Assembly (NCBI GenBank): GCA_900604495.1
Contig: UWOR01000004.1
Span: 124,001 to 188,000 of the forward strand
Origin: Desulfovibrio sp. Marseille-P6017
GTDB lineage: Bacteria; Bacillota_A; Clostridia; Peptostreptococcales; Peptostreptococcaceae
Direction of reading: 5' to 3'
DNA length: 64,000 nucleotides
The translations under genes were made by a program, and so were the position numbers. Of this stretch, positions 1 through 64,000 are shown piece after piece. Position 1 is the first letter of the stretch; the number at the start of each line of letters is the position of its first letter. The notes beneath the pieces are model-generated. The model was not told where the DNA came from. It was given only the letters and a program-made list of their open reading frames with translations, and did not search any database.

Positions 1-117
1 ATTTATTGTTGCATCTTTATTTTTAGGATAAACTTCATAAATATCTTTAATATATATATTCTTTGTATTTGAATGAAAAGGTTTTAACTTTTTAGGTATT
101 AAGTAAATATAATCCAT
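1..117 (-). CDS. spoVAA: Stage V sporulation protein AA, N-terminal fragment (runs off the left edge)
   Basis: The first 39 codons of a minus-strand gene are visible, starting at ATG 115-117 with a strong GGGAGG ribosome site upstream and no stop before the window edge. The peptide begins MDYIYLIPKKLKPF and continues with IYIKDIYEVYP, which resembles the N-terminus of SpoVAA. SpoVA proteins sit in the forespore inner membrane and move dipicolinic acid into the spore. In bacilli spoVA genes also follow the spoIIA operon, and here the fragment lies just downstream of sigF. Only the N-terminus is seen, so the name rests on short similarity plus position. Confidence 0.6.
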   Translation of the reverse strand, partial: MDYIYLIPKKLKPFHSNTKNIYIKDIYEVYPKNKDATIN

Positions 118-152
118 AGTTTGCACCCTCCCTTTATTTCTATTATTTGTTA

Positions 153-236
153 TATAAAAAAAAATAAACCTTATTTTTATATAGCTAATTATTAGTATTG
201 CACTAATCATAAATAACTATTAAAAGGTTTATTTTT
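153..236 (-). terminator. Terminator-like hairpin between sigF and spoVAA
   Basis: Arms 162-172 and 224-234 (AAATAAACCTT / AAGGTTTATTT) can pair on the minus strand. They enclose a smaller ATTAGT/ACTAAT hairpin and are followed by a run of Ts. The long loop makes it imperfect. It suggests the sigF transcript ends here and spoVAA is transcribed separately. Confidence 0.45.
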
Positions 237-256
237 GTATTTAATATTAATTTTTA

Positions 257-1024
257 TTAACTAATATAAGATTTTAATTTCGACAGTACTTTTTTCTCTA
301 TTCTAGAAACTTGAACTTGAGATATATTTAATATATCTCCTATTTCACTTTGTGTTTTATCTTCAAAATATCTAAGAACAATAATTTGTCTCTCTCTTTT
401 TTCTAGCTTATTAAGAACTTGCTTAAGAAGTAAATTATCAATTAACTTCTCTTCTTCATTCTCACCCTTTAAGCTTATTTTATCAATTAAACATATTGGA
501 GATCCTTCTTCTTCATGAATTACTCCATGTAAATATTCAACTGAAAAGTTTGCTTCCATAGCCATTACTAAATCTTCTTTTTCAACATCTAGTTCCTTAG
601 CTATTTCATCTACAGTAGGCTCTCTTCCTAATTTTTTAGTTAAAATTTCTTTTTGTGATTTTGCTTTTATAGCTGTTTGCTTTAATGATCTAGAAACTTT
701 AACCATCCCGTCATCTCTTAGATATCTTTTTATCTCTCCTAATATCATTGGAACAGCATATGTAGAAAATTTCACATTAAATTTAGGATCAAATTTATAT
801 ATAGATTTAATAAGGCCTATTGAGCCTAATTGGAATAAATCATCTCTATCATATCCTATATTAGAAAACTTAGATATTACACTTCTAACTAATCCTAAAT
901 TATTTTTTATTAAAATTTCTTTGGCTTCTTCATCATTTTCATTTTGAACCTTTTTTATTAAATCTAACGTCTCTTCATGGCTGAGTAATTTCTTTTTTTC
1001 TTCTTTATTTGCAGTTATCCCCAT
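257..1024 (-). CDS. sigF: RNA polymerase sporulation sigma factor F
   Basis: A 255-residue sigma-70 family protein, the usual SigF length. Region 2 (about residues 58-105) contains the core-binding stretch DDLFQLGSIGLIKSI and the -10-recognising part FSTYAVPMILGEIKRYLRDD. Region 4 (about 212-250) is the helix-turn-helix that reads -35 elements. SigF is the first forespore-specific sigma factor and is held inactive by SpoIIAB until SpoIIAA frees it. It is the last gene of the spoIIAA-spoIIAB-sigF operon, 26 bp after spoIIAB. ATG start with GAGG eight bases upstream. Operon position separates it from the similar SigG. Confidence 0.95.
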   Translation of the reverse strand: MGITANKEEKKKLLSHEETLDLIKKVQNENDEEAKEILIKNNLGLVRSVISKFSNIGYDRDDLFQLGSIGLIKSIYKFDPKFNVKFSTYAVPMILGEIKRYLRDDGMVKVSRSLKQTAIKAKSQKEILTKKLGREPTVDEIAKELDVEKEDLVMAMEANFSVEYLHGVIHEEEGSPICLIDKISLKGENEEEKLIDNLLLKQVLNKLEKRERQIIVLRYFEDKTQSEIGDILNISQVQVSRIEKKVLSKLKSYIS

Positions 1025-1050
1025 AATAAAACCTCTATTCTTTTTGGATT

Positions 1051-1479
1051 TTATTTAGGTAAGTTTATATTTTTTAGCATAATAACTTTTGTACCTTCAT
1101 TTTTTATAGAACTTACCTTTACATCATCCATAAAGCTTTCCATAACAGAAAATCCCATTCCTGATCTCTCAAGCTCTGGCTTTGACGTATATAACGGTTG
1201 CATAGCCAAATCTACATCTTCTATTCCATTCCCTTTATCTTCAACTATAATCTCTATCTTATTGCCTTCTAATTTACATTTTAAATATACAAACTTGGAC
1301 TCATCTTCATCATAACCATGTATGATAGCATTTGTTACAGCTTCTGATACAGCTGTCTTTATGTCCGCTATTTCGTCTAAAGTAGGATCTAACTTTGCTG
1401 CAAAAGATGCTGCTATAACTCTAGCTAAACTTTCATTTTCAGATTTAGCAGAAAACTTAACTTCCATAATATTACTCAT
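1051..1479 (-). CDS. spoIIAB: Anti-sigma F factor, serine kinase
   Basis: A GHKL/HATPase-fold kinase of about 142 residues. It shows the N box (EAVTNAIIHGYD), the G1 box (VEDKGNGI) and the G2 box (RSGMGFSVM). SpoIIAB binds SigF and holds it inactive with ATP, and phosphorylates SpoIIAA. An ATG at 1485 is only two bases from the AAGGGGG ribosome site, so the second ATG at 1479 (MSNIMEV) has better spacing and is chosen. It is the middle gene of the operon, 13 bp after spoIIAA. Confidence 0.95.
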   Translation of the reverse strand: MSNIMEVKFSAKSENESLARVIAASFAAKLDPTLDEIADIKTAVSEAVTNAIIHGYDEDESKFVYLKCKLEGNKIEIIVEDKGNGIEDVDLAMQPLYTSKPELERSGMGFSVMESFMDDVKVSSIKNEGTKVIMLKNINLPK

Positions 1480-1492
1480 AAACATTTCCCCC

Positions 1493-1828
1493 TTACAAAG
1501 AACTTAATGCTTCTTCATATGTACTGCAAACTTTTATAATTTTGTTCATTCCTGATAAATCAAAAACCTTTTTTACTCTAGGACTTATGTTTATAACTGA
1601 TACAGTACCTTTTTCACTTGATATTTTTTTATATCTACCTATTATCACACCTATTCCTGAAGAATCCATGAAGTTAATATTTTCAAAATCAAAAACTATA
1701 TTTTTAACTGATCTTGTCATTAAAATATCATCAATTTCTTCTCTTATAGCACCTGCTATATGATGATCTAATTCTGTCATCTCAAATTTAACTAGCAAGT
1801 TTTTATTATTCAAAGAATATTTTACCAT
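1493..1828 (-). CDS. spoIIAA: Anti-anti-sigma F factor (STAS domain)
   Basis: A 111-residue single STAS domain. The signature INFMDSSGIGVIIGRYK carries the serines (56/57) at the site SpoIIAB phosphorylates. Unphosphorylated SpoIIAA binds SpoIIAB and releases SigF in the forespore. First gene of the operon, with a very strong GGGGGG ribosome site and a sigma-H-type promoter about 60 bp upstream. Confidence 0.95.
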   Translation of the reverse strand: MVKYSLNNKNLLVKFEMTELDHHIAGAIREEIDDILMTRSVKNIVFDFENINFMDSSGIGVIIGRYKKISSEKGTVSVINISPRVKKVFDLSGMNKIIKVCSTYEEALSSL

Positions 1829-1890
1829 TATTTGTCCCCCCTAATTAAAATTCATCTTAAAGTAAATAATCAAAACTCCAATGATAATCA

Positions 1891-1918
1891 ATTCTATTAG
1901 ATTAATTTTTTATCCTTC
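1891..1918 (-). promoter_or_regulatory. Sigma-H-type promoter of the spoIIA operon
   Basis: On the minus strand GAAGGATAA (1910-1918) is followed, after 12 bases, by ATAGAAT (1891-1897). This fits the Bacillus sigma-H consensus RnAGGAwww-N11/12-RnnGAAT at every defined position. Sigma-H transcription of spoIIA is established in Bacillus. The element lies just past the stop codon of the upstream oxidoreductase gene. I saw no clear Spo0A box next to it. Confidence 0.6.
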
Positions 1919-1930
1919 AATGAATTTTAA

Positions 1931-3922
1931 CTAGTTTTGTTTTATTATGTCTACTAAAGTTTCATTATATGTTACTTGTCCTCCTAAATCTGATACACCG
2001 CTATTTGTAACAAAATTAGGGTTGCCATGTTTTTTCCACCAACCTACATACATTAAAATAGTATTATCACCTATATTGTCATTAATTTTTATTTGTACAT
2101 TAATTTTACCATTCCTGGATTGAAGGCAAACAATCTCATCATCGGCTATATTCCTAATTATTGCCATATTTTTATTAATATATGCCTTAGAAATTCCTTT
2201 TTTATCCATATAATGTTGACTAAATAAAGTATCTTTATGGTGAGTTGTTATTAATCGTAATTTCTTACCCTCTAAATTTTCTGGCGGAATATATGTTGGA
2301 ATAGGTGTTAACCCCAAATCTTGTATCTTTTCTGAATATAATTCATATTTTCCTGATATAGTATCAAACTTCTTATCTTTCCATGGAATATCCTTATATA
2401 CAGTTATATAATCATTTTTTATTCTATCAAGATTTATTTCTTTATCCACAGATTTTAGAGGTTCTATAACTTTATTTAAATACTCCTTTTTAGATACTTG
2501 TGGATACTCTTTTATATTCATATATTTAGCTAATTCTCTAAAGAAATAATACTCATCCATAAGTTTATTACTTGGTTCTATCACCTTTTCATTGTAAGTT
2601 ATATAAGGATTACACATAGAGCTAAACAGTAAATCTTCACTTTCAAGAGTACTTGAACAAGGAATAAATAAATCGCATTTTTGAGCTGTATCAGTCATAA
2701 ATATATCAAAACAAACCTTGAAATCAATAGACTCAAATGACTTTTCTAATTTATTTAGATTAGGCAACTGATTTAGCAAATTACTTTTTACAATTACAGC
2801 CATCTTTATGAAAGCGTTATTCACATTATCCACCATATCTCTATATGAATTGTCAATAAATTCACTCAAATTGTGCACATATACCTCTCTATTTTGTGCA
2901 TAACTGTTACTATCGTATGGATCAGTTTTTAATACACTTGGATATAATTTGTTAGCATAATTAATACCTCCACCTATATGTCCAATTTGTCCTGTAATGG
3001 CTCCCAATGCATCAATTGCTCTAATTGTATTTCCTCCATTTTTATATTTTTGAAGTCCATATCCTAACCAAATAGAGCTATATTTTTCACTATAGATTTT
3101 AGCTAACTCATTTATAATATCTAAATCTACCCCGCATTCTGTGGATAAGTAATTTAATTCTAGTGTATTTAAATATGATTTATACTCTTCATAACCTAAT
3201 ACACATGAATCTATATAATCTTTATCCACAAGATTATCTTCTATGATAATTTTAGCAATAGCCATAGCTAATGCTCCATCAGTTCCTGGATTTAATTGAA
3301 TATGATAATCAGCTATATTGGCTGTATGCGTTTTAATTGGATCTATAACAATTACCCTACTCCCATTTGATTTAGCTTGTTGTAATATTTGCATAGTATG
3401 AATAGTTGTATACGCAGGATTTTTTCCCCATATAAATATATTCTTGCTATTTTTCATATCTTCAAGACTATGGCTTTTAACATTTCCAAAATCATACTCT
3501 TGAGCTTTAATACCTGCACTCCAACAGGGTCCTCCCTTTTGCTTAGTAACTCCACCATAAAAATTAAAAAATATATCACCAATTGATTTTAATAGTGATC
3601 CATTTCCATACTGCTCATAATATAAAACTGATTTTGATCCATAATTATCCTTATAAAAATTTAACTTGTCAGACATTATTTTTATAGCTTCTTCAAAGCT
3701 AATTTCCTTCCAGTTTCCATCCACTTTTAATAGCGGATTATAAATTCTATTTGGATGATTTAATCTATCTAAATGAGCTCTCCCTTTATTACAAATAAAC
3801 CCTTTAGTAAAAGGATGATTTTTATCACCTTCTATTTTAACAACTTTTCCTTCATCCACATAAACATTCATTCTACAAGCATCAAAACAATCTAATGTAC
3901 AACCTGTACTAAAAACCTTCAT
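1931..3922 (-). CDS. Molybdopterin-dependent oxidoreductase, YyaE-like
   Basis: A 663-residue single-subunit member of the molybdopterin bis-MGD oxidoreductase (DMSO reductase/formate dehydrogenase) superfamily. The N-terminus carries the [4Fe-4S] set Cys8, Cys12, Cys16 and Cys44. Cys133 in GGPCWSAG is the likely molybdenum ligand, in place of the selenocysteine or serine of some relatives. Cofactor-binding stretches (IFIWGKNPAYT, VIVIDPIKT) follow, and the C-terminal dinucleotide-binding domain spans about 550-660. There is no twin-arginine signal, so it is probably cytoplasmic. Size and layout resemble Bacillus YyaE. No partner subunits are adjacent and the substrate cannot be told from the sequence. 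Confidence 0.85.
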   Translation of the reverse strand: MKVFSTGCTLDCFDACRMNVYVDEGKVVKIEGDKNHPFTKGFICNKGRAHLDRLNHPNRIYNPLLKVDGNWKEISFEEAIKIMSDKLNFYKDNYGSKSVLYYEQYGNGSLLKSIGDIFFNFYGGVTKQKGGPCWSAGIKAQEYDFGNVKSHSLEDMKNSKNIFIWGKNPAYTTIHTMQILQQAKSNGSRVIVIDPIKTHTANIADYHIQLNPGTDGALAMAIAKIIIEDNLVDKDYIDSCVLGYEEYKSYLNTLELNYLSTECGVDLDIINELAKIYSEKYSSIWLGYGLQKYKNGGNTIRAIDALGAITGQIGHIGGGINYANKLYPSVLKTDPYDSNSYAQNREVYVHNLSEFIDNSYRDMVDNVNNAFIKMAVIVKSNLLNQLPNLNKLEKSFESIDFKVCFDIFMTDTAQKCDLFIPCSSTLESEDLLFSSMCNPYITYNEKVIEPSNKLMDEYYFFRELAKYMNIKEYPQVSKKEYLNKVIEPLKSVDKEINLDRIKNDYITVYKDIPWKDKKFDTISGKYELYSEKIQDLGLTPIPTYIPPENLEGKKLRLITTHHKDTLFSQHYMDKKGISKAYINKNMAIIRNIADDEIVCLQSRNGKINVQIKINDNIGDNTILMYVGWWKKHGNPNFVTNSGVSDLGGQVTYNETLVDIIKQN

Positions 3923-4011
3923 GCAAAACCTCCTGTCATATCATTTTAGTTTTAAGTATACATTATTTTTATTTTATATTCTTTCTTAAATACAAATTTT
4001 CAGTGTTATTA

Positions 4012-4046
4012 ATAAAAAAGGCGTAAATATAATTTATATTTACACC
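4012..4046 (-). terminator. Intrinsic terminator after the DEAD-box helicase gene
   Basis: The minus strand forms a stem from GGTGTAAATATA and TATATTTACGCC (4020-4046), followed directly by TTTTTTATT. A standard rho-independent terminator 24 bp past the helicase stop codon. Confidence 0.8.
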
Positions 4047-4069
4047 TCTTAAATACTAACTCTAAAAAA

Positions 4070-5698
4070 TTACTTCTTTCTTCTAGAGTTTGCTTTTTCT
4101 ATATTAACTTTATTTCCTTTTATTTTTATATCTTTAACGCTTTCTAATACCTTTTTAACATTTTGCTTTGGTACTTCAACGAAAGTATATTTATCATATA
4201 TATCTATAGTTCCTATTAATTTACCAGATATTCCAGCTTCACCAGCTATAGCACCTAATATATCTTTAGCTTGAACTCTTTGGCTTCTACCAACATTTAT
4301 AAATAGTCTAACCATACCTTCTTTAGCACCAGTGTCTCCACCTTTACGGTCTCTTCTATCTCTATTTCTATCTCTTGATGGTTCTTCTATTATTTCTTGT
4401 TTTTCTTCATCACCTAAAGCTAATTTAACTAAAGCTGCTGCTACATCTATTATTTCAACTTCAGACTCATTACAGAATCCTTCTAACCATTGTAATTGCT
4501 TAGTTAAGTTACCTTCATCCATTACACCTTTAACTTTATGGAAGAATGCACTTACTTTCTTTTCTTCAACATCTGCTACAGATGGTATACTATGCTTAAC
4601 TAATTTAGCTTTAGTATATCTTTCTATATCTCTCATTTTTCTCATTTCTTTTCCAAATACGAAACTGAAAGATACTCCTGTTCTACCAGCACGACCAGTT
4701 CTACCTATTCTGTGTACATAGTATTCTTCATCTTGTGGTAAATCATAGTTAAATACCGCTTCAACATCATCTACATCTATACCTCTAGCTGCAACGTCTG
4801 TAGCAACTAATATATCTATAGTTCCTTGTCTAAACTTATCCATTACTATATCTCTTTGAGTTTGCTTTAAGTCCCCATGTAGAGCATCTGCAAAGTATCC
4901 TCTAGCTTGTAACTCACTTACTAATTCATCAGCACCTCTTTTTGTATTAGTAAATACAACTGATAATTTAGGGTTATATACATCTATTAATCTACATAAA
5001 ACTTCTAATTTATTAGAGTTTCTAGTTTCTATATAGTATTGAGATATATTTGGTACAGTTATTTCTTTTCTTACTATTCTTATATGTTCTGGGTCATTTT
5101 GATATTTTCTAGTTAAATCTAATATTCCCTTTGGCATAGTAGCTGAGAAGAAAGTAGTTTGTCTATTTTCAGGAGTTTTATTTAATATCATTTCTATATC
5201 TTCTCTGAATCCCATATCTAACATTTCATCAGCTTCATCTAATATAAGCATTTTAACATTGTCCATTTTTAATGTTTTTCTGTTTATATGATCTATTACA
5301 CGTCCTGGAGTTCCTATTACTATTTGTACTCCACCTTTTAATGATTTTATTTGTCTATCTATTGGTTGTCCACCATAAACTGGTAATGATTTTATTCCGT
5401 GCATGTACTTAGATAATTTTTTTATTTCTTTCGATACCTGAATTGCAAGTTCTCTTGTTGGACAAAGCACTACTGCTTGTAAGCTTTTATCTTCAGGATC
5501 AACAGTTTCTAATACAGGTATACTAAACGCAGCTGTTTTTCCCGTTCCAGTTTGCGCTTGCCCTATAACATCTTTCCCTGATAATATTACAGGTATTGAT
5601 TGTGATTGTATTGGTGATGGCTCCTCAAACCCCATATCTGCTATTGCTCTTTTTATACTGTCGCTAATTGGTAAATCTTCAAATTTAGTTATATTCAT
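4070..5698 (-). CDS. DEAD-box ATP-dependent RNA helicase with DbpA-type RNA-binding domain
   Basis: A cytoplasmic RNA helicase that unwinds structured RNA, probably in ribosome assembly or mRNA turnover. It has the Q motif (FEEPSPIQSQSIP), Walker A (AQTGTGKT), PTRELAIQ, TPGRV, DEAD, SAT, ARGIDV and HRIGRTGRAGR. A linker and a C-terminal domain (about the last 80 residues, starting MVRLFINVGRSQRV) of the DbpA/CshA RNA-binding type follow. An upstream ATG at 5722 exists, but the ribosome site GGAAAGGAA sits at the right distance from the ATG at 5698 (MNITKFEDLP), giving 542 residues. Monocistronic. Confidence 0.93.
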   Translation of the reverse strand: MNITKFEDLPISDSIKRAIADMGFEEPSPIQSQSIPVILSGKDVIGQAQTGTGKTAAFSIPVLETVDPEDKSLQAVVLCPTRELAIQVSKEIKKLSKYMHGIKSLPVYGGQPIDRQIKSLKGGVQIVIGTPGRVIDHINRKTLKMDNVKMLILDEADEMLDMGFREDIEMILNKTPENRQTTFFSATMPKGILDLTRKYQNDPEHIRIVRKEITVPNISQYYIETRNSNKLEVLCRLIDVYNPKLSVVFTNTKRGADELVSELQARGYFADALHGDLKQTQRDIVMDKFRQGTIDILVATDVAARGIDVDDVEAVFNYDLPQDEEYYVHRIGRTGRAGRTGVSFSFVFGKEMRKMRDIERYTKAKLVKHSIPSVADVEEKKVSAFFHKVKGVMDEGNLTKQLQWLEGFCNESEVEIIDVAAALVKLALGDEEKQEIIEEPSRDRNRDRRDRKGGDTGAKEGMVRLFINVGRSQRVQAKDILGAIAGEAGISGKLIGTIDIYDKYTFVEVPKQNVKKVLESVKDIKIKGNKVNIEKANSRRKK

Positions 5699-5858
5699 AT
5701 ATTGTTTCCTTTCCGTAATCAATTTATATTAACCTATCCATTATATATTTATTTCAGTTAATATGCAATTAGTATTTTACCTCTTTATATATGTATTATG
5801 TACAATTTGAGGAACCTTATAATTTAAATATGTAATATTTTACTTTTATTAATTTAAA

Positions 5859-6824
5859 TTATGCCATGTACATGAAGTATAAAGTAACTATATATGATCC
5901 ATAAATTAGTAATAACATCAATCCTTGTAACCTATATATTTTGTTATTTTTAATTGTAGGAAGTATAAGCATTAAAACTAAAGCTATCATAAAAGGATAA
6001 TCTATTGATGAGTTTTGAGATAATATAGGTATATCATTTACCACTGATGATAAAGATATAACTGATGTTATATTAAGTATATTAGCTCCAAGTACATTAC
6101 CAACAGAAATAGCATGATGTTTCTTTTTTATTGCTGTTAGTGATGATACCAATTCTGGTAAAGATGTTCCAAGAGCTATTATAGTTAAACTTATAATCCC
6201 TTCTGGTATGCCTATCATCTTAGCTATATCTGATCCATTATCTACTAATAATCTTGATCCTATTACCATCATAGCTAATCCTAGTAAGAACAATATTATT
6301 GTTTTGGCTAATTCTCCTTTTTTAAATCCATTTGCGTTAGCTGATGAACTACTGATATTATCACTTCTTACCGGTCTAGATACAACACTCTTATAGTTGT
6401 TATACATAAATATAGCTAAGATTGCTAAAAGTACTATAGAATCTATTCCACTTATACCTCCATCTAGACCAGATATAATTAATGCTAAAATTGAAATTAA
6501 TAATAATGTAGATTTTGATATAAACATTTTTCTTTCAACTTTAAATGGACTTATAAGCGCAACTAGTCCTAATATTAAACCTGTGTTACATATTATAGAT
6601 CCAACTGCATTTCCTAGACTCATAGTAGTTTGATTATTTATAGAAGCACATAATGATACTGTAAGTTCTGGAAGTGTTGTCGCAAAACTAACTATAGTAG
6701 CTCCTAATACAAGTTCTGATATATGAGTTTTCTTCCCTATTTCTACTGTACAATTTATAAAAATATCTGCACCTTTAGTTATTAATACAAATCCTATTAA
6801 AAATAAAACTATTGTTATTAACAC
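5859..6824 (-). CDS. Calcium/cation exchanger of the CaCA (YrbG) family
   Basis: An integral membrane antiporter of about 321 residues and roughly ten transmembrane segments, exchanging Ca2+ (or another cation) for Na+ or H+. The two inverted alpha repeats are visible: GATIVSFATTLPELTVS near the N-terminus and IIALGTSLPELVSSL in the second half, both with the ion-binding acidic residue. The apparent start at 6842 (MRGGDF) is really the ribosome site GAGGGGAGGGG read as protein. The start is therefore taken as the GTG at 6822-6824. Monocistronic. Confidence 0.85.
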   Translation of the reverse strand: MLITIVLFLIGFVLITKGADIFINCTVEIGKKTHISELVLGATIVSFATTLPELTVSLCASINNQTTMSLGNAVGSIICNTGLILGLVALISPFKVERKMFISKSTLLLISILALIISGLDGGISGIDSIVLLAILAIFMYNNYKSVVSRPVRSDNISSSSANANGFKKGELAKTIILFLLGLAMMVIGSRLLVDNGSDIAKMIGIPEGIISLTIIALGTSLPELVSSLTAIKKKHHAISVGNVLGANILNITSVISLSSVVNDIPILSQNSSIDYPFMIALVLMLILPTIKNNKIYRLQGLMLLLIYGSYIVTLYFMYMA

Positions 6825-6842
6825 AAAATCCCCTCCCCTCAT

Positions 6843-7190
6843 ATTTAATAGTTATTCAGTTTTGTCCAATATATGCCAAATTAATATTTATATAGTTAAT
6901 GTATTTTCAAAAAATTTTTTATATTTTCTAAATATTATAATATTTTTGTTTTAATACCAAAAAATAGGGGTATCTATATAACATAGAAATTAATAATAAA
7001 AAATACAGGTATAGACCTTATACTTTTAATTAAATATAAATACAAAATTACTTATAAATTTTGTATACAAAATACTAAATATATGGTATTATCTAATTGT
7101 TAAAAATAAATCTAGCTAGATAAAATTTATATAATAAAACTTATTTTAAGTTCAAAATTATACCTGATCTTAAACAAGGAGGATTTCACT
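6843..7190. promoter_or_regulatory. Divergent intergenic region upstream of pflB
   Basis: This 348-bp AT-rich gap holds the pflB control region. A perfect 16-bp palindrome, ATTTTGTATACAAAAT, lies at 7058-7073. It overlaps a possible -35 (TATACA, 7064-7069), 17 bases before a possible -10 (TATTAT, 7087-7092). A related GTATAC palindrome lies upstream of pflA. An AGGAGG ribosome site sits just before the pflB ATG. No small gene is evident. Confidence 0.45.
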
Positions 7191-9428
7191 ATGACAATGA
7201 ATGCATGGGAAGGCTTTAAAACTGGTAGATGGACTAAAGAAATAGATGTTAGAGGGTTCATCCAAGATAACTACACTCCATATGAGGGAGATGATTCTTT
7301 CTTAGCTGGAGCTACAGAAAACACTAAAAAATTATGGGAAAAAGCTATGGTTCTTTTCAAACAAGAAAGAGACAATGGCGGAACTCTAGATGTTGATACT
7401 AAAACAGTTTCTGGAATAGATGCTTACGCTCCAGGATACTTAGATAAAGAATTAGAAACAGTTGTTGGATTCCAAACTGACGCACCTTTAAAAAGAGCTG
7501 TTATGCCTTATGGTGGTATAAGAATGGTTGAAACTTCTTGTAAGGCTTACGGATTCGAATGCGATCCAGAAATAAGCGAAATATTCACTAAATACAGAAA
7601 AACTCACAACCAAGGTGTATTCGATGCTTACACTTCTGAAATGAGAGCTGCAAGAAGATCTGGTATAATAACAGGACTTCCAGATGCTTACGGAAGAGGT
7701 AGAATCATAGGAGACTACAGAAGAGTTGCACTTTACGGTGTTGATAGATTAATAGAAGATAAAATGGCTCAAAAAGATTCTTTAGAAGTTTCTTGCATGG
7801 ATGAGCATACTATAAGATTAAGAGAAGAAATATCTGAACAAATAAGAGCTTTAGAAGCTTTAAAGAGAATGGCAAATTCTTACGGATTTGATATATCTGG
7901 ACCTGCTACTAACTCTAAAGAAGCTGTTCAATGGTTATACTTCGCTTACTTAGCTGCTATAAAAGATCAAAACGGAGCTGCTATGTCTATAGGTAGAACT
8001 TCTACTTTCTTAGATATATACTTCGAAAGAGATTTAGCTAACGGAACTATAACTGAAGAAGAAGTTCAAGAATTAATGGACCACTTCGTAATGAAATTAA
8101 GAATGGTTAAGTTCTTAAGAACTCCAGATTACAACGATTTATTCTCAGGAGATCCAACTTGGGTAACTGAATCAATCGGTGGTATAGGTGTTGATGGTAG
8201 ACCATTAGTAACTAAGAACTCATTCAGAGTTTTAAATACTCTTTACACTCTTGGACCATCTCCAGAACCAAACTTAACAGTATTATGGTCAACTAAATTC
8301 CCTCAAGGATTTAAAGACTTCTGTTCTAAAGTATCTATAGATACAAGTTCAGTTCAATACGAAAACGATGATTTAATGAGACCATACTGGGGAGATGACT
8401 ACGGTATAGCTTGTTGTGTATCTGCAATGAGAATAGGTAAGCAAATGCAGTTCTTCGGAGCTAGAGTTAACTTAGCTAAGACATTATTATACGCAATAAA
8501 CGGTGGAGTGGATGAAAAATCATTAGTTCAAGTTGGACCAAGATTTGAACCAATAACTTCTGAATACTTAGACTATGATGAAGTTATGGCTAGATTCGAA
8601 CCATTCACTGATTGGTTAGCTAACCTTTATGTAAATACATTAAACGTAATCCACTACATGCATGATAAGTACTCTTATGAAGCATTAGAAATGGCTTTAC
8701 ATGATAGAGATGTATTCAGAACTATGGCTTGTGGTATAGCAGGACTTTCAGTTTGTGCTGACTCATTATCAGCTATAAAATATGCTAAAGTTAAAACTAT
8801 AAGAAACGAGCAAGGAATAGCTGTTGACTTCGAAATAGAAGGAGACTATCCAAAATACGGAAACAACGATGATAGAGCTGATGAAATAGCTGTATACTTA
8901 GTTGAATCTATGATGAACAAAATAAGAAAGAACAAAACTTACAGAGATTCTGTTCATACTCAATCTGTTCTTACTATAACTTCAAACGTTGTTTACGGTA
9001 AGAAGACTGGTAACACTCCTGACGGAAGAAGAGCTGGTGAACCATTTGCTCCAGGAGCTAACCCAATGCACGGAAGAGATACTAACGGAGCTTTAGCTTC
9101 ATTAGCATCAGTTGCTAAATTACCATACGAGCATTCTCAAGACGGTATATCTAATACTTTCTCTATAGTACCAGGTGCTTTAGGAAAAGATATGAATGAA
9201 AGAATAACTAACCTATCAGCAATGATGGACGGATACTTTGCAGATGGAGCTCATCACTTAAACGTTAACGTATTTGATAGAGCTACTTTAGAAGATGCTA
9301 TGGAACATCCAGAAGAGTATCCACAATTAACAATAAGAGTTTCAGGATACGCTGTTAACTTCATAAAATTAACTAGAGAACAACAATTAGACGTTATAAA
9401 CAGAACATTCCACGGAAAAATGGCTTAA
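7191..9428 (+). CDS. pflB: Pyruvate formate-lyase (formate C-acetyltransferase)
   Basis: A 745-residue glycyl-radical enzyme cleaving pyruvate with CoA to acetyl-CoA and formate. The active-site pair Cys408-Cys409 lies in GIACCVSAM, and the radical site is Gly719 in RVSGYAVNF. Both are intact, and the length is typical of PflB. The start follows AAGGAGG. Formate produced here could feed Fhs at the other end of the window. Codon use is noticeably richer in C-ending codons (TAC, AAC, TTC) than neighbouring genes, which suggests high expression. The activating enzyme gene lies 470 bp downstream on the same strand, with its own control region. Confidence 0.97.
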
Positions 9429-9443
9429 TTTATAACATCAAAT

Positions 9444-9500
9444 AACTATACTAATTTAAATAAACTATACTAATTTAAATAAACTATACTAATTTTTAAA
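9444..9500 (+). repeat. Three tandem copies of a 19-bp AT-rich unit
   Basis: AACTATACTAATTTAAATA starts at 9444, 9463 and 9482, just after the pflB stop codon. The third copy diverges at its 3' end. It has no coding content or obvious secondary structure. Confidence 0.8.
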
Positions 9501-9560
9501 TAAAAAACTAAAATTTAAATATTACAATCATCCAATAATATTTAAAACTTACGTCTTAAA

Positions 9561-9596
9561 AGAGTACAGGATTCATCCACCTGTACTCTTTTTATA
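9561..9596 (+). terminator. Intrinsic terminator after pflB
   Basis: Stem AGAGTACAGG (9561-9570) with CCTGTACTCT (9580-9589), followed by TTTTTATAT. A strong rho-independent terminator, which separates pflB from pflA. Confidence 0.85.
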
Positions 9597-9771
9597 TATA
9601 TATATACTCTACTACTTATATTCCAATTTATAATATTCTGTAAATTCTTATAAAATATAATAAAAATAGTTTTAGGTACCTTTTTATGGGTATTAATGTA
9701 ATATAATACAATACAATAAATTTAAGATAATTTATAGACTTTGTTTAATAAATATCATATAATTTATTTAT

Positions 9772-9800
9772 GGTTACTTTGTATACAATATATTGTAACC
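9772..9800 (+). promoter_or_regulatory. Nested palindrome upstream of pflA
   Basis: An inner palindrome TTGTATACAA (9779-9788) lies between the arms GGTTAC (9772-9777) and GTAACC (9795-9800). The inner part matches the core of the palindrome upstream of pflB, so both promoters may answer to one regulator. The regulator is not identified. Confidence 0.4.
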
Positions 9801-9897
9801 AACTATTAAATTTATATGTATTCAATAATAAATAAAGCTATAACCTAACAAATTATAAAAATATTAAGATTAAATATATACTTATGAGGTGAATAAG

Positions 9898-10641
9898 ATG
9901 ATAAAAGGAAGAGTTCATTCAATAGAAACATTTGGTACAGTAGATGGTCCAGGAATAAGATTTATAGTATTTATGCAAGGATGCCCATTAAGATGTAAAT
10001 ACTGCCATAATAGAGATACATGGGATACTAAAAGCGGAACTGAATATACAACAGATCAAATAATATCACAAGCACTTAAATATTCTTCATATATGAGAGC
10101 ATCTGGTGGAGGTATAACTGTATCTGGCGGAGAAGCTACATTACAACCAGAGTTCTTAGCAGAATTATTTGCTAAAGCTAAAAAGAACAAAATCCATACA
10201 TGCTTAGACACTTCAGGTTTTGTAAATATAGATACTATAGCTCCAGTTCTTGAAAATACAGACTTAGTACTTCTAGATATAAAGCATATGGTTGAAGAAA
10301 AGTCTAAAGCTTTAACTGGTGTTGGAATTGAAAAAACATTAAAATTAGCTAAACATTTAAGCGATATGAATATACCAGTTTGGATAAGACACGTATTAGT
10401 ACCTGGTGTAACTGATGATGTTGAAAACTTAGAAAAGTTAGCTCAATTTGTAAGCACTTTAAATAACGTAGATAGATTTGAAATACTTCCATATCATACT
10501 ATGGGTGTTCATAAATGGGAGAACATGGGCTTAGATTATGAATTAAAAGAAATTGAGGACGGAACTCAAGAAGATATAGATAGAGCAATAGATATAATGT
10601 CTAAATACGATGTAGAAATATTTAATAAAAGATCAGCATAA
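9898..10641 (+). CDS. pflA: Pyruvate formate-lyase activating enzyme (radical SAM)
   Basis: A 247-residue radical SAM protein that installs the glycyl radical on PflB. The cluster motif CPLRCKYC supplies Cys29, Cys33 and Cys36, and a GGG-containing SAM motif (ASGGGITVSGGEA) follows. An in-frame GTG at 9889 precedes it, but GAGGTG is spaced for the ATG at 9898, so that start is used. Located after pflB but separated from it by a terminator and its own palindrome-bearing upstream region. Confidence 0.95.
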   Translation: MIKGRVHSIETFGTVDGPGIRFIVFMQGCPLRCKYCHNRDTWDTKSGTEYTTDQIISQALKYSSYMRASGGGITVSGGEATLQPEFLAELFAKAKKNKIHTCLDTSGFVNIDTIAPVLENTDLVLLDIKHMVEEKSKALTGVGIEKTLKLAKHLSDMNIPVWIRHVLVPGVTDDVENLEKLAQFVSTLNNVDRFEILPYHTMGVHKWENMGLDYELKEIEDGTQEDIDRAIDIMSKYDVEIFNKRSA

Positions 10642-10660
10642 GCTGATCTTTTATTTTTAT
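10627..10660 (+). terminator. Intrinsic terminator of pflA, overlapping its stop codon
   Basis: AAAAGATCAGC and GCTGATCTTTT pair around a four-base loop that contains the TAA stop, followed by ATTTTTAT. The symmetrical A and T runs could also let it act for the convergent DUF975 gene. Confidence 0.75.
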
Positions 10661-10663
10661 ATA

Positions 10664-11287
10664 TTATGCTAATTCCTTTTTATCATTTATATCTAAATAG
10701 AAATTAGTAAATGTAGCTTCGTAATATGGTATTACATATAAACCAGCTATTCCAGCTGTAATAGCTGTTAATATTCCCCATAATATAAAGCTTAACATCA
10801 ATACAAAGTAATTCCATTTTTGACCTTGCATCATCACTCTACTTTTCTTTAGACATTCTACTATGCCTATATCAGGGTTTTCAGCTAATATATAATAAAC
10901 TTGTGAATACATAAGAGATAAAATAATTCCTGGTATTATAAATACAATAAATCCTATACATATAATTATTTCACTTAAAATTGATACTCCAATTACCTTC
11001 AAATAATTCTTATATCCTAAAAATACATCTGAACATCTTCCCTCTTCAGATTTAGATAATTTTAAAAAGAATATAGTTTTACCTAAAACTAATGGTGTTA
11101 CAATTAAAAATGTTACTATTCCGATTATTGTTGGATACCATACACTTTCCTCATATTTAGTACCTAAGAATCCTAATAAACCTTCAATAATAGCAATGAT
11201 TAATATTACTCCTATTGCAGTCCACCAATTACCTTTTAATTGTTGTTTTGCTCTAAATTTTAATTCCTTTCTTGTCATATAAGACAT
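10664..11287 (-). CDS. DUF975 family membrane protein
   Basis: A 207-residue integral membrane protein with an N-terminal cytoplasmic stretch (TRKELKFRAKQQLKGNWW) and about five hydrophobic segments. The RAKQQLKGNWWTAIG start is characteristic of the DUF975 family of Firmicutes, whose function is unknown. Start ATG with GGGG seven bases upstream. It is convergent with pflA and lies downstream of the thiI terminator, so it is probably a separate unit. Confidence 0.8.
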   Translation of the reverse strand: MSYMTRKELKFRAKQQLKGNWWTAIGVILIIAIIEGLLGFLGTKYEESVWYPTIIGIVTFLIVTPLVLGKTIFFLKLSKSEEGRCSDVFLGYKNYLKVIGVSILSEIIICIGFIVFIIPGIILSLMYSQVYYILAENPDIGIVECLKKSRVMMQGQKWNYFVLMLSFILWGILTAITAGIAGLYVIPYYEATFTNFYLDINDKKELA

Positions 11288-11363
11288 CCCCTTTAATTTT
11301 TTTACATTAGTATTATATGTATTTTAAATTGCTTTCGTTACAAAATATCAATATCCTTAAATG

Positions 11364-11400
11364 GCAAAAAGAGCCTTTAGCTATAAAGCTAAAAACCCTT
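11364..11400 (-). terminator. Intrinsic terminator after thiI
   Basis: On the minus strand GGGTTTTTAGC and GCTAAAGGCTC pair (11371-11398), followed by TTTTTG just past the thiI stop codon. Confidence 0.7.
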
Positions 11401-11405
11401 TTTTA

Positions 11406-12587
11406 TTAAAATTCTATATCTTCTACTTCTATATTATCTATAGCATCTTGTATTAATTTTTCTACATCTAATTTCGACTCTGACTTCTCTATTCTTTCAA
11501 GTCTAGGCTTAGTAACTGGCTTTTTAGGAGCAAATACACTACAACAATCTTCTTCTGGTAATATAGATGTTTCAAATGTACCTATTTTTTGAGCTATATC
11601 TATTATTTCAGTTTTGTCCATTGCTATTAATGGTCTAAATACTGGCATAGTTACTGAAGCATTAGTACAAGTTAAACCTTGTATTGTTTGAGAAGCAACT
11701 TGTCCTATACTTTCACCTGTAACTAAAGCATCACATCTTCTACTCTCTGCTACTCTTTGTGCTATTTGCATCATAAATCTTCTTGATATGATTGTCATTT
11801 CTTCATCATTACAATTCATACCAATAGCTTTTTGTATTTCTAGTATATTTACTTTGTGAAGTCTAAGCCTTCCACAGTATTTAGATAATATTCTTGCTAA
11901 ATCTCTTACCTTCTCTTGTGATTTTTCACTAGTAAACGGATATGTATGGAAGTGTATTGCTTCTATTTCCATACCTCTCTTTGCAACCATCCAAGATGCA
12001 ACTGGAGAATCTATACCACCTGATAAAAGTGACATTGCTCTACCATTAGTACCTAATGGTAATCCACCATATCCTGGCACTGTATCACTATATACCATTA
12101 CATGATTTTGTCTATATTCACATATTATCTTAGTCTCTGGATTTCTTATATCTACACCTATTCTATCATGAACTTTTGATACTAAGTATCCTGCTATATC
12201 TATACTCATTTCTTGAGAAGTAAATTTAAAATCTTTATCTCCTCTTTTTGATTCTACTTTAAAAGTCTTTGCTCCTGATTCTATCTTTTCTTCTAGAACT
12301 TGAAGTGCTAATTCTTTTAATTTATCGTAATCTTTTTCAGCTCTTATAGCAGGACAAACTCCAACAATTCCAAAAACTTTTCTTACTTCTTCTGCTACTT
12401 CTTCATAATCATAATCTTCTAAATTAACGTATATTCTTCCGTATTCCTTATATACATCAAATTTCCCTAGTGGCTTAAGCATATTCTTTACATTTTTAAC
12501 AAGCTTATTTTCGAATAGGTATCTATTTTTTCCTTTTACACCTATTTCTCCGTACTTAACTATTAGTATATTATACAAATTTGTCAC
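11406..12587 (-). CDS. thiI: tRNA 4-thiouridine sulfurtransferase, short form
   Basis: A 393-residue protein with a ferredoxin-like domain and a THUMP domain (about residues 60-170), then a PP-loop ATPase domain with [11 protein letters not shown] at 189-199. It adenylates and thiolates U8 of tRNA and can donate sulfur to thiazole synthesis. Unlike the E. coli enzyme it lacks the C-terminal rhodanese domain. Cys307 and the Cys348-Cys349 pair (EEDCCS) are candidates for sulfur transfer. The gene directly upstream encodes a cysteine desulfurase, as in Bacillus nifZ-thiI, and the two are probably co-transcribed. Confidence 0.93.
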
Positions 12588-12667
12588 CTCTTAGATAAAT
12601 TTTTATGTCTTCACCTATTATTATAGGTTTTCTTTATTTATAATTAATAATTCAAATTTATTAATAA

Positions 12668-13819
12668 TTATCGTCTTCTTATAATCATTCTTAAATCACT
12701 TACCGATTCTTTTAATATATTTACAACTTCTAATATTTCATCTTTTGTATTTAAGTCTGATAAACTAAATCTTATTGCACCTTCTATTTCATTTGCAGTA
12801 AGTCCTATTGCATTTAATACATGACTTCCTTTTTTCTTAGATGAACATGCTGAACCTGTTGATACATAAACACCTTTTTGCTCTAAATAATGAAGTAAAA
12901 CTTCTCCTCTTACATCTTTAAAGGATATATTTAATATATGACAAACTCCATCTTCAGGAGAGTTTACTTTTATGTCATCTATATTTTTTATAATTTCTTC
13001 TTTTAATAAATTTTTAAGTTCTTTAATTTTATCTATTGTTTGATTTAGGTCCTTATTTAAAATTCTTACAGCTTCACCTATTCCATATATACCAGGAACA
13101 TTCTCTGTACCTGATCTTATTCCTATTTCTTGTCCTCCACCTGTAAGTATTGGTTTTAGTCTATTACTTTCTTTAATATACATAAATCCTATTCCTTTAG
13201 GACCATGTAATTTATGACCGCTAACGCTCATAAAATCTATATTATATCTAGATGGCTTAAAGTTTATCTTAGAATAAGATTGAACTGCATCAACATGTAA
13301 ATAAATTTTATCACTTAATGATTTTAAGTACTTCCCTATAGCTTCTATTGGCTGTATACTTCCTATTTCATTATTTACATGCATTATAGTTATTAATATT
13401 GTACTTGACTTTATAGCATTTTTTAAATCATCTATATTTATTTTTCCTTCTTTATCAACCTTTAAATATGTAACTTCAAACCCATCTTCTTCTAAATCTT
13501 TTAAAGTATTTAAAACAGATGGATGTTCAATTTCTGTTGATATTATATGGTTCTTTCTCTTTTTATATAAATTAGCAACTCCTCTTATTATAGCGTTATT
13601 AGATTCTGTACCACCTGATGTAAAGTATATTTCCTTATCCTTTGCACCTATAGTTCTAGCGATACCTTGTCTTATTGCTTTTATATTTTTCTCTACTTCT
13701 ATACCTTTTCTATGTAATGAAGACGGATTTGCATAATCAGTAGTAAGGGCATAAACCATTTTATCTACAACTTCTTTATATGGTTTAGTTGTAGCACTGT
13801 TATCTAAATATATTTCCAT
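12668..13819 (-). CDS. Cysteine desulfurase (NifS/IscS-like), partner of ThiI
   Basis: A 383-residue PLP-dependent enzyme converting cysteine to alanine and a protein-bound persulfide. The PLP lysine is Lys203 (SVSGHKLHG) and the persulfide cysteine is Cys325 in STGSACSSKKKG. A GTG at 13831 precedes it in frame, but GGTG eight bases upstream fits the ATG at 13819 (MEIYLDNSATT). It lies 80 bp upstream of thiI on the same strand, which suggests it is dedicated to tRNA thiolation rather than being the general iron-sulfur cluster desulfurase. Confidence 0.9.
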   Translation of the reverse strand: MEIYLDNSATTKPYKEVVDKMVYALTTDYANPSSLHRKGIEVEKNIKAIRQGIARTIGAKDKEIYFTSGGTESNNAIIRGVANLYKKRKNHIISTEIEHPSVLNTLKDLEEDGFEVTYLKVDKEGKINIDDLKNAIKSSTILITIMHVNNEIGSIQPIEAIGKYLKSLSDKIYLHVDAVQSYSKINFKPSRYNIDFMSVSGHKLHGPKGIGFMYIKESNRLKPILTGGGQEIGIRSGTENVPGIYGIGEAVRILNKDLNQTIDKIKELKNLLKEEIIKNIDDIKVNSPEDGVCHILNISFKDVRGEVLLHYLEQKGVYVSTGSACSSKKKGSHVLNAIGLTANEIEGAIRFSLSDLNTKDEILEVVNILKESVSDLRMIIRRR

Positions 13820-14030
13820 ATAATACACCAACTTTCTTTCATTAATATATTACCTTTAGCCTTTTATTTAGTTTTGACAATTTCATAAATTAATTATCAG
13901 GTTAAATAAAATTTTCTCATTGTTAGTATTCCAATGTTTTTAAGCTAATATCTATTTTTATTGGATTTATTCATATCTTCTTATTATACCATTAAAAACC
14001 TAGTTTTTTAATATTTTTCTTAGCTTTCAA

Positions 14031-14040
14031 TTTGTCGAAA
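14031..14040 (+). promoter_or_regulatory. Spo0A-box-like sequence upstream of the tandem small RNAs
   Basis: TTTGTCGAAA matches the Spo0A box consensus TTTGTCRAA exactly over nine bases. It lies about 35 bp before the -35 of the first small-RNA candidate. Two weaker copies occur inside the two promoters (14076-14084 and 14318-14326). Confidence 0.5.
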
Positions 14041-14067
14041 AGTTTTTAAAGTTTTTTTGTAAAACTA

Positions 14068-14096
14068 TTGATTTTATTGTCGAAGATTGTTATTAT
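14068..14096 (+). promoter_or_regulatory. Promoter of small-RNA candidate 1
   Basis: TTGATT (14068-14073), a 17-base spacer and TATTAT (14091-14096) form a housekeeping-type promoter. The spacer contains ATTGTCGAA, a Spo0A-box-like element. The whole region is repeated at 14310-14338. Confidence 0.6.
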
Positions 14097-14101
14097 TAAT
14101 A

Positions 14102-14220
14102 CATGGTTATCCCCCTGATAACCTTAGTAAAATCTCTATTCCCAATACCCCTTTTAAATGAATACTTTTATATTCATTTGACACCTACTTCAGATCGGAA
14201 AAGAAGTAGGTTATTTTTTT
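14102..14220 (+). ncRNA. Candidate small RNA 1 with CCCCCU hairpin loop
   Basis: No protein gene lies in this region. The inferred transcript starts near 14102 with the hairpin GGTTATC-CCCCT-GATAACC (14105-14123). An unpaired C-rich stretch (TTCCCAATACCCCTTTT), a second hairpin (TGAATA/TATTCA, 14159-14176) and a terminator hairpin (ACCTACTTC/GAAGTAGGT, 14183-14211) with a long T run follow. The loop is complementary to the AGGGGG ribosome sites common in this window. About 120 bp including promoter are nearly identical to the next element. No known RNA family is recognised. Confidence 0.6.
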
Positions 14221-14309
14221 ATATTTTTTTAATAAATATAAGCTTACTTTGATTTTTTCAAATTTAACATAGATTTAACATATTTATGACAATTTTTTTG
14301 TAAAAACTA

Positions 14310-14338
14310 TTGATTTTCTTGTCGAATATTGTTATTAT
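14310..14338 (+). promoter_or_regulatory. Promoter of small-RNA candidate 2
   Basis: TTGATT (14310-14315), 17 bases, then TATTAT (14333-14338), with CTTGTCGAA (14318-14326) in the spacer. It has the same layout as the promoter of candidate 1. Confidence 0.6.
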
Positions 14339-14342
14339 TAAT

Positions 14343-14488
14343 ACATGGTTATCCCCCTGATAACCTTAATTAAAATCTCTATTCCCAATACCCCTTTTGA
14401 ACGGATATACTTTATATCCATTAGTTTAAGATGATAACGGAAATCATCTTAAACAAAAAAGAAGAGCTTCCCCAGCTCTTTTTTTTTG
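14343..14488 (+). ncRNA. Candidate small RNA 2 with several C-rich loops
   Basis: Paralogue of candidate 1. The 5' hairpin GGTTATC-CCCCT-GATAACC (14347-14365) and the following C-rich stretch are conserved. The 3' half differs: hairpins GGATATA/TATATCC (14403-14419) and GTTTAAGATGAT/ATCATCTTAAAC (14424-14454), then a terminator AAGAGCT-TCCCC-AGCTCTT (14462-14480) with eight Ts. The terminator loop is also C-rich. It ends about 115 bp before the asparaginase gene, which has its own upstream sequence, so it is read as a separate RNA rather than a leader. Confidence 0.62.
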
Positions 14489-14604
14489 CATTTTTTTACA
14501 TTAAAGGATTTTATTTATCATTCCATAACATAGATTAGTTTTATTCTTTTTGATATAATTTATATTTAGTATAAAATAAATTTTTAATTAAGAGGTGGGA
14601 TATT

Positions 14605-15600
14605 ATGACTAATAAGAAGAAAGTAGCTATAGTCTTCACTGGAGGTACTATATCTATGACAGTTGACGAAAAAGTCGGTGCAGCAATACCTACTTTATCT
14701 GGTGAACAAATAATGTCTATGGTAACAAATATTGATAAAGTTGCTAATGTTGAAGTTTTAAATTTTGATGAAATACCAGGACCTCATATGACACCAGAAA
14801 GAATGATGGAATTAAAACACTACGTAAATAATCTTTTAGAAAGAGAAGATATTTGTGGTGTAGTAATAACTCATGGTACTGATAGTTTAGAAGAAACTGC
14901 TTATTTCTTAGATTTAACTATAGATAATGAAAAGCCTGTAATAGTTACAGGGGCTATGAGAAGTAGCTCTGAACTTGGATATGATGGTCCAAGTAACTTA
15001 TCTGGTGCAGTTTGTACTGCTATATCAGATAGTGCCCGTAAAAAAGGAGTTCTTATTGTTTTAAACAATGAGGTTATAGCTGCTTCTGAAGCTACTAAGA
15101 CTGATACTCTAGCTTTAAATACCTTCCAATCAGTAACTGGCGGACCACTAGGAGTTATAGACTGTAATGAATTTCTTTTATATAAGAAAATAACAAATAG
15201 AACTATAATTGACACTGATAAGGTAGAAAATAAAGTTGCTTTATTCAAGTCTGCAGTTGGAATGGATGAAACATTTTTAAAATTAGCTGTAGATAATGGA
15301 TATAAAGGTATAGTCATCGAAGCTATGGGTAGAGGAAACATACCTCCAAAAATGTATGAGGGTGTCAAATATGCTAGAGAAAACAATATTCCAGTTGTTA
15401 TAGTGTCAAGATGTAATTCTGGTAGAGTATTTGATAGTTACGGATACCTTGGTTCAGGTAGAGACTTAAGAAACCTAGGTTGTATATTTGGTGGTGATTT
15501 ACCAGGTCACAAAGCAAGACTAAAATTAATTTTAGCTTTAGGAAAAACAAATAATTTAGAAGAAATAAAAGATTACTTTGAAAAAGGTATATACTATTAA
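14605..15600 (+). CDS. L-asparaginase
   Basis: A 331-residue asparaginase hydrolysing L-asparagine to aspartate and ammonia. The first catalytic motif is FTGGTISM (Thr15), the second ITHGTDSLEET (Thr92, Asp93), and Lys165 lies in EATKTDTLAL. There is no signal peptide, so it is cytoplasmic. Length and single-domain plan fit the bacterial enzyme family. Start ATG with GAGGTGGG upstream. Monocistronic, downstream of the two small-RNA candidates and convergent with the lipoprotein gene. Confidence 0.92.
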   Translation: MTNKKKVAIVFTGGTISMTVDEKVGAAIPTLSGEQIMSMVTNIDKVANVEVLNFDEIPGPHMTPERMMELKHYVNNLLEREDICGVVITHGTDSLEETAYFLDLTIDNEKPVIVTGAMRSSSELGYDGPSNLSGAVCTAISDSARKKGVLIVLNNEVIAASEATKTDTLALNTFQSVTGGPLGVIDCNEFLLYKKITNRTIIDTDKVENKVALFKSAVGMDETFLKLAVDNGYKGIVIEAMGRGNIPPKMYEGVKYARENNIPVVIVSRCNSGRVFDSYGYLGSGRDLRNLGCIFGGDLPGHKARLKLILALGKTNNLEEIKDYFEKGIYY

Positions 15601-15634
15601 AATTAATAAATTATTTTTTAATATAATAAAATTT

Positions 15635-15682
15635 AAAGTCCACTTTCACATAATATTTTCTATTTATGTAAAAGTGGACTTT
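15635..15682. terminator. Hairpin between convergent genes
   Basis: AAAGTCCACTTT (15635-15646) and AAAGTGGACTTT (15671-15682) form a perfect 12-bp stem between the convergent asparaginase and lipoprotein genes. T runs are weak on both sides, so terminator strength is uncertain. Confidence 0.5.
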
Positions 15683-15685
15683 GCT

Positions 15686-16327
15686 TTATCCTGCCTGATT
15701 TCTTTTCGTCAAAGCACCTTTTTCTATATTAACAATTTTCCATTCATTTTCTAACTTTTCTACATAATATACTCTTTTCTCTTGATAAACTTCGTCTAAA
15801 TTCATTTTATTTTTATCAAGATAATCTTTATTAGCCTTATCAATTACAAATTCTGATTCAATAGTTACTTTACAAGTAGTCATGTCTTCATTAAAATAAT
15901 TACGATACCATATTAAATTTTTATGATTCAATACTAATTTATTATCTTTATACATATTATTTACTAATTCTTTATAATTTTCATTTTCTAATTTCTTAAT
16001 AAAATTATAACTATATAAATCATATTCGTCTTCTACATCTAAATCCTTAAAGTCTCTATTATCTACAGTTAAGCAATGTTTTTCTATAATATCTATTATC
16101 TTATTTACATCCTCATTATTACTTTGTAGCATCTCTTTGTCATTTCCATCTTTATCTAGTACAGTCCATAGTGTTTGACTTTCTCTTTCTAATTGTTTTT
16201 TTTCTTCTTCATTTAAATTTATATTATGTAAACTACTACTATCTGCATTAGTAATATTCCCATTCTCCGAGCAACCTGCAAAAGTTGAAATAATAATACA
16301 AAATATCAATATATTTAAAATCTTCAT
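15686..16327 (-). CDS. Lipoprotein of unknown function
   Basis: About 213 residues. The start is the ATG at 16327, preceded by AAAGGGAAT; it gives MKILNILIFCIIISTFAGCSEN, a lipoprotein signal with lipobox FAGC. The in-frame extension to 16384 lies inside a hairpin and is not used. The mature part is hydrophilic and lysine/glutamate-rich. Its C-terminal half (MTTCKVTIESEFVID..., YYVEKLENEWKIVNIEKG) resembles an NTF2-like small domain, an impression only. It follows the GH16 glucanase gene by about 65 bp on the same strand, so it may belong to the sugar locus. Confidence 0.7.
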   Translation of the reverse strand: MKILNILIFCIIISTFAGCSENGNITNADSSSLHNINLNEEEKKQLERESQTLWTVLDKDGNDKEMLQSNNEDVNKIIDIIEKHCLTVDNRDFKDLDVEDEYDLYSYNFIKKLENENYKELVNNMYKDNKLVLNHKNLIWYRNYFNEDMTTCKVTIESEFVIDKANKDYLDKNKMNLDEVYQEKRVYYVEKLENEWKIVNIEKGALTKRNQAG

Positions 16328-16346
16328 AGCATATTCCCTTTCTCTT

Positions 16347-16384
16347 TTGCAAAAGAACCTAGAAAGTTCTAGATCCTTTTGCAA
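16347..16384 (-). other. Intercistronic hairpin between glucanase and lipoprotein genes
   Basis: On the minus strand TTGCAAAAG and CTTTTGCAA pair, with an inner CTAG/CTAG stem. No T run follows, so it is more likely an mRNA-stability or processing element than a full terminator. Confidence 0.5.
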
Positions 16385-16393
16385 TAAATATAT

Positions 16394-17689
16394 CTATTTA
16401 ATATCTAAATTTGCAGGGATTAGCTCCCATTGACTGCTCCAATAACTGTTCGGTACATTCCCATACTGAACTAAACCGTTTTCATCCTCAGTATGAATAT
16501 ACATGTTATTTTTCCATCTATTATTAAACCTTAAGTAATTACCTTCTTTTTCCATTTTCCATTGAGCACTATAATATGTCGGAAGTACTTTACCATGTTC
16601 TAAAAAACTTGTCTGATTTTCTATATGTAAATATTCTTCAGTTTTTTCATTTTTTAAGCGAACATATTCACCCGCAGCTTCTTTTTTCCATACCCCATTT
16701 GTATCAAATTCATTAATATCTCCATATAAAACTTCATTTTTATCTTCTTCTATGTATAAATATTTTCCTGTCTCTCTATTTTTTATATGATATAGAGGTT
16801 CTTCATATCCTCCGTCTTTTTTCCAAACACGGAAGTAATCTATTGCCCATTGTTTTGGCCAAACATCATTATGTTCTCCTGAACCTGCATCTGTATATAT
16901 GTTTAATATTGTTCCCATAGGATAATTAGGAGATTGATCTATTACTTTATATAGTTCATTATCATAGTAGAATTTTAAGCTTCCTGGTGACCAATCTAAT
17001 GCATATATATGATATTCTGATGTTGGATCTCCTGATGGTACAGATTCTTCAGAAATCATCCAACTTGTTTGAAAGTTTGGATCATTCCATCCATATGCTG
17101 CAATCCTCCAAGTATCCGGTTTGCTAAAAAATGATTCTATAATATCTATTTCCCCAGTTTCTTTTGAATTAAACCAATCATCAGTATCATTTTGCATTCC
17201 TACCATCCACCAAGCTTGATGACCCCCACCTCCACAGTCAGCAAACTTTGCACGAATTTCAAAGTATCCATAAGTAGTAGCATATCCTATCCAAGGATCT
17301 CTATCTTGATTTTCAGTTGTACCACTAAAATTATGAATCCAATTTTTATCGAATGACATTATAGCTGATGAACGAACTTTTCCATCATGTTCAGGACTCC
17401 ATGGTTTTTGATCTTCTGTTATATACTCTATTAAGGAACCATCTTCAAATCTATAATTTGCTTTTGCATTTTCTGGATTTTCTGCCCAGTTAGGTAAATA
17501 GTAATCTGTCCACTTTGTCTTATCCAACTCTGGACCATCAAATTCATCTGAAAAATCTAGTGTATATCCATCTTTTGTTGTCGGATTAGGTGGTTGATCT
17601 TCTGCATAGACTAATGAAGTAAATAAAGTTGATACAATCGTCAATAATGTCATTAAGCTTACTAAACTTCGTTTTAAAATTTTTAACAT
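16394..17689 (-). CDS. Secreted GH16 family glucanase with C-terminal beta-trefoil-like repeats
   Basis: A 431-residue exported glycoside hydrolase. A signal peptide (about residues 1-29, ending LVYAED) is followed by a GH16 domain (about 40-285). The catalytic motif GEIDIIESF supplies Glu180, Asp182 and Glu185. GH16 enzymes with this motif cut beta-1,3 or mixed beta-1,3-1,4 glucans. The C-terminal 130 residues hold three similar repeats (YLYIEEDKNE, YLHIENQTS, NMYIHTEDEN), which suggests a beta-trefoil carbohydrate-binding module. Its product could supply sugars to the PTS encoded upstream. Confidence 0.88.
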   Translation of the reverse strand: MLKILKRSLVSLMTLLTIVSTLFTSLVYAEDQPPNPTTKDGYTLDFSDEFDGPELDKTKWTDYYLPNWAENPENAKANYRFEDGSLIEYITEDQKPWSPEHDGKVRSSAIMSFDKNWIHNFSGTTENQDRDPWIGYATTYGYFEIRAKFADCGGGGHQAWWMVGMQNDTDDWFNSKETGEIDIIESFFSKPDTWRIAAYGWNDPNFQTSWMISEESVPSGDPTSEYHIYALDWSPGSLKFYYDNELYKVIDQSPNYPMGTILNIYTDAGSGEHNDVWPKQWAIDYFRVWKKDGGYEEPLYHIKNRETGKYLYIEEDKNEVLYGDINEFDTNGVWKKEAAGEYVRLKNEKTEEYLHIENQTSFLEHGKVLPTYYSAQWKMEKEGNYLRFNNRWKNNMYIHTEDENGLVQYGNVPNSYWSSQWELIPANLDIK

Positions 17690-17757
17690 AATATAGTCTC
17701 CTTTTTAATAGTAATCTTCCCTCAATTATTAATCATGCTAAATATTTATAATATATA

Positions 17758-17799
17758 CATATAAACACCCCTATTCACAAGAATCTGAGTGTTTATATG
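17758..17799 (-). terminator. Terminator-like hairpin after the GH4 gene
   Basis: CATATAAACAC (17758-17768) and GTGTTTATATG (17789-17799) form an 11-bp stem between the GH4 and GH16 genes. T runs are weak, so read-through into the glucanase gene is possible. Confidence 0.45.
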
Positions 17800-17813
17800 T
17801 ATTAATAATTTAT

Positions 17814-19139
17814 TTATTTAAATGTAGGCCAATAATCTTTGTTAGCTTTCATTAAATCATCTAAAACAGCTTTTCCTACTCTGTAAGAAGGTATTGTCTT
17901 ATTAAGTAAAATAGCTTCCATAGCAGTATCATAAGATCCAGTAAGTGCTGTTTCAACAGTTAACTTTTCATATCCTTTTTGCATTTCCATCATACTCTTA
18001 TGGAATGTCGGTATATTTCCAACAGTCACAGGTTCTGCTCCTGTTGCTCCAACGTAGCAAGGTACTTCTACTACTGCATCACTATTAAAGTTATTAATTG
18101 CCCCATTATTTTTTATATTTACTATAAATCTTTCTTTTGTATCATGTATTATAGCATTAGTTATATCTACTATATAATTTCCATGAACTCCACCTAATAA
18201 TTTTGAATCTTTAGCTGTACCTAATTCTATAACTTTTTTACACTCTTCAAATACTGTAATTTCTCTAGTGCTTAATACATAAGACCCTCTCGTAAATTCG
18301 ATATTATCTGATTCAACCATTTCATCTGCAAAATAATAATATTGTAAATAACAATTAGGGAAATACTGAGGATACATTTTAAATGCTTTAATTACATTTT
18401 GAAATGTCTTAGTCCAATAGTCATCGCCTATAATTTCTTCGTTTGTTTGAATTAATCCCTTTAGTTCTCCTGATTGTACTTTTTCTCTTATTCCTGGTAA
18501 TAAATCATTTCCGTTCTTATCATAAATATTAGTCCACCATCCAAAATGATTTAAACCAAAGTATTTAAAAGTTAAATCCTTATAAGGAATATTCAAATAA
18601 TCTGCTAATGTTTCTTCTATGCTTATTGGCATATCACATATGCATAAGCACTTAGCCTTAGGGAATTTCTTATATATTGCTTCTGAAATTATTGCTTCTG
18701 GATTCGTATAATTTAATATCCAAGCATCAGGACAAACTTCTTGAGCTACCTCTACTATTTTTAAAATTTCAGGTATAACTCTTAATGCAAAAGAGAATCC
18801 TCCTAAACCACATGTTTCTTGTCCTACAACATTATGTTTTAAACATATCTTTTCATCAATTTCTCTTTGATTATTAAGACCCGGTCTTATTTGAACATAT
18901 AAAAAATTAGCATCTTTAAAAGCTTCTCTTATATCTGTAGTGTAAGAAACTTTAACATCTGATTTATTATCTCTATAATAAATTTTTGTAAATTCTCCAA
19001 TAAGATTGTTTCTTTCTTCATTTGTATCATATAGTACTAATTCTTCTAATTTTAAATCTTTTGATCTATTTCTAAGTACCTCCACTATACCTGGTGTATG
19101 TGTAGATCCTCCACCTACTATTACAATTTTATTTCCCAT
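17814..19139 (-). CDS. GH4 family 6-phospho-glycosidase, probably 6-phospho-alpha-glucosidase
   Basis: A 441-residue NAD+- and metal-dependent cytoplasmic hydrolase. The N-terminal Rossmann motif is IVGGGSTHTPG. NYTNPEA (143-149), CDMP (168-171) and GLNHFGW (His198) follow. In GH4 the Cys-Asp-Met-Pro tetrad is the signature reported for 6-phospho-alpha-glucosidases such as GlvA and MalH, while 6-phospho-beta-glucosidases usually have Cys-Asn-Val-Pro. It starts one base after the end of the PTS gene, so the two are co-expressed and the PTS product is the likely substrate. Confidence 0.88.
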   Translation of the reverse strand: MGNKIVIVGGGSTHTPGIVEVLRNRSKDLKLEELVLYDTNEERNNLIGEFTKIYYRDNKSDVKVSYTTDIREAFKDANFLYVQIRPGLNNQREIDEKICLKHNVVGQETCGLGGFSFALRVIPEILKIVEVAQEVCPDAWILNYTNPEAIISEAIYKKFPKAKCLCICDMPISIEETLADYLNIPYKDLTFKYFGLNHFGWWTNIYDKNGNDLLPGIREKVQSGELKGLIQTNEEIIGDDYWTKTFQNVIKAFKMYPQYFPNCYLQYYYFADEMVESDNIEFTRGSYVLSTREITVFEECKKVIELGTAKDSKLLGGVHGNYIVDITNAIIHDTKERFIVNIKNNGAINNFNSDAVVEVPCYVGATGAEPVTVGNIPTFHKSMMEMQKGYEKLTVETALTGSYDTAMEAILLNKTIPSYRVGKAVLDDLMKANKDYWPTFK

Positions 19140-19140
19140 A

Positions 19141-20577
19141 TTATCTCACTCCCTCACTTACTGATTCACTTAATAGTTCATTAAATGCCTTCATAACATG
19201 AACTACTTCTGTACCTATTATGATTTGTATATTATTTTTACTTACCTTTACTACACCTTTTGCTCCTGTATTTTTTATATTATTTTCATTTATTAAATTT
19301 ATATCTTTTATTTCTAAACGCATTCTTGTTACGCAATTTTCTGCATTTATTATATTTTCTGCTCCACCAACATTTTGTAATAATTTTTTTGCCATATATC
19401 CATAATTTGAGTGTGATAGTTTTAATGATTCTTCATCAATATCTTCAGATATAGCTTCACTTCTTCCTGGAGTTTTTATATCTTTTTTAAGAATGATTGT
19501 TTTAAATGTAAAGTAATATAAGAAGAAAAATGCTACACCAACGGGTATAATATAAATTACATTATTACCCATACTCCAGTTTAAAACTAAATCTATAATA
19601 TTAAATCCAAATGCAAAACCAAGTCTTGAATTAAATATGTATAATACTGCTCCAGCCAAACCTGTAAATACTGAATGTATAAGGTATAGAAGTGGAGATG
19701 TAAACATGAATGAAAATTCAATCGGCTCTGTTACACCTGCCACTATTGAAGTTAAGGCTCCACTGTTTGCTAATCCTTTTACTTCTTCTTTATTTTCTGG
19801 GCGTGCTGTTTTATACATTGCAGCAGCCACACCAGGTATTCCAAATACCATTATTACGTAAAACATTACTAAAAATGATCCTGCACTTGGGTCCCCTGCT
19901 AAAAATCTTGTCATTTCACCTGTTACTACTGTTCCATTGGCTGTTGTATAACTACCTAACTCATAAAATATATAAGCATTAAAAACATGATGTAATCCTG
20001 TTGGTATTAAAGCTCTGTTTAAAAATCCAAATAAGAATACTCCAAAGATTCCCATAGATCCTAGTCCTATTGCAAAAGTATCTAATCCAGCTTCTATTGG
20101 AGGCCATATAAAGCTAAAAACTCCAGCTAAAACAAGTGAAAATATTGGACCTAAAGTTATAGCTAATTTTTCACCTGCAAAGAAAGAAAACATACTAGGA
20201 ACTTTCCAGTCTTTACTATAGTTATATATAACAGCTGTACTTATACCTGATACTATACCTCCAAATACCCCCATGCTAATACTTTCATTTAAGTATGTAA
20301 GCGCTTGCCTAAATACCATAACTGATAGTACTCCTGCTAAAACTGCAGATGATTTATCTTTACTTTTTGTATATGCTAGTATACATCCAACTGCAAACAA
20401 TAAATCTAAGTTTCCAAATATAACGTCTGACGCTATCTTTAATATATCTAAGTTTAATAAGTCTGGTTGCCCAAGTCTAGATAAAAGACCTGCAACAGGC
20501 ATAGCAACAACTGGAATTAGCATTGCTTTTCCTAATTTAGATAATTGATTACTTACTAATCTAAGTGAATTAGCCAA
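19141..20577 (-). CDS. PTS sugar transporter EIICB, glucose/maltose family
   Basis: A 478-residue membrane permease with a fused EIIB domain. EIIC (about 1-370) has the family motif GVTEPIEFSF and about ten transmembrane segments. The EIIB domain (about 390-478) carries the phosphorylated Cys415 in NAENCVTRMRLEI. No EIIA is fused or adjacent, so phosphate probably comes from an EIIA encoded elsewhere. The start is a TTG (20575-20577) behind AAAGGGGG. With the adjacent GH4 enzyme it resembles MalX/GlvC systems for maltose-type alpha-glucosides. Confidence 0.9.
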   Translation of the reverse strand: MANSLRLVSNQLSKLGKAMLIPVVAMPVAGLLSRLGQPDLLNLDILKIASDVIFGNLDLLFAVGCILAYTKSKDKSSAVLAGVLSVMVFRQALTYLNESISMGVFGGIVSGISTAVIYNYSKDWKVPSMFSFFAGEKLAITLGPIFSLVLAGVFSFIWPPIEAGLDTFAIGLGSMGIFGVFLFGFLNRALIPTGLHHVFNAYIFYELGSYTTANGTVVTGEMTRFLAGDPSAGSFLVMFYVIMVFGIPGVAAAMYKTARPENKEEVKGLANSGALTSIVAGVTEPIEFSFMFTSPLLYLIHSVFTGLAGAVLYIFNSRLGFAFGFNIIDLVLNWSMGNNVIYIIPVGVAFFFLYYFTFKTIILKKDIKTPGRSEAISEDIDEESLKLSHSNYGYMAKKLLQNVGGAENIINAENCVTRMRLEIKDINLINENNIKNTGAKGVVKVSKNNIQIIIGTEVVHVMKAFNELLSESVSEGVR

Positions 20578-20597
20578 AATAATATCCCCCTTTAAAT

Positions 20598-21368
20598 TTA
20601 TATATTATTATAATTGCAAAGATTTATATCATACTTATCTATAAGTTCTCTCATATATGGATCACATAGAATATCTACTTCTCTTGCTCTAGGAATGTTG
20701 AAAGATGAACCTTCCAATAAACAGCTATCTATAAATGCAGGATGACACATCGCCTCACTTTTTTTAAATTCTATATTTTTAAGTATATTTGACTCTATAA
20801 TTTTAAAACACTTATCTCTAACTGACATATACTTATTAGACATATCTCTAATTGGTTCATAATTGCACAAATCTAAAAAATTTATATCATCCTCATTTAC
20901 TACTCTATTACAGTTTCTAACTGGTAAATCATATTCTTTAGAAAGTGTTTTTACTACCTCAGATGTTTGTTTAAATGTGTGTATATGATGATGTGAATCA
21001 ATATGACTTAATTTAATCCCTAGTGAGCATAATTTATCTATCTGAGATTTCCATTCATCATAAAGTTCATTTTTATCAATTTCTATACTTTCATTTTCAA
21101 AATCACTTAAATTATGAAAACTTCCATCATTTTTTATCAACGATCTTACATTTTTACCTAAAATAGGTTTACCACATGTTAATGTTAAATGTACCCCTAC
21201 TGCCAATGTAGGTGTCTGTTTAGATAGTTCAATTGCATGTTCTGTACCTGACATATTTGCCATTAATGTTGTTGATGTTAAAACACCTTTTATATGACTC
21301 TTAATTATTCCTAAGTTTACAGCATTAGAATATCCAAAGTCATCTGCGTTAATAATTAGTCTCTTGAT
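20598..21368 (-). CDS. ChbG/YdjC family carbohydrate deacetylase with no standard start codon
   Basis: About 256 residues if read from ATC at 21366-21368. The N-terminus LIINADDFGYSNAVNLG holds the YdjC metal motif NADDFG, and HIDSHHHIH carries the metal histidines. Family members deacetylate chitooligosaccharides. The frame has no ATG, GTG or TTG before 21263, which lies inside the fold and would remove the metal motif. An ATG at 21371-21373 with a GGGGGAG ribosome site is out of frame; removing one AT from ATGATATCAAG restores MIKRLIINADD. Either initiation is at ATC or the gene carries a two-base insertion. First gene of the sugar operon. Confidence 0.75.
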   Translation of the reverse strand: MKRLIINADDFGYSNAVNLGIIKSHIKGVLTSTTLMANMSGTEHAIELSKQTPTLAVGVHLTLTCGKPILGKNVRSLIKNDGSFHNLSDFENESIEIDKNELYDEWKSQIDKLCSLGIKLSHIDSHHHIHTFKQTSEVVKTLSKEYDLPVRNCNRVVNEDDINFLDLCNYEPIRDMSNKYMSVRDKCFKIIESNILKNIEFKKSEAMCHPAFIDSCLLEGSSFNIPRAREVDILCDPYMRELIDKYDINLCNYNNI

Positions 21369-21444
21369 ATCATTCTCCCCCTTTTCTTTGATATATTTAA
21401 ATTATATATCCTTTTTTACTACATTAATATACTTCTAACTACTT

Positions 21445-21478
21445 TTGTAACATATGTACAATAGCGTAACATGTTTCA
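21445..21478. promoter_or_regulatory. Two candidate RpiR operators in the divergent promoter region
   Basis: TTGTAACATATGTACAA (21445-21461) and GTAACATGTTTCA (21466-21478) are imperfect palindromes sharing GTAACAT, 19 bp apart. The second overlaps a possible -35 of the regulator gene (TTTCAA, 18 bases, TATAAT). They lie between the RpiR gene and the sugar operon it probably controls. Confidence 0.45.
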
Positions 21479-21544
21479 AAATATAAATTCTTTATGATAT
21501 AATATTTATATATTAAATGTAAAAATTTAAAAAAGGGGATATAT

Positions 21545-22264
21545 ATGATCAAAACATTTCATGTTGGGAGAATCTTTAAGAATCAAAATTTATCAGATTC
21601 AGAAACAAAAATACTTGAATACATATTTACAAATCCAGATAAGGTAAAAAAAGAAGGTATAAGGCAACTTGCTAAGTCAAACTTTACTTCTACAGCGTCC
21701 ATTATTAGACTTTCAAAAAAACTTGGATACAGTGGTTATAATGAGTTGATTTTTGATATAAAAAGAATGACATCAGATAGTTTAACTAATAATAATGAAC
21801 AGGAAAATTATTTCAACTGGTGTTCTAAAATCCCTTTAGCTGATCTTGATGAGCTATCAAAAAAATATTTAAACAAGAAAAAGTATATTTATCTTTATGG
21901 AGAGGGCTTTTGTGAATTTGTAACTGGATACATACACAGAAAGCTTTTAGTAAAGAAATACAATGTTATATTATTACATGGCTTAGAAATACCTATAGTG
22001 TATGAAAGAGATCATTCTCCTACATTAATAGTAGTATCAAAATCTGGAGAAAACTTTTCATGTATAAGAAAGATTGAACAGTTATCTGACCTTGGAGGAG
22101 ATATTATCTGCATAACTTCAAATCCTAATAGCAGTATCAGCCTAATGTCCGATGTGTCACTTTCTATACCAGTTGCTTCTATAGCTGATAGTAAAAATGA
22201 AGAATTTACAACATTTTATGGTGATAGTATAAATTTATTAGAAGATTTATTCTCTAGAGTTTAA
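21545..22264 (+). CDS. RpiR/MurR family transcriptional regulator
   Basis: A 239-residue regulator with an N-terminal helix-turn-helix (about 17-80; IRQLAKSNFTSTASIIRLSKKLGYSG is split by the recognition helix) and a C-terminal SIS sugar-phosphate-binding domain (about 105-235, with VVSKSGENFSC). Such proteins sense phosphosugars and control catabolic genes. It is divergent from the ChbG-PTS-GH4 operon and probably regulates it. The start ATG follows AAAAGGGG. Confidence 0.88.
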   Translation: MIKTFHVGRIFKNQNLSDSETKILEYIFTNPDKVKKEGIRQLAKSNFTSTASIIRLSKKLGYSGYNELIFDIKRMTSDSLTNNNEQENYFNWCSKIPLADLDELSKKYLNKKKYIYLYGEGFCEFVTGYIHRKLLVKKYNVILLHGLEIPIVYERDHSPTLIVVSKSGENFSCIRKIEQLSDLGGDIICITSNPNSSISLMSDVSLSIPVASIADSKNEEFTTFYGDSINLLEDLFSRV

Positions 22265-22283
22265 TAATTGTTTTATTAATAAA

Positions 22284-22340
22284 AAAATTCCTTTATGCAC
22301 TGATTTTATACTTCTATCACTGCCATAAAGGAATTTTAGT
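22284..22340. terminator. Bidirectional terminator between rpiR-type gene and ABC operon
   Basis: AAATTCCTTTATG (about 22285-22297) and CATAAAGGAATTT (22324-22336) pair, with A and T runs outside, between two convergent genes. Confidence 0.65.
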
Positions 22341-22357
22341 TTAATTAAATTTATAAA

Positions 22358-23185
22358 CTACTCTTCTTTAGCTAAATTTCTAGCTCCCTCCATATATTTA
22401 TCTATAGTCCCACTTTCATTAAGGCCTTTTAATATCTTATTTACTACTTCTACAAGTTCTTTTGTGCTGTCATCTTTCTTAAATGCTACAGATGCACCTT
22501 TATGTATATCTTCTCCTACTGTGGAATTTGCTACCGATATTCCTTCATAGCTATCTATATTTATATTGGTTACATTCTCACTACAAAGTATTCCATCTAT
22601 ATTTCCATTTTGAAGTTCTAAAATTAGATCAGGTATCTTAGCTAAACTTTTATAATTAATAGATCCTAAAGTTTCAGCTATAAAAGTTTCTTGAATACTT
22701 CCTTTTTGTACACCCATTTTCATATTTTTTACATTATCTTCAGTTTTAGCTATATCTTCATCTCCCTTTCTTACTATTATTTTATTTTTCTCATGATAGT
22801 AAGGTTCTGAGAAATTTACACTTTCTTTTCTTTCATCTGTAGCAGTCATACCAGCTAAAACTAAATCCGCTTTATCTGCATTTACTGCCCCAAGTACCCC
22901 ATCAAAATCCATATCTAAAAATTCTAATTCTACACCTATTCCATCTGCTATATCTTTAGCTATCATAGCATCTAATCCAACTATAGTATCTTTTCCATCT
23001 ATTATTTTATGAAACTCATACGGAGGATAATCTGCACTAGTTGCTACAATTAACTTACCTCTATTTTTTATTTCTTCTAATTTATTACTTTCTGATGTAT
23101 TTTCATCACTACTTGAGCTACATCCAATCATAAATAATGTCATTCCTAAACTTAATCCAAATATAATTAATTTTTTTAATTTCAT
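22358..23185 (-). CDS. Amino-acid ABC transporter substrate-binding lipoprotein (second copy)
   Basis: A 275-residue polar amino-acid-binding protein of the family-3 type (PF00497). Its lipoprotein signal ends MIGCSSSSD, and GKLIVATSADYPPYEF is the family start. It is clearly paralogous to the binding protein encoded at 24728-25558, sharing long blocks such as HKxIDGKDTIVG and DLILELQNGNIDxI. It is the last gene of the T-box-controlled operon, 90 bp after the ATPase, with its own GGGGGG ribosome site. Two binding proteins probably share one permease with different preferences. Basic amino acids fit the T-box reading below. Confidence 0.88.
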   Translation of the reverse strand: MKLKKLIIFGLSLGMTLFMIGCSSSSDENTSESNKLEEIKNRGKLIVATSADYPPYEFHKIIDGKDTIVGLDAMIAKDIADGIGVELEFLDMDFDGVLGAVNADKADLVLAGMTATDERKESVNFSEPYYHEKNKIIVRKGDEDIAKTEDNVKNMKMGVQKGSIQETFIAETLGSINYKSLAKIPDLILELQNGNIDGILCSENVTNINIDSYEGISVANSTVGEDIHKGASVAFKKDDSTKELVEVVNKILKGLNESGTIDKYMEGARNLAKEE

Positions 23186-23275
23186 ATAATATATCCCCCC
23201 GGTTTATAATTCAACTTAAAATATAAAAAAAAATCCATTAGTTTTTAGCTAAAATATCTTTATCTCTTCTTACTA

Positions 23276-24001
23276 CTAAGCTAATATTTTCGCTAAGAAT
23301 TCTTGTGTTCTTTGATGTGTAGGGTTATTAAATACATTTTCTGGACAATCATCTTCAATTATCTTGCCACCATCCACAAATATAACTCTATCAGCAACTT
23401 CCTTTGCAAATCCCATTTCATGTGTAACTATAGCCATAGTCATCCCATCTTCTGCTAATTCTTTTATAACATCTAAAACTTCTGTTACCATCTCAGGATC
23501 AAGAGCTGAAGTTGGCTCATCAAATAACATCATATCAGGCTCCATAGCTAGAGCTCTAGCTATAGCTATTCTTTGTTTTTGTCCTCCTGATAATTGTGCT
23601 GGATAAGCATCTTTTTTATATAAAAGCCCAACTCTATCTAATAAATACTCTGCCTTCTTATTAGCCTCTGACTGGTTCATCTTCTTTAATATTACTGGTG
23701 CTAAAGTGATATTTTCTAATATTGTCTTATGAGGAAACAAATTAAAGTTTTGAAATACCATTCCTATTTTTTGTCTTATTTCATCTATATTAACTTTTTT
23801 ATCAGCTATATTAGTTCCTTCAAATATTATTTCTCCCTCAGTTGGTTCTTCTAATAAATTCATACATCTAAGCAATGTACTCTTGCCAGAACCACTAGGA
23901 CCTACTATAGCCATTATCTCTCCCTTATCAACTTTTAAATCTATACCTTTCAATACATGTACATCTCCAAATGATTTTTTTAAATTTTTTATTGTAATCA
24001 T
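23276..24001 (-). CDS. Amino-acid ABC transporter ATP-binding protein
   Basis: A 241-residue ABC ATPase of the GlnQ/ArtP class. Walker A is GPSGSGKST, the Q loop lies in [12 protein letters not shown], the signature is LSGGQKQR and Walker B is [14 protein letters not shown], followed by the switch His in VTHEM. It powers import of the amino acid delivered by the two binding lipoproteins. It lies 26 bp after the permease gene in the same operon. Confidence 0.92.
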
Positions 24002-24026
24002 ATTATCACTATCCTTTTTTTATAAT

Positions 24027-24701
24027 CTATGCATTAGCTTTAGCTAGCTTTTTCTCAAATTTACCTACTAACTTAGATAATGTAAACGTTAATATAAAGT
24101 ATATAATAGCTGCTACTATAAGTGGCTCTAATGGTTTATATGTGGCATTCTTAACTATTGATGAAGTAAACATTATCTCACGTACACCTATAACTGATAT
24201 TATTGCAGACTCTTTCACTAGAGTTATAAATTCATTAGCTAAAGATGGTAATATATTTTTTATAGCTTGTGGTACTATTACATATCTCATTGTTGCTGCA
24301 TAGCCTAACCCCAAAGATCTACTTGCTTCCATTTGACCTTTTTCAACTGATTGTATTCCTGATCTTAATATTTCAGCCACATAGGCTCCTGAGTTTATTG
24401 ATAAAGCAAATGCACCTGCTATAAAATCACTAGATATCCCTAATATACTTGGAAAATCTATTCCAACCTGTGGTAACCCAAAGTAAATTATATATATTTG
24501 AACAAATAGAGGTGTTCCTCTTAAAATTTCTATATATGTTATTGCTACAGCTTTTAATACCTTAAATGTAGATAATTTCATTAAACAAATTAACATACCT
24601 ATAATACACCCAAATAATAATGCCACTAGTGAAATTATTACTGTTACAGATGTTCCTTCTAAAAATAAGCTTCCATATTTACTTAAAAAACTAAAATCCA
24701 T
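24027..24701 (-). CDS. Amino-acid ABC transporter permease
   Basis: A 224-residue inner-membrane permease of the HisMQ type with about five transmembrane helices. The family N-terminus (LFLEGTSVTVIISLVALLFG) and the EAA-like coupling loop (EASRSLGLGYAATMRYVIVP) are present. A single permease gene implies a homodimer. Very good ribosome site AGGAGGTGGG. It lies 26 bp after the first binding-protein gene. Confidence 0.92.
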   Translation of the reverse strand: MDFSFLSKYGSLFLEGTSVTVIISLVALLFGCIIGMLICLMKLSTFKVLKAVAITYIEILRGTPLFVQIYIIYFGLPQVGIDFPSILGISSDFIAGAFALSINSGAYVAEILRSGIQSVEKGQMEASRSLGLGYAATMRYVIVPQAIKNILPSLANEFITLVKESAIISVIGVREIMFTSSIVKNATYKPLEPLIVAAIIYFILTFTLSKLVGKFEKKLAKANA

Positions 24702-24727
24702 GTTCCCACCTCCTAAATCATTAATCC

Positions 24728-25558
24728 TTATTGTTCATCATCTAATTTTATAGCATCTTGCATATATTCATCTATTTTGCCTTCATCTTGTAATTTCTTT
24801 ATAACATTGTTAGTTAATTCTATTAAAGATTCATTTTTATCACTTTTCTTAAATGCTACTGCTGCACTTTCTTCACAATCTTCTCCTACATTACTATTTC
24901 CTATTGCAACATTATCATAGTTTTCAATATTTATTGCAGCAACATTCTTTCCAGTTACTATAGCATCTATATTTCCATTTTGAAGTTCTAACATTAAATC
25001 TGGTGTTTTAGCTAAACTTTTATAGTCTGTACAACCTAATTCGTCTACTACAAATGCTTCTTGAGTACTTCCTCTTTGAACTCCAATCTTTATATTTTTT
25101 AAATCTTCATCAGATTTTATTTTATCTTCATCACCTTTTTTTACTATTACTACATTTTTATCTTCATAATATAAATTAGAAAAATCAACGCTTTTTTCTC
25201 TTTCTTCATTAGGTGTCATACAGGCTAATACTATATCTGCCTTATCTGCATTTAACGCTCCTAATAATCCATCAAAATCCATATCCATAAATTCTAAATC
25301 AACGCCAATCTCATCGGCTATTTCTTTAGCTATCATAACATCAAAGCCAACTATGGTATCTTTACCATCTATCATTTTATGGAATTCATATGGTGAATAC
25401 TCTGCACTTGTTGCTAATACTAATTTCCCAGAATCTTTTATCTGTTGTAATTCATCCTTAGCTTCATCTTTACTTTCATTTGATGAACTACATGCTGCCA
25501 TTCCTAATGATAGTGTAAATACTATACCTAAACCCATTAATTTCTTTAATATCTTCAT
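24728..25558 (-). CDS. Amino-acid ABC transporter substrate-binding lipoprotein (first copy)
   Basis: A 276-residue family-3 solute-binding lipoprotein; the signal ends SLGMAACSSSN (lipobox MAAC). The fold starts at GKLVLATSAEYSPYEF. It is the first gene of the operon and follows a T-box leader with a duplicated terminator module. A T-box upstream of a transporter indicates regulation by uncharged tRNA of the transported amino acid or its precursor. Sequence alone does not settle the ligand; arginine or another basic amino acid is the best guess. Confidence 0.9.
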   Translation of the reverse strand: MKILKKLMGLGIVFTLSLGMAACSSSNESKDEAKDELQQIKDSGKLVLATSAEYSPYEFHKMIDGKDTIVGFDVMIAKEIADEIGVDLEFMDMDFDGLLGALNADKADIVLACMTPNEEREKSVDFSNLYYEDKNVVIVKKGDEDKIKSDEDLKNIKIGVQRGSTQEAFVVDELGCTDYKSLAKTPDLMLELQNGNIDAIVTGKNVAAINIENYDNVAIGNSNVGEDCEESAAVAFKKSDKNESLIELTNNVIKKLQDEGKIDEYMQDAIKLDDEQ

Positions 25559-25604
25559 AATAATTCCTCCCTATTTATAATAAAAAATTTATTTGAGTAT
25601 AAAA

Positions 25605-25925
25605 AAAGCCCCTTAGCTATAATAGCTAAGAGACGAATTATATCCGCGTTACCACTCTTTTTGATAAATCATTCATATCAAAATAATGTTTACAAATAAA
25701 AAAGCCTCTTAGTCATAATGACTAAGAGACGAATTATATCCGCGTTACCACTCTTTTTGATAAGTTTAACTTATCCTCTCAAACCCTTAAGGCGGGCTAT
25801 CCAATTATCATACTATTAATTTCTGATAATCTCCTCCAAAGCTCTTTTCACTCTAAACTTCAATACTAGGCTCACACCAATTCCTAGCTCGCTGAAAATC
25901 CACTTAGGTTACTTTCTTTTTCTTA
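25605..25925 (-). promoter_or_regulatory. T-box riboswitch with duplicated antiterminator/terminator
   Basis: On the minus strand a Stem I with the AGCGAG and GGUGUGAG conserved stretches is followed by a T-box sequence GAGTGGTAACGCGG at 25740-25753 and a terminator at about 25704-25730. An identical GAGTGGTAACGCGG at 25644-25657 with a second terminator at about 25608-25634 follows. There is only one Stem I. The specifier region reads TGAAAAGAGCTTTGG; by spacing the codon could be AGA (Arg, 25843-25845), with GCT (Ala) as the alternative. T-boxes sense the charging state of a cognate tRNA. Confidence 0.9.
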
Positions 25926-25953
25926 GGATTTCTTATTTGAAATTGTTAATACA

Positions 25954-25982
25954 ATTGTAGTGTTATAAGCCTTAAGTGTCAA
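25954..25982 (-). promoter_or_regulatory. Promoter of the T-box ABC operon
   Basis: TTGACA (25977-25982), a 17-base spacer and TACAAT (25954-25959) on the minus strand. A near-consensus housekeeping promoter about 30 bases before Stem I of the T-box. Confidence 0.8.
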
Positions 25983-26053
25983 TTTTATTTTTTGAATTAT
26001 ATATATTTTTTTAATTTTATGAATAATGTATTCATTATTAAATATTTACATAT

Positions 26054-28093
26054 TTAAATATGTATAACATTATTTAATACACATACTCTATAATTTAAAA
26101 TTCTTGTTCCATCAGAAAACTTAACTCTAATAGAATCTCCATCTTTAGATACTATAGTTCCCTCTTTGAATTTCTTATGGTATATTGTGTCACCTATATT
26201 TATATTATCCATTTCTTCTTTAGTAGGAGCTTTAATATCATCTATAAAAGTTGATACAGATACTTTTTTTCCATACTTATTTTGTGGTGAGCTTATACAT
26301 AAATTTTCTTCAGCTCTGGTAATAGCAACATACATAAGTCTTCTTTCTTCTTCAATTTGGTTATCTTTTTTATCGTCATCATCTAAATCATATGATTTTT
26401 CATGAGGTATAGTTCCCTCATTTACTCCTATAATATATACGTTCTTAAATTCTAATCCTTTGGCACTATGCATTGTTGTAAATATTACACCATCGCTTTG
26501 ATCTTTGTGTTTATTATCTGCAACTTCTGATTTCACTCTATCTATATGATCTAAATAATCTTTTATCGTTTTAAAATTACTTGCAGAACTTTCTAATTCG
26601 TTTAAAATCTCAATTAATCCATTTGTTTTAATCTTTCTATTTGAACAATAATCTAAGATATATATATCATATTCTAAACTTGTCCTAATGTAAGAAATTG
26701 CATTTTGAGGACTTAATGTTTTTAAGTAACTTAAATCAATATCTAAGTCATTTATAGTTTTTACTTGTTTTGGATGAAGGTTGCACTTAGTTATTAAAGC
26801 ATTTATAAAGTCTTTCTCATCTTTTATACTATTTATACTATCTCTAGATATATATCTAAATGGCTTATTTATAATCCTAACCCAATCTTTAGTTGAACTA
26901 GGATCAAGCCCTAATCTTAAATATGCAAGTATATCCTGAGATGCCCAATGGTCATATATAGTAACTATAGAATCTTTAACTACAAAAGGTATCCTCATAT
27001 CCATAAATACATCCACTAAAGCTCTCGATTGTATATTAGTTCTATATATAACAGCAAAATCACTGTACTCTACAAAGTCTTTTTTTACCTCATCTAATAT
27101 TTCTTTTCCAATAATAACAGCTTCTTCTTCTGAGTCTTTTGGAGCTATATAATTTATATTTCCTCCATTTCCTTGACTACATTTTATTACTTTTTCATAT
27201 CTATTTGAGTTTTTTTCTATTAATCTATTTGCAATATCTATAATTTCACCTTTAGATCTATAATTTATATCTAATAGAATCTTTTTAGTTCCTTCAAAGT
27301 ATTCTTCAAATTCTAATAAAAAATCTGGTCTTGCCCCTCTGAATCCATATATACTTTGATCTTCATCTCCAACAACAAATATATTATTTAAAGGATTAGC
27401 TATTAACTTTAATACCTCAAATTGAACTTTATTTATATCTTGAAATTCGTCTACTAAAATATATCTATATGCATTTCTTACTGTTTCTAAAGCTTTCATA
27501 TTATTTTTAAGCAAAAAATAAGTTCTAAGTAGCATATCATCAAAATCTATTTTTTTCACTTGATGCTTATGCTCCTCATATAAATTATAGGCTTTAATAA
27601 ACTCATCTTTACTCATAACTTCTGAATTAAAATCAACTTTATCCATTAATTCGTTTTTGACAAAGGAAATTTCATTTATAAATTGCCCAATTACTTCATC
27701 ATCTTCTCCATTTTCAATATTTAAGCTTTTTAAAATTCCCTTTATTGCTAGTCTTTTAGACTTCTCGTCTAATATACTATCTAAGCTATATTTTTCAAAA
27801 TGTCTTAATATCCTAAAAAATACTGAGTGGAATGTTCCATATGTAACTTTGTTCATTTTTAAATCTTTACTTAAAGCCATAGATCTATTTTTCATTTCTA
27901 TAGAAGATGCTTTTGTAAAGCTTATAGCAAGTATGCTCGTTGGTTTTATATTGTTATTTACAACCATATTTGCAATCCTATGAGTAATAACTCTTGTCTT
28001 TCCTGAACCAGGACCTGCAAGAACCATACAAGGGCCATCTAAGTGACATACTGCCTGCCTTTGATTTTCATTTAATGTATCTATATTTATCAT
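26054..28093 (-). CDS. UvrD/PcrA-like DNA helicase (superfamily 1)
   Basis: About 679 residues. Motif I is AGPGSGKTRVITHR, motif II DEFQDINKVQ, then GDEDQSIYGFRGA, DINYRSKG, TMHSAKGLEFKNV and VAITRAEENL. The C-terminal 60 residues form a Tudor-like fold (GDTIYHKKFKEGTIV). It unwinds DNA 3'-5' in repair and replication restart. It is somewhat shorter than Bacillus PcrA, and may be a second UvrD-family paralogue. The GTG at 28102 is part of the AAGGTGG ribosome site, so the start is the ATG at 28093. Confidence 0.9.
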   Translation of the reverse strand: MINIDTLNENQRQAVCHLDGPCMVLAGPGSGKTRVITHRIANMVVNNNIKPTSILAISFTKASSIEMKNRSMALSKDLKMNKVTYGTFHSVFFRILRHFEKYSLDSILDEKSKRLAIKGILKSLNIENGEDDEVIGQFINEISFVKNELMDKVDFNSEVMSKDEFIKAYNLYEEHKHQVKKIDFDDMLLRTYFLLKNNMKALETVRNAYRYILVDEFQDINKVQFEVLKLIANPLNNIFVVGDEDQSIYGFRGARPDFLLEFEEYFEGTKKILLDINYRSKGEIIDIANRLIEKNSNRYEKVIKCSQGNGGNINYIAPKDSEEEAVIIGKEILDEVKKDFVEYSDFAVIYRTNIQSRALVDVFMDMRIPFVVKDSIVTIYDHWASQDILAYLRLGLDPSSTKDWVRIINKPFRYISRDSINSIKDEKDFINALITKCNLHPKQVKTINDLDIDLSYLKTLSPQNAISYIRTSLEYDIYILDYCSNRKIKTNGLIEILNELESSASNFKTIKDYLDHIDRVKSEVADNKHKDQSDGVIFTTMHSAKGLEFKNVYIIGVNEGTIPHEKSYDLDDDDKKDNQIEEERRLMYVAITRAEENLCISSPQNKYGKKVSVSTFIDDIKAPTKEEMDNINIGDTIYHKKFKEGTIVSKDGDSIRVKFSDGTRILNYRVCVLNNVIHI

Positions 28094-28197
28094 AATTACC
28101 ACCTTGAAGTATTATTTTCTTACTTTATAATGTTTATATAATATTTTATAATATTACCAAACTATTATAATATAGAATCTAAAAAAGGAGAAATTTT

Positions 28198-29112
28198 ATG
28201 GAGATAATTAAGCATATATGTGATGATTTTATAGATATCCCTAAAAATCACTTTGTATTTGATATAGAAACAACTGGTCTTAGTCCCAAATTTAGTAAGG
28301 TTATATTAATTGGAATTGTTTATAATGAAAATAATAAAACAATAATAAAACAATTCTTTGCTTTAAATGAAAATGAAGAAAAAGAATTATTGTTAGCATT
28401 TATAAATAATATAAATTCATTTGAAAAACATATAACCTTTAATGGATTTACTTTTGATATACCTTTTTTAAATTCTAGGTTAAAAAAACATAACATAGAC
28501 TTTCACTTAAATAAAGATGATGATATAGATATATTAAGAATCGTTAAACCTTATAAAGAAAAACTATGTCTTTTAGATTGTAAACTTAAAACTATAGAAA
28601 AATACCTTGGAATAGATAGAAATGATACTATATCTGGAAAAGAAAGTGTAGAACTTTATAAAGAGTTTGAAGCTTCACAAAATGAAACTATTAAAAGCAA
28701 TATATTACTTCATAATTATGAAGATATTTATTATCTTTCTAAAATGCTTAAAATACAAGATATTATTATTAAAAATTTAAATCCATTAATATTAGATATA
28801 AATAATCAAATACTAAAATTAGTTCCTACAAATTATAAAATAACTAAAACTAATTTAATTATGAAGTATAAAATTTTTTCAGGTGATATATATAATATAA
28901 AAATTTATAAAGACAACTATTCTATCTTCTCTGAAAAAAATAATTTAAATATTGATATAGATATAAACAAAGGAATAGATTCAAATAACAATGAAATATT
29001 ATTTTATAAATTATCAACTATAATACCATTAAAATTTAATGCTGATATTTTAGAAGATAATATAAACTCATTATGTAATTTTTTAGTAAAAAAGGAATTA
29101 ACTTTAATATAG
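28198..29112 (+). CDS. RNase-H-like exonuclease domain protein (YprB-like)
   Basis: A 304-residue protein. The first two thirds match the YprB/RNase_H_2 DEDD fold: FDIETTGLSPKF (Asp, Glu), FNGFTFDIPFLNSRL (Asp) and LLHNYEDIYYLSKM (Asp). These acidic residues would bind two metals, suggesting 3'-5' exonuclease activity on nucleic acid. The last third is lysine/isoleucine/asparagine-rich and of no known fold. Divergent from the helicase gene, with which it shares a 100-bp promoter region, so a role in DNA metabolism is plausible but not shown. Confidence 0.8.
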   Translation: MEIIKHICDDFIDIPKNHFVFDIETTGLSPKFSKVILIGIVYNENNKTIIKQFFALNENEEKELLLAFINNINSFEKHITFNGFTFDIPFLNSRLKKHNIDFHLNKDDDIDILRIVKPYKEKLCLLDCKLKTIEKYLGIDRNDTISGKESVELYKEFEASQNETIKSNILLHNYEDIYYLSKMLKIQDIIIKNLNPLILDINNQILKLVPTNYKITKTNLIMKYKIFSGDIYNIKIYKDNYSIFSEKNNLNIDIDINKGIDSNNNEILFYKLSTIIPLKFNADILEDNINSLCNFLVKKELTLI

Positions 29113-29230
29113 GCTTTTAGTATCTAAATTTATAACTATATACATTAAATAATTAAATTTATATAAATAATACTTTTTGTATATACTAACTTCATATAGA
29201 TATTTTAATATTTATAGAAGAGGTAGAATT

Positions 29231-30487
29231 ATGGGCGAAATGAATCTTGCAGAAATAAGTTCTAACGAATTACTTCTCATAATAGCATCAATTACAGTAT
29301 TAGGTGTAATTGGTGGATTTATAGGAGAAAAATTAAAAATACCTGATGTTGTTATATACCTTTTGTTTGGAGTTGCATTTGGACCTACATTTTTAAATGC
29401 AGTTAATATAGATGCTTTTCCAGTTGCCAACGAACTTATACTAACATTTGGTTCTGCATTTATTCTTTATGAAGGTGGTAGAGAGGTAAAATTAAAAATT
29501 TTAAATGAAGTTAAAATAACAGTTTTACTTTTATCATCTCTTGGGGTATTTATAACAGCTGGAATAGTAGCATTACCATCTTATTTTATATTAGACTTAC
29601 CAATTGGTACTAGTATGCTTTTAGGTTCTATAATAGCTTCTACTGATCCTGCAAGCTTAATACCAGTATTCAAACAATTTCCAGTTAAAAATAGGTTAAA
29701 GCAAACTGTAATAAGTGAGTCTGCATTTAATGATGCATTTGGAGCTATATTATTTTCAACTGTATTTGTAGGCCTTACATCATCTGGAAAAATGTATTTA
29801 TCTCAAATCATTTTTAAACTATTTTATATGATAGTAGTTGGAATAGTTGTAGGTACTATCATTGCACTAATAGCTACAGCACTAACATCAGAAAAAAAAT
29901 ATGGTGTATTTGCAAAATATGAGGCTTTAATTTCTATAATAATAGTAATATTTGCTTATGAAATTTCAGAAAAACTTGGTGGTAGTGGATATATGTCTGT
30001 CTTTATATCAGGTTTAGTTGCTGGAAATAAAAAAGTATTTGGATTTTGGATTGCTGATGAAATTTATATGGAAGGAATTCATTTTAGAGAAAATATATCA
30101 AAAATCGCTAGAATGTGTATATTTATAATATTAGGTACTCATTTAGATTTGAATTCCCTAATTAAATATGGTAATAAAGTATTTTTAGTTATACTAGTTT
30201 TTACATTTGTAACTAGACCAATAGTTGTAATGATTTGTACAGCTTTTGATAGGAAAGTTGAATGGAGCTGGAATGAAAAAATATTTATGATGTGGGTGAG
30301 AGAAACTGGAGTTATACCTGCAGCATTATCAGGTATTGTAGTATCGTCTAAAATACCTGGGTATAATGTGATTTCATCTACAGTATTTATGGCGATTATA
30401 TTTACACTTTTAGTTCAAGCTAGCACTACAGGTATTGTAGCTAAAAAGTTAAATGTTTTAGAAAAAGATATAGTAAAAGAGGGTTAA
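29231..30487 (+). CDS. Sodium/proton antiporter, CPA1 family
   Basis: About 418 residues and about twelve transmembrane segments, of the cation:proton antiporter type. Typical stretches are VLGVIGGFIGEKLKIPDVV and the ASTDPASLIPVF ion-binding helix (with its conserved Asp). SESAFNDAFGAILFS, with the second conserved Asp, follows. There is no C-terminal TrkA domain. An in-frame start at 29177 exists, but AGAGG lies before the ATG at 29231 (MGEMNLAEIS). Monocistronic, followed by a bidirectional terminator. Confidence 0.88.
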   Translation: MGEMNLAEISSNELLLIIASITVLGVIGGFIGEKLKIPDVVIYLLFGVAFGPTFLNAVNIDAFPVANELILTFGSAFILYEGGREVKLKILNEVKITVLLLSSLGVFITAGIVALPSYFILDLPIGTSMLLGSIIASTDPASLIPVFKQFPVKNRLKQTVISESAFNDAFGAILFSTVFVGLTSSGKMYLSQIIFKLFYMIVVGIVVGTIIALIATALTSEKKYGVFAKYEALISIIIVIFAYEISEKLGGSGYMSVFISGLVAGNKKVFGFWIADEIYMEGIHFRENISKIARMCIFIILGTHLDLNSLIKYGNKVFLVILVFTFVTRPIVVMICTAFDRKVEWSWNEKIFMMWVRETGVIPAALSGIVVSSKIPGYNVISSTVFMAIIFTLLVQASTTGIVAKKLNVLEKDIVKEG

Positions 30488-30503
30488 TTGCCCTCTTTTT
30501 TTA
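30477..30503. terminator. Terminator shared by the antiporter and ClC genes
   Basis: AAAGAGGG and CCCTCTTT (30477-30498) with a seven-base loop, then TTTTAATT. It overlaps the antiporter stop codon and abuts the end of the convergent ClC gene. Confidence 0.75.
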
Positions 30504-32066
30504 ATTAATAGTTGATATTAACTCTATTTCATCCATTACTTTAGAGTACATACTCTCATCCATCATTATTGTAAGATAATCTCCACTTATTATTTCAGTA
30601 TCACCTCTAGGTATTATTTCTTTATTCCCCCTTAAAATCGAAACTACTAAGCAATTTTTAGGCCATGATACATCTTTTATTTTCCTTCCATCTATATCAC
30701 TATTCATATGTACTGCCATTTCTAATAATAACTTTTTACTTTCATTTACATCATACTTGTATGGTGACTTTAATAATATTCTTTCTAGTAAACTTTCATA
30801 AATTGGACTGGAATTTAATATATCTGACGTTAACTGAGATACAACGACTACAATAGCTAGTGCCAATAAATGATCTAATGATCCAGTCATCTCTGATATT
30901 AGAATTATTGCTGTTATAGGAGCCTTTACTATTGCTGCAAAATGAGCTGCCATTGCGAGAATAATAAAATTAACAATATAAGTATTCTCTATACCTAAGT
31001 AGGTAACAAATAAATCTCCTGTTAAATTACCAACTAATGCACCTAAAACTAATAGTGGAAAGAATATTCCTCCAGGCACGCCTGATCCAAAACATATAAA
31101 TGTAAATAAAAATTTAATTACTATAAAGCTTAATAATATTGATAATGAGAAATTTTGATTTTTTAAATCCATTATTAAATCATGTCCACCACCTAGTAAT
31201 ATAGGACATAATATACCTACTATTCCCGTAATAATAAATGGTATTATGCACTTTAACTCTGTACTCAATTTAGATTTTTTGAATATTTCTTGAGTCTTTA
31301 ATATTCCTCTATTAAAAATAACGCCACTAACTCCTATTACTAATCCCAAAATAATTAATGACCAATAATACTTTAACGGCAAATTATTTACTTTTTCAAA
31401 ATATAATGACGGTGTAACTCCAAAGAATTGCTTAGATACAAAATCTGCACCTAAAGATGCTATCATTGCAGATAATAAAACTAATGGTGAGAAATTTTTA
31501 TGAGTCTCTTCTAATGCAAACATAACTCCTGATATTGGTGCATTAAATGCTGCTGATAACCCTGCACTAGCTCCACTAGTTATTAAATATTTTTCCTCAT
31601 TATCTAGATTTTTTAACTTTTTAGATACTCCTTCTCCAATACAAGCTCCCATTTGAACAGAAGGACCTTCTCTACCAACAGATAACCCTGCACATAAACA
31701 AATAAGTCCCCCAACAAACTTATATAATAGTGTCGTAAACCAATTAATACTTAATCTTCTAGTTAATATACCTTCTACTTGTGGTATACCACTTCCACTT
31801 ATCATGGGCTCTTTTTTTACACATTTACCAACTAAATATCCTAATGCTATCATTAATAAAAAAACTAATCCTATAAATATATAACTTTCATTAGCCTTTT
31901 TATATAAGTTTAAAAATATAGGTGAAATATTATTTAAAATTAATCTATGAGCCACAATAGTTAGCCCAACTAAAACACCTACAATTAACGAGTCCAAAAC
32001 TAATTTGTATTTTAAGTTTTGAATCCTCTTTAACATATTAAAAACTCTGTTTCTACTATTTCTCAT
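30501..32066 (-). CDS. ClC family chloride channel or H+/Cl- antiporter with RCK_C domain
   Basis: A 521-residue membrane protein. The ClC signatures are present: GSGIPQVEG, GREGPSVQMG (with the gating glutamate) and GSGVPGGIFFPLLVLGA. The glutamate of GREGP argues for a functional gate. A soluble C-terminal domain (about 445-521, with a hydrophobic beta pattern and SWPKNCLVVSILRG) resembles the TrkA/RCK_C ligand-binding domain. The start ATG follows GAGGGG. Monocistronic. Confidence 0.9.
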   Translation of the reverse strand: MRNSRNRVFNMLKRIQNLKYKLVLDSLIVGVLVGLTIVAHRLILNNISPIFLNLYKKANESYIFIGLVFLLMIALGYLVGKCVKKEPMISGSGIPQVEGILTRRLSINWFTTLLYKFVGGLICLCAGLSVGREGPSVQMGACIGEGVSKKLKNLDNEEKYLITSGASAGLSAAFNAPISGVMFALEETHKNFSPLVLLSAMIASLGADFVSKQFFGVTPSLYFEKVNNLPLKYYWSLIILGLVIGVSGVIFNRGILKTQEIFKKSKLSTELKCIIPFIITGIVGILCPILLGGGHDLIMDLKNQNFSLSILLSFIVIKFLFTFICFGSGVPGGIFFPLLVLGALVGNLTGDLFVTYLGIENTYIVNFIILAMAAHFAAIVKAPITAIILISEMTGSLDHLLALAIVVVVSQLTSDILNSSPIYESLLERILLKSPYKYDVNESKKLLLEMAVHMNSDIDGRKIKDVSWPKNCLVVSILRGNKEIIPRGDTEIISGDYLTIMMDESMYSKVMDEIELISTIN

Positions 32067-32117
32067 TTGCTCATCCCCTCAAAATAATTTTATACAAATT
32101 CTAATTGATTTACAATT

Positions 32118-32936
32118 TTACTTTAGTAGTATTTCAATTTTTGCTAATGATTTTACCTCTCCATTACTGCTAACTCTGGTCATCTCATATATTTCATAAA
32201 ATTCCCCAATAACATCTATATTGTTATTTTTTATATACTCAATTACATTATAATAATACTTTTTATTATCATAAAAATTATCATCAAAATAAAAAGTCAA
32301 ATAATTACCTTCTTTAAGAGTTACTATATCTTCTTCATTAATTAATACATTATAATCTAATTCTAACATTGCTTTTGTGTATATCAATTCATTTTGTTTT
32401 ACTATTCCATCATAAGACGTCTCAAATGCTATTTTTACATCTGAGCAATTATATTCTTTTTCTATTTCTCTTAGTGATTTTCTTAATTGTATTTCAAATT
32501 CCTCTGTATATCTTCTTGTATATGTATATTTTTTTAATTTTCTTTCTTTATTATATTTTATAAAAAATTTATTTATCCCAACGTCTAAAGCTTCACTTAT
32601 GCTACTTTCAAGATTCTGTATACTTTTTTTAATATTATTTAATTCTACTATCTTTTTATCTATAATATGTTTTTGATTTTTTATGATATTTAATATTGAG
32701 TCTAGTGACGTATAATCATTCTTTATTTCTTTTATTTCTTCTAAGGATAATCCAATTGCTTTACATTTTTTAATTAGATCTATTGTTATAAAGCTTTGTG
32801 TTGAATAATATCTATATCCTGTTTTTTCATTTATATATTCTGGCTTAAGTATTCCAACCCTATCATAATGTCTTAGTGTTTCAATTGATATATTATGTAA
32901 TTTTGACATTTCTCCTATCGAAAAATATTTTTTCAT
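32118..32936 (-). CDS. MerR family transcriptional regulator with effector-binding domain
   Basis: A 272-residue activator. The N-terminal winged helix (about 1-75) begins YFSIGEMSKLHNISIETLRHY and includes YRYYSTQSF; a coiled coil (about 75-120) and a C-terminal GyrI-like effector domain (about 150-270) follow, as in BmrR-type multidrug regulators. It lies just downstream of a MATE pump gene, separated by a terminator, and may control it. The start ATG follows GGAGAG. Confidence 0.85.
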   Translation of the reverse strand: MKKYFSIGEMSKLHNISIETLRHYDRVGILKPEYINEKTGYRYYSTQSFITIDLIKKCKAIGLSLEEIKEIKNDYTSLDSILNIIKNQKHIIDKKIVELNNIKKSIQNLESSISEALDVGINKFFIKYNKERKLKKYTYTRRYTEEFEIQLRKSLREIEKEYNCSDVKIAFETSYDGIVKQNELIYTKAMLELDYNVLINEEDIVTLKEGNYLTFYFDDNFYDNKKYYYNVIEYIKNNNIDVIGEFYEIYEMTRVSSNGEVKSLAKIEILLK

Positions 32937-32952
32937 ATTATTCTCTCCTAAT

Positions 32953-32984
32953 CAAAAAGGGTGTGAATATATTATTTCACACCC
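32953..32984 (-). terminator. Intrinsic terminator after the MATE gene
   Basis: On the minus strand GGGTGTGAA and TTCACACCC pair (32959-32984), followed by TTTTTGATT, between the MATE gene and the MerR gene. Confidence 0.75.
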
Positions 32985-32992
32985 ATTATTTT

Positions 32993-34318
32993 CTATGCCA
33001 TTTCTGTAACATTATAATATTCAGTAGATTTTGATGTATTTCTTTTGATATTAGTAATTAAATTTATAGATATAAATGTAATAGTTTCAGAGAATAAAGT
33101 TCCACCCCATACTCCATTTATACCAAATACCTTAGAAAGCATTATAAGTCCTATTGGTAAGAATATTACTGATCTAAATAAACAAATTAAATTTGAATAC
33201 TTTGGCATTTCTATAGCTTGATAATAAACTATTGTATTTAAATTTAATCCTACAAAGAAATAACTTAAAACAGTTACTCTTATTCCTATATACGCTAATT
33301 CTATTATTTCCTTATCTAATGTAAATATTTGTATTAAATTTCTTCCAAATAAATAACAAACTATAGTAGCTATACAAGTAAATAAGATAGATGAAATACA
33401 ATTTATTTTATAAAATTGCATCATCTTTTCACTGTCTTTTCTTCCATAATTATAACTTATTAGTGGCTGCGTACCTAGTGTTAGACCAAATAATACCATG
33501 TATATATTGGTACCTATATAGTTAATTATACTATATGCAGAAACACCTATTTCTCCTATAGTTTTAGTTATTATCACATTATGAAGTAATACTATAACAG
33601 AGAAACTTGCTTGTGCAAAAAATGATGGGAATCCTATCTTTAAAAATTCTTTTATAGTATCTATTTTTAATTTTACCTGTCCAAAACTTAGATATCCTTT
33701 TTTTCTTATGAAATGAGGTAATAATATACTTACAGTTACTATTTGACCTAATCCTGTAGCTATTGCTGCACCTTTTATTCCAAATCCAAACTTAAATATA
33801 AATACATAATCTAGTATTATATTAGTTATAGCTCCTGATATTATTGAAACCATAGCTAATTTAGGTTTATTGTCATTTCTAACAAAGCTATTTAAAACTA
33901 TACCTATTAAATTTGGTATAGAGAATAACGCATAGAATCTTAAGTATTCTATAGATAGTCCTTGTAAATTATTTGTTGCACCTAGTAATTGTACTATTTG
34001 CTTAGTAAAAATTACACATATTATACTGATAAATACACTTAATATTAACAGAAATTTACATACCTGTCTAAATATATTAACTGCTTTATCAATGTCTTTA
34101 GCTCCTATATTTTTCGAAACTAAAGCACCTCCGCCTACAGCCATCATATTTGCCATACCAACTAAGATTACTGTAAATGGTAAAACTATATTAACCGCTG
34201 CAAGTGCTGCATCTCCTACACCTTGTCCTACAAATATTCCATCTATAATTGTATATAATGCCGATATAAACATAGAAAATGCGGATGGAATAGCGTATTT
34301 TAAAAATTCATTTATCAT
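32993..34318 (-). CDS. MATE family efflux transporter
   Basis: A 441-residue, twelve-helix transporter of the MepA-like branch. Typical N-terminal text is SALYTIIDGIFVGQGVG, with LAAVNIVLPFT after it and GFGIKGAAIATGLGQ in the middle. MATE pumps export cationic drugs or metabolites in exchange for H+ or Na+. The substrate is unknown. It lies next to a MerR regulator with a multidrug-type effector domain. Start ATG after GAGGAG. Confidence 0.9.
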   Translation of the reverse strand: MINEFLKYAIPSAFSMFISALYTIIDGIFVGQGVGDAALAAVNIVLPFTVILVGMANMMAVGGGALVSKNIGAKDIDKAVNIFRQVCKFLLILSVFISIICVIFTKQIVQLLGATNNLQGLSIEYLRFYALFSIPNLIGIVLNSFVRNDNKPKLAMVSIISGAITNIILDYVFIFKFGFGIKGAAIATGLGQIVTVSILLPHFIRKKGYLSFGQVKLKIDTIKEFLKIGFPSFFAQASFSVIVLLHNVIITKTIGEIGVSAYSIINYIGTNIYMVLFGLTLGTQPLISYNYGRKDSEKMMQFYKINCISSILFTCIATIVCYLFGRNLIQIFTLDKEIIELAYIGIRVTVLSYFFVGLNLNTIVYYQAIEMPKYSNLICLFRSVIFLPIGLIMLSKVFGINGVWGGTLFSETITFISINLITNIKRNTSKSTEYYNVTEMA

Positions 34319-34444
34319 ATTATTGTCTCCTCTCCTATTTTCTATTACACATTATAAAGTCTTTTGTAACACAAGAGTCAATCTTTTTGTTGAAAATTTT
34401 CTTATATCCAGTTATATTAAATTTATATTAATTTACTTAAACAT

Positions 34445-34473
34445 AAAAAAATAGAATATGAAAAATCATATTC
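34445..34473 (-). terminator. Intrinsic terminator of the nik operon
   Basis: GAATATGA and TCATATTC pair (34454-34473) on the minus strand, followed by TATTTTTTTATG, 15 bp past the nikE stop. Confidence 0.75.
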
Positions 34474-34488
34474 CATCTTAGTATATAG

Positions 34489-35238
34489 TTAAACTGTAAA
34501 AGGTATTACTGAGTCTAGTAATTTTTTAGCATATTCATTTTCTGCATTTGCAAGATTTGAGCTGTCTATATTTTCTACTATTTCTCCTCTATATAAAAAC
34601 ATTACATTATCACATAAATTAGTAACAGCTTGTAGATCATGTGCTATAAATAAGTATGTCATATTTAAATCATCTTTTAATTCTTTTAATAAGTCTAATA
34701 TCTGAGCTTGTATAGATACATCTAGCGAACTTATCGCTTCATCTAAAACCATAAATTTAGGTTTTGTTGATATAGCTCTTGCAATACACACTCTTTGTAA
34801 TTGCCCTCCACTTAATTCATGTGGATACCTGTCCACTAAGTTATTTGGTAATCCAACTTTATCTAATAATTCTAATACTACTTTATCTAGATTATCTTTT
34901 TTTCCTAATGCCTTAAGAGGCTCACTTATAACTTCTTTCACTGTAAAATTAGGATTTGCTGAAGAAGTATAATCCTGAAAAACTACACTCATCTTTCCTT
35001 TATTTCCCTTTATCCACCTTTTTACAGGTTTACCTTCTATATTTATAATCCCACTATCAGGATTTTCAAGACCTAATACTAAACGACTTAATGTACTTTT
35101 ACCACTTCCACTTTCACCTATAAGGCCTACACAGTCACCATCTTTTATAGAGAAGCTAATCCCCTTTAATACATGTTGTTTTTCTCTCTTACCTAATTTT
35201 GAATAACTCTTATGTACATTCTGAACTTCTAATAGCAT
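34489..35238 (-). CDS. nikE: Nickel ABC transporter ATP-binding protein NikE-like
   Basis: A 249-residue ABC ATPase of the OppF/NikE class. Walker A is GESGSGKST, the signature LSGGQLQR, Walker B FMVLDEAISSLD and the switch FIAHD. Its ATG overlaps the stop codon of the preceding nikD (TAATG), so the two are translationally coupled. It energises the nickel permease NikBC together with NikD. The name relies on operon context with the NikA-like protein, since OppDF and NikDE are alike. Confidence 0.85.
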   Translation of the reverse strand: MLLEVQNVHKSYSKLGKREKQHVLKGISFSIKDGDCVGLIGESGSGKSTLSRLVLGLENPDSGIINIEGKPVKRWIKGNKGKMSVVFQDYTSSANPNFTVKEVISEPLKALGKKDNLDKVVLELLDKVGLPNNLVDRYPHELSGGQLQRVCIARAISTKPKFMVLDEAISSLDVSIQAQILDLLKELKDDLNMTYLFIAHDLQAVTNLCDNVMFLYRGEIVENIDSSNLANAENEYAKKLLDSVIPFTV

Positions 35239-36056
35239 TAAACTGCTACCTCCTTATTCATAGACTTGGCAAAGGATTTTGTTAGTTCTAACCTTGTTTC
35301 TACCAAATACTTCGTATACTCATGCTTTGGATTAGAGAATACATCATTAACCTTTCCATACTCAACTTGTTCACCTTTTCTCATGACAAGTATATCCTGA
35401 GCTAAGTGCTGAACAACTCCTAAATCATGAGATATAAATATAAGAGATGTTCCAGTTACTTCTCTTAATATTTTAAACTCCTCTACTACTTCACGTTGAT
35501 TTATAGAGTCTAAAGCAGTTGTTGGTTCATCTGCAATTATTACATCTGGGTTCATAGATAAAGCTAAAGCTATCATACATCTTTGCAACATTCCACCAGA
35601 TAATTGGTGAGGGTATTTTTTGATTACTTCATTAGGTTCATTTATAAGCATTTTTTCTAAAGATTTTATAGATAATTCTTCAGCTTCAAACTTAGATAAA
35701 TTTTTATTTTCTATCAAAGTTTCTATCATCTGATACCCTATTGTATACAGTGGATCAAAAGCTGACATAGCATCTTGAAGAATCATACAAATTCTTTGCC
35801 CTCTTATTTTTCTAAGTTCTTCTCTATTAGACTTTAGTAAATTTATTTTATTATCAAATATAGCTAATCCTTCAGTTTTTAAATTTGGGCTAATAAGACC
35901 TAATATAGCTTTAGTAGTCATAGATTTTCCACTACCACTCTTACCAACAATACCCAAGCAAGTATTTTTTTCTAACTTAAAGCTAACCCCTTTAACTATT
36001 TCTTCTTTTGTTTTTATATCTAAAACTTTTAAATTTTCTACTTCTAATAAACTCAT
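35238..36056 (-). CDS. nikD: Nickel ABC transporter ATP-binding protein NikD-like
   Basis: A 272-residue ABC ATPase of the OppD/NikD class. Walker A is GKSGSGKSM, the signature LSGGMLQR, Walker B VIIADEPTTALD and the switch FISHD. Good AAGCGGGG-like strength is not seen, but GGGGGTAAGAG precedes the ATG. It is 14 bp after nikC. It works as a heterodimer with NikE. Confidence 0.85.
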   Translation of the reverse strand: MSLLEVENLKVLDIKTKEEIVKGVSFKLEKNTCLGIVGKSGSGKSMTTKAILGLISPNLKTEGLAIFDNKINLLKSNREELRKIRGQRICMILQDAMSAFDPLYTIGYQMIETLIENKNLSKFEAEELSIKSLEKMLINEPNEVIKKYPHQLSGGMLQRCMIALALSMNPDVIIADEPTTALDSINQREVVEEFKILREVTGTSLIFISHDLGVVQHLAQDILVMRKGEQVEYGKVNDVFSNPKHEYTKYLVETRLELTKSFAKSMNKEVAV

Positions 36057-36070
36057 ACTCTTACCCCCAT

Positions 36071-36901
36071 TTAATTTATACTCTTTTTAGGATTTAGTGC
36101 TTCTTGCAAACTATCACCTAAGAAGTTGAAGGCTGCAACTACAACTAATATTGCAATTCCTGCTGGTAGCATTTGAGATGGATATATAGTCATTATATTC
36201 TTAGCTTCACTTAACATCATCCCCCACTCTGGAGTTGGAGCTTGTACACCTAACCCTAAAAATGATAATGCTGAAATATTTAATATAACCCATCCAGTAT
36301 CTAATGTTGCAAGAACACCTATTTCACCTATTGCCCCTGGTATTAAATGTTTTTTAATTATATGGAAAGTACTACATCCAGATACTTTTGCAAATCTTAT
36401 ATAATTTTTATCAGTATATTGAATAACTATTGATCTAATCATACGAGTATACCATGCCCACTTTGCAATTATATTGGCAATTATTATATTCTCTATTCCT
36501 GTACCTAAAATACCAACTATAGCAAGTATCATAACTTCGCTTGGGAAAGAAAGCATTATATCACAAATTCTCATTATTACTTCATCTAACCATCCTCTAA
36601 AGAATCCTGCTATAACTCCAAGTGTAGTACCTATAGCTATAGTTAAAAACATTGCTATTAATGATAAAAATACAGTTGTTCTTATTCCATATAATAATCT
36701 AGATAATACGCATCTTCCTAATTGATCTGTACCAAATGGATACTCTGCACACATTCTCATAAGTTTTATTTTAATATTCACCTCAGTTGGATCATGTGGT
36801 GCAACTACTGGCGAAAATATACCTAGTGCCATAACAACGAGTATTATTATCATACTTAGTATGCCAAGCTTGTCTTTTTTGAATCTATTCCAAAACTTCA
36901 T
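36071..36901 (-). CDS. nikC: Nickel ABC transporter permease NikC-like
   Basis: A 276-residue permease of the DppC/NikC type, with six transmembrane helices expected. The EAA loop is IRFAKVSGCSTFHIIKKHLIPG, split around residue 185. The N-terminal SPVVAPHDPTEVNI and the FGTDQLGRCVLSRLLYG signature of this family are present. It is one base from nikB, in the same operon. It forms the membrane channel with NikB. Confidence 0.87.
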   Translation of the reverse strand: MKFWNRFKKDKLGILSMIIILVVMALGIFSPVVAPHDPTEVNIKIKLMRMCAEYPFGTDQLGRCVLSRLLYGIRTTVFLSLIAMFLTIAIGTTLGVIAGFFRGWLDEVIMRICDIMLSFPSEVMILAIVGILGTGIENIIIANIIAKWAWYTRMIRSIVIQYTDKNYIRFAKVSGCSTFHIIKKHLIPGAIGEIGVLATLDTGWVILNISALSFLGLGVQAPTPEWGMMLSEAKNIMTIYPSQMLPAGIAILVVVAAFNFLGDSLQEALNPKKSIN

Positions 36902-36902
36902 A

Positions 36903-37832
36903 TTATGCCTCCAATCTCATTCTTGGATCAATCATTACTGATATCACATCTACTAATAGGTTACATACAACAAATAAAATAGCCATTATTAATATATAAG
37001 CTTGTATAATTGGATAATCTCTATTATATATAGCATTTACACATAGTCTTCCTATACCTGGCCATGCAAATATATTTTCTACAACTACAGTTCCTGCTAT
37101 TAATTTTGGTATAGACATACCTAAAGCTGTAATTGAAGATTGTAATGAATTCTTAAATACATGCTTGATTATTGTGCTTTCCTTAAGACCTCTGACTCTA
37201 GCATAAAGTACATAATTTTCTTTTTTATTTTTTACCATATTATTTCTTATAAGTCTTACATATGTTGAAATATATGCAAGAGATAAAGTTATTGCTGGTA
37301 AAACTACAGAATTTGCAGTCTCCATCCCACTTGTTGGAAATAAATTTAACTTAACTGCAAATAACCACATTAAAAGAAGTCCTACCCAAAAACTAGGCAT
37401 TGCTGTTCCTAAAAATATTACCCCTCTTGTTATTTTATCTCCTATGCTTCCTTCATAAACGGCACAAAGTACACCCGCTATTACACTAATTATTATTGTT
37501 ATCGCTAATGATACACCTGCTAATTTAAGAGTTGCTGGTAGGGCCTCCACTATTTCCTTAGCAACTGGCTTTTTATTAACATAACTATTACCAAAATCAC
37601 CTTTTAAACAGTCTTTTAACCAAGTCGTGTATCTTTCAAAAAATGGTTTATCTAAACCTAATTCTTCACGCATTTGTTGTGCCGCTTCTTCAGTAACTGT
37701 TATCTCATTAACACGAAGAGCAACTTCTGCTGGATCACTTGGACTAAGGTTTATTATCACAAATGATAAAAATGATATACCTATTAATATAGGTATCATA
37801 CTAATTAATCTTTTAGTAATAAAATCTCTCAT
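36903..37832 (-). CDS. nikB: Nickel ABC transporter permease NikB-like
   Basis: A 309-residue permease of the DppB/NikB type. It starts FITKRLISMIPILIGISF, has the periplasmic segment with GLDKPFFERYTTWLKD, and ends in IDPRMRLEA, typical of the family. Ribosome site AAGGGGGAAG. It is preceded by a strong hairpin terminator between it and nikA, which should lower nikBCDE relative to nikA. Confidence 0.88.
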   Translation of the reverse strand: MRDFITKRLISMIPILIGISFLSFVIINLSPSDPAEVALRVNEITVTEEAAQQMREELGLDKPFFERYTTWLKDCLKGDFGNSYVNKKPVAKEIVEALPATLKLAGVSLAITIIISVIAGVLCAVYEGSIGDKITRGVIFLGTAMPSFWVGLLLMWLFAVKLNLFPTSGMETANSVVLPAITLSLAYISTYVRLIRNNMVKNKKENYVLYARVRGLKESTIIKHVFKNSLQSSITALGMSIPKLIAGTVVVENIFAWPGIGRLCVNAIYNRDYPIIQAYILIMAILFVVCNLLVDVISVMIDPRMRLEA

Positions 37833-37860
37833 ACTTCCCCCTTGTTAGTCATTACTAGAA

Positions 37861-37907
37861 AATAAAAAGCTAAGAATATAAACTTTATTGCAAATTATAT
37901 TCTTAGC
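37861..37907 (-). terminator. Partial terminator between nikA and nikB
   Basis: GCTAAGAATATA and TATATTCTTAGC pair (37869-37907) on the minus strand, followed by TTTTTATTTTC. It lies inside the operon. Such placement commonly makes a binding protein more abundant than its permease. Confidence 0.75.
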
Positions 37908-37952
37908 CTCATTGACCTAGCATAAAAATTTATATTTAAATTTATTTGAATC

Positions 37953-39551
37953 TTACTTAGCCTCAAAATACATTTTCTCAAATGGTATTTCATATTGAGA
38001 AGGGTTAAATGTTACTCCTTTTAAATTAGGTACATGAACTGCTTTGGTTCTTGAATATGTAAGTGGTATATATACTGATTGTTCATGTAAATATGTAAAT
38101 ACCTCTTTATACATTTCTGTACGTGTTTCTTCATCAGATTCTATCATAAGGTTAGTTATAGTTTCATCTAACCATTCTTTCTTGTCCATTCCAAGCTGAG
38201 CTTGATAATCTCCATGAGCTGGTATTCTAAATGATGAAACATATGATTGTGGATCATATGGAGTTCCCCAAGATAATGAGTATTGAAGGTCAAAATCACC
38301 AGACTTTTGTCTATCAAGGAATGACTGTTTTTCTTCACCTACTACCTTAAGTTCTACACCTACTGCTTTAAAATCACTTTGTAAGTATTCACTTATAGTT
38401 CCTTCTTGAGCATTATCTGAATTGTAGTATATAGTCATAGAACATTTATTACCATCCTTATATCTATAACCATCGTCACCTAATATCCAACCAGCTTCTT
38501 CTAATAATGAATTAGCTTTATCTACATCATAAGAACGAACTTCTAAATCAATATCACAATAAGGTACTGATTTTGCCATTAAAGTATCTGCAACAGTTTC
38601 AGTTCCATTTAAAACACCATCAGATATAGTTTCTTTATCTACTGCATATTGTAAAGCTTGTCTAACTTTTACATCTCCAGTTATTTCTTTATTAGAATTT
38701 AGAAGTATGGCTCTTGATGCAACTGGCTCACTCATCTGTGTTTCATATTTACCTTGCTCTTCTAAAGCTACAAATGTATCAAGGTCTATCATATCTCCAT
38801 CAGAACCAAATATTAAATCTATTTCACCTTTTTCAAGTGCTAATAATATTGTTTGGTGGTCTGTCATAACATTCCACTTTATAGAACTTACCTTTGGCTT
38901 TTCACCATAGTAATTTTCATTTGCTATAAATATTGAATATTGATCTTCCTTATGTTCTGAAAGTACCCATGGACCAGTACCTATATATCCATTAACTCCA
39001 TCTTTAGTACTTCCATCTATAAAACAATTTGGAGATAACATTCTAAATGGTCTAGTTAATGCTAGCTCTTCTAGTGTTGGATAGTATGGATGTTCTAATG
39101 TCAATTTAAATGTATATTCATCAACTACTTCTGTTATTTCTATTTCGTTTACTAGGTCTAGCCAGTTGTGACGCTCTACATTTTCTATTATTGCATCAAA
39201 ATTCATTTTTACGGCTTCTGCATTAAACTTTTCTCCATCAGTAAATGTAACATCATCTCTTAAATAAAAAATATACTCTTTTCCATCTTCTGATATGTCC
39301 CATGATTTGGCTAACCATGGTTCAACACCATCGTCTGTATTTTTTACAAGTGACTCAAATACCATATTTTGAGCTGCCATTTCACCAGAATAAAGATGTG
39401 GATTTATATCCCTTATATCTTTTGTACTTGCATATACTATTTGATCTTTTTCCCCTGCATCTGCTTTTCCACTATTTTTACTACTACAGCCAATTATAGA
39501 TAAACACATTATAGTAGATAGTGCTGTGACTGCTAATTTTTTTAATCTCAT
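37953..39551 (-). CDS. nikA: Nickel ABC transporter substrate-binding lipoprotein NikA
   Basis: A 532-residue lipoprotein with lipobox SIIGCSS, exported and tethered to the membrane. It is a close relative of E. coli NikA rather than a generic peptide-binding protein: INPHLY, the PWLAKSW.(2)SEDGK.(2).F.LRDDV segment, ALTRPFR and YIGTGPWVL agree in order. NikA binds nickel complexed to a small organic chelator. It is the first gene of nikABCDE and lies downstream of a methyltransferase gene with its own upstream sequence. The nickel is needed for CO dehydrogenase/acetyl-CoA synthase encoded beside this island. Confidence 0.92.
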   Translation of the reverse strand: MRLKKLAVTALSTIMCLSIIGCSSKNSGKADAGEKDQIVYASTKDIRDINPHLYSGEMAAQNMVFESLVKNTDDGVEPWLAKSWDISEDGKEYIFYLRDDVTFTDGEKFNAEAVKMNFDAIIENVERHNWLDLVNEIEITEVVDEYTFKLTLEHPYYPTLEELALTRPFRMLSPNCFIDGSTKDGVNGYIGTGPWVLSEHKEDQYSIFIANENYYGEKPKVSSIKWNVMTDHQTILLALEKGEIDLIFGSDGDMIDLDTFVALEEQGKYETQMSEPVASRAILLNSNKEITGDVKVRQALQYAVDKETISDGVLNGTETVADTLMAKSVPYCDIDLEVRSYDVDKANSLLEEAGWILGDDGYRYKDGNKCSMTIYYNSDNAQEGTISEYLQSDFKAVGVELKVVGEEKQSFLDRQKSGDFDLQYSLSWGTPYDPQSYVSSFRIPAHGDYQAQLGMDKKEWLDETITNLMIESDEETRTEMYKEVFTYLHEQSVYIPLTYSRTKAVHVPNLKGVTFNPSQYEIPFEKMYFEAK

Positions 39552-39614
39552 ATATTCTCACCTTATTTTTTGACTTATACTTAATTTTTGTTGTCAACTT
39601 TATTTACAAAATAA

Positions 39615-39649
39615 ATTATACTATTTGATTATGTCATTATTGTGTCATT
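39615..39649 (-). promoter_or_regulatory. nikA promoter with tandem 11-bp repeats
   Basis: TATAAT on the minus strand (39615-39620) is a good -10. Upstream lie two adjacent copies of an 11-bp unit (ATTATGTCATT at 39628-39638 and ATTGTGTCATT at 39639-39649, plus-strand reading), which overlap the -35 region. This looks like a repressor site. It differs from the E. coli NikR operator. Confidence 0.45.
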
Positions 39650-39750
39650 AATAGCTCAACTTTATGGCATTTAAAAGGCTACAATACTGTATTTCAACCT
39701 ATATATACCTCTTTTTGTCGAATAATATACTTGAATGTCGTTTTTGTATA

Positions 39751-40479
39751 TTATTTTATTGCACATATACTGAACATCTTTGTTGGGTTACAGAATTCAT
39801 CTTCATCATGATAAATACGATTACTAACTGTGATATCAGTCTCACAGTTAATAAATCCTATATTATCTAAAACTTCAATATCCCAATTAGGTCTTAATTT
39901 TCCACTAATATATAATTGATTTTTTATATCATCACATTCCTTTAAAATTTTATTATCTATTTTAGAATGAGCATGATTTATGTCCAATGTTTTAGCTTCC
40001 TCTGAAAATGATACATCTCCATAATCTGCATCAAAGTTTATTAATCGACCATTTTTCTTAAGAACTCTATGCCATTCTTTATAAGCTTTTTTCACATCAG
40101 GCAATGTCCATGTTAAATTTCGTGAAATTATAATATCAAATGTTTCATTTTCAAAATCTAGTTTCTGTGCATCCATAACCTTAAAATCAATATTATAGCC
40201 AAGCGATTTTGCAGTCTTACCTGCATTACTTATCATATTCTCACATAAATCAATTCCAACTACATCATGTCCTAGTGACGCTAATATAACTGCAAAGAAT
40301 CCAGTTCCAGTTCCTATATCTAAAATTTTTAACTTTACATTGTCTATATAATTAAAATTATTTTTTATCTCTTTTAGCCATAAATTTCTTTTAGGGCTAT
40401 TTAACTCTGACATACGCAAGTTACAAAATTCATCGCTTCTTCCATTCCAATATTCCTTAATTCTTTCACTTAAATCCAT
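39751..40479 (-). CDS. Class I SAM-dependent methyltransferase (copy 2)
   Basis: A 242-residue Rossmann methyltransferase. Motif I is ILDIGTGTGFFAV, the acidic post-I residue is in VVGIDLCENM, and RNLTWTLPDVKKAYKEWHRVLKKNG is split over motifs IV-VI. It is clearly paralogous to the gene just upstream. Cys residues near the C-terminus (CETDI, EFCNP, SICAIK) are noted. The substrate is unknown. It sits between nikABCDE and its paralogue and has a leader with a terminator and the CATGAAG motif shared with metal genes nearby, so a part in metal acquisition is inferred. Confidence 0.85.
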   Translation of the reverse strand: MDLSERIKEYWNGRSDEFCNLRMSELNSPKRNLWLKEIKNNFNYIDNVKLKILDIGTGTGFFAVILASLGHDVVGIDLCENMISNAGKTAKSLGYNIDFKVMDAQKLDFENETFDIIISRNLTWTLPDVKKAYKEWHRVLKKNGRLINFDADYGDVSFSEEAKTLDINHAHSKIDNKILKECDDIKNQLYISGKLRPNWDIEVLDNIGFINCETDITVSNRIYHDEDEFCNPTKMFSICAIK

Positions 40480-40493
40480 AATTATCCATACCC

Positions 40494-40560
40494 CCTAAAA
40501 AAATCATGAATTCAAATGCAAAATACTATTTGCAAAATCTTCATGACTTTATTTATTCTC
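40494..40560 (-). promoter_or_regulatory. CATGAAG leader with terminator upstream of methyltransferase copy 2
   Basis: On the minus strand AGTCATGAA (40540-40548) and TTCATGATT (40502-40510) pair around an inner GCAAA/TTTGC hairpin, followed by a T run and then the AGGGGG ribosome site. It is preceded by AATAGAGAATAA, also found in the leader at 45910-45990. Transcription would stop before the gene unless the hairpin is prevented. Confidence 0.6.
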
Positions 40561-40577
40561 TATTAATATAAATTTAT

Positions 40578-41327
40578 CTATAATTTTTTTGCTTTTACCA
40601 TAAACATTGGAGTAGCTCCATAAAGTAATTGCTCTTTTTCATCCCATACCTTTTTTGTAATATCTAAGTCATAGTTTATATTATAAAATCCAATATCATC
40701 TAAAACTACCTTATCCCAACTAGGTCTTATTTTATCTTCTAGTGGTAATTTAAAACCTATATCCTTATTTTCATTAGGACCTTCATAAGTATCATAAGGT
40801 TTACCATACTTATTTCTAAATTTAATTTCTCTTTCTTCTACTTCTTTAAGTATGGACTTATCATATTTATGCAAGTTCCAATTAGCATCAAATATCAATA
40901 AAGTTCCATTTGGCTTTAACACCCTCATCCATTCTTTATATGCTTTAATAGGGTCTACTAATGTCCAAGTTACATTTCTACTTAATACTAAATCAAATGT
41001 ATTATCTTCAAATTCTAATTCATGACTATCCATTACCATAAATTTAGGATTAACATTTGCAAACTCTGCATTTTTTCTAGCTTCATCAATCATATTTTTA
41101 GTACAATCAATACCCATAACATTATGATTTCTTTTACTTAATATTATAGAAAAAAATCCAGGTCCAGTTCCTATATCTAAAATATTTAGTTTATCTTTAT
41201 TATCTACTTGTTTTTCAATTAACTCTGTCCATACCTTTGGTCTAAAACTATTTAATTCATTTTTTATAATGTCACTGTACCCTTTAGATGAATAAGACCA
41301 TAATTTTTCAATATTTTCTTTTTTCAT
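40578..41327 (-). CDS. Class I SAM-dependent methyltransferase (copy 1)
   Basis: A 249-residue Rossmann methyltransferase, motif I ILDIGTGPGFFSI, post-I VMGIDCTKNM, then RNVTWTLVDPIKAYKEW. It is paralogous to the downstream copy along the whole length. The substrate cannot be told from sequence; small-molecule methyltransferases of this sort act on ligands, lipids or cofactors. It has its own terminator-bearing leader with two CATGAAG copies, as do two nearby metal transcription units. ATG with AGGTGG upstream. Confidence 0.85.
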   Translation of the reverse strand: MKKENIEKLWSYSSKGYSDIIKNELNSFRPKVWTELIEKQVDNKDKLNILDIGTGPGFFSIILSKRNHNVMGIDCTKNMIDEARKNAEFANVNPKFMVMDSHELEFEDNTFDLVLSRNVTWTLVDPIKAYKEWMRVLKPNGTLLIFDANWNLHKYDKSILKEVEEREIKFRNKYGKPYDTYEGPNENKDIGFKLPLEDKIRPSWDKVVLDDIGFYNINYDLDITKKVWDEKEQLLYGATPMFMVKAKKL

Positions 41328-41382
41328 CCATATACCACCTTCATTTTATACTTTATTTTTATATATAAAATTAATTTTCAAA

Positions 41383-41450
41383 TAAAAAAGTCTATAGATA
41401 TTTATAACAATATCCATAGACCCTTCATGGTTAAATAGTAACCCTTCATG
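41383..41450 (-). promoter_or_regulatory. CATGAAG leader with strong terminator upstream of methyltransferase copy 1
   Basis: On the minus strand two CATGAAGGG copies lie exactly 21 bp apart (41423-41429 and 41444-41450). A perfect-tailed terminator follows: GTCTATGGATATT and AATATCTATAGAC (41390-41421) plus TTTTTT. The gene starts 55 bp downstream. The 21-bp spacing equals two DNA helical turns, so a protein operator is possible as well as RNA attenuation. Confidence 0.62.
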
Positions 41451-41576
41451 AGTTACCAAATTTATTATCAAATTTAATTATTAATATATATAAGTAATAA
41501 TTTTTATACTTTATATTATACATTATAATCTATTTATTATCTATAAATATAATTTATATTATTTATAGATTTTCAG

Positions 41577-41605
41577 TTGACTTTATATATTTATTCAGAT
41601 ACTAT
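41577..41605 (+). promoter_or_regulatory. Promoter of a small-RNA candidate
   Basis: TTGACT (41577-41582), a 17-base spacer and TACTAT (41600-41605) on the plus strand, in a region without a protein gene. Divergent from the leader of methyltransferase copy 1. Confidence 0.5.
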
Positions 41606-41611
41606 TTAACT

Positions 41612-41697
41612 AAGATAAAAAGTTCATAAAAATAATAGATATTTGAAAATATCTTTAGAAAGTCAGAAGGCTATTCCTTCTGACTTTTTTATTTATA
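41612..41697 (+). ncRNA. Candidate small RNA of about 85 nt
   Basis: The transcript predicted from the promoter above contains a small hairpin (AGATATTT/AAATATCT) and a strong terminator AAAGTCAGAAGG-CTATT-CCTTCTGACTTT (41659-41687) with six Ts. There is no ORF of useful size. It could also be a vestige of a lost gene's terminator. Confidence 0.42.
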
Positions 41698-41755
41698 TGA
41701 AACTGTAACTAAATTTTATCTATATTCTACTTTCCCCGAGTAAGAATAAAATTAT

Positions 41756-41784
41756 AAAAGATGGGTATTACCCATCTTTTTGTT
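41756..41784. terminator. Bidirectional hairpin near tRNA-Ser
   Basis: AAAAGATGGG and CCCATCTTTT pair around TATTA, with a T run on the plus side and Ts on the minus side. No plus-strand gene is directly upstream except the small-RNA candidate. Confidence 0.45.
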
Positions 41785-41790
41785 TAAGCA

Positions 41791-41822
41791 TAAAAAAAAG
41801 ACTATCTAAATCGATAGTCTTT
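41791..41822 (-). terminator. Intrinsic terminator of tRNA-Ser
   Basis: AAAGACTATC and GATAGTCTTT pair on the minus strand immediately after the tRNA, followed by a run of Ts. Confidence 0.8.
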
Positions 41823-41824
41823 AC

Positions 41825-41916
41825 TGGCGGAGAAGGAGGGATTCGAACCCTCGCACCGGTTTACCCAGCCTAATCCCTTAGCAGGGGATCCTCTTTAGCC
41901 ACTTGAGTACTTCTCC
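41825..41916 (-). tRNA. tRNA-Ser(GCT)
   Basis: A 92-nt class II tRNA on the minus strand. The acceptor arms GGAGAAG and CTTCTCC match, the discriminator is G and CCA is encoded. The anticodon loop CTGCTAA between GATCCC and GGGATT gives anticodon GCT, reading AGC and AGU. The extra arm is long, as in serine tRNAs, and GGTTCGAATCC is the T loop. Confidence 0.95.
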
Positions 41917-41995
41917 TTAATATAACTTAATTATATATTATTATTTATAATAAGTCAATAATATATTTACAATTTAATTCCAAATTTAAATTAAT

Positions 41996-42793
41996 TCATT
42001 CTGTTATCAAACATTCTATCTTATCATAATTCTTCATATTATTTACACTATGTGCATCAGAACCTGGAACTACAGGTATTTTATATTTTTTTACTAACTC
42101 TAGTAATTCACCACTTATATATGCTTCACCACAATCTTCTTTTAAAAGTCCAGATACATTGTAGTCTAATTCATATCCATTTTCTTTTATAAGCATTAAT
42201 AATTCTTCAAGTACTATATTATTTTCATAATTGTATGGGTATACCTTATTAAATTTCCTAATTAAATTTAAATGACCTATTCTCTTTGGCTTATAATCTC
42301 CTAAGTCAGCACTTACTGCTTTTTTAACAGTTTTATAATATTTATAATAAACACTGCTAAGTCCTCCTAATATATCTATTATATTTCCGAATTCATATTT
42401 ATTATAATCCATTATATAATATTTATCATTAATATTTAACATATGAACAGATAAAATAGAATCATCAAAATACTTACCATACTTATCTAGCATTGACTTA
42501 GTTTCCTCTTCATATCCTTCTAAATAATCAACTTCTATACCTAAGTTTATTTTTATTTTATTCTTATATTTTTTCTTAAACTTATTTACTTCATCAATGT
42601 ACATATGTAAACTCTCTATATCCATAGCACTATCATTTTCAGGCGATGGATCTTTAAAATCTTCAGGTAATGGTAAGTGTTCTGTAAAAGTTATTTCATT
42701 TAACCCAATCTCAATAGCTCTTTTTATATAATCTTCAATCTCATCATTACTACCGTGTGGACAGTATTGAGTATGTATATGACCATCTCTCAT
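41996..42793 (-). CDS. PHP-domain histidinol-phosphatase family protein (HisJ-like)
   Basis: A 265-residue PHP metallophosphoesterase. Metal ligands are seen in DGHIHTQYCPHG, FTEHLPL, GIEVDYLEG, SVHMLN, GHLNLI and VPGSDAHS. This is the HisJ arrangement (Bacillus histidinol-phosphatase, converting histidinol phosphate to histidinol). No other his genes are near, so it may act alone in histidine synthesis or on another phosphoester. ATG with AGGGGGAG upstream. Located between tRNA-Ser and the FecBCD-type transporter operon. Confidence 0.82.
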   Translation of the reverse strand: MRDGHIHTQYCPHGSNDEIEDYIKRAIEIGLNEITFTEHLPLPEDFKDPSPENDSAMDIESLHMYIDEVNKFKKKYKNKIKINLGIEVDYLEGYEEETKSMLDKYGKYFDDSILSVHMLNINDKYYIMDYNKYEFGNIIDILGGLSSVYYKYYKTVKKAVSADLGDYKPKRIGHLNLIRKFNKVYPYNYENNIVLEELLMLIKENGYELDYNVSGLLKEDCGEAYISGELLELVKKYKIPVVPGSDAHSVNNMKNYDKIECLITE

Positions 42794-42914
42794 AAAATCT
42801 CCCCCTAAAACATTATTTTATATTAAAAGTATATTATATTATTTATATGTTTTGTTTATGTATACAAAATAAATAAAGGAATTTACTAAAATAAAAGTAA
42901 ACTCCTTTTAAGTA

Positions 42915-43766
42915 CTACACATGTTCATGGAAATGACTATGTTCTCCACTAAATCCATCTTCATGAATATGATCATGACCTATACCATTTATATGTACAT
43001 GACTATGCATAAAAGATACTTGCAATTTTTTATTAATAGGATTCGTGCCTACGTATGCATTTACCCCAAATACTTCCTTTAACATATCACTTGTTATAAC
43101 CTTTTCAACTGTACCAAACTGTTTTATTTTACCATCCTTCATGACTATTAAGTAATCACAATACATAGCTGCTATATTCATATCATGTATTGCTGATAAT
43201 GTTGTTATGTTTAAACTTTTAACTAAATCCATAAGCTGAATTTGATATCCTATGTCCAAATGATTTGTAGGTTCATCAAGTATTAAAAAATCAGTATCTT
43301 GAACTAAAGCTCTAGCGATTAACGTTCTTTGCTTTTCTCCCCCTGATAACTTTGAAAAACTTCTTTCACTATAATTTTCTAATCCAACTTTTTTAAGCAT
43401 GTCCTTAACCATTTGCAAATCTTTTTTAGAGTAATCCTCAAAAACACTCTTATATGGGTATCTTCCCATTTTAACTATTTGTTCAACAGTAAAATCAAAT
43501 TGTGATGTACTTTCTTGCGCTAGTACTGCAATTTCCTTTGCACATTCTTTATCCTTCACCTTAGATAAGTCTTTATTATCTAAAAATATACTTCCACTTG
43601 ACGGTTTATATAATCTATAAATATTTTTTAGTAAAGTAGATTTTCCAGAACCATTTGGCCCTATAATTCCAACAAATGCTCCTTTAGGAACCTCTAATGA
43701 AATGTCTTTTAGAATTTCCTTTTTATCTATACTAAATTTTAAATTTTTAACTTCGATTTTAAACAT
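42915..43766 (-). CDS. ABC transporter ATPase (FecE/BtuD type) with histidine-rich tail
   Basis: A 283-residue ABC ATPase: Walker A GPNGSGKST, signature LSGGEKQR, Walker B FLILDEPTNHLD, switch His in AIHDM. After the ATPase fold (about residue 250) comes a tail with about ten histidines within thirty residues (HSHVHINGIGHDHIHEDG, then HSHFHEH). Such tails bind Ni2+, Co2+ or Zn2+ and are not part of siderophore or cobalamin ATPases. Nickel or cobalt is the probable cargo. The ATG overlaps the permease stop. Confidence 0.88.
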   Translation of the reverse strand: MFKIEVKNLKFSIDKKEILKDISLEVPKGAFVGIIGPNGSGKSTLLKNIYRLYKPSSGSIFLDNKDLSKVKDKECAKEIAVLAQESTSQFDFTVEQIVKMGRYPYKSVFEDYSKKDLQMVKDMLKKVGLENYSERSFSKLSGGEKQRTLIARALVQDTDFLILDEPTNHLDIGYQIQLMDLVKSLNITTLSAIHDMNIAAMYCDYLIVMKDGKIKQFGTVEKVITSDMLKEVFGVNAYVGTNPINKKLQVSFMHSHVHINGIGHDHIHEDGFSGEHSHFHEHV

Positions 43767-44848
43767 TACTCATTTCCTCCAAAAGAATAATTTTTTGCAG
43801 AAATAAGATATAAGAAGAATGGACCTCCAACTAATGATGTTATTATTCCTATAGGTATTTCTATTGGTGGAAATAACCCTCTCGCTACAACATCAGATAA
43901 AATTAAAAATATAGCTCCAAATAAGCTTGATAGGACTATAAGCTTTTTATGGTCACTTCCAGAAATAGTTCTACAAATATGTGGTACAACAAGACCTATA
44001 AATCCAATTGCCCCTGTTATAGCAACTAATGTAGATGTAAGTAGGGTTGCTAATAATATTATTATTGATTTAACTAACTTTATATTAATACCAAGTATAA
44101 CTGCACTATCATCCCCTAATAGTAACACATCTAAAGATTTAGACATTATAAGTGATATTATAATTACAAATATTAATGCTACAAATGGTAGTAATAATAC
44201 ATCCCACTTTGCTCCTCCCAAACTTCCTATAGTCCAAAACAATGCACTCTTTGCTTGATTAGAATTCTTTGCTGAATATATAAGCAAATTTGTCAAAGCA
44301 CTAAATATTGTTGATATAGCCATACCAGAAAGAACTAATCTTGTAGTTGATGTAGTTCGTCCCATTTGAGTACCTATAGCAAATACTAATACACCTGATA
44401 ATATAGATCCTAAAAAAGCACCACCTGTTATACTAGTTATACCTAATGTTGATATTCCACCTAATACTATTACTGCAACAGCTCCACAAGATGCTCCAGA
44501 TGATATTCCTAGTATATATGGTTCTGCTATTGGATTTTTAGTAACACATTGCATAAGAACACCACAAAGAGCAAGACCTGCTCCACAAATTGCTCCTAGT
44601 ATTACCCTTGGAAGTCTGATTTCCCATATTATACTCTCATACATTGTGTTCCACTCCGTATTAAATAAAGCTCCATTAGATAATTTATTAAGTAGTACCT
44701 TATATACTACTCCAGGTTCTATATAAGTACTACCAATAGCTATCGCACCTATTATAGTCATTACTAAAAAAATGCTCAGCCCTAAAAACCAAAATAAGAA
44801 ACCTCTCTTTTTAGAGAGATTTCTACTTCTATTAATATTTAAATCCAT
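43766..44848 (-). CDS. FecCD family ABC transporter permease
   Basis: A 360-residue permease with about ten helices. Family signatures include LPRVILGAICGAGLALCGVLMQ, split here around residue 85-105, then NPIAEPYILGISSGAS, GAIGFIGLVVPHICR and GLFPPIEIPIGIITSLVGGPFF. Only one permease gene is present, so a homodimer is expected. It overlaps both flanking genes by TAATG junctions, giving tight coupling. Confidence 0.92.
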   Translation of the reverse strand: MDLNINRSRNLSKKRGFLFWFLGLSIFLVMTIIGAIAIGSTYIEPGVVYKVLLNKLSNGALFNTEWNTMYESIIWEIRLPRVILGAICGAGLALCGVLMQCVTKNPIAEPYILGISSGASCGAVAVIVLGGISTLGITSITGGAFLGSILSGVLVFAIGTQMGRTTSTTRLVLSGMAISTIFSALTNLLIYSAKNSNQAKSALFWTIGSLGGAKWDVLLLPFVALIFVIIISLIMSKSLDVLLLGDDSAVILGINIKLVKSIIILLATLLTSTLVAITGAIGFIGLVVPHICRTISGSDHKKLIVLSSLFGAIFLILSDVVARGLFPPIEIPIGIITSLVGGPFFLYLISAKNYSFGGNE

Positions 44849-45873
44849 TATTTATTTTCTCCGTAGAAATATCCATACATTTTTTCTATGACTTGAGAAT
44901 TTCTAACTCCTGGAGATAAGTCAGCTAATCCTACAACATATATTCTATCATTTTTAATTGCATCTACCTCTTTAAGTGCTGGATGATTCTTTAAAAATTC
45001 TATTTTTTCTTCTACTGGAGATCCTGCTAAATAATCAGTTACTATTATAACTTCAGGATTTTCAGCTACCACACTTTCCCATGTAGCATTTATGTATGGC
45101 TGATTTTGATCTGAGAATATATTATTTCCACCAGCAAGCTCTATTAAATTATTTGCAAGACCTGATCCAACAGCCATTGCTTTATCTTCTCCTGAATCAT
45201 ATACCATCATTTTTACTCTATTTTCATCTTTAACTTCTCCAACTTTATCAGTTACAACTTTTATATCATCTTTCATATTATCTATAACTTCTTTAGCTTT
45301 GTCTTGTACATCAAATATTTTTCCTAATAATTCAAAATCTTCATAAACTGTTTCTATTGTTGCATCTGACTTATATGATGCTGCTAAAAATGGTGTTATA
45401 CCTTTTTCTATAAGTTCATCAGGTGACCCTGTAGTTTGTTCACTTATAGACATGTCCCAACCACTTACAAAGTCTGCACCTGTAGCTAAAAATGCTTCTT
45501 TAGATATAGAGTGACCTTCTCCTACTTCAAGTTCTGGTATTTTTTTGTAATCTTCTTCAAATTCAGGAAGTATAGGATTATCTAAAAGAGCTGTACCAAC
45601 CATTTTATCCCCTAAATCTAATGCCAGTAACATCTCTGTCATGAATTGAGATAATGTAACTGCTTTTTTTCTTGGGCTATCAACTTTAACATCATAATCT
45701 TTAGCTCCATCCGAATAAACAAACTCTATCGTCTCAAAATTGCTAGCTTCTACTGATGAAGCTGGTGTTTCTGATTTATTATTTGAATTATTAGAACATC
45801 CTATTACAGATAAAGATAATCCTGTTATTGTTAATATTGCTAGAAATCTTTTTAAACTCTTATTTTTTACCAT
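44848..45873 (-). CDS. Metal-chelate ABC transporter substrate-binding lipoprotein (FecB type)
   Basis: About 341 residues from the ATG at 45873, which has GAGGGGG upstream; the open frame to 45933 runs through the leader terminator and is not used. The lipobox is SVIGCSN. The fold is the FecB/BtuF type with a rigid helix (PRKKAVTLSQFMTEMLLALDLG, split near the middle). Homologues carry iron-siderophores, haem, cobalamin, or nickel/cobalt (as CeuE with FecDE in Helicobacter). The His-rich ATPase tail and the neighbourhood favour nickel or cobalt. First gene of a three-gene operon. Confidence 0.85.
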   Translation of the reverse strand: MVKNKSLKRFLAILTITGLSLSVIGCSNNSNNKSETPASSVEASNFETIEFVYSDGAKDYDVKVDSPRKKAVTLSQFMTEMLLALDLGDKMVGTALLDNPILPEFEEDYKKIPELEVGEGHSISKEAFLATGADFVSGWDMSISEQTTGSPDELIEKGITPFLAASYKSDATIETVYEDFELLGKIFDVQDKAKEVIDNMKDDIKVVTDKVGEVKDENRVKMMVYDSGEDKAMAVGSGLANNLIELAGGNNIFSDQNQPYINATWESVVAENPEVIIVTDYLAGSPVEEKIEFLKNHPALKEVDAIKNDRIYVVGLADLSPGVRNSQVIEKMYGYFYGENK

Positions 45874-45909
45874 CTTTATTTTCCCCCTCATATTTGTATA
45901 TATTTTTTT

Positions 45910-45990
45910 ATAAAAAAACCATGAAGTTAACAAAAGATATAATATATTATCTCTTGTATTAAACCTTCATGGTCTTATTCTCTATTATGT
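45910..45990 (-). promoter_or_regulatory. CATGAAG leader with terminator upstream of the FecBCD-type operon
   Basis: On the minus strand ACCATGAAG (45965-45973) and CTTCATGGT (45918-45926) pair around an inner AAGAGATAATATA hairpin, followed by TTTTTTT. The sequence TTAAAC upstream can pair with GTTTAA next to the first arm, so an alternative fold excludes the terminator. AATAGAGAATAA precedes the first arm, as at 40550-40570. A possible promoter (TTGTCA-N17-TATTAT) lies further upstream near 46055-46085. Confidence 0.6.
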
Positions 45991-46298
45991 TTAACTATTG
46001 AGTATGTTTACGGTCATAACTATGATTATATGCACAGCATCAATCTATATGCCTATTATAATATAACATTAAACTATTTCTGACAAACATATAATTCTCA
46101 CTTAATTTTCCCTTGTTTTGAAAAACTTCAATATTTCCTCATATTTATATTATATTTTATGGATTTTTTTGTAAATATATTTTCTAAGTTTCAGAAAATT
46201 TAGTTTTATACATACTTCTACATTATATTTAGTATTCTACTTATATTTTTCATATTCCCCTATATTTTATAATATCGTAATTTATTAATTAAATTTAT
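45991..46298. other. Intergenic stretch without a recognised gene
   Basis: AT-rich upstream region of the FecBCD-type operon between the leader and the terminator of the His-rich protein gene. Apart from the possible promoter mentioned for the leader and a short GTATG/CATAAC-like inverted repeat near 46003-46025, I see nothing specific. The first part could extend the leader RNA to about 180 nt. Confidence 0.35.
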
Positions 46299-46332
46299 AT
46301 AAAAAAGATAATAGATTTAAGTCTATTATCTT
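46299..46332 (-). terminator. Intrinsic terminator of the cooT operon
   Basis: AAGATAATAGA and TCTATTATCTT pair (46305-46332) on the minus strand, followed by TTTTTATATAAA, 12 bp past the His-rich protein gene. Confidence 0.75.
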
Positions 46333-46343
46333 TTTTATATAAA

Positions 46344-46655
46344 TTACATATGTTTTTTTGCTTCTAATAACATTTGATTTGCTTGTTGCATGCATTCAAT
46401 TGCTTTTTCTATATTTTCTGCAGTTTGATCTTTACCCATATTTCTAGCTTTATCTACCCATTCTCTAAAACCTTCTTCATGAGATTCGTTATGATTTACC
46501 CAATGAGCTAGCAATATTTTTAATGTTTTTTCATCTTTGTTTATTTCATTATCACCATGGCTATGTGTATGTGGATGATGATGATCATGTCCTCCTAAAT
46601 CCCCATGGTCATGGTCATCTGCATGATGAAATCTTATTCTATCTTTAGTAAACAT
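46344..46655 (-). CDS. Small histidine-rich protein, putative metal-binding
   Basis: A 103-residue soluble protein. Residues about 9-37 are extremely His/Asp-rich (HHADDHDHGDLGGHDHHHPH, HSHGDNE). A helical C-terminal domain follows (ILLAHWVNHNESHEEGFREW, AENIEKAIECMQQANQMLLEA). Nothing catalytic is visible. The His cluster should bind Ni2+, Co2+ or Zn2+, so storage or delivery is a reasonable guess, like Hpn or the His tails of metallochaperones. Third gene of an operon with cooT and a DUF3842 gene. Confidence 0.75.
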   Translation of the reverse strand: MFTKDRIRFHHADDHDHGDLGGHDHHHPHTHSHGDNEINKDEKTLKILLAHWVNHNESHEEGFREWVDKARNMGKDQTAENIEKAIECMQQANQMLLEAKKHM

Positions 46656-46670
46656 ATTATTTCCCCCTAA

Positions 46671-47087
46671 TTATTTTATATTAAATTCCTTTTTTATAAC
46701 TTTGATTGCATCCTTTACTAATAATGCAAGTGGCTTATTTTCTAGTCCAACTAGTTCTATATTTTCTGGCATTATAGGTAGTAAAATTTTTAAAGCTTCA
46801 CTGTTTGCAACAGCCTCACTAATATTGCATGTAACTTCTCCCATCATAGAATTAGGCATTATGACCGAAATTGGTGCTACTATTACGTTTGCTTTTTTAG
46901 ATGAAACTACAATTGCATTTTCGCCTGTAGCGCCCTTATTTGCATGAGATTTCATCATTGCACTAGTTGCTATTGAATTTGTACCTAATGCATATATATC
47001 TATATATGTAGGTAGCTCATCTCTTAATGATGATACTATCTGAGCTCCAATTCCTCCACCCATTCCGTCTATAACTGCTATTATCAT
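46671..47087 (-). CDS. DUF3842 family protein
   Basis: A 138-residue protein of unknown function with a nucleotide-binding-like start (IIAVIDGMGGGIGAQIV). VGLENKPLALLVKDAI lies near the end; the central ALGTNSIATSAMM and VIVAPISVIMPNSMMGEVT complete the DUF3842 pattern. No catalytic residue set is obvious. It lies between cooT (27 bp) and the His-rich gene (15 bp), so it probably works in nickel or cobalt handling. It is not known to bind metal. Confidence 0.75.
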   Translation of the reverse strand: MIIAVIDGMGGGIGAQIVSSLRDELPTYIDIYALGTNSIATSAMMKSHANKGATGENAIVVSSKKANVIVAPISVIMPNSMMGEVTCNISEAVANSEALKILLPIMPENIELVGLENKPLALLVKDAIKVIKKEFNIK

Positions 47088-47114
47088 ATTAATTTACCCC
47101 TATTATTTTATAAA

Positions 47115-47306
47115 TTATTTTGATTCTTCTAATATTATCTTATGATCCATAAGTCTTATTTCCTTTATTACTCCATCTACTATTTTTTGATCCCCAAGTA
47201 AATCTGTTAAGTAAACCTTACCTTCAACTGGGTCTACGCTAACAACATTATCCATAACCTTTTTTAATTCATTATTTTTTAACATAAATGCTGCTGATTC
47301 ACACAT
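47115..47306 (-). CDS. cooT: CooT-like nickel-binding protein
   Basis: A 63-residue protein. The N-terminal MCESAAFML with Cys2 and VMDNVVSVDPVEGKVYLTDL, then LMDHKIILEE, match CooT (about 65 residues), a homodimeric Ni(II)-binding protein linked to carbon monoxide dehydrogenase maturation in Rhodospirillum. Cys2 is the ligand reported there. First gene of the operon with DUF3842 and the His-rich protein, transcribed from a terminator-bearing leader. Acetyl-CoA synthase/CO dehydrogenase encoded nearby is the expected client. Confidence 0.85.
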   Translation of the reverse strand: MCESAAFMLKNNELKKVMDNVVSVDPVEGKVYLTDLLGDQKIVDGVIKEIRLMDHKIILEESK

Positions 47307-47328
47307 ATAATCCCCTCCATATTATTTT

Positions 47329-47421
47329 AAAAATAAAAAGAAGACTCCTTTAGGCATTACAATACACCAAAGAAATCTTCATGATCTCAATTAAAATATA
47401 CTCTTATTTAAATAAAGTATA
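47329..47421 (-). promoter_or_regulatory. CATGAAG leader with terminator and promoter upstream of cooT
   Basis: The promoter is TTGACT (47440-47445), 18 bases, TATACT (47416-47421). The leader carries CATGAAG (47377-47383) within the first arm of a terminator: GAAGATTTCTTTGG pairs with CCTAAAGGAGTCTTC (47340-47380), followed by TTTTTATTTTT. The cooT ATG is about 30 bp further. The leader is about 100 nt. Its layout is like the three other CATGAAG leaders. Confidence 0.62.
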
Positions 47422-47603
47422 TCACTTTATTTAATCCAAAGTCAATTTAATTTGGATATTTTTGGTGCTTATATTATCTATTTTTATATTTACATTTTAT
47501 TTATATAATAAGGGTGTATTGTTAATATTTTTACAATCTATCATATGAATTACTATAATATGTATAGTTATACAATTCTATATATAAATTATAATACTTC
47601 TTA

Positions 47604-49532
47604 CTATATCTTTAAAAGTTCTTTTACTGATGGAAATTCCTCTATATTTGTATGAGGTAAGAAGCATGCAGATACAAATTCATCCATATACCCAGGATAA
47701 ACACTAAGTTCAACATAAGTCATCTGGCTCGCAATTTCCTCTAACTTATTTTTAGCATCTCTGCTTATTAACGCTAAGTAAGATCCTACTAATGAACTAT
47801 TTCCAATATACTTAAACTTATCTCTAGATACATCTGGAAGCAATCCTATAGTTATTGCATTTTCTATATTTAAGCTATTTCCTATACCTCCGGCAATATA
47901 AACTCTATCTAATACACTAAAGTCCATTCCTAAACTATCTAAAAGTACGGATGCACCTGAGTATATAGCCCCTTTAGCTCTTATAAAATTATCAATATCT
48001 ACTTCATTTACAATTATGTCATTTTCTAAATTGTATTCTTCTTTAAATGCTAATACATATTCCCCTATTTCATTTTCATCAAATCTAATTCTTGGATTAT
48101 CTATATCTTTTTGTATCTTTCCTCTTCTATCTATAATTCCATTTATAATCATCTGACATATCAAGTCAATTATTCCTGATCCACATATACCAATAGGTTC
48201 ACAATCACCTATAATTTTTAAAGTTGGTTCTAATGTATCTGAATTAATTTTAATCCCTTCTATAGCTCCACAAGATGACCTCATTCCACACCTAATACCT
48301 CCACCTTCAAAGGCAGGGCCTGCAGAACAAGCACAACTCATCATAAAGTCTTTATTTCCAAATACAATCTCTCCATTTGTACCTAAATCTATAAATAATA
48401 CATTTTCTTCATTAGCCCATATCCCTGCTGATAATACACCTGCAGTTATATCTCCACCTACATAACTAGATACATTCGGTGCTAGGTAAACATATGCACT
48501 ATCATTAACTTCTAGTTCTACATTTTCTCCCATTAGTTTAGGTGATCTTAAAAAAGGTGGTATATAAGGTTCTCTTCTTAAGAAATCTGGATAAACTCCT
48601 AAAAGCAAACTAGACATTGTCGTATTACCAGATGCTACAACACTTATAACATCATCTTTATTTATATTATTTTTTTCATATATAGATCTAAGTAATGGGT
48701 TTATGGTTTCATGTATAATTGCTTTATATAAAATATCAAGACCATCCTTCTTTGTTGCAAATACTATTCTATTAATCACGTCTGCTCCGTATTTTATTTG
48801 AGCATTACCTGATGATGCTTTATCTATAAGTACTTGATTCTCTAATTCTACTAAACAAACTACAACTGATGTTGTCCCTATGTCTATTGCTACTCCGTAT
48901 AAAGACTCTCCTGTATCACCTGAATCTATATTTATTATTGTTAGCTTATTCTTTTTTTGTACGTATGTTAATGTTACTTTGAAATCATTTTCTCTAAGTA
49001 CCTTAGGTATTTTTCTTAATATATCTAATCTAAAATCAATTTCATTATAGCCCAAATTATTTCTAATATATCTTTGTAATCTATCAACGTCACTTATATT
49101 ATCATCTAATGTAGGCTCATCTAATTCAATATATTTTTTCTTAATATTTGTACGAAATTCTAAGTTATGATTTGAAGCAATATCTTTAGCTCTATTAAAA
49201 ATAGCCTCGTCCTTTTCTTTCCCCCCACCTTCAATTTTCATACCATACATAGATGAAGACAACTTAGATGGTACTTCTACCTCAATATCTGAAACTACCC
49301 TAGAGTTACATGCTAATACATAACCTTGCTTAACTTCATCGTCAGTTATATGCCTTGTTTTCTCTGTATCTACATTTCCATTTAAAACCTTAACCTTACA
49401 TTTCCCACATGACACATTACCATTACATGGTGCATCTATAAATATATCTGCAGCCCTTGCTACATCAAGTAATAAATCCCCTTCTTTGCAATAAGTCTCT
49501 TTATTATGAGACTTAAAAAGTACCTTTATCAT
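47604..49532 (-). CDS. Corrinoid protein reductive activator, RACo-like (ASKHA ATPase)
   Basis: A 642-residue protein. The N-terminal ferredoxin domain binds a [2Fe-2S] cluster with Cys36, Cys42, Cys45 and Cys75. A linker follows, then an ASKHA ATPase domain (about 215-642; VAIDIGTTSVVVCLVE, FIDLGTNGEIVFG and YIAGGIGNSLNIE). This is the RACo layout: ATP-driven reduction of Co(II) to Co(I) in the corrinoid iron-sulfur protein AcsCD, as in Carboxydothermus. AcsCD is encoded 5 kb away. It could instead serve another corrinoid methyltransferase, since RamA-type activators are related. Monocistronic. Confidence 0.85.
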   Translation of the reverse strand: MIKVLFKSHNKETYCKEGDLLLDVARAADIFIDAPCNGNVSCGKCKVKVLNGNVDTEKTRHITDDEVKQGYVLACNSRVVSDIEVEVPSKLSSSMYGMKIEGGGKEKDEAIFNRAKDIASNHNLEFRTNIKKKYIELDEPTLDDNISDVDRLQRYIRNNLGYNEIDFRLDILRKIPKVLRENDFKVTLTYVQKKNKLTIINIDSGDTGESLYGVAIDIGTTSVVVCLVELENQVLIDKASSGNAQIKYGADVINRIVFATKKDGLDILYKAIIHETINPLLRSIYEKNNINKDDVISVVASGNTTMSSLLLGVYPDFLRREPYIPPFLRSPKLMGENVELEVNDSAYVYLAPNVSSYVGGDITAGVLSAGIWANEENVLFIDLGTNGEIVFGNKDFMMSCACSAGPAFEGGGIRCGMRSSCGAIEGIKINSDTLEPTLKIIGDCEPIGICGSGIIDLICQMIINGIIDRRGKIQKDIDNPRIRFDENEIGEYVLAFKEEYNLENDIIVNEVDIDNFIRAKGAIYSGASVLLDSLGMDFSVLDRVYIAGGIGNSLNIENAITIGLLPDVSRDKFKYIGNSSLVGSYLALISRDAKNKLEEIASQMTYVELSVYPGYMDEFVSACFLPHTNIEEFPSVKELLKI

Positions 49533-49692
49533 ACTCTATTCCCCCTATTATAGTCTCTATTATAATTTTAGCATAAATTTCCACAATATATATATTAAAT
49601 AAGAAACTAATCTATACCTTTTCAAGAATATTTAAATTCAATTTTATTAAAACTAAATATAAATTAATTTTACTATACAGGAGGACAATTTT

Positions 49693-50823
49693 TTGAAAGC
49701 TATTGTATATGAAGGAATAAAAAAGGTAAATGTACGTGATGTAGAAGATCCAAAAATAGAAAAAAATGATGATATTATTGTTAAAGTAACATCTACCGCT
49801 ATATGTGGTTCAGATCTTCATTTAATTCATGGCATGATTCCTAATCTAAAAAAGAATTCAATTTTAGGTCACGAAACAATGGGAATAGTTGAGGAAGTGG
49901 GAAAAGATGTTAATAAAGTAAAAAAAGGTGACAGAGTTATAGTTCCATTTCCTGTAGCATGTGGACATTGCTTTTATTGTGAACACAAGTTATATAGCCA
50001 ATGTGATAACTCAAATGAATATGGTGAATGTGGTGGAATATTTGGATATAGCGATACATTTGGTGGGTATGATGGTGGACAAGCAGAGTATTTAAGAGTA
50101 CCTTATGCTAATGTTGGTCCTATAATAATTCCCGAAGAATTATCTGATGATCAGGCACTTTTCCTTACTGATGTTTTACCAACATCTTATTGGGGAGTAG
50201 ATAACGCAGATGTAAAAAAGGGGGATACTGTAGTTGTTCTTGGTTGTGGACCTATAGGTCTTTCTGCTATAAAGTGGCTTATGCTAAAAAATGTAAAAAG
50301 AATTATTGCCGTAGATAGAGTTTCATATAGACTAAACCATGCATCTTCATATAAAGGCGTTGAAGTAATTAATTTTGAAGATCATGATGATACTGGTGAG
50401 TATATAAAAGAAATTACTCAAGGAGGTGCTGATGTAGTCTTAGATTGTGTTGGTATGGATGGTGTAATGTCAAATTTTGAAAAAGTAGAAACTTTATTAA
50501 AATTACAAGGTGGCTCAAAATCAGCAATTGAAATATCTTCTCGTTGTATTAGAAAAGGTGGAACAGTCATGATGGTTGGAGTCTATGGTGCAAGATATAA
50601 TTTATTCCCGCTAGGTGACTTCTTTTCTAGAAATATAACTATAAAAATGGGACAATGTCCTGCACAAGCTTATATTCCTAAGATTTTAGACATAATAAAA
50701 AAAGGTGAATATGATCCTACTGACATAATTACTCATAAACTATCTTTATCTGAGGGTAAATATGCCTATGATATATTTGATAGTAAGCTAGATAATTGTA
50801 TAAAAGTAGTTTTAAAGCCATAA
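49693..50823 (+). CDS. Zinc-dependent alcohol dehydrogenase (formaldehyde dehydrogenase-like)
   Basis: A 376-residue medium-chain dehydrogenase. Catalytic zinc ligands are Cys38 (AICGSDLH) and His60-Glu61 (LGHETMG). The structural zinc cysteines are 90, 93, 96 and 104. The NAD(P) motif is VVVLGCGPIGLSA. It resembles glutathione-independent formaldehyde dehydrogenases by the insertion after the zinc loop. Substrate unproven. The start is TTG at 49693 behind AGGAGG. It is the only plus-strand gene between two minus-strand pathway blocks and is convergent with gcvH. Confidence 0.85.
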   Translation: MKAIVYEGIKKVNVRDVEDPKIEKNDDIIVKVTSTAICGSDLHLIHGMIPNLKKNSILGHETMGIVEEVGKDVNKVKKGDRVIVPFPVACGHCFYCEHKLYSQCDNSNEYGECGGIFGYSDTFGGYDGGQAEYLRVPYANVGPIIIPEELSDDQALFLTDVLPTSYWGVDNADVKKGDTVVVLGCGPIGLSAIKWLMLKNVKRIIAVDRVSYRLNHASSYKGVEVINFEDHDDTGEYIKEITQGGADVVLDCVGMDGVMSNFEKVETLLKLQGGSKSAIEISSRCIRKGGTVMMVGVYGARYNLFPLGDFFSRNITIKMGQCPAQAYIPKILDIIKKGEYDPTDIITHKLSLSEGKYAYDIFDSKLDNCIKVVLKP

Positions 50824-50852
50824 ATATTTCACCTTATAATATATATAACTAT

Positions 50853-50896
50853 ATTAAAGATAGAAATTCGCTGCAGTCGAATTCCTATCTTTAATT
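50853..50896. terminator. Bidirectional terminator between alcohol dehydrogenase and gcvH
   Basis: ATTAAAGATAG and CTATCTTTAAT pair with a GAATT inner stem (50853-50895), with T-rich flanks both sides, between convergent genes. Confidence 0.7.
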
Positions 50897-50903
50897 AATA
50901 AAA

Positions 50904-51278
50904 TTACTCTAATGTGCTTTCATATAAATCTGAATTTAATAAACTTTCTAATTCATCAGCATCAGAAAATTTAACTTTAACTATCCATGCATCATATGGA
51001 TCTTCATTTATATATTCAGGTTCATCTTCTAATTTTTCATTTATTTCTACTACTTCACCTGATACTGGAGCAATTAAATCAGATGCTACCTTAGAAGATT
51101 CTACTACACCAAAGTCGTCCCCTTGAGTTAGTGTATCTTCAACTTCAGGCATTTCTACAAATAGAACTTCTCCTAATTGTTCTTGAGCAAAATCAGTTAT
51201 TCCTATATAACCATATTCTCCTTCAACTCTTACCCAAGTATGCTTATCACTATATCTTAATTCTGGTATAACCTTCAT
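50904..51278 (-). CDS. gcvH: Glycine cleavage H-like lipoyl protein
   Basis: A 124-residue H-protein. The lipoylated lysine is in VVESSKVASDLIAPVSG. It carries the methylamine intermediate in glycine cleavage or synthesis. No gcvT or gcvP lies nearby, but the H-protein and the dihydrolipoyl dehydrogenase in this cluster are typical of the C. difficile Wood-Ljungdahl gene order, where they may link to glycine. Last gene of the operon, 20 bp after acsB. Confidence 0.92.
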   Translation of the reverse strand: MKVIPELRYSDKHTWVRVEGEYGYIGITDFAQEQLGEVLFVEMPEVEDTLTQGDDFGVVESSKVASDLIAPVSGEVVEINEKLEDEPEYINEDPYDAWIVKVKFSDADELESLLNSDLYESTLE

Positions 51279-51298
51279 ATTATTCCTCCTAAGTAATA

Positions 51299-53428
51299 TT
51301 ACATTACAGCTTCCATTGCTAATGCTGGATGGCCTTTTTCTTCTAAGAATGCAAGTACACCTTCAGAATCATTAGCTATTGTTTCATCACAAATCATATC
51401 TGTGAAGTTTTCTATTCCTGTCATTTCCTTGACAGTAGCATTTAATTTATCAGCTACATAATCTTTTAATTCTTTTGGCATCCAAACTATTCTTTCTGGT
51501 CCACCTTCTGCATACGCGAATTTTTTAGAAGATATAAAGTGTCTTCCATGTCCCATAAATCCTGGAGTTTGAACTCCTCCACCTGTCATAGATGCTAGTT
51601 CTCCAAATGTCATACCTACTGGAGTTATTCCAGGGAATTCTCTATTTACTATAACAAATCCATTAGCTTCAGGCATTATACCGCATATACACTCGAAACA
51701 TCCACAAGAAGTCATTGGGTCTTCAAGTATAGAGTACAATGTAACACTTTCAACTGCACCTTGAGATATTTGGTTAACTGTTTCATTTACAGAATTCCAT
51801 CTACCTAATCTATCATCTAAGCAATCTCCTTTTACAACTGGTTGACATGGACCTGTTGGATCTAATTCTTTAGTTGCTTTAGCATCTAACCAACTAACAG
51901 CTCCACAAAGACCAAGTCTCTCAGGAGTTACTATACAAACGTGAGCTGGTGCAAATGATTGACATAAGTTACAAGAATAGAATGTATCAACACTCTCATC
52001 AACTAATGATGCTAATCTTTCATCTCTAGCATCATATCTAGCTACAGCTTCAGATTTTCTAGCAGAAACTTGTTCTGGATCAGTTATTATAACTATTTCA
52101 CATTTATCAACAACTGTATCAAATTCATCTTTCATTTTAGCATATAGAACTTCACCTATATGTTGTAATCTAAATCCTTTTTCATAAGCATCTTTAGATA
52201 TTCTTACCCAAGACATATCTCTTTGACCAACATGCATTACACCTTCTATATAGTTTAAGAAGTAATGGAAACGTCTTTCAAGAACTGGTTCAAAGTCATC
52301 TTGCATTGCTTTACCAGCTATTTTAACTATTACAGCAAGTGGTAATCTTATTAATCCATTTACTGGTTCTACTTCATCTATATTTGGTCCTATTATTTCT
52401 ATTTTATGATCTTCAACTTCAGAAGCTTCTTTATGTACAACAAGCTCCCAAGCTTCAGTTTTATTTCCACCAAATTCAGCTATCATATCACCTTTTCTTA
52501 TTCTTTCACCTTCGAAAGCTGCAGCAAATGATACTGGTATAGGTATTTCAGTTATTTTTATTTTTATATTTCTAGCTTCTAAAGAAGTAGCTACAAATTT
52601 ATCATAATCTTTTTGAGTTAATAAGTTCATTGGAACTTCAAGAACAGTTTGATCAGTTATAACTGGGAATCCTAAAGCTATTGCTCCAGCTCCAGCAGAA
52701 ACAACTAACTCACTAAGTGGTCCAAATGCATTAACAAATGCTGGAACCCTCTTAGAAGTATATTCTAATAATCCTGAAAGATCTCCTGGAGTTAATGCTC
52801 CGAATATTAATGCTGCTCTTATAGCAACTGATACAACATGTATAACAGAAGTTACATCATATCCTAAAGGTATAACCCTTAAGTCAACTCCCATTTTTAC
52901 TCCTGCTTCTATAACTTGATCTATAACTTTACCAACTAAGAAAGTTAATAAACCTTTAGATTGATAATCCTTAACTATTTTAGCTGCAGTTTCAGAGTCT
53001 GGGCATTCACCAAGTACAACTGCAACCCCGGGTATATCTCCTGTAACTAAAGGTACACCTAAAGATCTTATTATTGGGTCACCTACATGACCTGCACATG
53101 GAGCTTGGTATGGTTCTTCCATAGTTGCATACTTTATAGCTTCTATAACTTCTGCAGCTAAAGCTGTAGCTAAACCAGAATTTAAAGCATGCTCTAATAA
53201 ATGAGTTCTATTTATTAGAGATTCAACTACTGTTAAAGCACCTTCTAAGTCTCCAAGAGTACTCATTTTTTGCCCTGTTGCTGCATATATGCAAGGTAAT
53301 GAGTATGCAGTATCAGGGAATGATACTGGATGTTCCTTCCCATGTTGAGCTATAGCATCAGCAAGCATTCCTTTAGCAGCATCTAACGCTTGTTCTGAAC
53401 CTGTAAAAATTATATTATATAAATTCAC
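51299..53428 (-). CDS. acsB: Acetyl-CoA synthase catalytic subunit
   Basis: A 709-residue enzyme that assembles acetyl-CoA from CO, a methyl group from the corrinoid protein and CoA at a Ni-Ni-[4Fe-4S] A cluster. The cluster cysteines appear in SCNLCQSFAPAHVC, then LGLCGAVSW, and the Cys-Gly/Phe-Cys nickel site as SCGCFECICG. Length is normal. The start is GTG (AAGGGGG-AAGTAGA-GTG). The operon position, after acsE with a hairpin between, is standard. Its nickel probably comes through the nik and CooT functions of this window. Confidence 0.96.
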   Translation of the reverse strand: MNLYNIIFTGSEQALDAAKGMLADAIAQHGKEHPVSFPDTAYSLPCIYAATGQKMSTLGDLEGALTVVESLINRTHLLEHALNSGLATALAAEVIEAIKYATMEEPYQAPCAGHVGDPIIRSLGVPLVTGDIPGVAVVLGECPDSETAAKIVKDYQSKGLLTFLVGKVIDQVIEAGVKMGVDLRVIPLGYDVTSVIHVVSVAIRAALIFGALTPGDLSGLLEYTSKRVPAFVNAFGPLSELVVSAGAGAIALGFPVITDQTVLEVPMNLLTQKDYDKFVATSLEARNIKIKITEIPIPVSFAAAFEGERIRKGDMIAEFGGNKTEAWELVVHKEASEVEDHKIEIIGPNIDEVEPVNGLIRLPLAVIVKIAGKAMQDDFEPVLERRFHYFLNYIEGVMHVGQRDMSWVRISKDAYEKGFRLQHIGEVLYAKMKDEFDTVVDKCEIVIITDPEQVSARKSEAVARYDARDERLASLVDESVDTFYSCNLCQSFAPAHVCIVTPERLGLCGAVSWLDAKATKELDPTGPCQPVVKGDCLDDRLGRWNSVNETVNQISQGAVESVTLYSILEDPMTSCGCFECICGIMPEANGFVIVNREFPGITPVGMTFGELASMTGGGVQTPGFMGHGRHFISSKKFAYAEGGPERIVWMPKELKDYVADKLNATVKEMTGIENFTDMICDETIANDSEGVLAFLEEKGHPALAMEAVM

Positions 53429-53445
53429 TCTACTTCCCCCTTTTT

Positions 53446-53471
53446 AGCCCCAGCTTTATAGCTGAGGCTTA
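53446..53471 (-). other. Intercistronic hairpin between acsE and acsB
   Basis: AGCCTCAGC and GCTGGGGCT pair on the minus strand just before the acsB ribosome site, and are not followed by Ts. Likely mRNA processing, stability or translational tuning, not termination. Confidence 0.5.
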
Positions 53472-53493
53472 ATAATTTAAACTAGTTTATATC

Positions 53494-54306
53494 TTATACG
53501 TTATATTCAAATGCACCTTCGTTTATTTCTAAGAATGAATCTGCATATAAAGATGCTCCATTTATTATGTCGCAAGATTTTATAGTTTGCATTAATAACT
53601 CATCACATGGGTTTACTATTGCAGAACTAAATCCGTTAGCCATTGCCATAGCTAAGAAGTTACTATCTAATATAGGTCTTATATGTTTTGGACAACCATT
53701 AGATACATTTGATAATCCGCCTGTAGTTGGAAGTCCCATCTCTGTCATCATTCTTATTGCTTCTAATACTTCTACTTGCTTATCTTGCATACCTTTTATA
53801 ACTAAGCATAATGGGTCAAATAACATGTCAGATGGATCTAATCCTAGCATTAAACCTTTTTCTAACATTTCTTGACAGTATGCCATACGTTCATCGTTAT
53901 CTTTAGGTATACCATCTTTAGCACATAAAGCTATAACTTTAGCTTCATATTCAGCAGCTAAATCTATCATGTCTAATCTTCCTCCTGCATCTGCAGAGTT
54001 TACAATTGGTTTAGCATGCTCTCTATTGTAAACTTTAAGACCTGCCTCTATAGCTTTTCTATTTGCAGTATCTAATGCTAGTGGAACATTATTAAGTTCA
54101 GATTGAAGCATTTGAACTCCCCAAGTCATTATTTCTTCTCCATCCCTTTCAGCTGGGCCTATATTAAAATCTATATAATGAGCACCGGCATCTAATTGAG
54201 CTTTAGCTCTTCTTAATATTGGCTCAGGATCTCTTTCTGCTAGTGCTTTTCTTATTTCTGGCGATATACAGTGTATTCTTTCACCTATAATCATAAATTT
54301 TTCCAT
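53494..54306 (-). CDS. acsE: Methyltetrahydrofolate:corrinoid iron-sulfur protein methyltransferase
   Basis: A 270-residue TIM-barrel (pterin-binding) enzyme that moves the methyl group from methyl-THF to Co(I) of AcsCD. Motifs include IIGERIHCISPEIRKAL, YIDFNIGPA, VNSADAGG, and GLSNVSNGCPKHIRP. Length matches AcsE (about 262). ATG after AAGGGGGG. The gene lies between acsC and acsB as in C. difficile. Confidence 0.95.
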   Translation of the reverse strand: MEKFMIIGERIHCISPEIRKALAERDPEPILRRAKAQLDAGAHYIDFNIGPAERDGEEIMTWGVQMLQSELNNVPLALDTANRKAIEAGLKVYNREHAKPIVNSADAGGRLDMIDLAAEYEAKVIALCAKDGIPKDNDERMAYCQEMLEKGLMLGLDPSDMLFDPLCLVIKGMQDKQVEVLEAIRMMTEMGLPTTGGLSNVSNGCPKHIRPILDSNFLAMAMANGFSSAIVNPCDELLMQTIKSCDIINGASLYADSFLEINEGAFEYNV

Positions 54307-54361
54307 TATCTATTTCCCCCTTATGGACTAATAATTAATTTATTTTAAATAATTATTTATA

Positions 54362-55738
54362 CTAAGCGTTAGCTAATTCTTGAGCTTTCTTAGCTTGATA
54401 ATCTTTTAAGAACTTAGGTATTTCCATAGACTCTTCTGTACCTATTATTATATTCCAATCTGGTAGATTCTCTTCTAAGTCTCCTTTTATAACAGCAACT
54501 TTACCTGGTATTATTAAATCTCTGTTATTAGTCTTTTCTGCTATACCACATTCTTTAACGAATGCTGCTATAGAGTTTCCACCAAACTTACCAGCAGCCC
54601 ATGAAGTAAGAACTGAGTATCCACCTGCATCTGGTATTACTAACCAACATGGTACTTTAGATCTTTCTATATCTCCTGATACTATAAAGTAAGTTAATGC
54701 AAAGTCAACAGTGACTAATACTGGAGAATTTTCATCTGGGTTATTTATTGGGTATATCTTAGGCTCAACTCTCATTGGTCTTTGTGGGTCAGTGTAGATA
54801 TTTTGTCTTAATGCAAATAAAGGTAATGCTTTTGAATAATCTATATCATCTAATACTATTATTGATCCGTATTTTATTGTAAATACAGAAGATAAAGCAA
54901 CTTCCATCATTGGATTGTTATTAGATAATTTATTTGCAAATATTATTGATGGGTATCCGAATGTTCTGTCTTGTTCCTTTAATGCAATTCTTCTAACTTG
55001 AACTGCATTAGTATAAGTATCTTTTATATTTTCTCCAGTTACATCTAAAACTAATTCTTTATAACCAGCACTTTGTATAGCTTCTACTGTAGAGTATAAT
55101 TCTTCTAAACTAGATGCTTTAACACCTAATGCTAAATTTGCAGCTTTAACTACATCTATCATAGCTTTATAGTTATCTTTATTAGCTCCATATACTATTG
55201 GATTAGTACCTTCTAATAAAGCTACAGCTTCTTTAGCAACATCAGCATCTTCACAATCTACTATGTATGCTATTTTTAATTCACTATCTTTTAATTTATT
55301 TATTAATGACACGTAAGCATCTTTGTTTCCATTATATTTTAATAATGCAAACTCAACTTTCATTTCTTCACCTATTCTTACGTAGTCAACTAACTTCATG
55401 TTTGCTATCTTATCATTTACTGCTTCTTCACTCATTCCATCACAGAATTGAACAGCAAATCTATTTCTACTTACTAAAGTTTTTTCATGTCTAAATAATA
55501 CAGTTTCTCCACCTAAAGTATATTCAGATTCTCCTGTACCTACTTTTAATGCTTTCATTAAAGGTGCAGTAGCTTCTGATAATTTAGCTATTGCATCATC
55601 TGACATATGTGGACATTTACCTACTTCTACTGCTCCTGAAGCAACCTTCATAGAGAATGCCATACAAGTTGGAAAACTACAATCTTTACAGTTTTTCTTT
55701 GGTGTTAATTTAAATATATCTAAAGCTTTTAATGCCAT
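54362..55738 (-). CDS. acsC: Corrinoid iron-sulfur protein large subunit
   Basis: A 458-residue subunit. The N-terminal [4Fe-4S] domain has Cys17, Cys20, Cys25 and Cys42 (CKDCSFPTCMAF; KCPHM). The central TIM barrel and the C-terminal corrinoid-binding part (about 320-440) follow. With AcsD it carries the methyl group to acetyl-CoA synthase. It needs RACo for reactivation. The ribosome site AGGGGGATA is a nine-base match to the complement of the small-RNA loop at 14105-14123. Confidence 0.95.
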   Translation of the reverse strand: MALKALDIFKLTPKKNCKDCSFPTCMAFSMKVASGAVEVGKCPHMSDDAIAKLSEATAPLMKALKVGTGESEYTLGGETVLFRHEKTLVSRNRFAVQFCDGMSEEAVNDKIANMKLVDYVRIGEEMKVEFALLKYNGNKDAYVSLINKLKDSELKIAYIVDCEDADVAKEAVALLEGTNPIVYGANKDNYKAMIDVVKAANLALGVKASSLEELYSTVEAIQSAGYKELVLDVTGENIKDTYTNAVQVRRIALKEQDRTFGYPSIIFANKLSNNNPMMEVALSSVFTIKYGSIIVLDDIDYSKALPLFALRQNIYTDPQRPMRVEPKIYPINNPDENSPVLVTVDFALTYFIVSGDIERSKVPCWLVIPDAGGYSVLTSWAAGKFGGNSIAAFVKECGIAEKTNNRDLIIPGKVAVIKGDLEENLPDWNIIIGTEESMEIPKFLKDYQAKKAQELANA

Positions 55739-55767
55739 TTTTATATCCCCCTAACCTTACAAATAAA

Positions 55768-56712
55768 TTAAGCTAATTCGCTAATTAAATTTTTTATAGT
55801 TTTTATTGATTCTGGATGACGAAGTATTACTGCATTTGATCCACCAACTAATACACTTGCAGCTGTAGAAACTTCCATAGCTATTGATCTTTGTTCTGGA
55901 CATCCCCAGCTTGGCTCATCTTCAACTGGAGCTATAGCTTCTTTAACATGACCTACTTCCATTGCAACTGGAGTTATTATTGGCATTTGTAATGATTTAT
56001 CATTTTGAGCAAATGCTGCAAGTCTTATTCTATCCATAGTAGATGCAACATACTCATATCCATATCCAACAGCTGAACATCCTACGTTCATAACTATATT
56101 ATCTGATTTAACTCCTAACTGAGTTAATAATACGTTCATTTGTTTAGCTAAGTTTATATCAACTGAAGATTCAGCTCCTACTTTGTGGCTATATGCCATA
56201 CCAGCTGAAGCACCTACAGTTTTGTAGTTATCTTCTACAGCTGACATAAATAAACAATTGTGACCATCTAAAGCTTGAGCTAATTTTTCAAATAATTTTC
56301 CATCTTTTTCATGGTTTCCTGTTCCTGCTACAACTAATGGTACGCTTATAGCTTCAACAACAGCTTTAGCAACAGTAGCACATTCTTCTGGAGTTTTATC
56401 TAATCCATTTGGATCTGCTCCATCAAATTTTAAGCATATAAAATCTGCTTCTGTATTTGCTTCTACATATTTAGCCCATTCAACTGGATCGTTAGCTACA
56501 CCTTTATACATTTCTTTATAACAATCTAACCAGCTTTCTGGATATACATCAGATATTTGTATACCTACTGCTTGTTTATTTCCTACCTCTCCATCAAAAC
56601 CATAAAATGGTAAAACATTTTCTCCACCTAACTTTATTGCCTTATCTCCTGTCCCTATTTCCACTTCTGATATTTTACCAGAATACTTTTGAACAGACAT
56701 TTTAAATGCCAT
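55768..56712 (-). CDS. acsD: Corrinoid iron-sulfur protein small subunit
   Basis: A 314-residue TIM-barrel subunit pairing with AcsC. KYSGKISEVEIGTG at the N-terminus and NVGCSAVGYGYEYVASTMDR near the middle are typical. DEPSWGCPEQRS lies near the C-terminus. It provides part of the corrinoid cap. Length is normal. Strong ribosome site; the ATG follows AAGGGGG. Confidence 0.95.
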   Translation of the reverse strand: MAFKMSVQKYSGKISEVEIGTGDKAIKLGGENVLPFYGFDGEVGNKQAVGIQISDVYPESWLDCYKEMYKGVANDPVEWAKYVEANTEADFICLKFDGADPNGLDKTPEECATVAKAVVEAISVPLVVAGTGNHEKDGKLFEKLAQALDGHNCLFMSAVEDNYKTVGASAGMAYSHKVGAESSVDINLAKQMNVLLTQLGVKSDNIVMNVGCSAVGYGYEYVASTMDRIRLAAFAQNDKSLQMPIITPVAMEVGHVKEAIAPVEDEPSWGCPEQRSIAMEVSTAASVLVGGSNAVILRHPESIKTIKNLISELA

Positions 56713-56731
56713 AATTATTTCCCCCTTAAGC

Positions 56732-57502
56732 CTATTTTAATTCTAATTTTGCTATTATTTCTTTAATAGCTTTTTTAGCTTTTGAATCTTCAGGTAAGCT
56801 TACTAATGGTTTACCTGTTGAATCATATTCATATATTAATTCATCTAAAGGTACGATTCCTATAAGGTCTAGCTTGTATTTTTCTATTTCTTCTTTTACA
56901 CCTTCATGTAAAATCCCATCAGGAACTTTATTTACTATAAGTTTTGTATCTCCTACACTTAGGTTCAATTCTTCAGCTAAATCTCTTATTCTAGCAACAG
57001 CTTGTATACTACGTCTTGAGCAATCACTTACTAAAAGTAGTGTGTCTACATGTCTAGTAGTTTTTCTACTTAAGTGTTCCATACCAGCTTCATTGTCTAT
57101 GACTACATAATTATAATGATTTGAAATTTTTTGAACTTGTTCTCTTAAGATCCCATTGACAAAACAATAACAACCTTCTCCTTCAGAACGCCCCATAACT
57201 AATAAGTCATAGCCTTCTCCTTCTTCAATTATAGAGTTTAATCTATATTGTAAAAATTGTGCTTTTGTCATACCTCCAGGGAATGAATTACCTAATTTTT
57301 CTCTTTGATTGACTTCTTCTCTGATTTGACCTATTGATGCCTCTACATCTATGCCTAACACCTCATTTATATTAGCATTGGCATCTGCATCTACAACTAA
57401 TACTGGTGACTTTTTATCTTCTATTAAAGAATTAACTAAAAGCCCTGTAAGACTTGTTTTCCCAGTTCCACCTTTTCCTGCAACAGCTATATTATATCCC
57501 AT
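56732..57502 (-). CDS. cooC: CooC/AcsF family nickel-insertion ATPase
   Basis: A 256-residue MinD-like ATPase with the deviant Walker A GKGGTGKTSLTG (residues 9-20) and a Cys-x-Cys motif region in GEGCYCFVNG, which in this family binds Ni or Zn at the dimer interface. It helps insert nickel into CO dehydrogenase or acetyl-CoA synthase. It lies between lpdA and acsD, directly in the operon with the enzymes it matures. Confidence 0.93.
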   Translation of the reverse strand: MGYNIAVAGKGGTGKTSLTGLLVNSLIEDKKSPVLVVDADANANINEVLGIDVEASIGQIREEVNQREKLGNSFPGGMTKAQFLQYRLNSIIEEGEGYDLLVMGRSEGEGCYCFVNGILREQVQKISNHYNYVVIDNEAGMEHLSRKTTRHVDTLLLVSDCSRRSIQAVARIRDLAEELNLSVGDTKLIVNKVPDGILHEGVKEEIEKYKLDLIGIVPLDELIYEYDSTGKPLVSLPEDSKAKKAIKEIIAKLELK

Positions 57503-57527
57503 ATTAAGACTTCCCCCTTGTCATTGT

Positions 57528-57569
57528 CAAAACAGAGCTTAAAGTTAAATTATTTATTTTACTCTGTTT
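57528..57569 (-). other. Intercistronic hairpin between lpdA and cooC
   Basis: CAAAACAGAG and CTCTGTTTTG pair on the minus strand. No strong T run follows (GACAATGACAAGGGGG), so it probably does not terminate fully. It may divide transcript levels inside the operon. Confidence 0.5.
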
Positions 57570-57573
57570 TGTA

Positions 57574-58971
57574 TTATGCTTTAACTAATTTTGGAGCTGC
57601 ATGAGCACATTCTCCATGTACATCATGAAGAGCTTCCATTAATCCTTCTGATAAGCTTGGATGTGCATGTATTATATCTCCTACTTGTTCTACTGTTAGC
57701 CCTAAGCCAACTGCTAAAGATAATTCAGTTAATAAGTCTGTAGCATGAGGTCCTACTATTGAAGCTCCTATAATTTTATCATCTTTACCAGCAAGAACTT
57801 TTATAAATCCTTGGATATGTCCGATAGCTTGAGCTTTTCCTAATGCTCTAAAATCAAACTGACCTACCTTATATTCTTCATTATCAGCTTGAAGTTGTTT
57901 TTCAGTTTTACCAACACCAGCAACTTCTGGTTGGGTATATACACATCTTGGTACTGCATTATAATTTACTGTTTTTTTGCCTCCCAAAGCATTAACAGCT
58001 GCTACTTCACCTTCTTTAGAGGCAACATGTGCAAGCATTGCAGTATCAATTATATCCCCTATTGCATATATACCTTCAACATTAGTTTCTAGGTATTCGT
58101 TAACTTTAACCTTACCTCTTCCAATTAATTCTATACCTAATTCTTCTATTCCTGAATTCTTTAAGTTTGGCTTTCTACCAACTGCAACTAAACAAGTATC
58201 AGCAGTCACTGACTTCCCATTTGACAGTGTTGCTACAACTTTATTATCTACTATCCCGCAAGTCTGTACCCCTACACCTGCTAACACTTTAATTTTATCC
58301 TTTTTGAACTGTCTCTGCAACTGTTTAGCTACATCTTTATCTTCATTTCCTAAAATATGTTCTGCCATTTCTACTATAGTAACTTGAGTGCCTAAATTTT
58401 GAAAAAATTGACCTATTTCAGATCCTATAACACCACCTCCAACTATCAACATAGATTGTGGAAGTTCTTCTAAACCTAAGACTTCATCGCTAGTTATTAC
58501 AATTTTTCCATCATATGGGAACATTGGTGGTACTACTGGAACCGATCCATTAGCTAATATTATTTTATCTGCCTTTACTAATTCTTTTGATCCATCTTCC
58601 TTAGTTACTTCTATAGTATTTTTATCTATTAATTTACCAAATCCATTAATTGTTTGGATTCCTCTTTTATCAAATAAAAATTCAATACCAGATATAAGTT
58701 GATCTACAACCTTATTTTTTCTAGCCATTATAGCAGAAAAATCTGGTTTTATTTCACCTTCTATATTTATTCCAAAACTTTTAGCTTCTTTCACATTCAT
58801 TAACATTGAAGAAGATGCTAGCAATGCCTTAGTTGGTATACAACCAACATTTAAGCATGTTCCTCCAAGTCTTTTTTTCTCTATAACTACAACTTCATCA
58901 GCACCATGCATAGCTGCTTTTATAGCTGCTACATATCCTCCTGGACCTCCACCTACTACTGCTATTTTCAT
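57574..58971 (-). CDS. lpdA: Dihydrolipoyl dehydrogenase
   Basis: A 465-residue flavoprotein disulfide reductase. FAD motif VVGGGPGG, redox cysteines Cys39 and Cys44 (GGTCLNVGCIPTKA), NAD motif VGGGVIGSEIG, and the C-terminal catalytic HAHPSLSE. It reoxidises dihydrolipoyl H-protein. Its presence in this cluster with gcvH is the C. difficile arrangement. It lies 23 bp after metF. Confidence 0.94.
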   Translation of the reverse strand: MKIAVVGGGPGGYVAAIKAAMHGADEVVVIEKKRLGGTCLNVGCIPTKALLASSSMLMNVKEAKSFGINIEGEIKPDFSAIMARKNKVVDQLISGIEFLFDKRGIQTINGFGKLIDKNTIEVTKEDGSKELVKADKIILANGSVPVVPPMFPYDGKIVITSDEVLGLEELPQSMLIVGGGVIGSEIGQFFQNLGTQVTIVEMAEHILGNEDKDVAKQLQRQFKKDKIKVLAGVGVQTCGIVDNKVVATLSNGKSVTADTCLVAVGRKPNLKNSGIEELGIELIGRGKVKVNEYLETNVEGIYAIGDIIDTAMLAHVASKEGEVAAVNALGGKKTVNYNAVPRCVYTQPEVAGVGKTEKQLQADNEEYKVGQFDFRALGKAQAIGHIQGFIKVLAGKDDKIIGASIVGPHATDLLTELSLAVGLGLTVEQVGDIIHAHPSLSEGLMEALHDVHGECAHAAPKLVKA

Positions 58972-58994
58972 AAATTTAATTCGCCCCCTTAATC

Positions 58995-59876
58995 TTATAA
59001 ACCTGCAGCATCAAGTATTAACGGAACATTCTCTTCTGCTCCAATAGCCATTATGTGAACACCATCACATAAGTTTTCTTCTTTTATTTGTCTTATAAAT
59101 TCTCCGGCCATTTTAATACCTTCTTGGACATAATTTCCTTTTCCAGCTGATTTTAATCTTTCTATTTGATCATCTGGCACGAATATACCAGGAACATTAG
59201 CAGTCATAAATCTAGCCATACCTGGTGATTTTAACGGAACTATACCAGCTAATATTTTACAATCCATATTTTTAGTAAGCTCTCTAAATTTTCTTAAATG
59301 ATCTATATCATAAACTGCTTGAGTTTGGAAGAACTTAGCTCCAGCATTTATTTTCTTCTGCATTTTTAACAATTGTACTTCTATTGGAGCATATTCAGGC
59401 GTAACTGATGCACCTAAGTAGAAATTAGTTTTTCCTTTTAGCTCTAGTCCAACACTATCTACACCACTATTTAATGTAGTTGCTGTAGTTAATATACTTA
59501 CAGAATCTAAATCAAATACACTTTTAGCTTGTGGATGGTCTCCAACACAAGTATGGTCTCCTGTTAAAGCAAGTAAGTTTTCTATTCCAAATACACCAGC
59601 TGAAAGCATCTCACCTTCTATAGCAATTCTATTTCTATCTCTACCAGTCATTTGTATTACTGGTTCAAGCCCTATATCTTTTAACATTTTACATGTAGCA
59701 AGAGAAGTTGCTCTCATAACTGCTGATTGGAAATCTGTTACATTAGTAGCATGAACTCTACCAACACATTTTTTTGCACATTCTAAAAGGTGAGAAAGAT
59801 CTGTACCTTTTGGAGGTGCCATCTCAGCAGTTATTGCAAATTCGCCTCTTTCTAATACTTCTTGTAATAAGCTCAT
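58995..59876 (-). CDS. metF: Methylenetetrahydrofolate reductase
   Basis: A 293-residue TIM-barrel flavoenzyme of the MetF family, reducing methylene-THF to methyl-THF. Signatures are ITAEMAPPKG near the start, LLALTGDHTCVGDHP, and FFQTQAVYDIDHL. In acetogens it works with the MetV zinc protein encoded just upstream. The ribosome site is AAGGGGG. Part of the methyl branch. Confidence 0.94.
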   Translation of the reverse strand: MSLLQEVLERGEFAITAEMAPPKGTDLSHLLECAKKCVGRVHATNVTDFQSAVMRATSLATCKMLKDIGLEPVIQMTGRDRNRIAIEGEMLSAGVFGIENLLALTGDHTCVGDHPQAKSVFDLDSVSILTTATTLNSGVDSVGLELKGKTNFYLGASVTPEYAPIEVQLLKMQKKINAGAKFFQTQAVYDIDHLRKFRELTKNMDCKILAGIVPLKSPGMARFMTANVPGIFVPDDQIERLKSAGKGNYVQEGIKMAGEFIRQIKEENLCDGVHIMAIGAEENVPLILDAAGL

Positions 59877-59910
59877 TTATAAAATCCCCCTTTTTAACCT
59901 TTAAAAGTTA

Positions 59911-60591
59911 TTAAGCTTCAGCTTTAGCAGCTTCTTGTGCTTTTTTCTTTAGATCTAAACTTCTTGGATTATTTTGTTTTGAATAATCTTTTGGCGGTCT
60001 AACTTTAGTTAAGTTATCTAATTGACCTAAATCTTTAAGTCTTTCATATATCCTAACCCATGCACAATCATTTTCATGGCTTATTTCACATTTTCCATCT
60101 TTAGCTCCACCACATGCACCATTTATTAATCCTTTAGCACACATAGTTACTGGACATATTCCACCAGTCCATCCTAGCTCACACTCTCCACAGGCTTTAC
60201 ATGCTTCTTCATATTGACCAACTCTTTCAACTTCACCTATGAATAATGTATTATTTGCTGGGTATACAGGCATATTTTTAGTATTTTTAACTATAGTTTG
60301 TGTTCCATCTCCACAAGCTAAAGATAATATAGCATCAGCTTCCTTTAACTCTTCTTTAACAGCTTTTAAATCTTTTTTACATTGCAAAAGGTTACAGCAA
60401 GGATCTATTACTTTACAAGCTAATACAGTTTTTCCATTAGCCTCTAAATTTTCCTTCATAGCTTGTAATTCTGGTTCTCCACCAGTTTTACAAGTTGCAG
60501 CACATTGGTTACATCCAACTAATATAATATTTTGAGCACCTTCTAAGAAACCTAATACTTCTTCTATCGGCTTTTTATCAGAAATTACCAT
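59911..60591 (-). CDS. metV: MetV-type zinc/cysteine-rich subunit of methylenetetrahydrofolate reductase
   Basis: A 226-residue Cys-rich protein. CNQCAATCKTGG near the N-terminus, DPCCNLLQC in the middle and CKACGECELGWTGGICPVTMC in two parts near the C-terminus are the MetV pattern (zinc and possible iron-sulfur ligands). It accompanies MetF in acetogen-type enzymes. No electron-bifurcating RnfC2 gene is adjacent here. It sits between folD and metF. Confidence 0.92.
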   Translation of the reverse strand: MVISDKKPIEEVLGFLEGAQNIILVGCNQCAATCKTGGEPELQAMKENLEANGKTVLACKVIDPCCNLLQCKKDLKAVKEELKEADAILSLACGDGTQTIVKNTKNMPVYPANNTLFIGEVERVGQYEEACKACGECELGWTGGICPVTMCAKGLINGACGGAKDGKCEISHENDCAWVRIYERLKDLGQLDNLTKVRPPKDYSKQNNPRSLDLKKKAQEAAKAEA

Positions 60592-60617
60592 ACCCTTATT
60601 CCCCCTTAAAAGTACAT

Positions 60618-61493
60618 CTATTTATTATTTTGTAACTTACAAGCTTTTATAACATGTTTTGCAAGTACAGATGTAGTTACTGATCCTACACCTGCTGGAA
60701 CTGGTGTTATCATAGATGCTTTTTCTATTACTGAATCTGTATCAACATCTCCACAAATTCCTCCACCTTCTGGTTTAGCATTTATACCAACATCTATTAC
60801 TACCGCACCTTCTTTTATATACTCAGGAGTTACCATTCTAGCTCTACCAACAGCAGCAACTAGTATGTCAGCTTTAGATGTTACTTCTGATAAATTCTTA
60901 GTTCTAGAGTGACATATATTAACAGTAGCATTTTCACCTAATAAAAGCATTGCTACCGGTTTTCCAACTACCATAGATCTACCAAGTACAGCCACGTTAG
61001 CTCCATTTAAATCCACATTATAATGTTTTAATATTTCAACAACTGCTGTAGGAGTGCATGGTGGGAATCCTGTTTTATCTCCTTCCATTACTTTCGCTGT
61101 ATTTAATGGGTTGAAACAATCCACATCTTTTTTAGGGTCTATAACATGCTTTATAACTTCTTCATCAATACCTTTAGGTAATGGTCTAAATGTTAATATC
61201 CCATTTATTTTTGGATTTTTATTTAGATCTTCTAAAGCTTCTATATATTGATCTTGAGTAACACCTTCTTCTAAAACAATTACCTCTGTCTCAATACCTA
61301 TTGTTTCACATTTCTTAAGTGCTCCTCTTTCATAAGCTAAATCATTAGCTTTTTCTCCAACTCTTAATATAGCTAATTTAGGTATTATACCCTCTTTACT
61401 TAATTCATTAACCTCTTTTATTAAATTTTCGCTCATTTCATCTGCTACTGGTTTCCCTTTTATTATTTGACCTTTAGCTACTGATACTTCCAT
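60618..61493 (-). CDS. folD: Bifunctional methylenetetrahydrofolate dehydrogenase/cyclohydrolase
   Basis: About 291 residues. FolD interconverts methylene-THF and formyl-THF. The folate-binding lysine region and NGILTFRPLPKGIDEE and the NADP-domain signature PCTPTAVVEILKHY with GRSMVVGKPVAMLL are present. A TTG at 61499 is too close to the AAGGGGG site, so the ATG at 61493 (MEVSVAKG) is taken. It follows fchA; an additional cyclohydrolase there is common in acetogens. Confidence 0.94.
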   Translation of the reverse strand: MEVSVAKGQIIKGKPVADEMSENLIKEVNELSKEGIIPKLAILRVGEKANDLAYERGALKKCETIGIETEVIVLEEGVTQDQYIEALEDLNKNPKINGILTFRPLPKGIDEEVIKHVIDPKKDVDCFNPLNTAKVMEGDKTGFPPCTPTAVVEILKHYNVDLNGANVAVLGRSMVVGKPVAMLLLGENATVNICHSRTKNLSEVTSKADILVAAVGRARMVTPEYIKEGAVVIDVGINAKPEGGGICGDVDTDSVIEKASMITPVPAGVGSVTTSVLAKHVIKACKLQNNK

Positions 61494-61524
61494 TTTCAAG
61501 ATCCCCCTTAAATATAAAATTTAT

Positions 61525-62157
61525 TTATTTTCCTAAAGCAATCTCTACCTTTTTAAATACTTCATCACAAATTTTAACTCCATCTTCTATAAGTTCTTTC
61601 ATTTCCGCATTGACTTTATTTATGTATTCTTGATCTTTTATAGAGTTAACATTTATAACAACGTTTAACTCTGCTCCAAGTATAGCAGCTCTTAAACATT
61701 GAACTCCTACTCCTACATCACTTATAGCAAGTCTAGATCCTTTATCAACTAATTCTTCATGTAATTTTATTGCCTTATAACATGCTCTTACTATATTTAT
61801 AGGAACTTCACATGCAACCTTTAAGGCTTTTTGCATAGTTTCTTCCTTTATTTTCTTTTCTTCATCAGTTGATGTAGGAAGTCCATAAGCTTGAGATAGT
61901 GGATAAAATCCTTCTGCATCTTTGTCTATCATTTCCAATAAATCTTTTTCTAGTTCTGATGCTTTATTTAATATTTCTTTTACACTATCTTCATATTCTG
62001 CATACTTCTTTTTACCTATAGTAAGGTTACATACCATACTACCTAAAGCCATACCAACTGCTCCAACTAAAGCTGATGCACCTCCACCACCTGGAACTGG
62101 TGCTTTAGAAGCTAGAACTTCTACAAATTCTCCACAAGTTTTTCCTGATATACTCAT
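61525..62157 (-). CDS. fchA: Methenyltetrahydrofolate cyclohydrolase FchA
   Basis: A 210-residue protein of the FTCD_C/cyclodeaminase-cyclohydrolase family, with APVPGGGGASALVGAVGMALG and MVCNLTIGKKKY near the N-terminus. It converts methenyl-THF to formyl-THF. It shares this step with FolD in the neighbouring gene. The operon location is the second after fhs. Ribosome site TAGGGGG. Confidence 0.93.
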   Translation of the reverse strand: MSISGKTCGEFVEVLASKAPVPGGGGASALVGAVGMALGSMVCNLTIGKKKYAEYEDSVKEILNKASELEKDLLEMIDKDAEGFYPLSQAYGLPTSTDEEKKIKEETMQKALKVACEVPINIVRACYKAIKLHEELVDKGSRLAISDVGVGVQCLRAAILGAELNVVINVNSIKDQEYINKVNAEMKELIEDGVKICDEVFKKVEIALGK

Positions 62158-62194
62158 TAAAATTCCCCCTAATTCTACAAAAGGTCTCTATTTT

Positions 62195-62226
62195 AATTAA
62201 GGTAGTACCAAATGTACTACCTTAAC
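62195..62226 (-). other. Intercistronic hairpin between fhs and fchA
   Basis: TTAAGGTAGTAC and GTACTACCTTAA form a 12-bp perfect stem on the minus strand, followed by TTAAAATAG only. It may be a partial terminator separating fhs levels from the rest of the cluster. Confidence 0.55.
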
Positions 62227-62244
62227 CTATGTTCTTATCAAGTA

Positions 62245-63921
62245 CTAGAATAATCCAGATATTACTCCATTCTCATCAACATCTATTTTTTCAGCTGCTG
62301 GAACTTTTGGAAGACCTGGCATTTTCATTATTGCACCAGTTAAAGCAACTATAAATCCAGCACCAGCTGAAACAGTTAATTGTCTAACTGTTATTCTAAA
62401 TCCTGTTGGTCTACCTAGTTTAGTTTGATCATCTGTTAAAGAATATTGAGTTTTAGCCATACATATAGGCATTTTTCCAAATCCTAAACTTTCTAATCTA
62501 TCTAATTCTTTTTTAGCTTGAGGTGTAAAGTCAACACCATCAGCGCCATATATCTTAGTAGCTATTGCATTTATTTTTTCTTCTATACTTAAATCATCTT
62601 CGTAGCAGAATTGGAATTCATTTGGTTCACTAGTTAATCTAATAATTTCTTTAGCTAACTCTATTCCACCTTCTCCACCTTTTGCCCAAACTTGAGATAG
62701 TGCTACATTAACGCCTAGTTCCTTACATTTCTCTCTTACTAAGTTAACCTCTGGTTCTGTGTCTGTTGGAAATTCATTTATAGCAACAACCGCCGGTAAT
62801 TTATATACTTGAGTTATATTTTCAACATGTTTTAATAGGTTTGGAAGTCCTGCTTCAAGAGCTTCTAAATTTTCTTTATTTAATTGATCTTTTGGAACTC
62901 CACCATTATATTTTAAAGCTCTAACTGTAGCAACGATTATAACTGCATCTGGTTTTAAATCTGCCATTCTACATTTTATATCTAAGAATTTTTCAGCACC
63001 TAAATCTGCACCAAATCCTCCTTCTGTTACTACATAATCTGCAAAATGCATAGCCATTCTTGTAGCTATAACTGAGTTACATCCATGTGCAATATTTGCA
63101 AATGGTCCACCATGAACAAATGCAGGTGTTCCTTCTAAAGTTTGAACTAAATTTGGTTTTAATGCATCTTTTAATAAAGCAGCCATTGCACCATTAGCTT
63201 TTAGTTGTCCTGCAGTTACAGGCTCCCCTTGGAAATTATATCCTACTATAATTCTTCCAAGTCTTTCTTTTAAGTCTGTTATATCACTAGCTAGACAGAA
63301 AGCAGCCATTACCTCAGAAGCAACAGTTATATCAAATCCATCTTGTCTAGCTACACCATCAGCTCTAACACCAAGTCCATCAACAATATTTCTAAGTTGT
63401 CTATCATTCATGTCAACACATCTTCTCCAAGTTATACTTCTTGAATCTATTCCTAATTCATTTCCTTGATGTATATGATTATCTAACATTGCAGCTAATA
63501 AGTTATTTGCAGCTCCTATAGCATGGAAATCTCCAGTAAAATGTAAATTTATATCTTCCATTGGAACAACTTGCGCATATCCTCCACCTGCTGCTCCTCC
63601 TTTAATACCAAATACAGGTCCTAAAGATGGCTCTCTTAAAGCAACTAATACATTTTCACCTAACTTAGCTAATCCATCTGCAACACCTATTGTTGTTGTA
63701 GTTTTTCCTTCTCCTGCAGGAGTTGGATTTATAGCTGTAGTTAATATTAACTTAGCCTTTTTACCACCATTATCTCTTTTAAGTAAGTTATAATCCACTT
63801 TAGCTTTATACTTACCATATAATTCTATATCATCTTCTTCTAACCCTAATTTTTTTGCTATTTCTCTTATATCTTGAGGTTGTGCTTCTTGTGCAATTTC
63901 AATATCAGATTTAAATCCCAT
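62245..63921 (-). CDS. fhs: Formate-tetrahydrofolate ligase
   Basis: A 558-residue enzyme joining formate to THF using ATP, the first step of the methyl branch. The P-loop [10 protein letters not shown] spans 67-76. [20 protein letters not shown] (split near residue 135) and [13 protein letters not shown] are strongly conserved. Full length. The ribosome site is GGGGAGG. Formate may come from PflB. It is the first visible gene of the operon; the CO dehydrogenase gene is expected further upstream, outside the window. Confidence 0.97.
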
Positions 63922-63959
63922 AATTGAATCCTCCCCATAAATTTTAATTTTATTTTAAT

Positions 63960-63975
63960 ACACTTATGTAAGTGT
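63960..63975. repeat. Inverted repeat upstream of fhs
   Basis: ACACTTA-TG-TAAGTGT, 7-bp arms with a two-base centre, lies about 40 bp before the fhs start. A candidate operator at the head of the fhs unit. The upstream flank is cut by the window edge. Confidence 0.35.
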
Positions 63976-64000
63976 TTATAAACTTAATTGCTTCTTACTT

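Follow-up and report, generated by a model that had tools for sequence, protein, structure and literature searches.

The window, the 64,000-nucleotide stretch of DNA analyzed here, contains two tandem small RNA (sRNA) genes, each with its own promoter and terminator, and we regard this observation as confirmed. Judged by covariance-model matches, the genes belong to a family that is widespread in two clostridial orders and rare outside them. We favor, with moderate confidence, the reading that they are tandem paralogues within an ancient clostridial family of trans-acting, anti-Shine-Dalgarno sRNAs, which would work in an RsaE-like mode under the regulation of Spo0A and would have likely targets in sporulation and metabolism. 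The initial annotation had read the loci as paralogous sRNAs in tandem, with C-rich loops complementary to Shine-Dalgarno sequences, an interpretation that our analysis partly supported: conservation, predicted structure, and the retention of C-runs speak for it, but predicted pairing energies barely exceed those of a reversed-sRNA control.

Two tandem sRNA genes with their own promoters and terminators

Repeat, promoter, and fold analyses all recovered the two tandem repeats, with a promoter, a hairpin, and a terminator in each, that had originally been described (Table 1). The repeat search returned two direct repeat pairs, one of 84 nt with 90% identity at 14049/14291 and one of 37 nt with 92% identity at 14128/14371. 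In a promoter scan that found 11 promoter-like sites in the region, compared to 5.0 in shuffled sequences, a TG preceded the -10 box of both promoters. Behind the promoter of each copy, the predicted folds show a 5' hairpin, an unpaired UCCC/ACCCC linker, a further hairpin, and a terminator. The fold of sRNA1 had a z-score of -4.2, with none of 200 shuffles as good; that of sRNA2 had a z-score of -8.6 with the last terminator included (0 of 200 shuffles as good) and of -3.0 when the sequence was cut before it (1 of 200). Because its 11-nt loop lies outside the range that the scan allows, the sRNA1 terminator was missed by the terminator scan and was seen in the fold. By DNA identity, the nearest locus is L149 (genome G068), followed by Romboutsia loci, which places the window in Romboutsia or near it.

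Table 1. Features of the sRNA loci, their neighbors, and the candidate sigF target, in window coordinates
Feature	Position	Strand	Basis or remark
sRNA1 gene	about 14102..14221	+	Start inferred from -10 box, end from U tract
Promoter 1, TTGATT-N17-TATTAT, extended -10	14068..14096	+	Promoter scan
TGTCGAA (Spo0A-box-like) in promoter 1 spacer	14078..14084	+	Read in sequence; position class from relatives
Additional TGTCGAA farther upstream, in the gap that separates promoter 1 from the divergent cysteine desulfurase; could act for either one	14033..14039	+	Sequence
sRNA1 5' hairpin, GGTTATC-CCCCT-GATAACC	14105..14123	+	Fold
sRNA1 conserved single-stranded linker with UCCC and ACCCC	14124..14155	+	Fold, model alignment
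sRNA1 terminator hairpin, then U tract	14183..14211	+	Fold
sRNA2 gene	about 14343..14487	+	Fold, scan; ends inferred
Promoter 2, TTGATT-N17-TATTAT, extended -10	14310..14338	+	Promoter scan
TGTCGAA in promoter 2 spacer	14320..14326	+	Read in sequence; position class from relatives
sRNA2 5' hairpin	14347..14365	+	Fold
sRNA2 conserved linker	14366..14398	+	Fold, model alignment
sRNA2 U-tailed terminator, loop UUCCCC (third C-rich loop)	about 14454..14488	+	Fold, terminator scan
Divergent neighbor, cysteine desulfurase (NifS/IscS-like)	12668..13819	-	Like gene beside many relatives' loci
Asparaginase-like gene on far side of loci	14605..15600	+	Named by eye
Candidate target, sigF (spoIIAC) ribosome site and start, GAATAGAGGTTTTATTATGGGGATAAC	1014..1040	-	Predicted pairing

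Distribution of the family

An exact 19-mer, in which the outermost pair could also be A-U, occurred in at least 118 stretches of a one-genome-per-species collection. The collected loci together with the window held 126 such matches, 119 with the linker motifs and seven without, and three of these seven sit close to contig ends. One of the 119 linker-bearing matches (L104) looked like a chance occurrence on inspection.

A covariance model of 57 positions, made from 26 sequences, found the sRNA in 61 of the 71 genomes searched from the family of Romboutsia lituseburensis (E ≤ 0.01), in 205 of 297 genomes from the order of Anaerovorax odorimutans, and in 100 of 199 from the order of a Tissierellia bin (both at E ≤ 0.001); these counts include the centre genome each time, and the two orders may overlap. 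At the same cutoff of 0.001, and again with the centre genome counted, the class-wide search yielded 16 of 391 genomes and the phylum-wide search three of 398, the three including the centre genome and a match with an E value of 9e-4; the large genome searches used stricter filters, with which weak members can be missed. The Peptostreptococcaceae, the scope given in the initial annotation, thus proved too narrow for a family that the covariance model finds in two clostridial orders. Several Romboutsia and Paraclostridium genomes carry at least two tandem copies, with up to five matches in one genome, and one genome related to the window (G032) has Spo0A and gave no sRNA match with the covariance model. 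Four matches lay in viral contigs.

The genes beside the sRNA vary by lineage, as seen across 196 loci, some of them duplicated, with gene names assigned by eye. At these loci, a cysteine desulfurase-like upstream divergent neighbor forms one set, of 83 flanking proteins, and a SpoVS-like divergent neighbor occurs at 28 loci of the Anaerovoracaceae type; the downstream genes differ between lineages. Since the neighbors change while the sRNA gene is kept, the RNA should act in trans.

A nearly invariant hairpin and linker

Across relatives, hardly any variation was seen in the hairpin GGUUAUC-CCCCU-GAUAACC and the linker AUCUCUA(U/A)UCCCAAUACCCCUUUU; among the 26 model sequences the linker AUCUCUAUUCCCAAUACCCCUUUU hardly varies, and in the Anaerovorax group UCUAAUCCC replaces UCUAUUCCC. 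Nor does the loop vary freely: at least CCC is retained in 63 of 64 hairpins, in rows retrieved with a model that was itself made from C-loop members. The terminal hairpin carries a CCCC run in 70 of 145 genes.

Covariation in the stem around an invariant CCCCC loop, as originally envisaged, was borne out only as far as the loop, which keeps its CCC; the stem is near-invariant and has few compensatory changes. In 15 hairpin rows chosen for variety, 95.1% of stem cells were paired, two-sided changes affected three of the seven stem pairs (25 of 500 shuffles were as good), and the covariation score was reached by 4 of 500 shuffles. Stem pairing dropped to 15-55% when the stem was slid by one to three columns. 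Pair counts were redone without gaps because the gapped alignment misplaces the seventh pair in rows with 4- or 6-nt loops; one of 65 rows was dropped, and in the remaining 64 hairpins, pairs 1, 2, 3, and 7 showed exchanges such as G-C to A-U and C-G to U-A. Most of these 64 rows do not differ at all: it is the sequence of the stem that is held, and a stem so nearly invariant is therefore no scaffold that covaries freely around the loop.

The member found in genome G018 retains the layout. We labelled this genome Clostridioides-like from its gene order and from the position of sigF at 944.9 kb; the start of spoIIAA in C. difficile strain 630 is tabulated nearby, at 942.5 kb, in PMC7438776. A remote paralogue group (L193, L194, L195, L201, L203, L207, and L208), hosted by Romboutsia- and Paraclostridium-type genomes, has a UCCCC loop and more C-rich runs, with the same promoter box as the main group; by eye, it adjoins a protein-kinase-like gene. 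Other details of single members were noted. In L173 (2259-2408, - strand) and in other Peptostreptococcaceae members, CGGA loops (AACGGAA) recur in the 3' hairpins and are a possible protein-binding motif. A weak match, at L196 and L197, has the stem TACTAT-ATAGTA with a CCCCCC loop and, by eye, lacks the usual promoter; it is perhaps part of a longer transcript.

A Spo0A-box-like motif in the sRNA promoters

The spacers of both window promoters contain TGTCGAA, a motif that the initial annotation overlooked and that points to Spo0A. We take the Spo0A box consensus to be TGNCGAA and read the window motif as such a box. On this presumed consensus, the box stands at the promoter in both window copies and in relatives. 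A box was present within 120 nt of the hairpin, on either strand, at 51 of 119 loci, compared to 2.7 in shuffled sequences and about 9 expected from whole-locus density, and the matches pile up at -27/-26 (26 matches) and -47 (10 matches) from the hairpin. Thirteen reverse-strand boxes (TTCGNCA) at -80 to -77 from the hairpin in the same 119 loci perhaps serve the divergent gene. Counted over 170 distinct promoters, TGTCG lay within the spacer in 77, at an identical position in 76 of these; it lay upstream of the spacer in 15, exactly 20 bp away in 11 of them, and 79 promoters had it in neither place. Because the spacer-box group had been selected for TGTCG, the 98% identity of those letters within it is circular and was discarded as a measure of conservation.

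If Spo0A reads the box, the box should vanish where Spo0A vanishes. In the first of two genome sets, a Spo0A_C domain search of 80 genomes, 70 of which bear the sRNA, counted proteins above 140 bits as full-length Spo0A: TGTCG was found within 60 nt in 33 of 51 genomes with full-length Spo0A vs. 2 of 19 without, and the strict TGNCGAA in 21 of 51 vs. 2 of 19 (p = 0.02). The second set comprised 56 genomes, with full-length Spo0A defined by an open frame of at least some 260 codons and a score above 120 bits, and gave TGTCG in 16 of 27 genomes with vs. 4 of 29 without. Pooled, and with one genome lacking both Spo0A and the box dropped, the counts were 49 of 78 vs. 6 of 47 (p = 3e-8 by a Fisher test that ignores shared descent). 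The background density of TGTCG in the same loci was 1.39 per kb without Spo0A vs. 0.91 per kb with it. Within the Romboutsia family, 24 of 25 genomes with Spo0A and one of three without had the box; outside the family, the corresponding counts were 25 of 53 and 5 of 44.

Five of the six box-bearing genomes without full Spo0A are a draft genome or metagenome bins and may lack spo0A through incompleteness; the sixth is G193. The box is absent from 29 of the 78 genomes with full Spo0A. Other genomes without full Spo0A have kept the sRNA and have no box, and since the sRNA persists where Spo0A has decayed or been lost, sporulation cannot be its only role. Spo0A was detected in 63 of 80 sRNA-less clostridia and therefore does not need the sRNA. 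Both Spo0A and the sRNA are missing from nine related genomes (G051-G059), perhaps Peptostreptococcus, which are 2.0-2.3 Mb in size.

Candidate targets

AGGGGG, which had been said to precede most genes in the window, was found at 18 of 54 gene starts, or a third; 11 of the 18 fall among the 13 genes of the Wood-Ljungdahl (acs) cluster at 47604-62157 (- strand), five of which were identified by name. The assignment of AGGGGGATA as the ribosome site of acsC (the acs gamma subunit) and of a PTS gene was correct, these being two of the 54 starts. When 0.8 Mb was read from each of two relatives, GGGGG sites stood ahead of 12% and 15% of the genes. Genome-wide counts of AGGGGG vs. AGGAGG over 76 genomes did not, by eye, cleanly separate those bearing the sRNA and lend no support.

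Mean predicted pairing energies in two relatives were -14.7 for the real vs. -14.3 for the reversed sRNA and -15.3 vs. -15.0, a comparison slightly biased toward the real sRNA, for which the better-pairing of two copies was taken, vs. a single copy for the control. Starts at or below -25 kcal/mol numbered 9 vs. 10 and 23 vs. 16 in the two relatives, real vs. reversed, and starts at or below -30 kcal/mol numbered 2 vs. 2 and 2 vs. 1. For the window, the mean was -16.6, compared to -14.5 (sd 1.1) for shuffled cores. As the real and reversed distributions are alike, only the outlier, sigF, is used as support.

The sigF start is the best-pairing of 55 window starts (-33.3 kcal/mol, the next being -24.6) and the best of 690 and of 682 starts in parts of two relatives (-34.1 and -30.9). 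It beats the respective reversed-control values of -26.6, -30.4, and -30.8, the last by only 0.1, and the three top-ranked sigF sites are homologous and hence are not independent trials. In the predicted pairing, the linker CUCUAUU lies over the ribosome site and the hairpin GUUAUCCCC over the start codon. A comparison of linker and sigF sought matching changes across lineages and found a sigF start in 18 of 28 loci. Pairing was predicted at -30.9 to -38.0 in eight of these 18, including Romboutsia, Paraclostridium, and Asaccharospora, and was weak in Clostridioides-like genomes (-14.9) and in several other relatives. In G016, G017, and G072, the sigF site (GATTAGAGG or GATTAGGGG) mismatches the genome's own sRNA linker, which speaks against a role for sigF in these genomes. 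In the window, sigF is the third gene of a spoIIA-type operon at 257-1828 (- strand), and the two small genes before it, spoIIAA- and spoIIAB-like by order, carry AGGGGGG and AAGGGGG ribosome sites.

Among sRNA-bearing genomes, the spo0A ribosome site could be read in 28 of the 30 best loci, from 60 matching genomes, and all 28 had five or more consecutive G; among sRNA-less clostridia, 27 of the 30 best loci, from 63 matching genomes, were readable, and 11 had such a run. This kept G-run fits spo0A as a putative sRNA target. Its pairing energy is ordinary: spo0A, which was expected to rank high, stood 113th of 690 and 55th of 682 starts in the two relatives.

Alternative explanations

The invariant hairpin might be mainly a protein-binding site, for Hfq, a cold-shock or KH protein, or a CsrA-like protein acting through the 3' CGGA loops, with a loop that does not pair. 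We consider this unlikely: although the stem varies hardly more than the loop in sequence, beyond the need of loop display, and the CGGA loops recur by eye in Peptostreptococcaceae members, the linker outside the hairpin is likewise conserved and C-rich, the C-runs in about half of the terminal hairpins are as expected of pairing seeds, and the remote paralogues keep C-runs in an otherwise different linker. A short peptide encoded at the loci would be hardly credible. Many copies have no start codon ahead of the hairpin, and where an ATG or GTG is present there, as in some copies, it is too near the promoter for a ribosome site. A 49-codon frame does span copy 1, but the distance from the hairpin to the end of the linker is 54, 55, 57, 58, 59, or 60 nt among relatives; these lengths differ by non-multiples of three, in agreement with the original view that neither locus is protein-coding.

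The reading of the promoter motif has its own competitor, in which TGTCGAA would serve another regulator or the divergent neighbor and be unrelated to Spo0A or the sRNA. The motif's identity as a Spo0A box does depend on a presumed consensus, and SpoVS-like genes, named by eye, are divergent neighbors at the Anaerovoracaceae-type loci. The nearly uniform place of the spacer box inside the sRNA promoter, its presence ahead of the remote paralogue group, and its rarity in two genome sets where Spo0A is missing all argue the other way, and we judge this explanation quite unlikely. It is more improbable still that the family member in C. difficile is the already characterized sRNA SpoY (nc020). 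According to PMC10267692, SpoY targets G-rich ribosome sites, as is proposed for the RNAs described here; of 28 target sequences, 24 contain the G-rich, RBS-like motif that it binds, and its repression of spo0A links it to sporulation. It appears to differ in genomic setting and in seed position: SpoY is 5'UTR-derived, its start is shared with the protein gene CDIF630_00827, and spo0A protects its nucleotides 30-41. The Clostridioides-like locus L173, in contrast, stands in a convergent gap with only a doubtful 85-codon GTG frame that starts inside the RNA, and the same nucleotides of the Clostridioides-like member, counted from a predicted start, are UA-rich.

Relation to known RNAs

At gathering scores, Rfam 15 gave three matches in the whole window, all outside the sRNA loci; the loci were therefore not assigned to any Rfam family with another role. 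One of the three is RF03531 (n00280, a C. difficile sRNA inside a helicase gene) at 26281-26380 (- strand), with 83.5 bits vs. 65.2 needed. A T-box leader (RF00230, 136.5 bits) at 25722-25933 (- strand) lies just ahead of a group of genes, one of them for an amino-acid ABC transporter permease (24027-24701). Over the sRNA loci, a search at E values up to 10 returned weak matches only, RsaE among them. The likeness to staphylococcal Rsa RNAs drawn in the initial annotation holds for the proposed mode and not for membership: the RsaE/RoxS model RF01820 scored 18.7 bits (E 1.5), vs. the 79 bits required. RsaE/RoxS shares a ACCCCUUU-type motif with the window sRNAs and is under ResD/Rex control; the window sRNAs carry a Spo0A-like box instead. 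FsrA of Bacillus subtilis and IsrR of Staphylococcus aureus, the latter also a C-rich sRNA, are under iron control, and we liken the window RNAs to them by C-rich motifs, with no kinship implied.

In RsaE/RoxS, several single-stranded C-rich regions regulate genes, some via Shine-Dalgarno pairing, and in FsrA, C-rich motifs bind G-rich Shine-Dalgarno sequences, as described in PMC10433868. Our predicted folds likewise have several single-stranded C-rich regions, but here the main C-run is in a sequence-constrained 5' hairpin, and the hosts are others. CsfG of endospore formers, a conserved, sporulation-specific sRNA according to a title in the references of PMC10267692, is comparable by that description only. 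The hairpin sequence strings did not occur in the papers listed by the literature search, and the matches there were to a shorter linker string, in papers unrelated by title. As far as Rfam and the literature searched go, the family is new; the C. difficile copy may well be listed, uncharacterized, among published sRNAs.

Proposed mechanism and implications

The most likely mode of action is anti-Shine-Dalgarno pairing under Spo0A control. The two loci, as tandem paralogues, would be transcribed by the housekeeping polymerase into trans-acting sRNAs of ~80-150 nt. The sequence-constrained 5' hairpin would display the CCCCC loop, with the unpaired UCCC/ACCCC linker next to it, and in about half of the relatives the CCCC-loop terminator may add another seed for G-rich ribosome sites. 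By base-pairing, they would block selected mRNAs at translation initiation, much as RsaE/RoxS does; likely targets include spo0A, sigF in the Romboutsia clade, and metabolic genes whose ribosome sites contain AGGGGG, for example those of the Wood-Ljungdahl cluster. In many sporulating lineages, Spo0A would govern the sRNA via TGTCGAA between the -35 and -10 boxes, or 20 bp upstream, and the placement of the box between the two promoter elements suggests that bound Spo0A~P would repress the sRNA promoter.

A further step, which we put forward tentatively and regard as doubtful, is a two-sided switch predating the split of the two orders, in which the sRNA would hold down translation of spo0A and sigF during growth and Spo0A~P would shut the sRNA promoters. 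Were this so, mutual repression would sharpen the sporulation decision and would supply part of the control needed by clostridia that lack a phosphorelay, such as C. difficile, in which to our knowledge no phosphorelay is apparent; Wood-Ljungdahl targets would explain why the sRNA outlives sporulation in genomes without Spo0A.

RsaE was described in a 2015 abstract (PMC4409812) as the only trans-acting sRNA besides 6S conserved from S. aureus to B. subtilis. Trans-acting sRNAs rarely survive over long distances, and here a near-fixed hairpin and linker extend across two orders, in an sRNA that is absent from Rfam and that at least half, and at most almost nine tenths, of the genomes in three searched groups contain. 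Through the apparent tie of its promoter to Spo0A, the family offers a defined element for studying the decision to sporulate in clostridia that have no phosphorelay.
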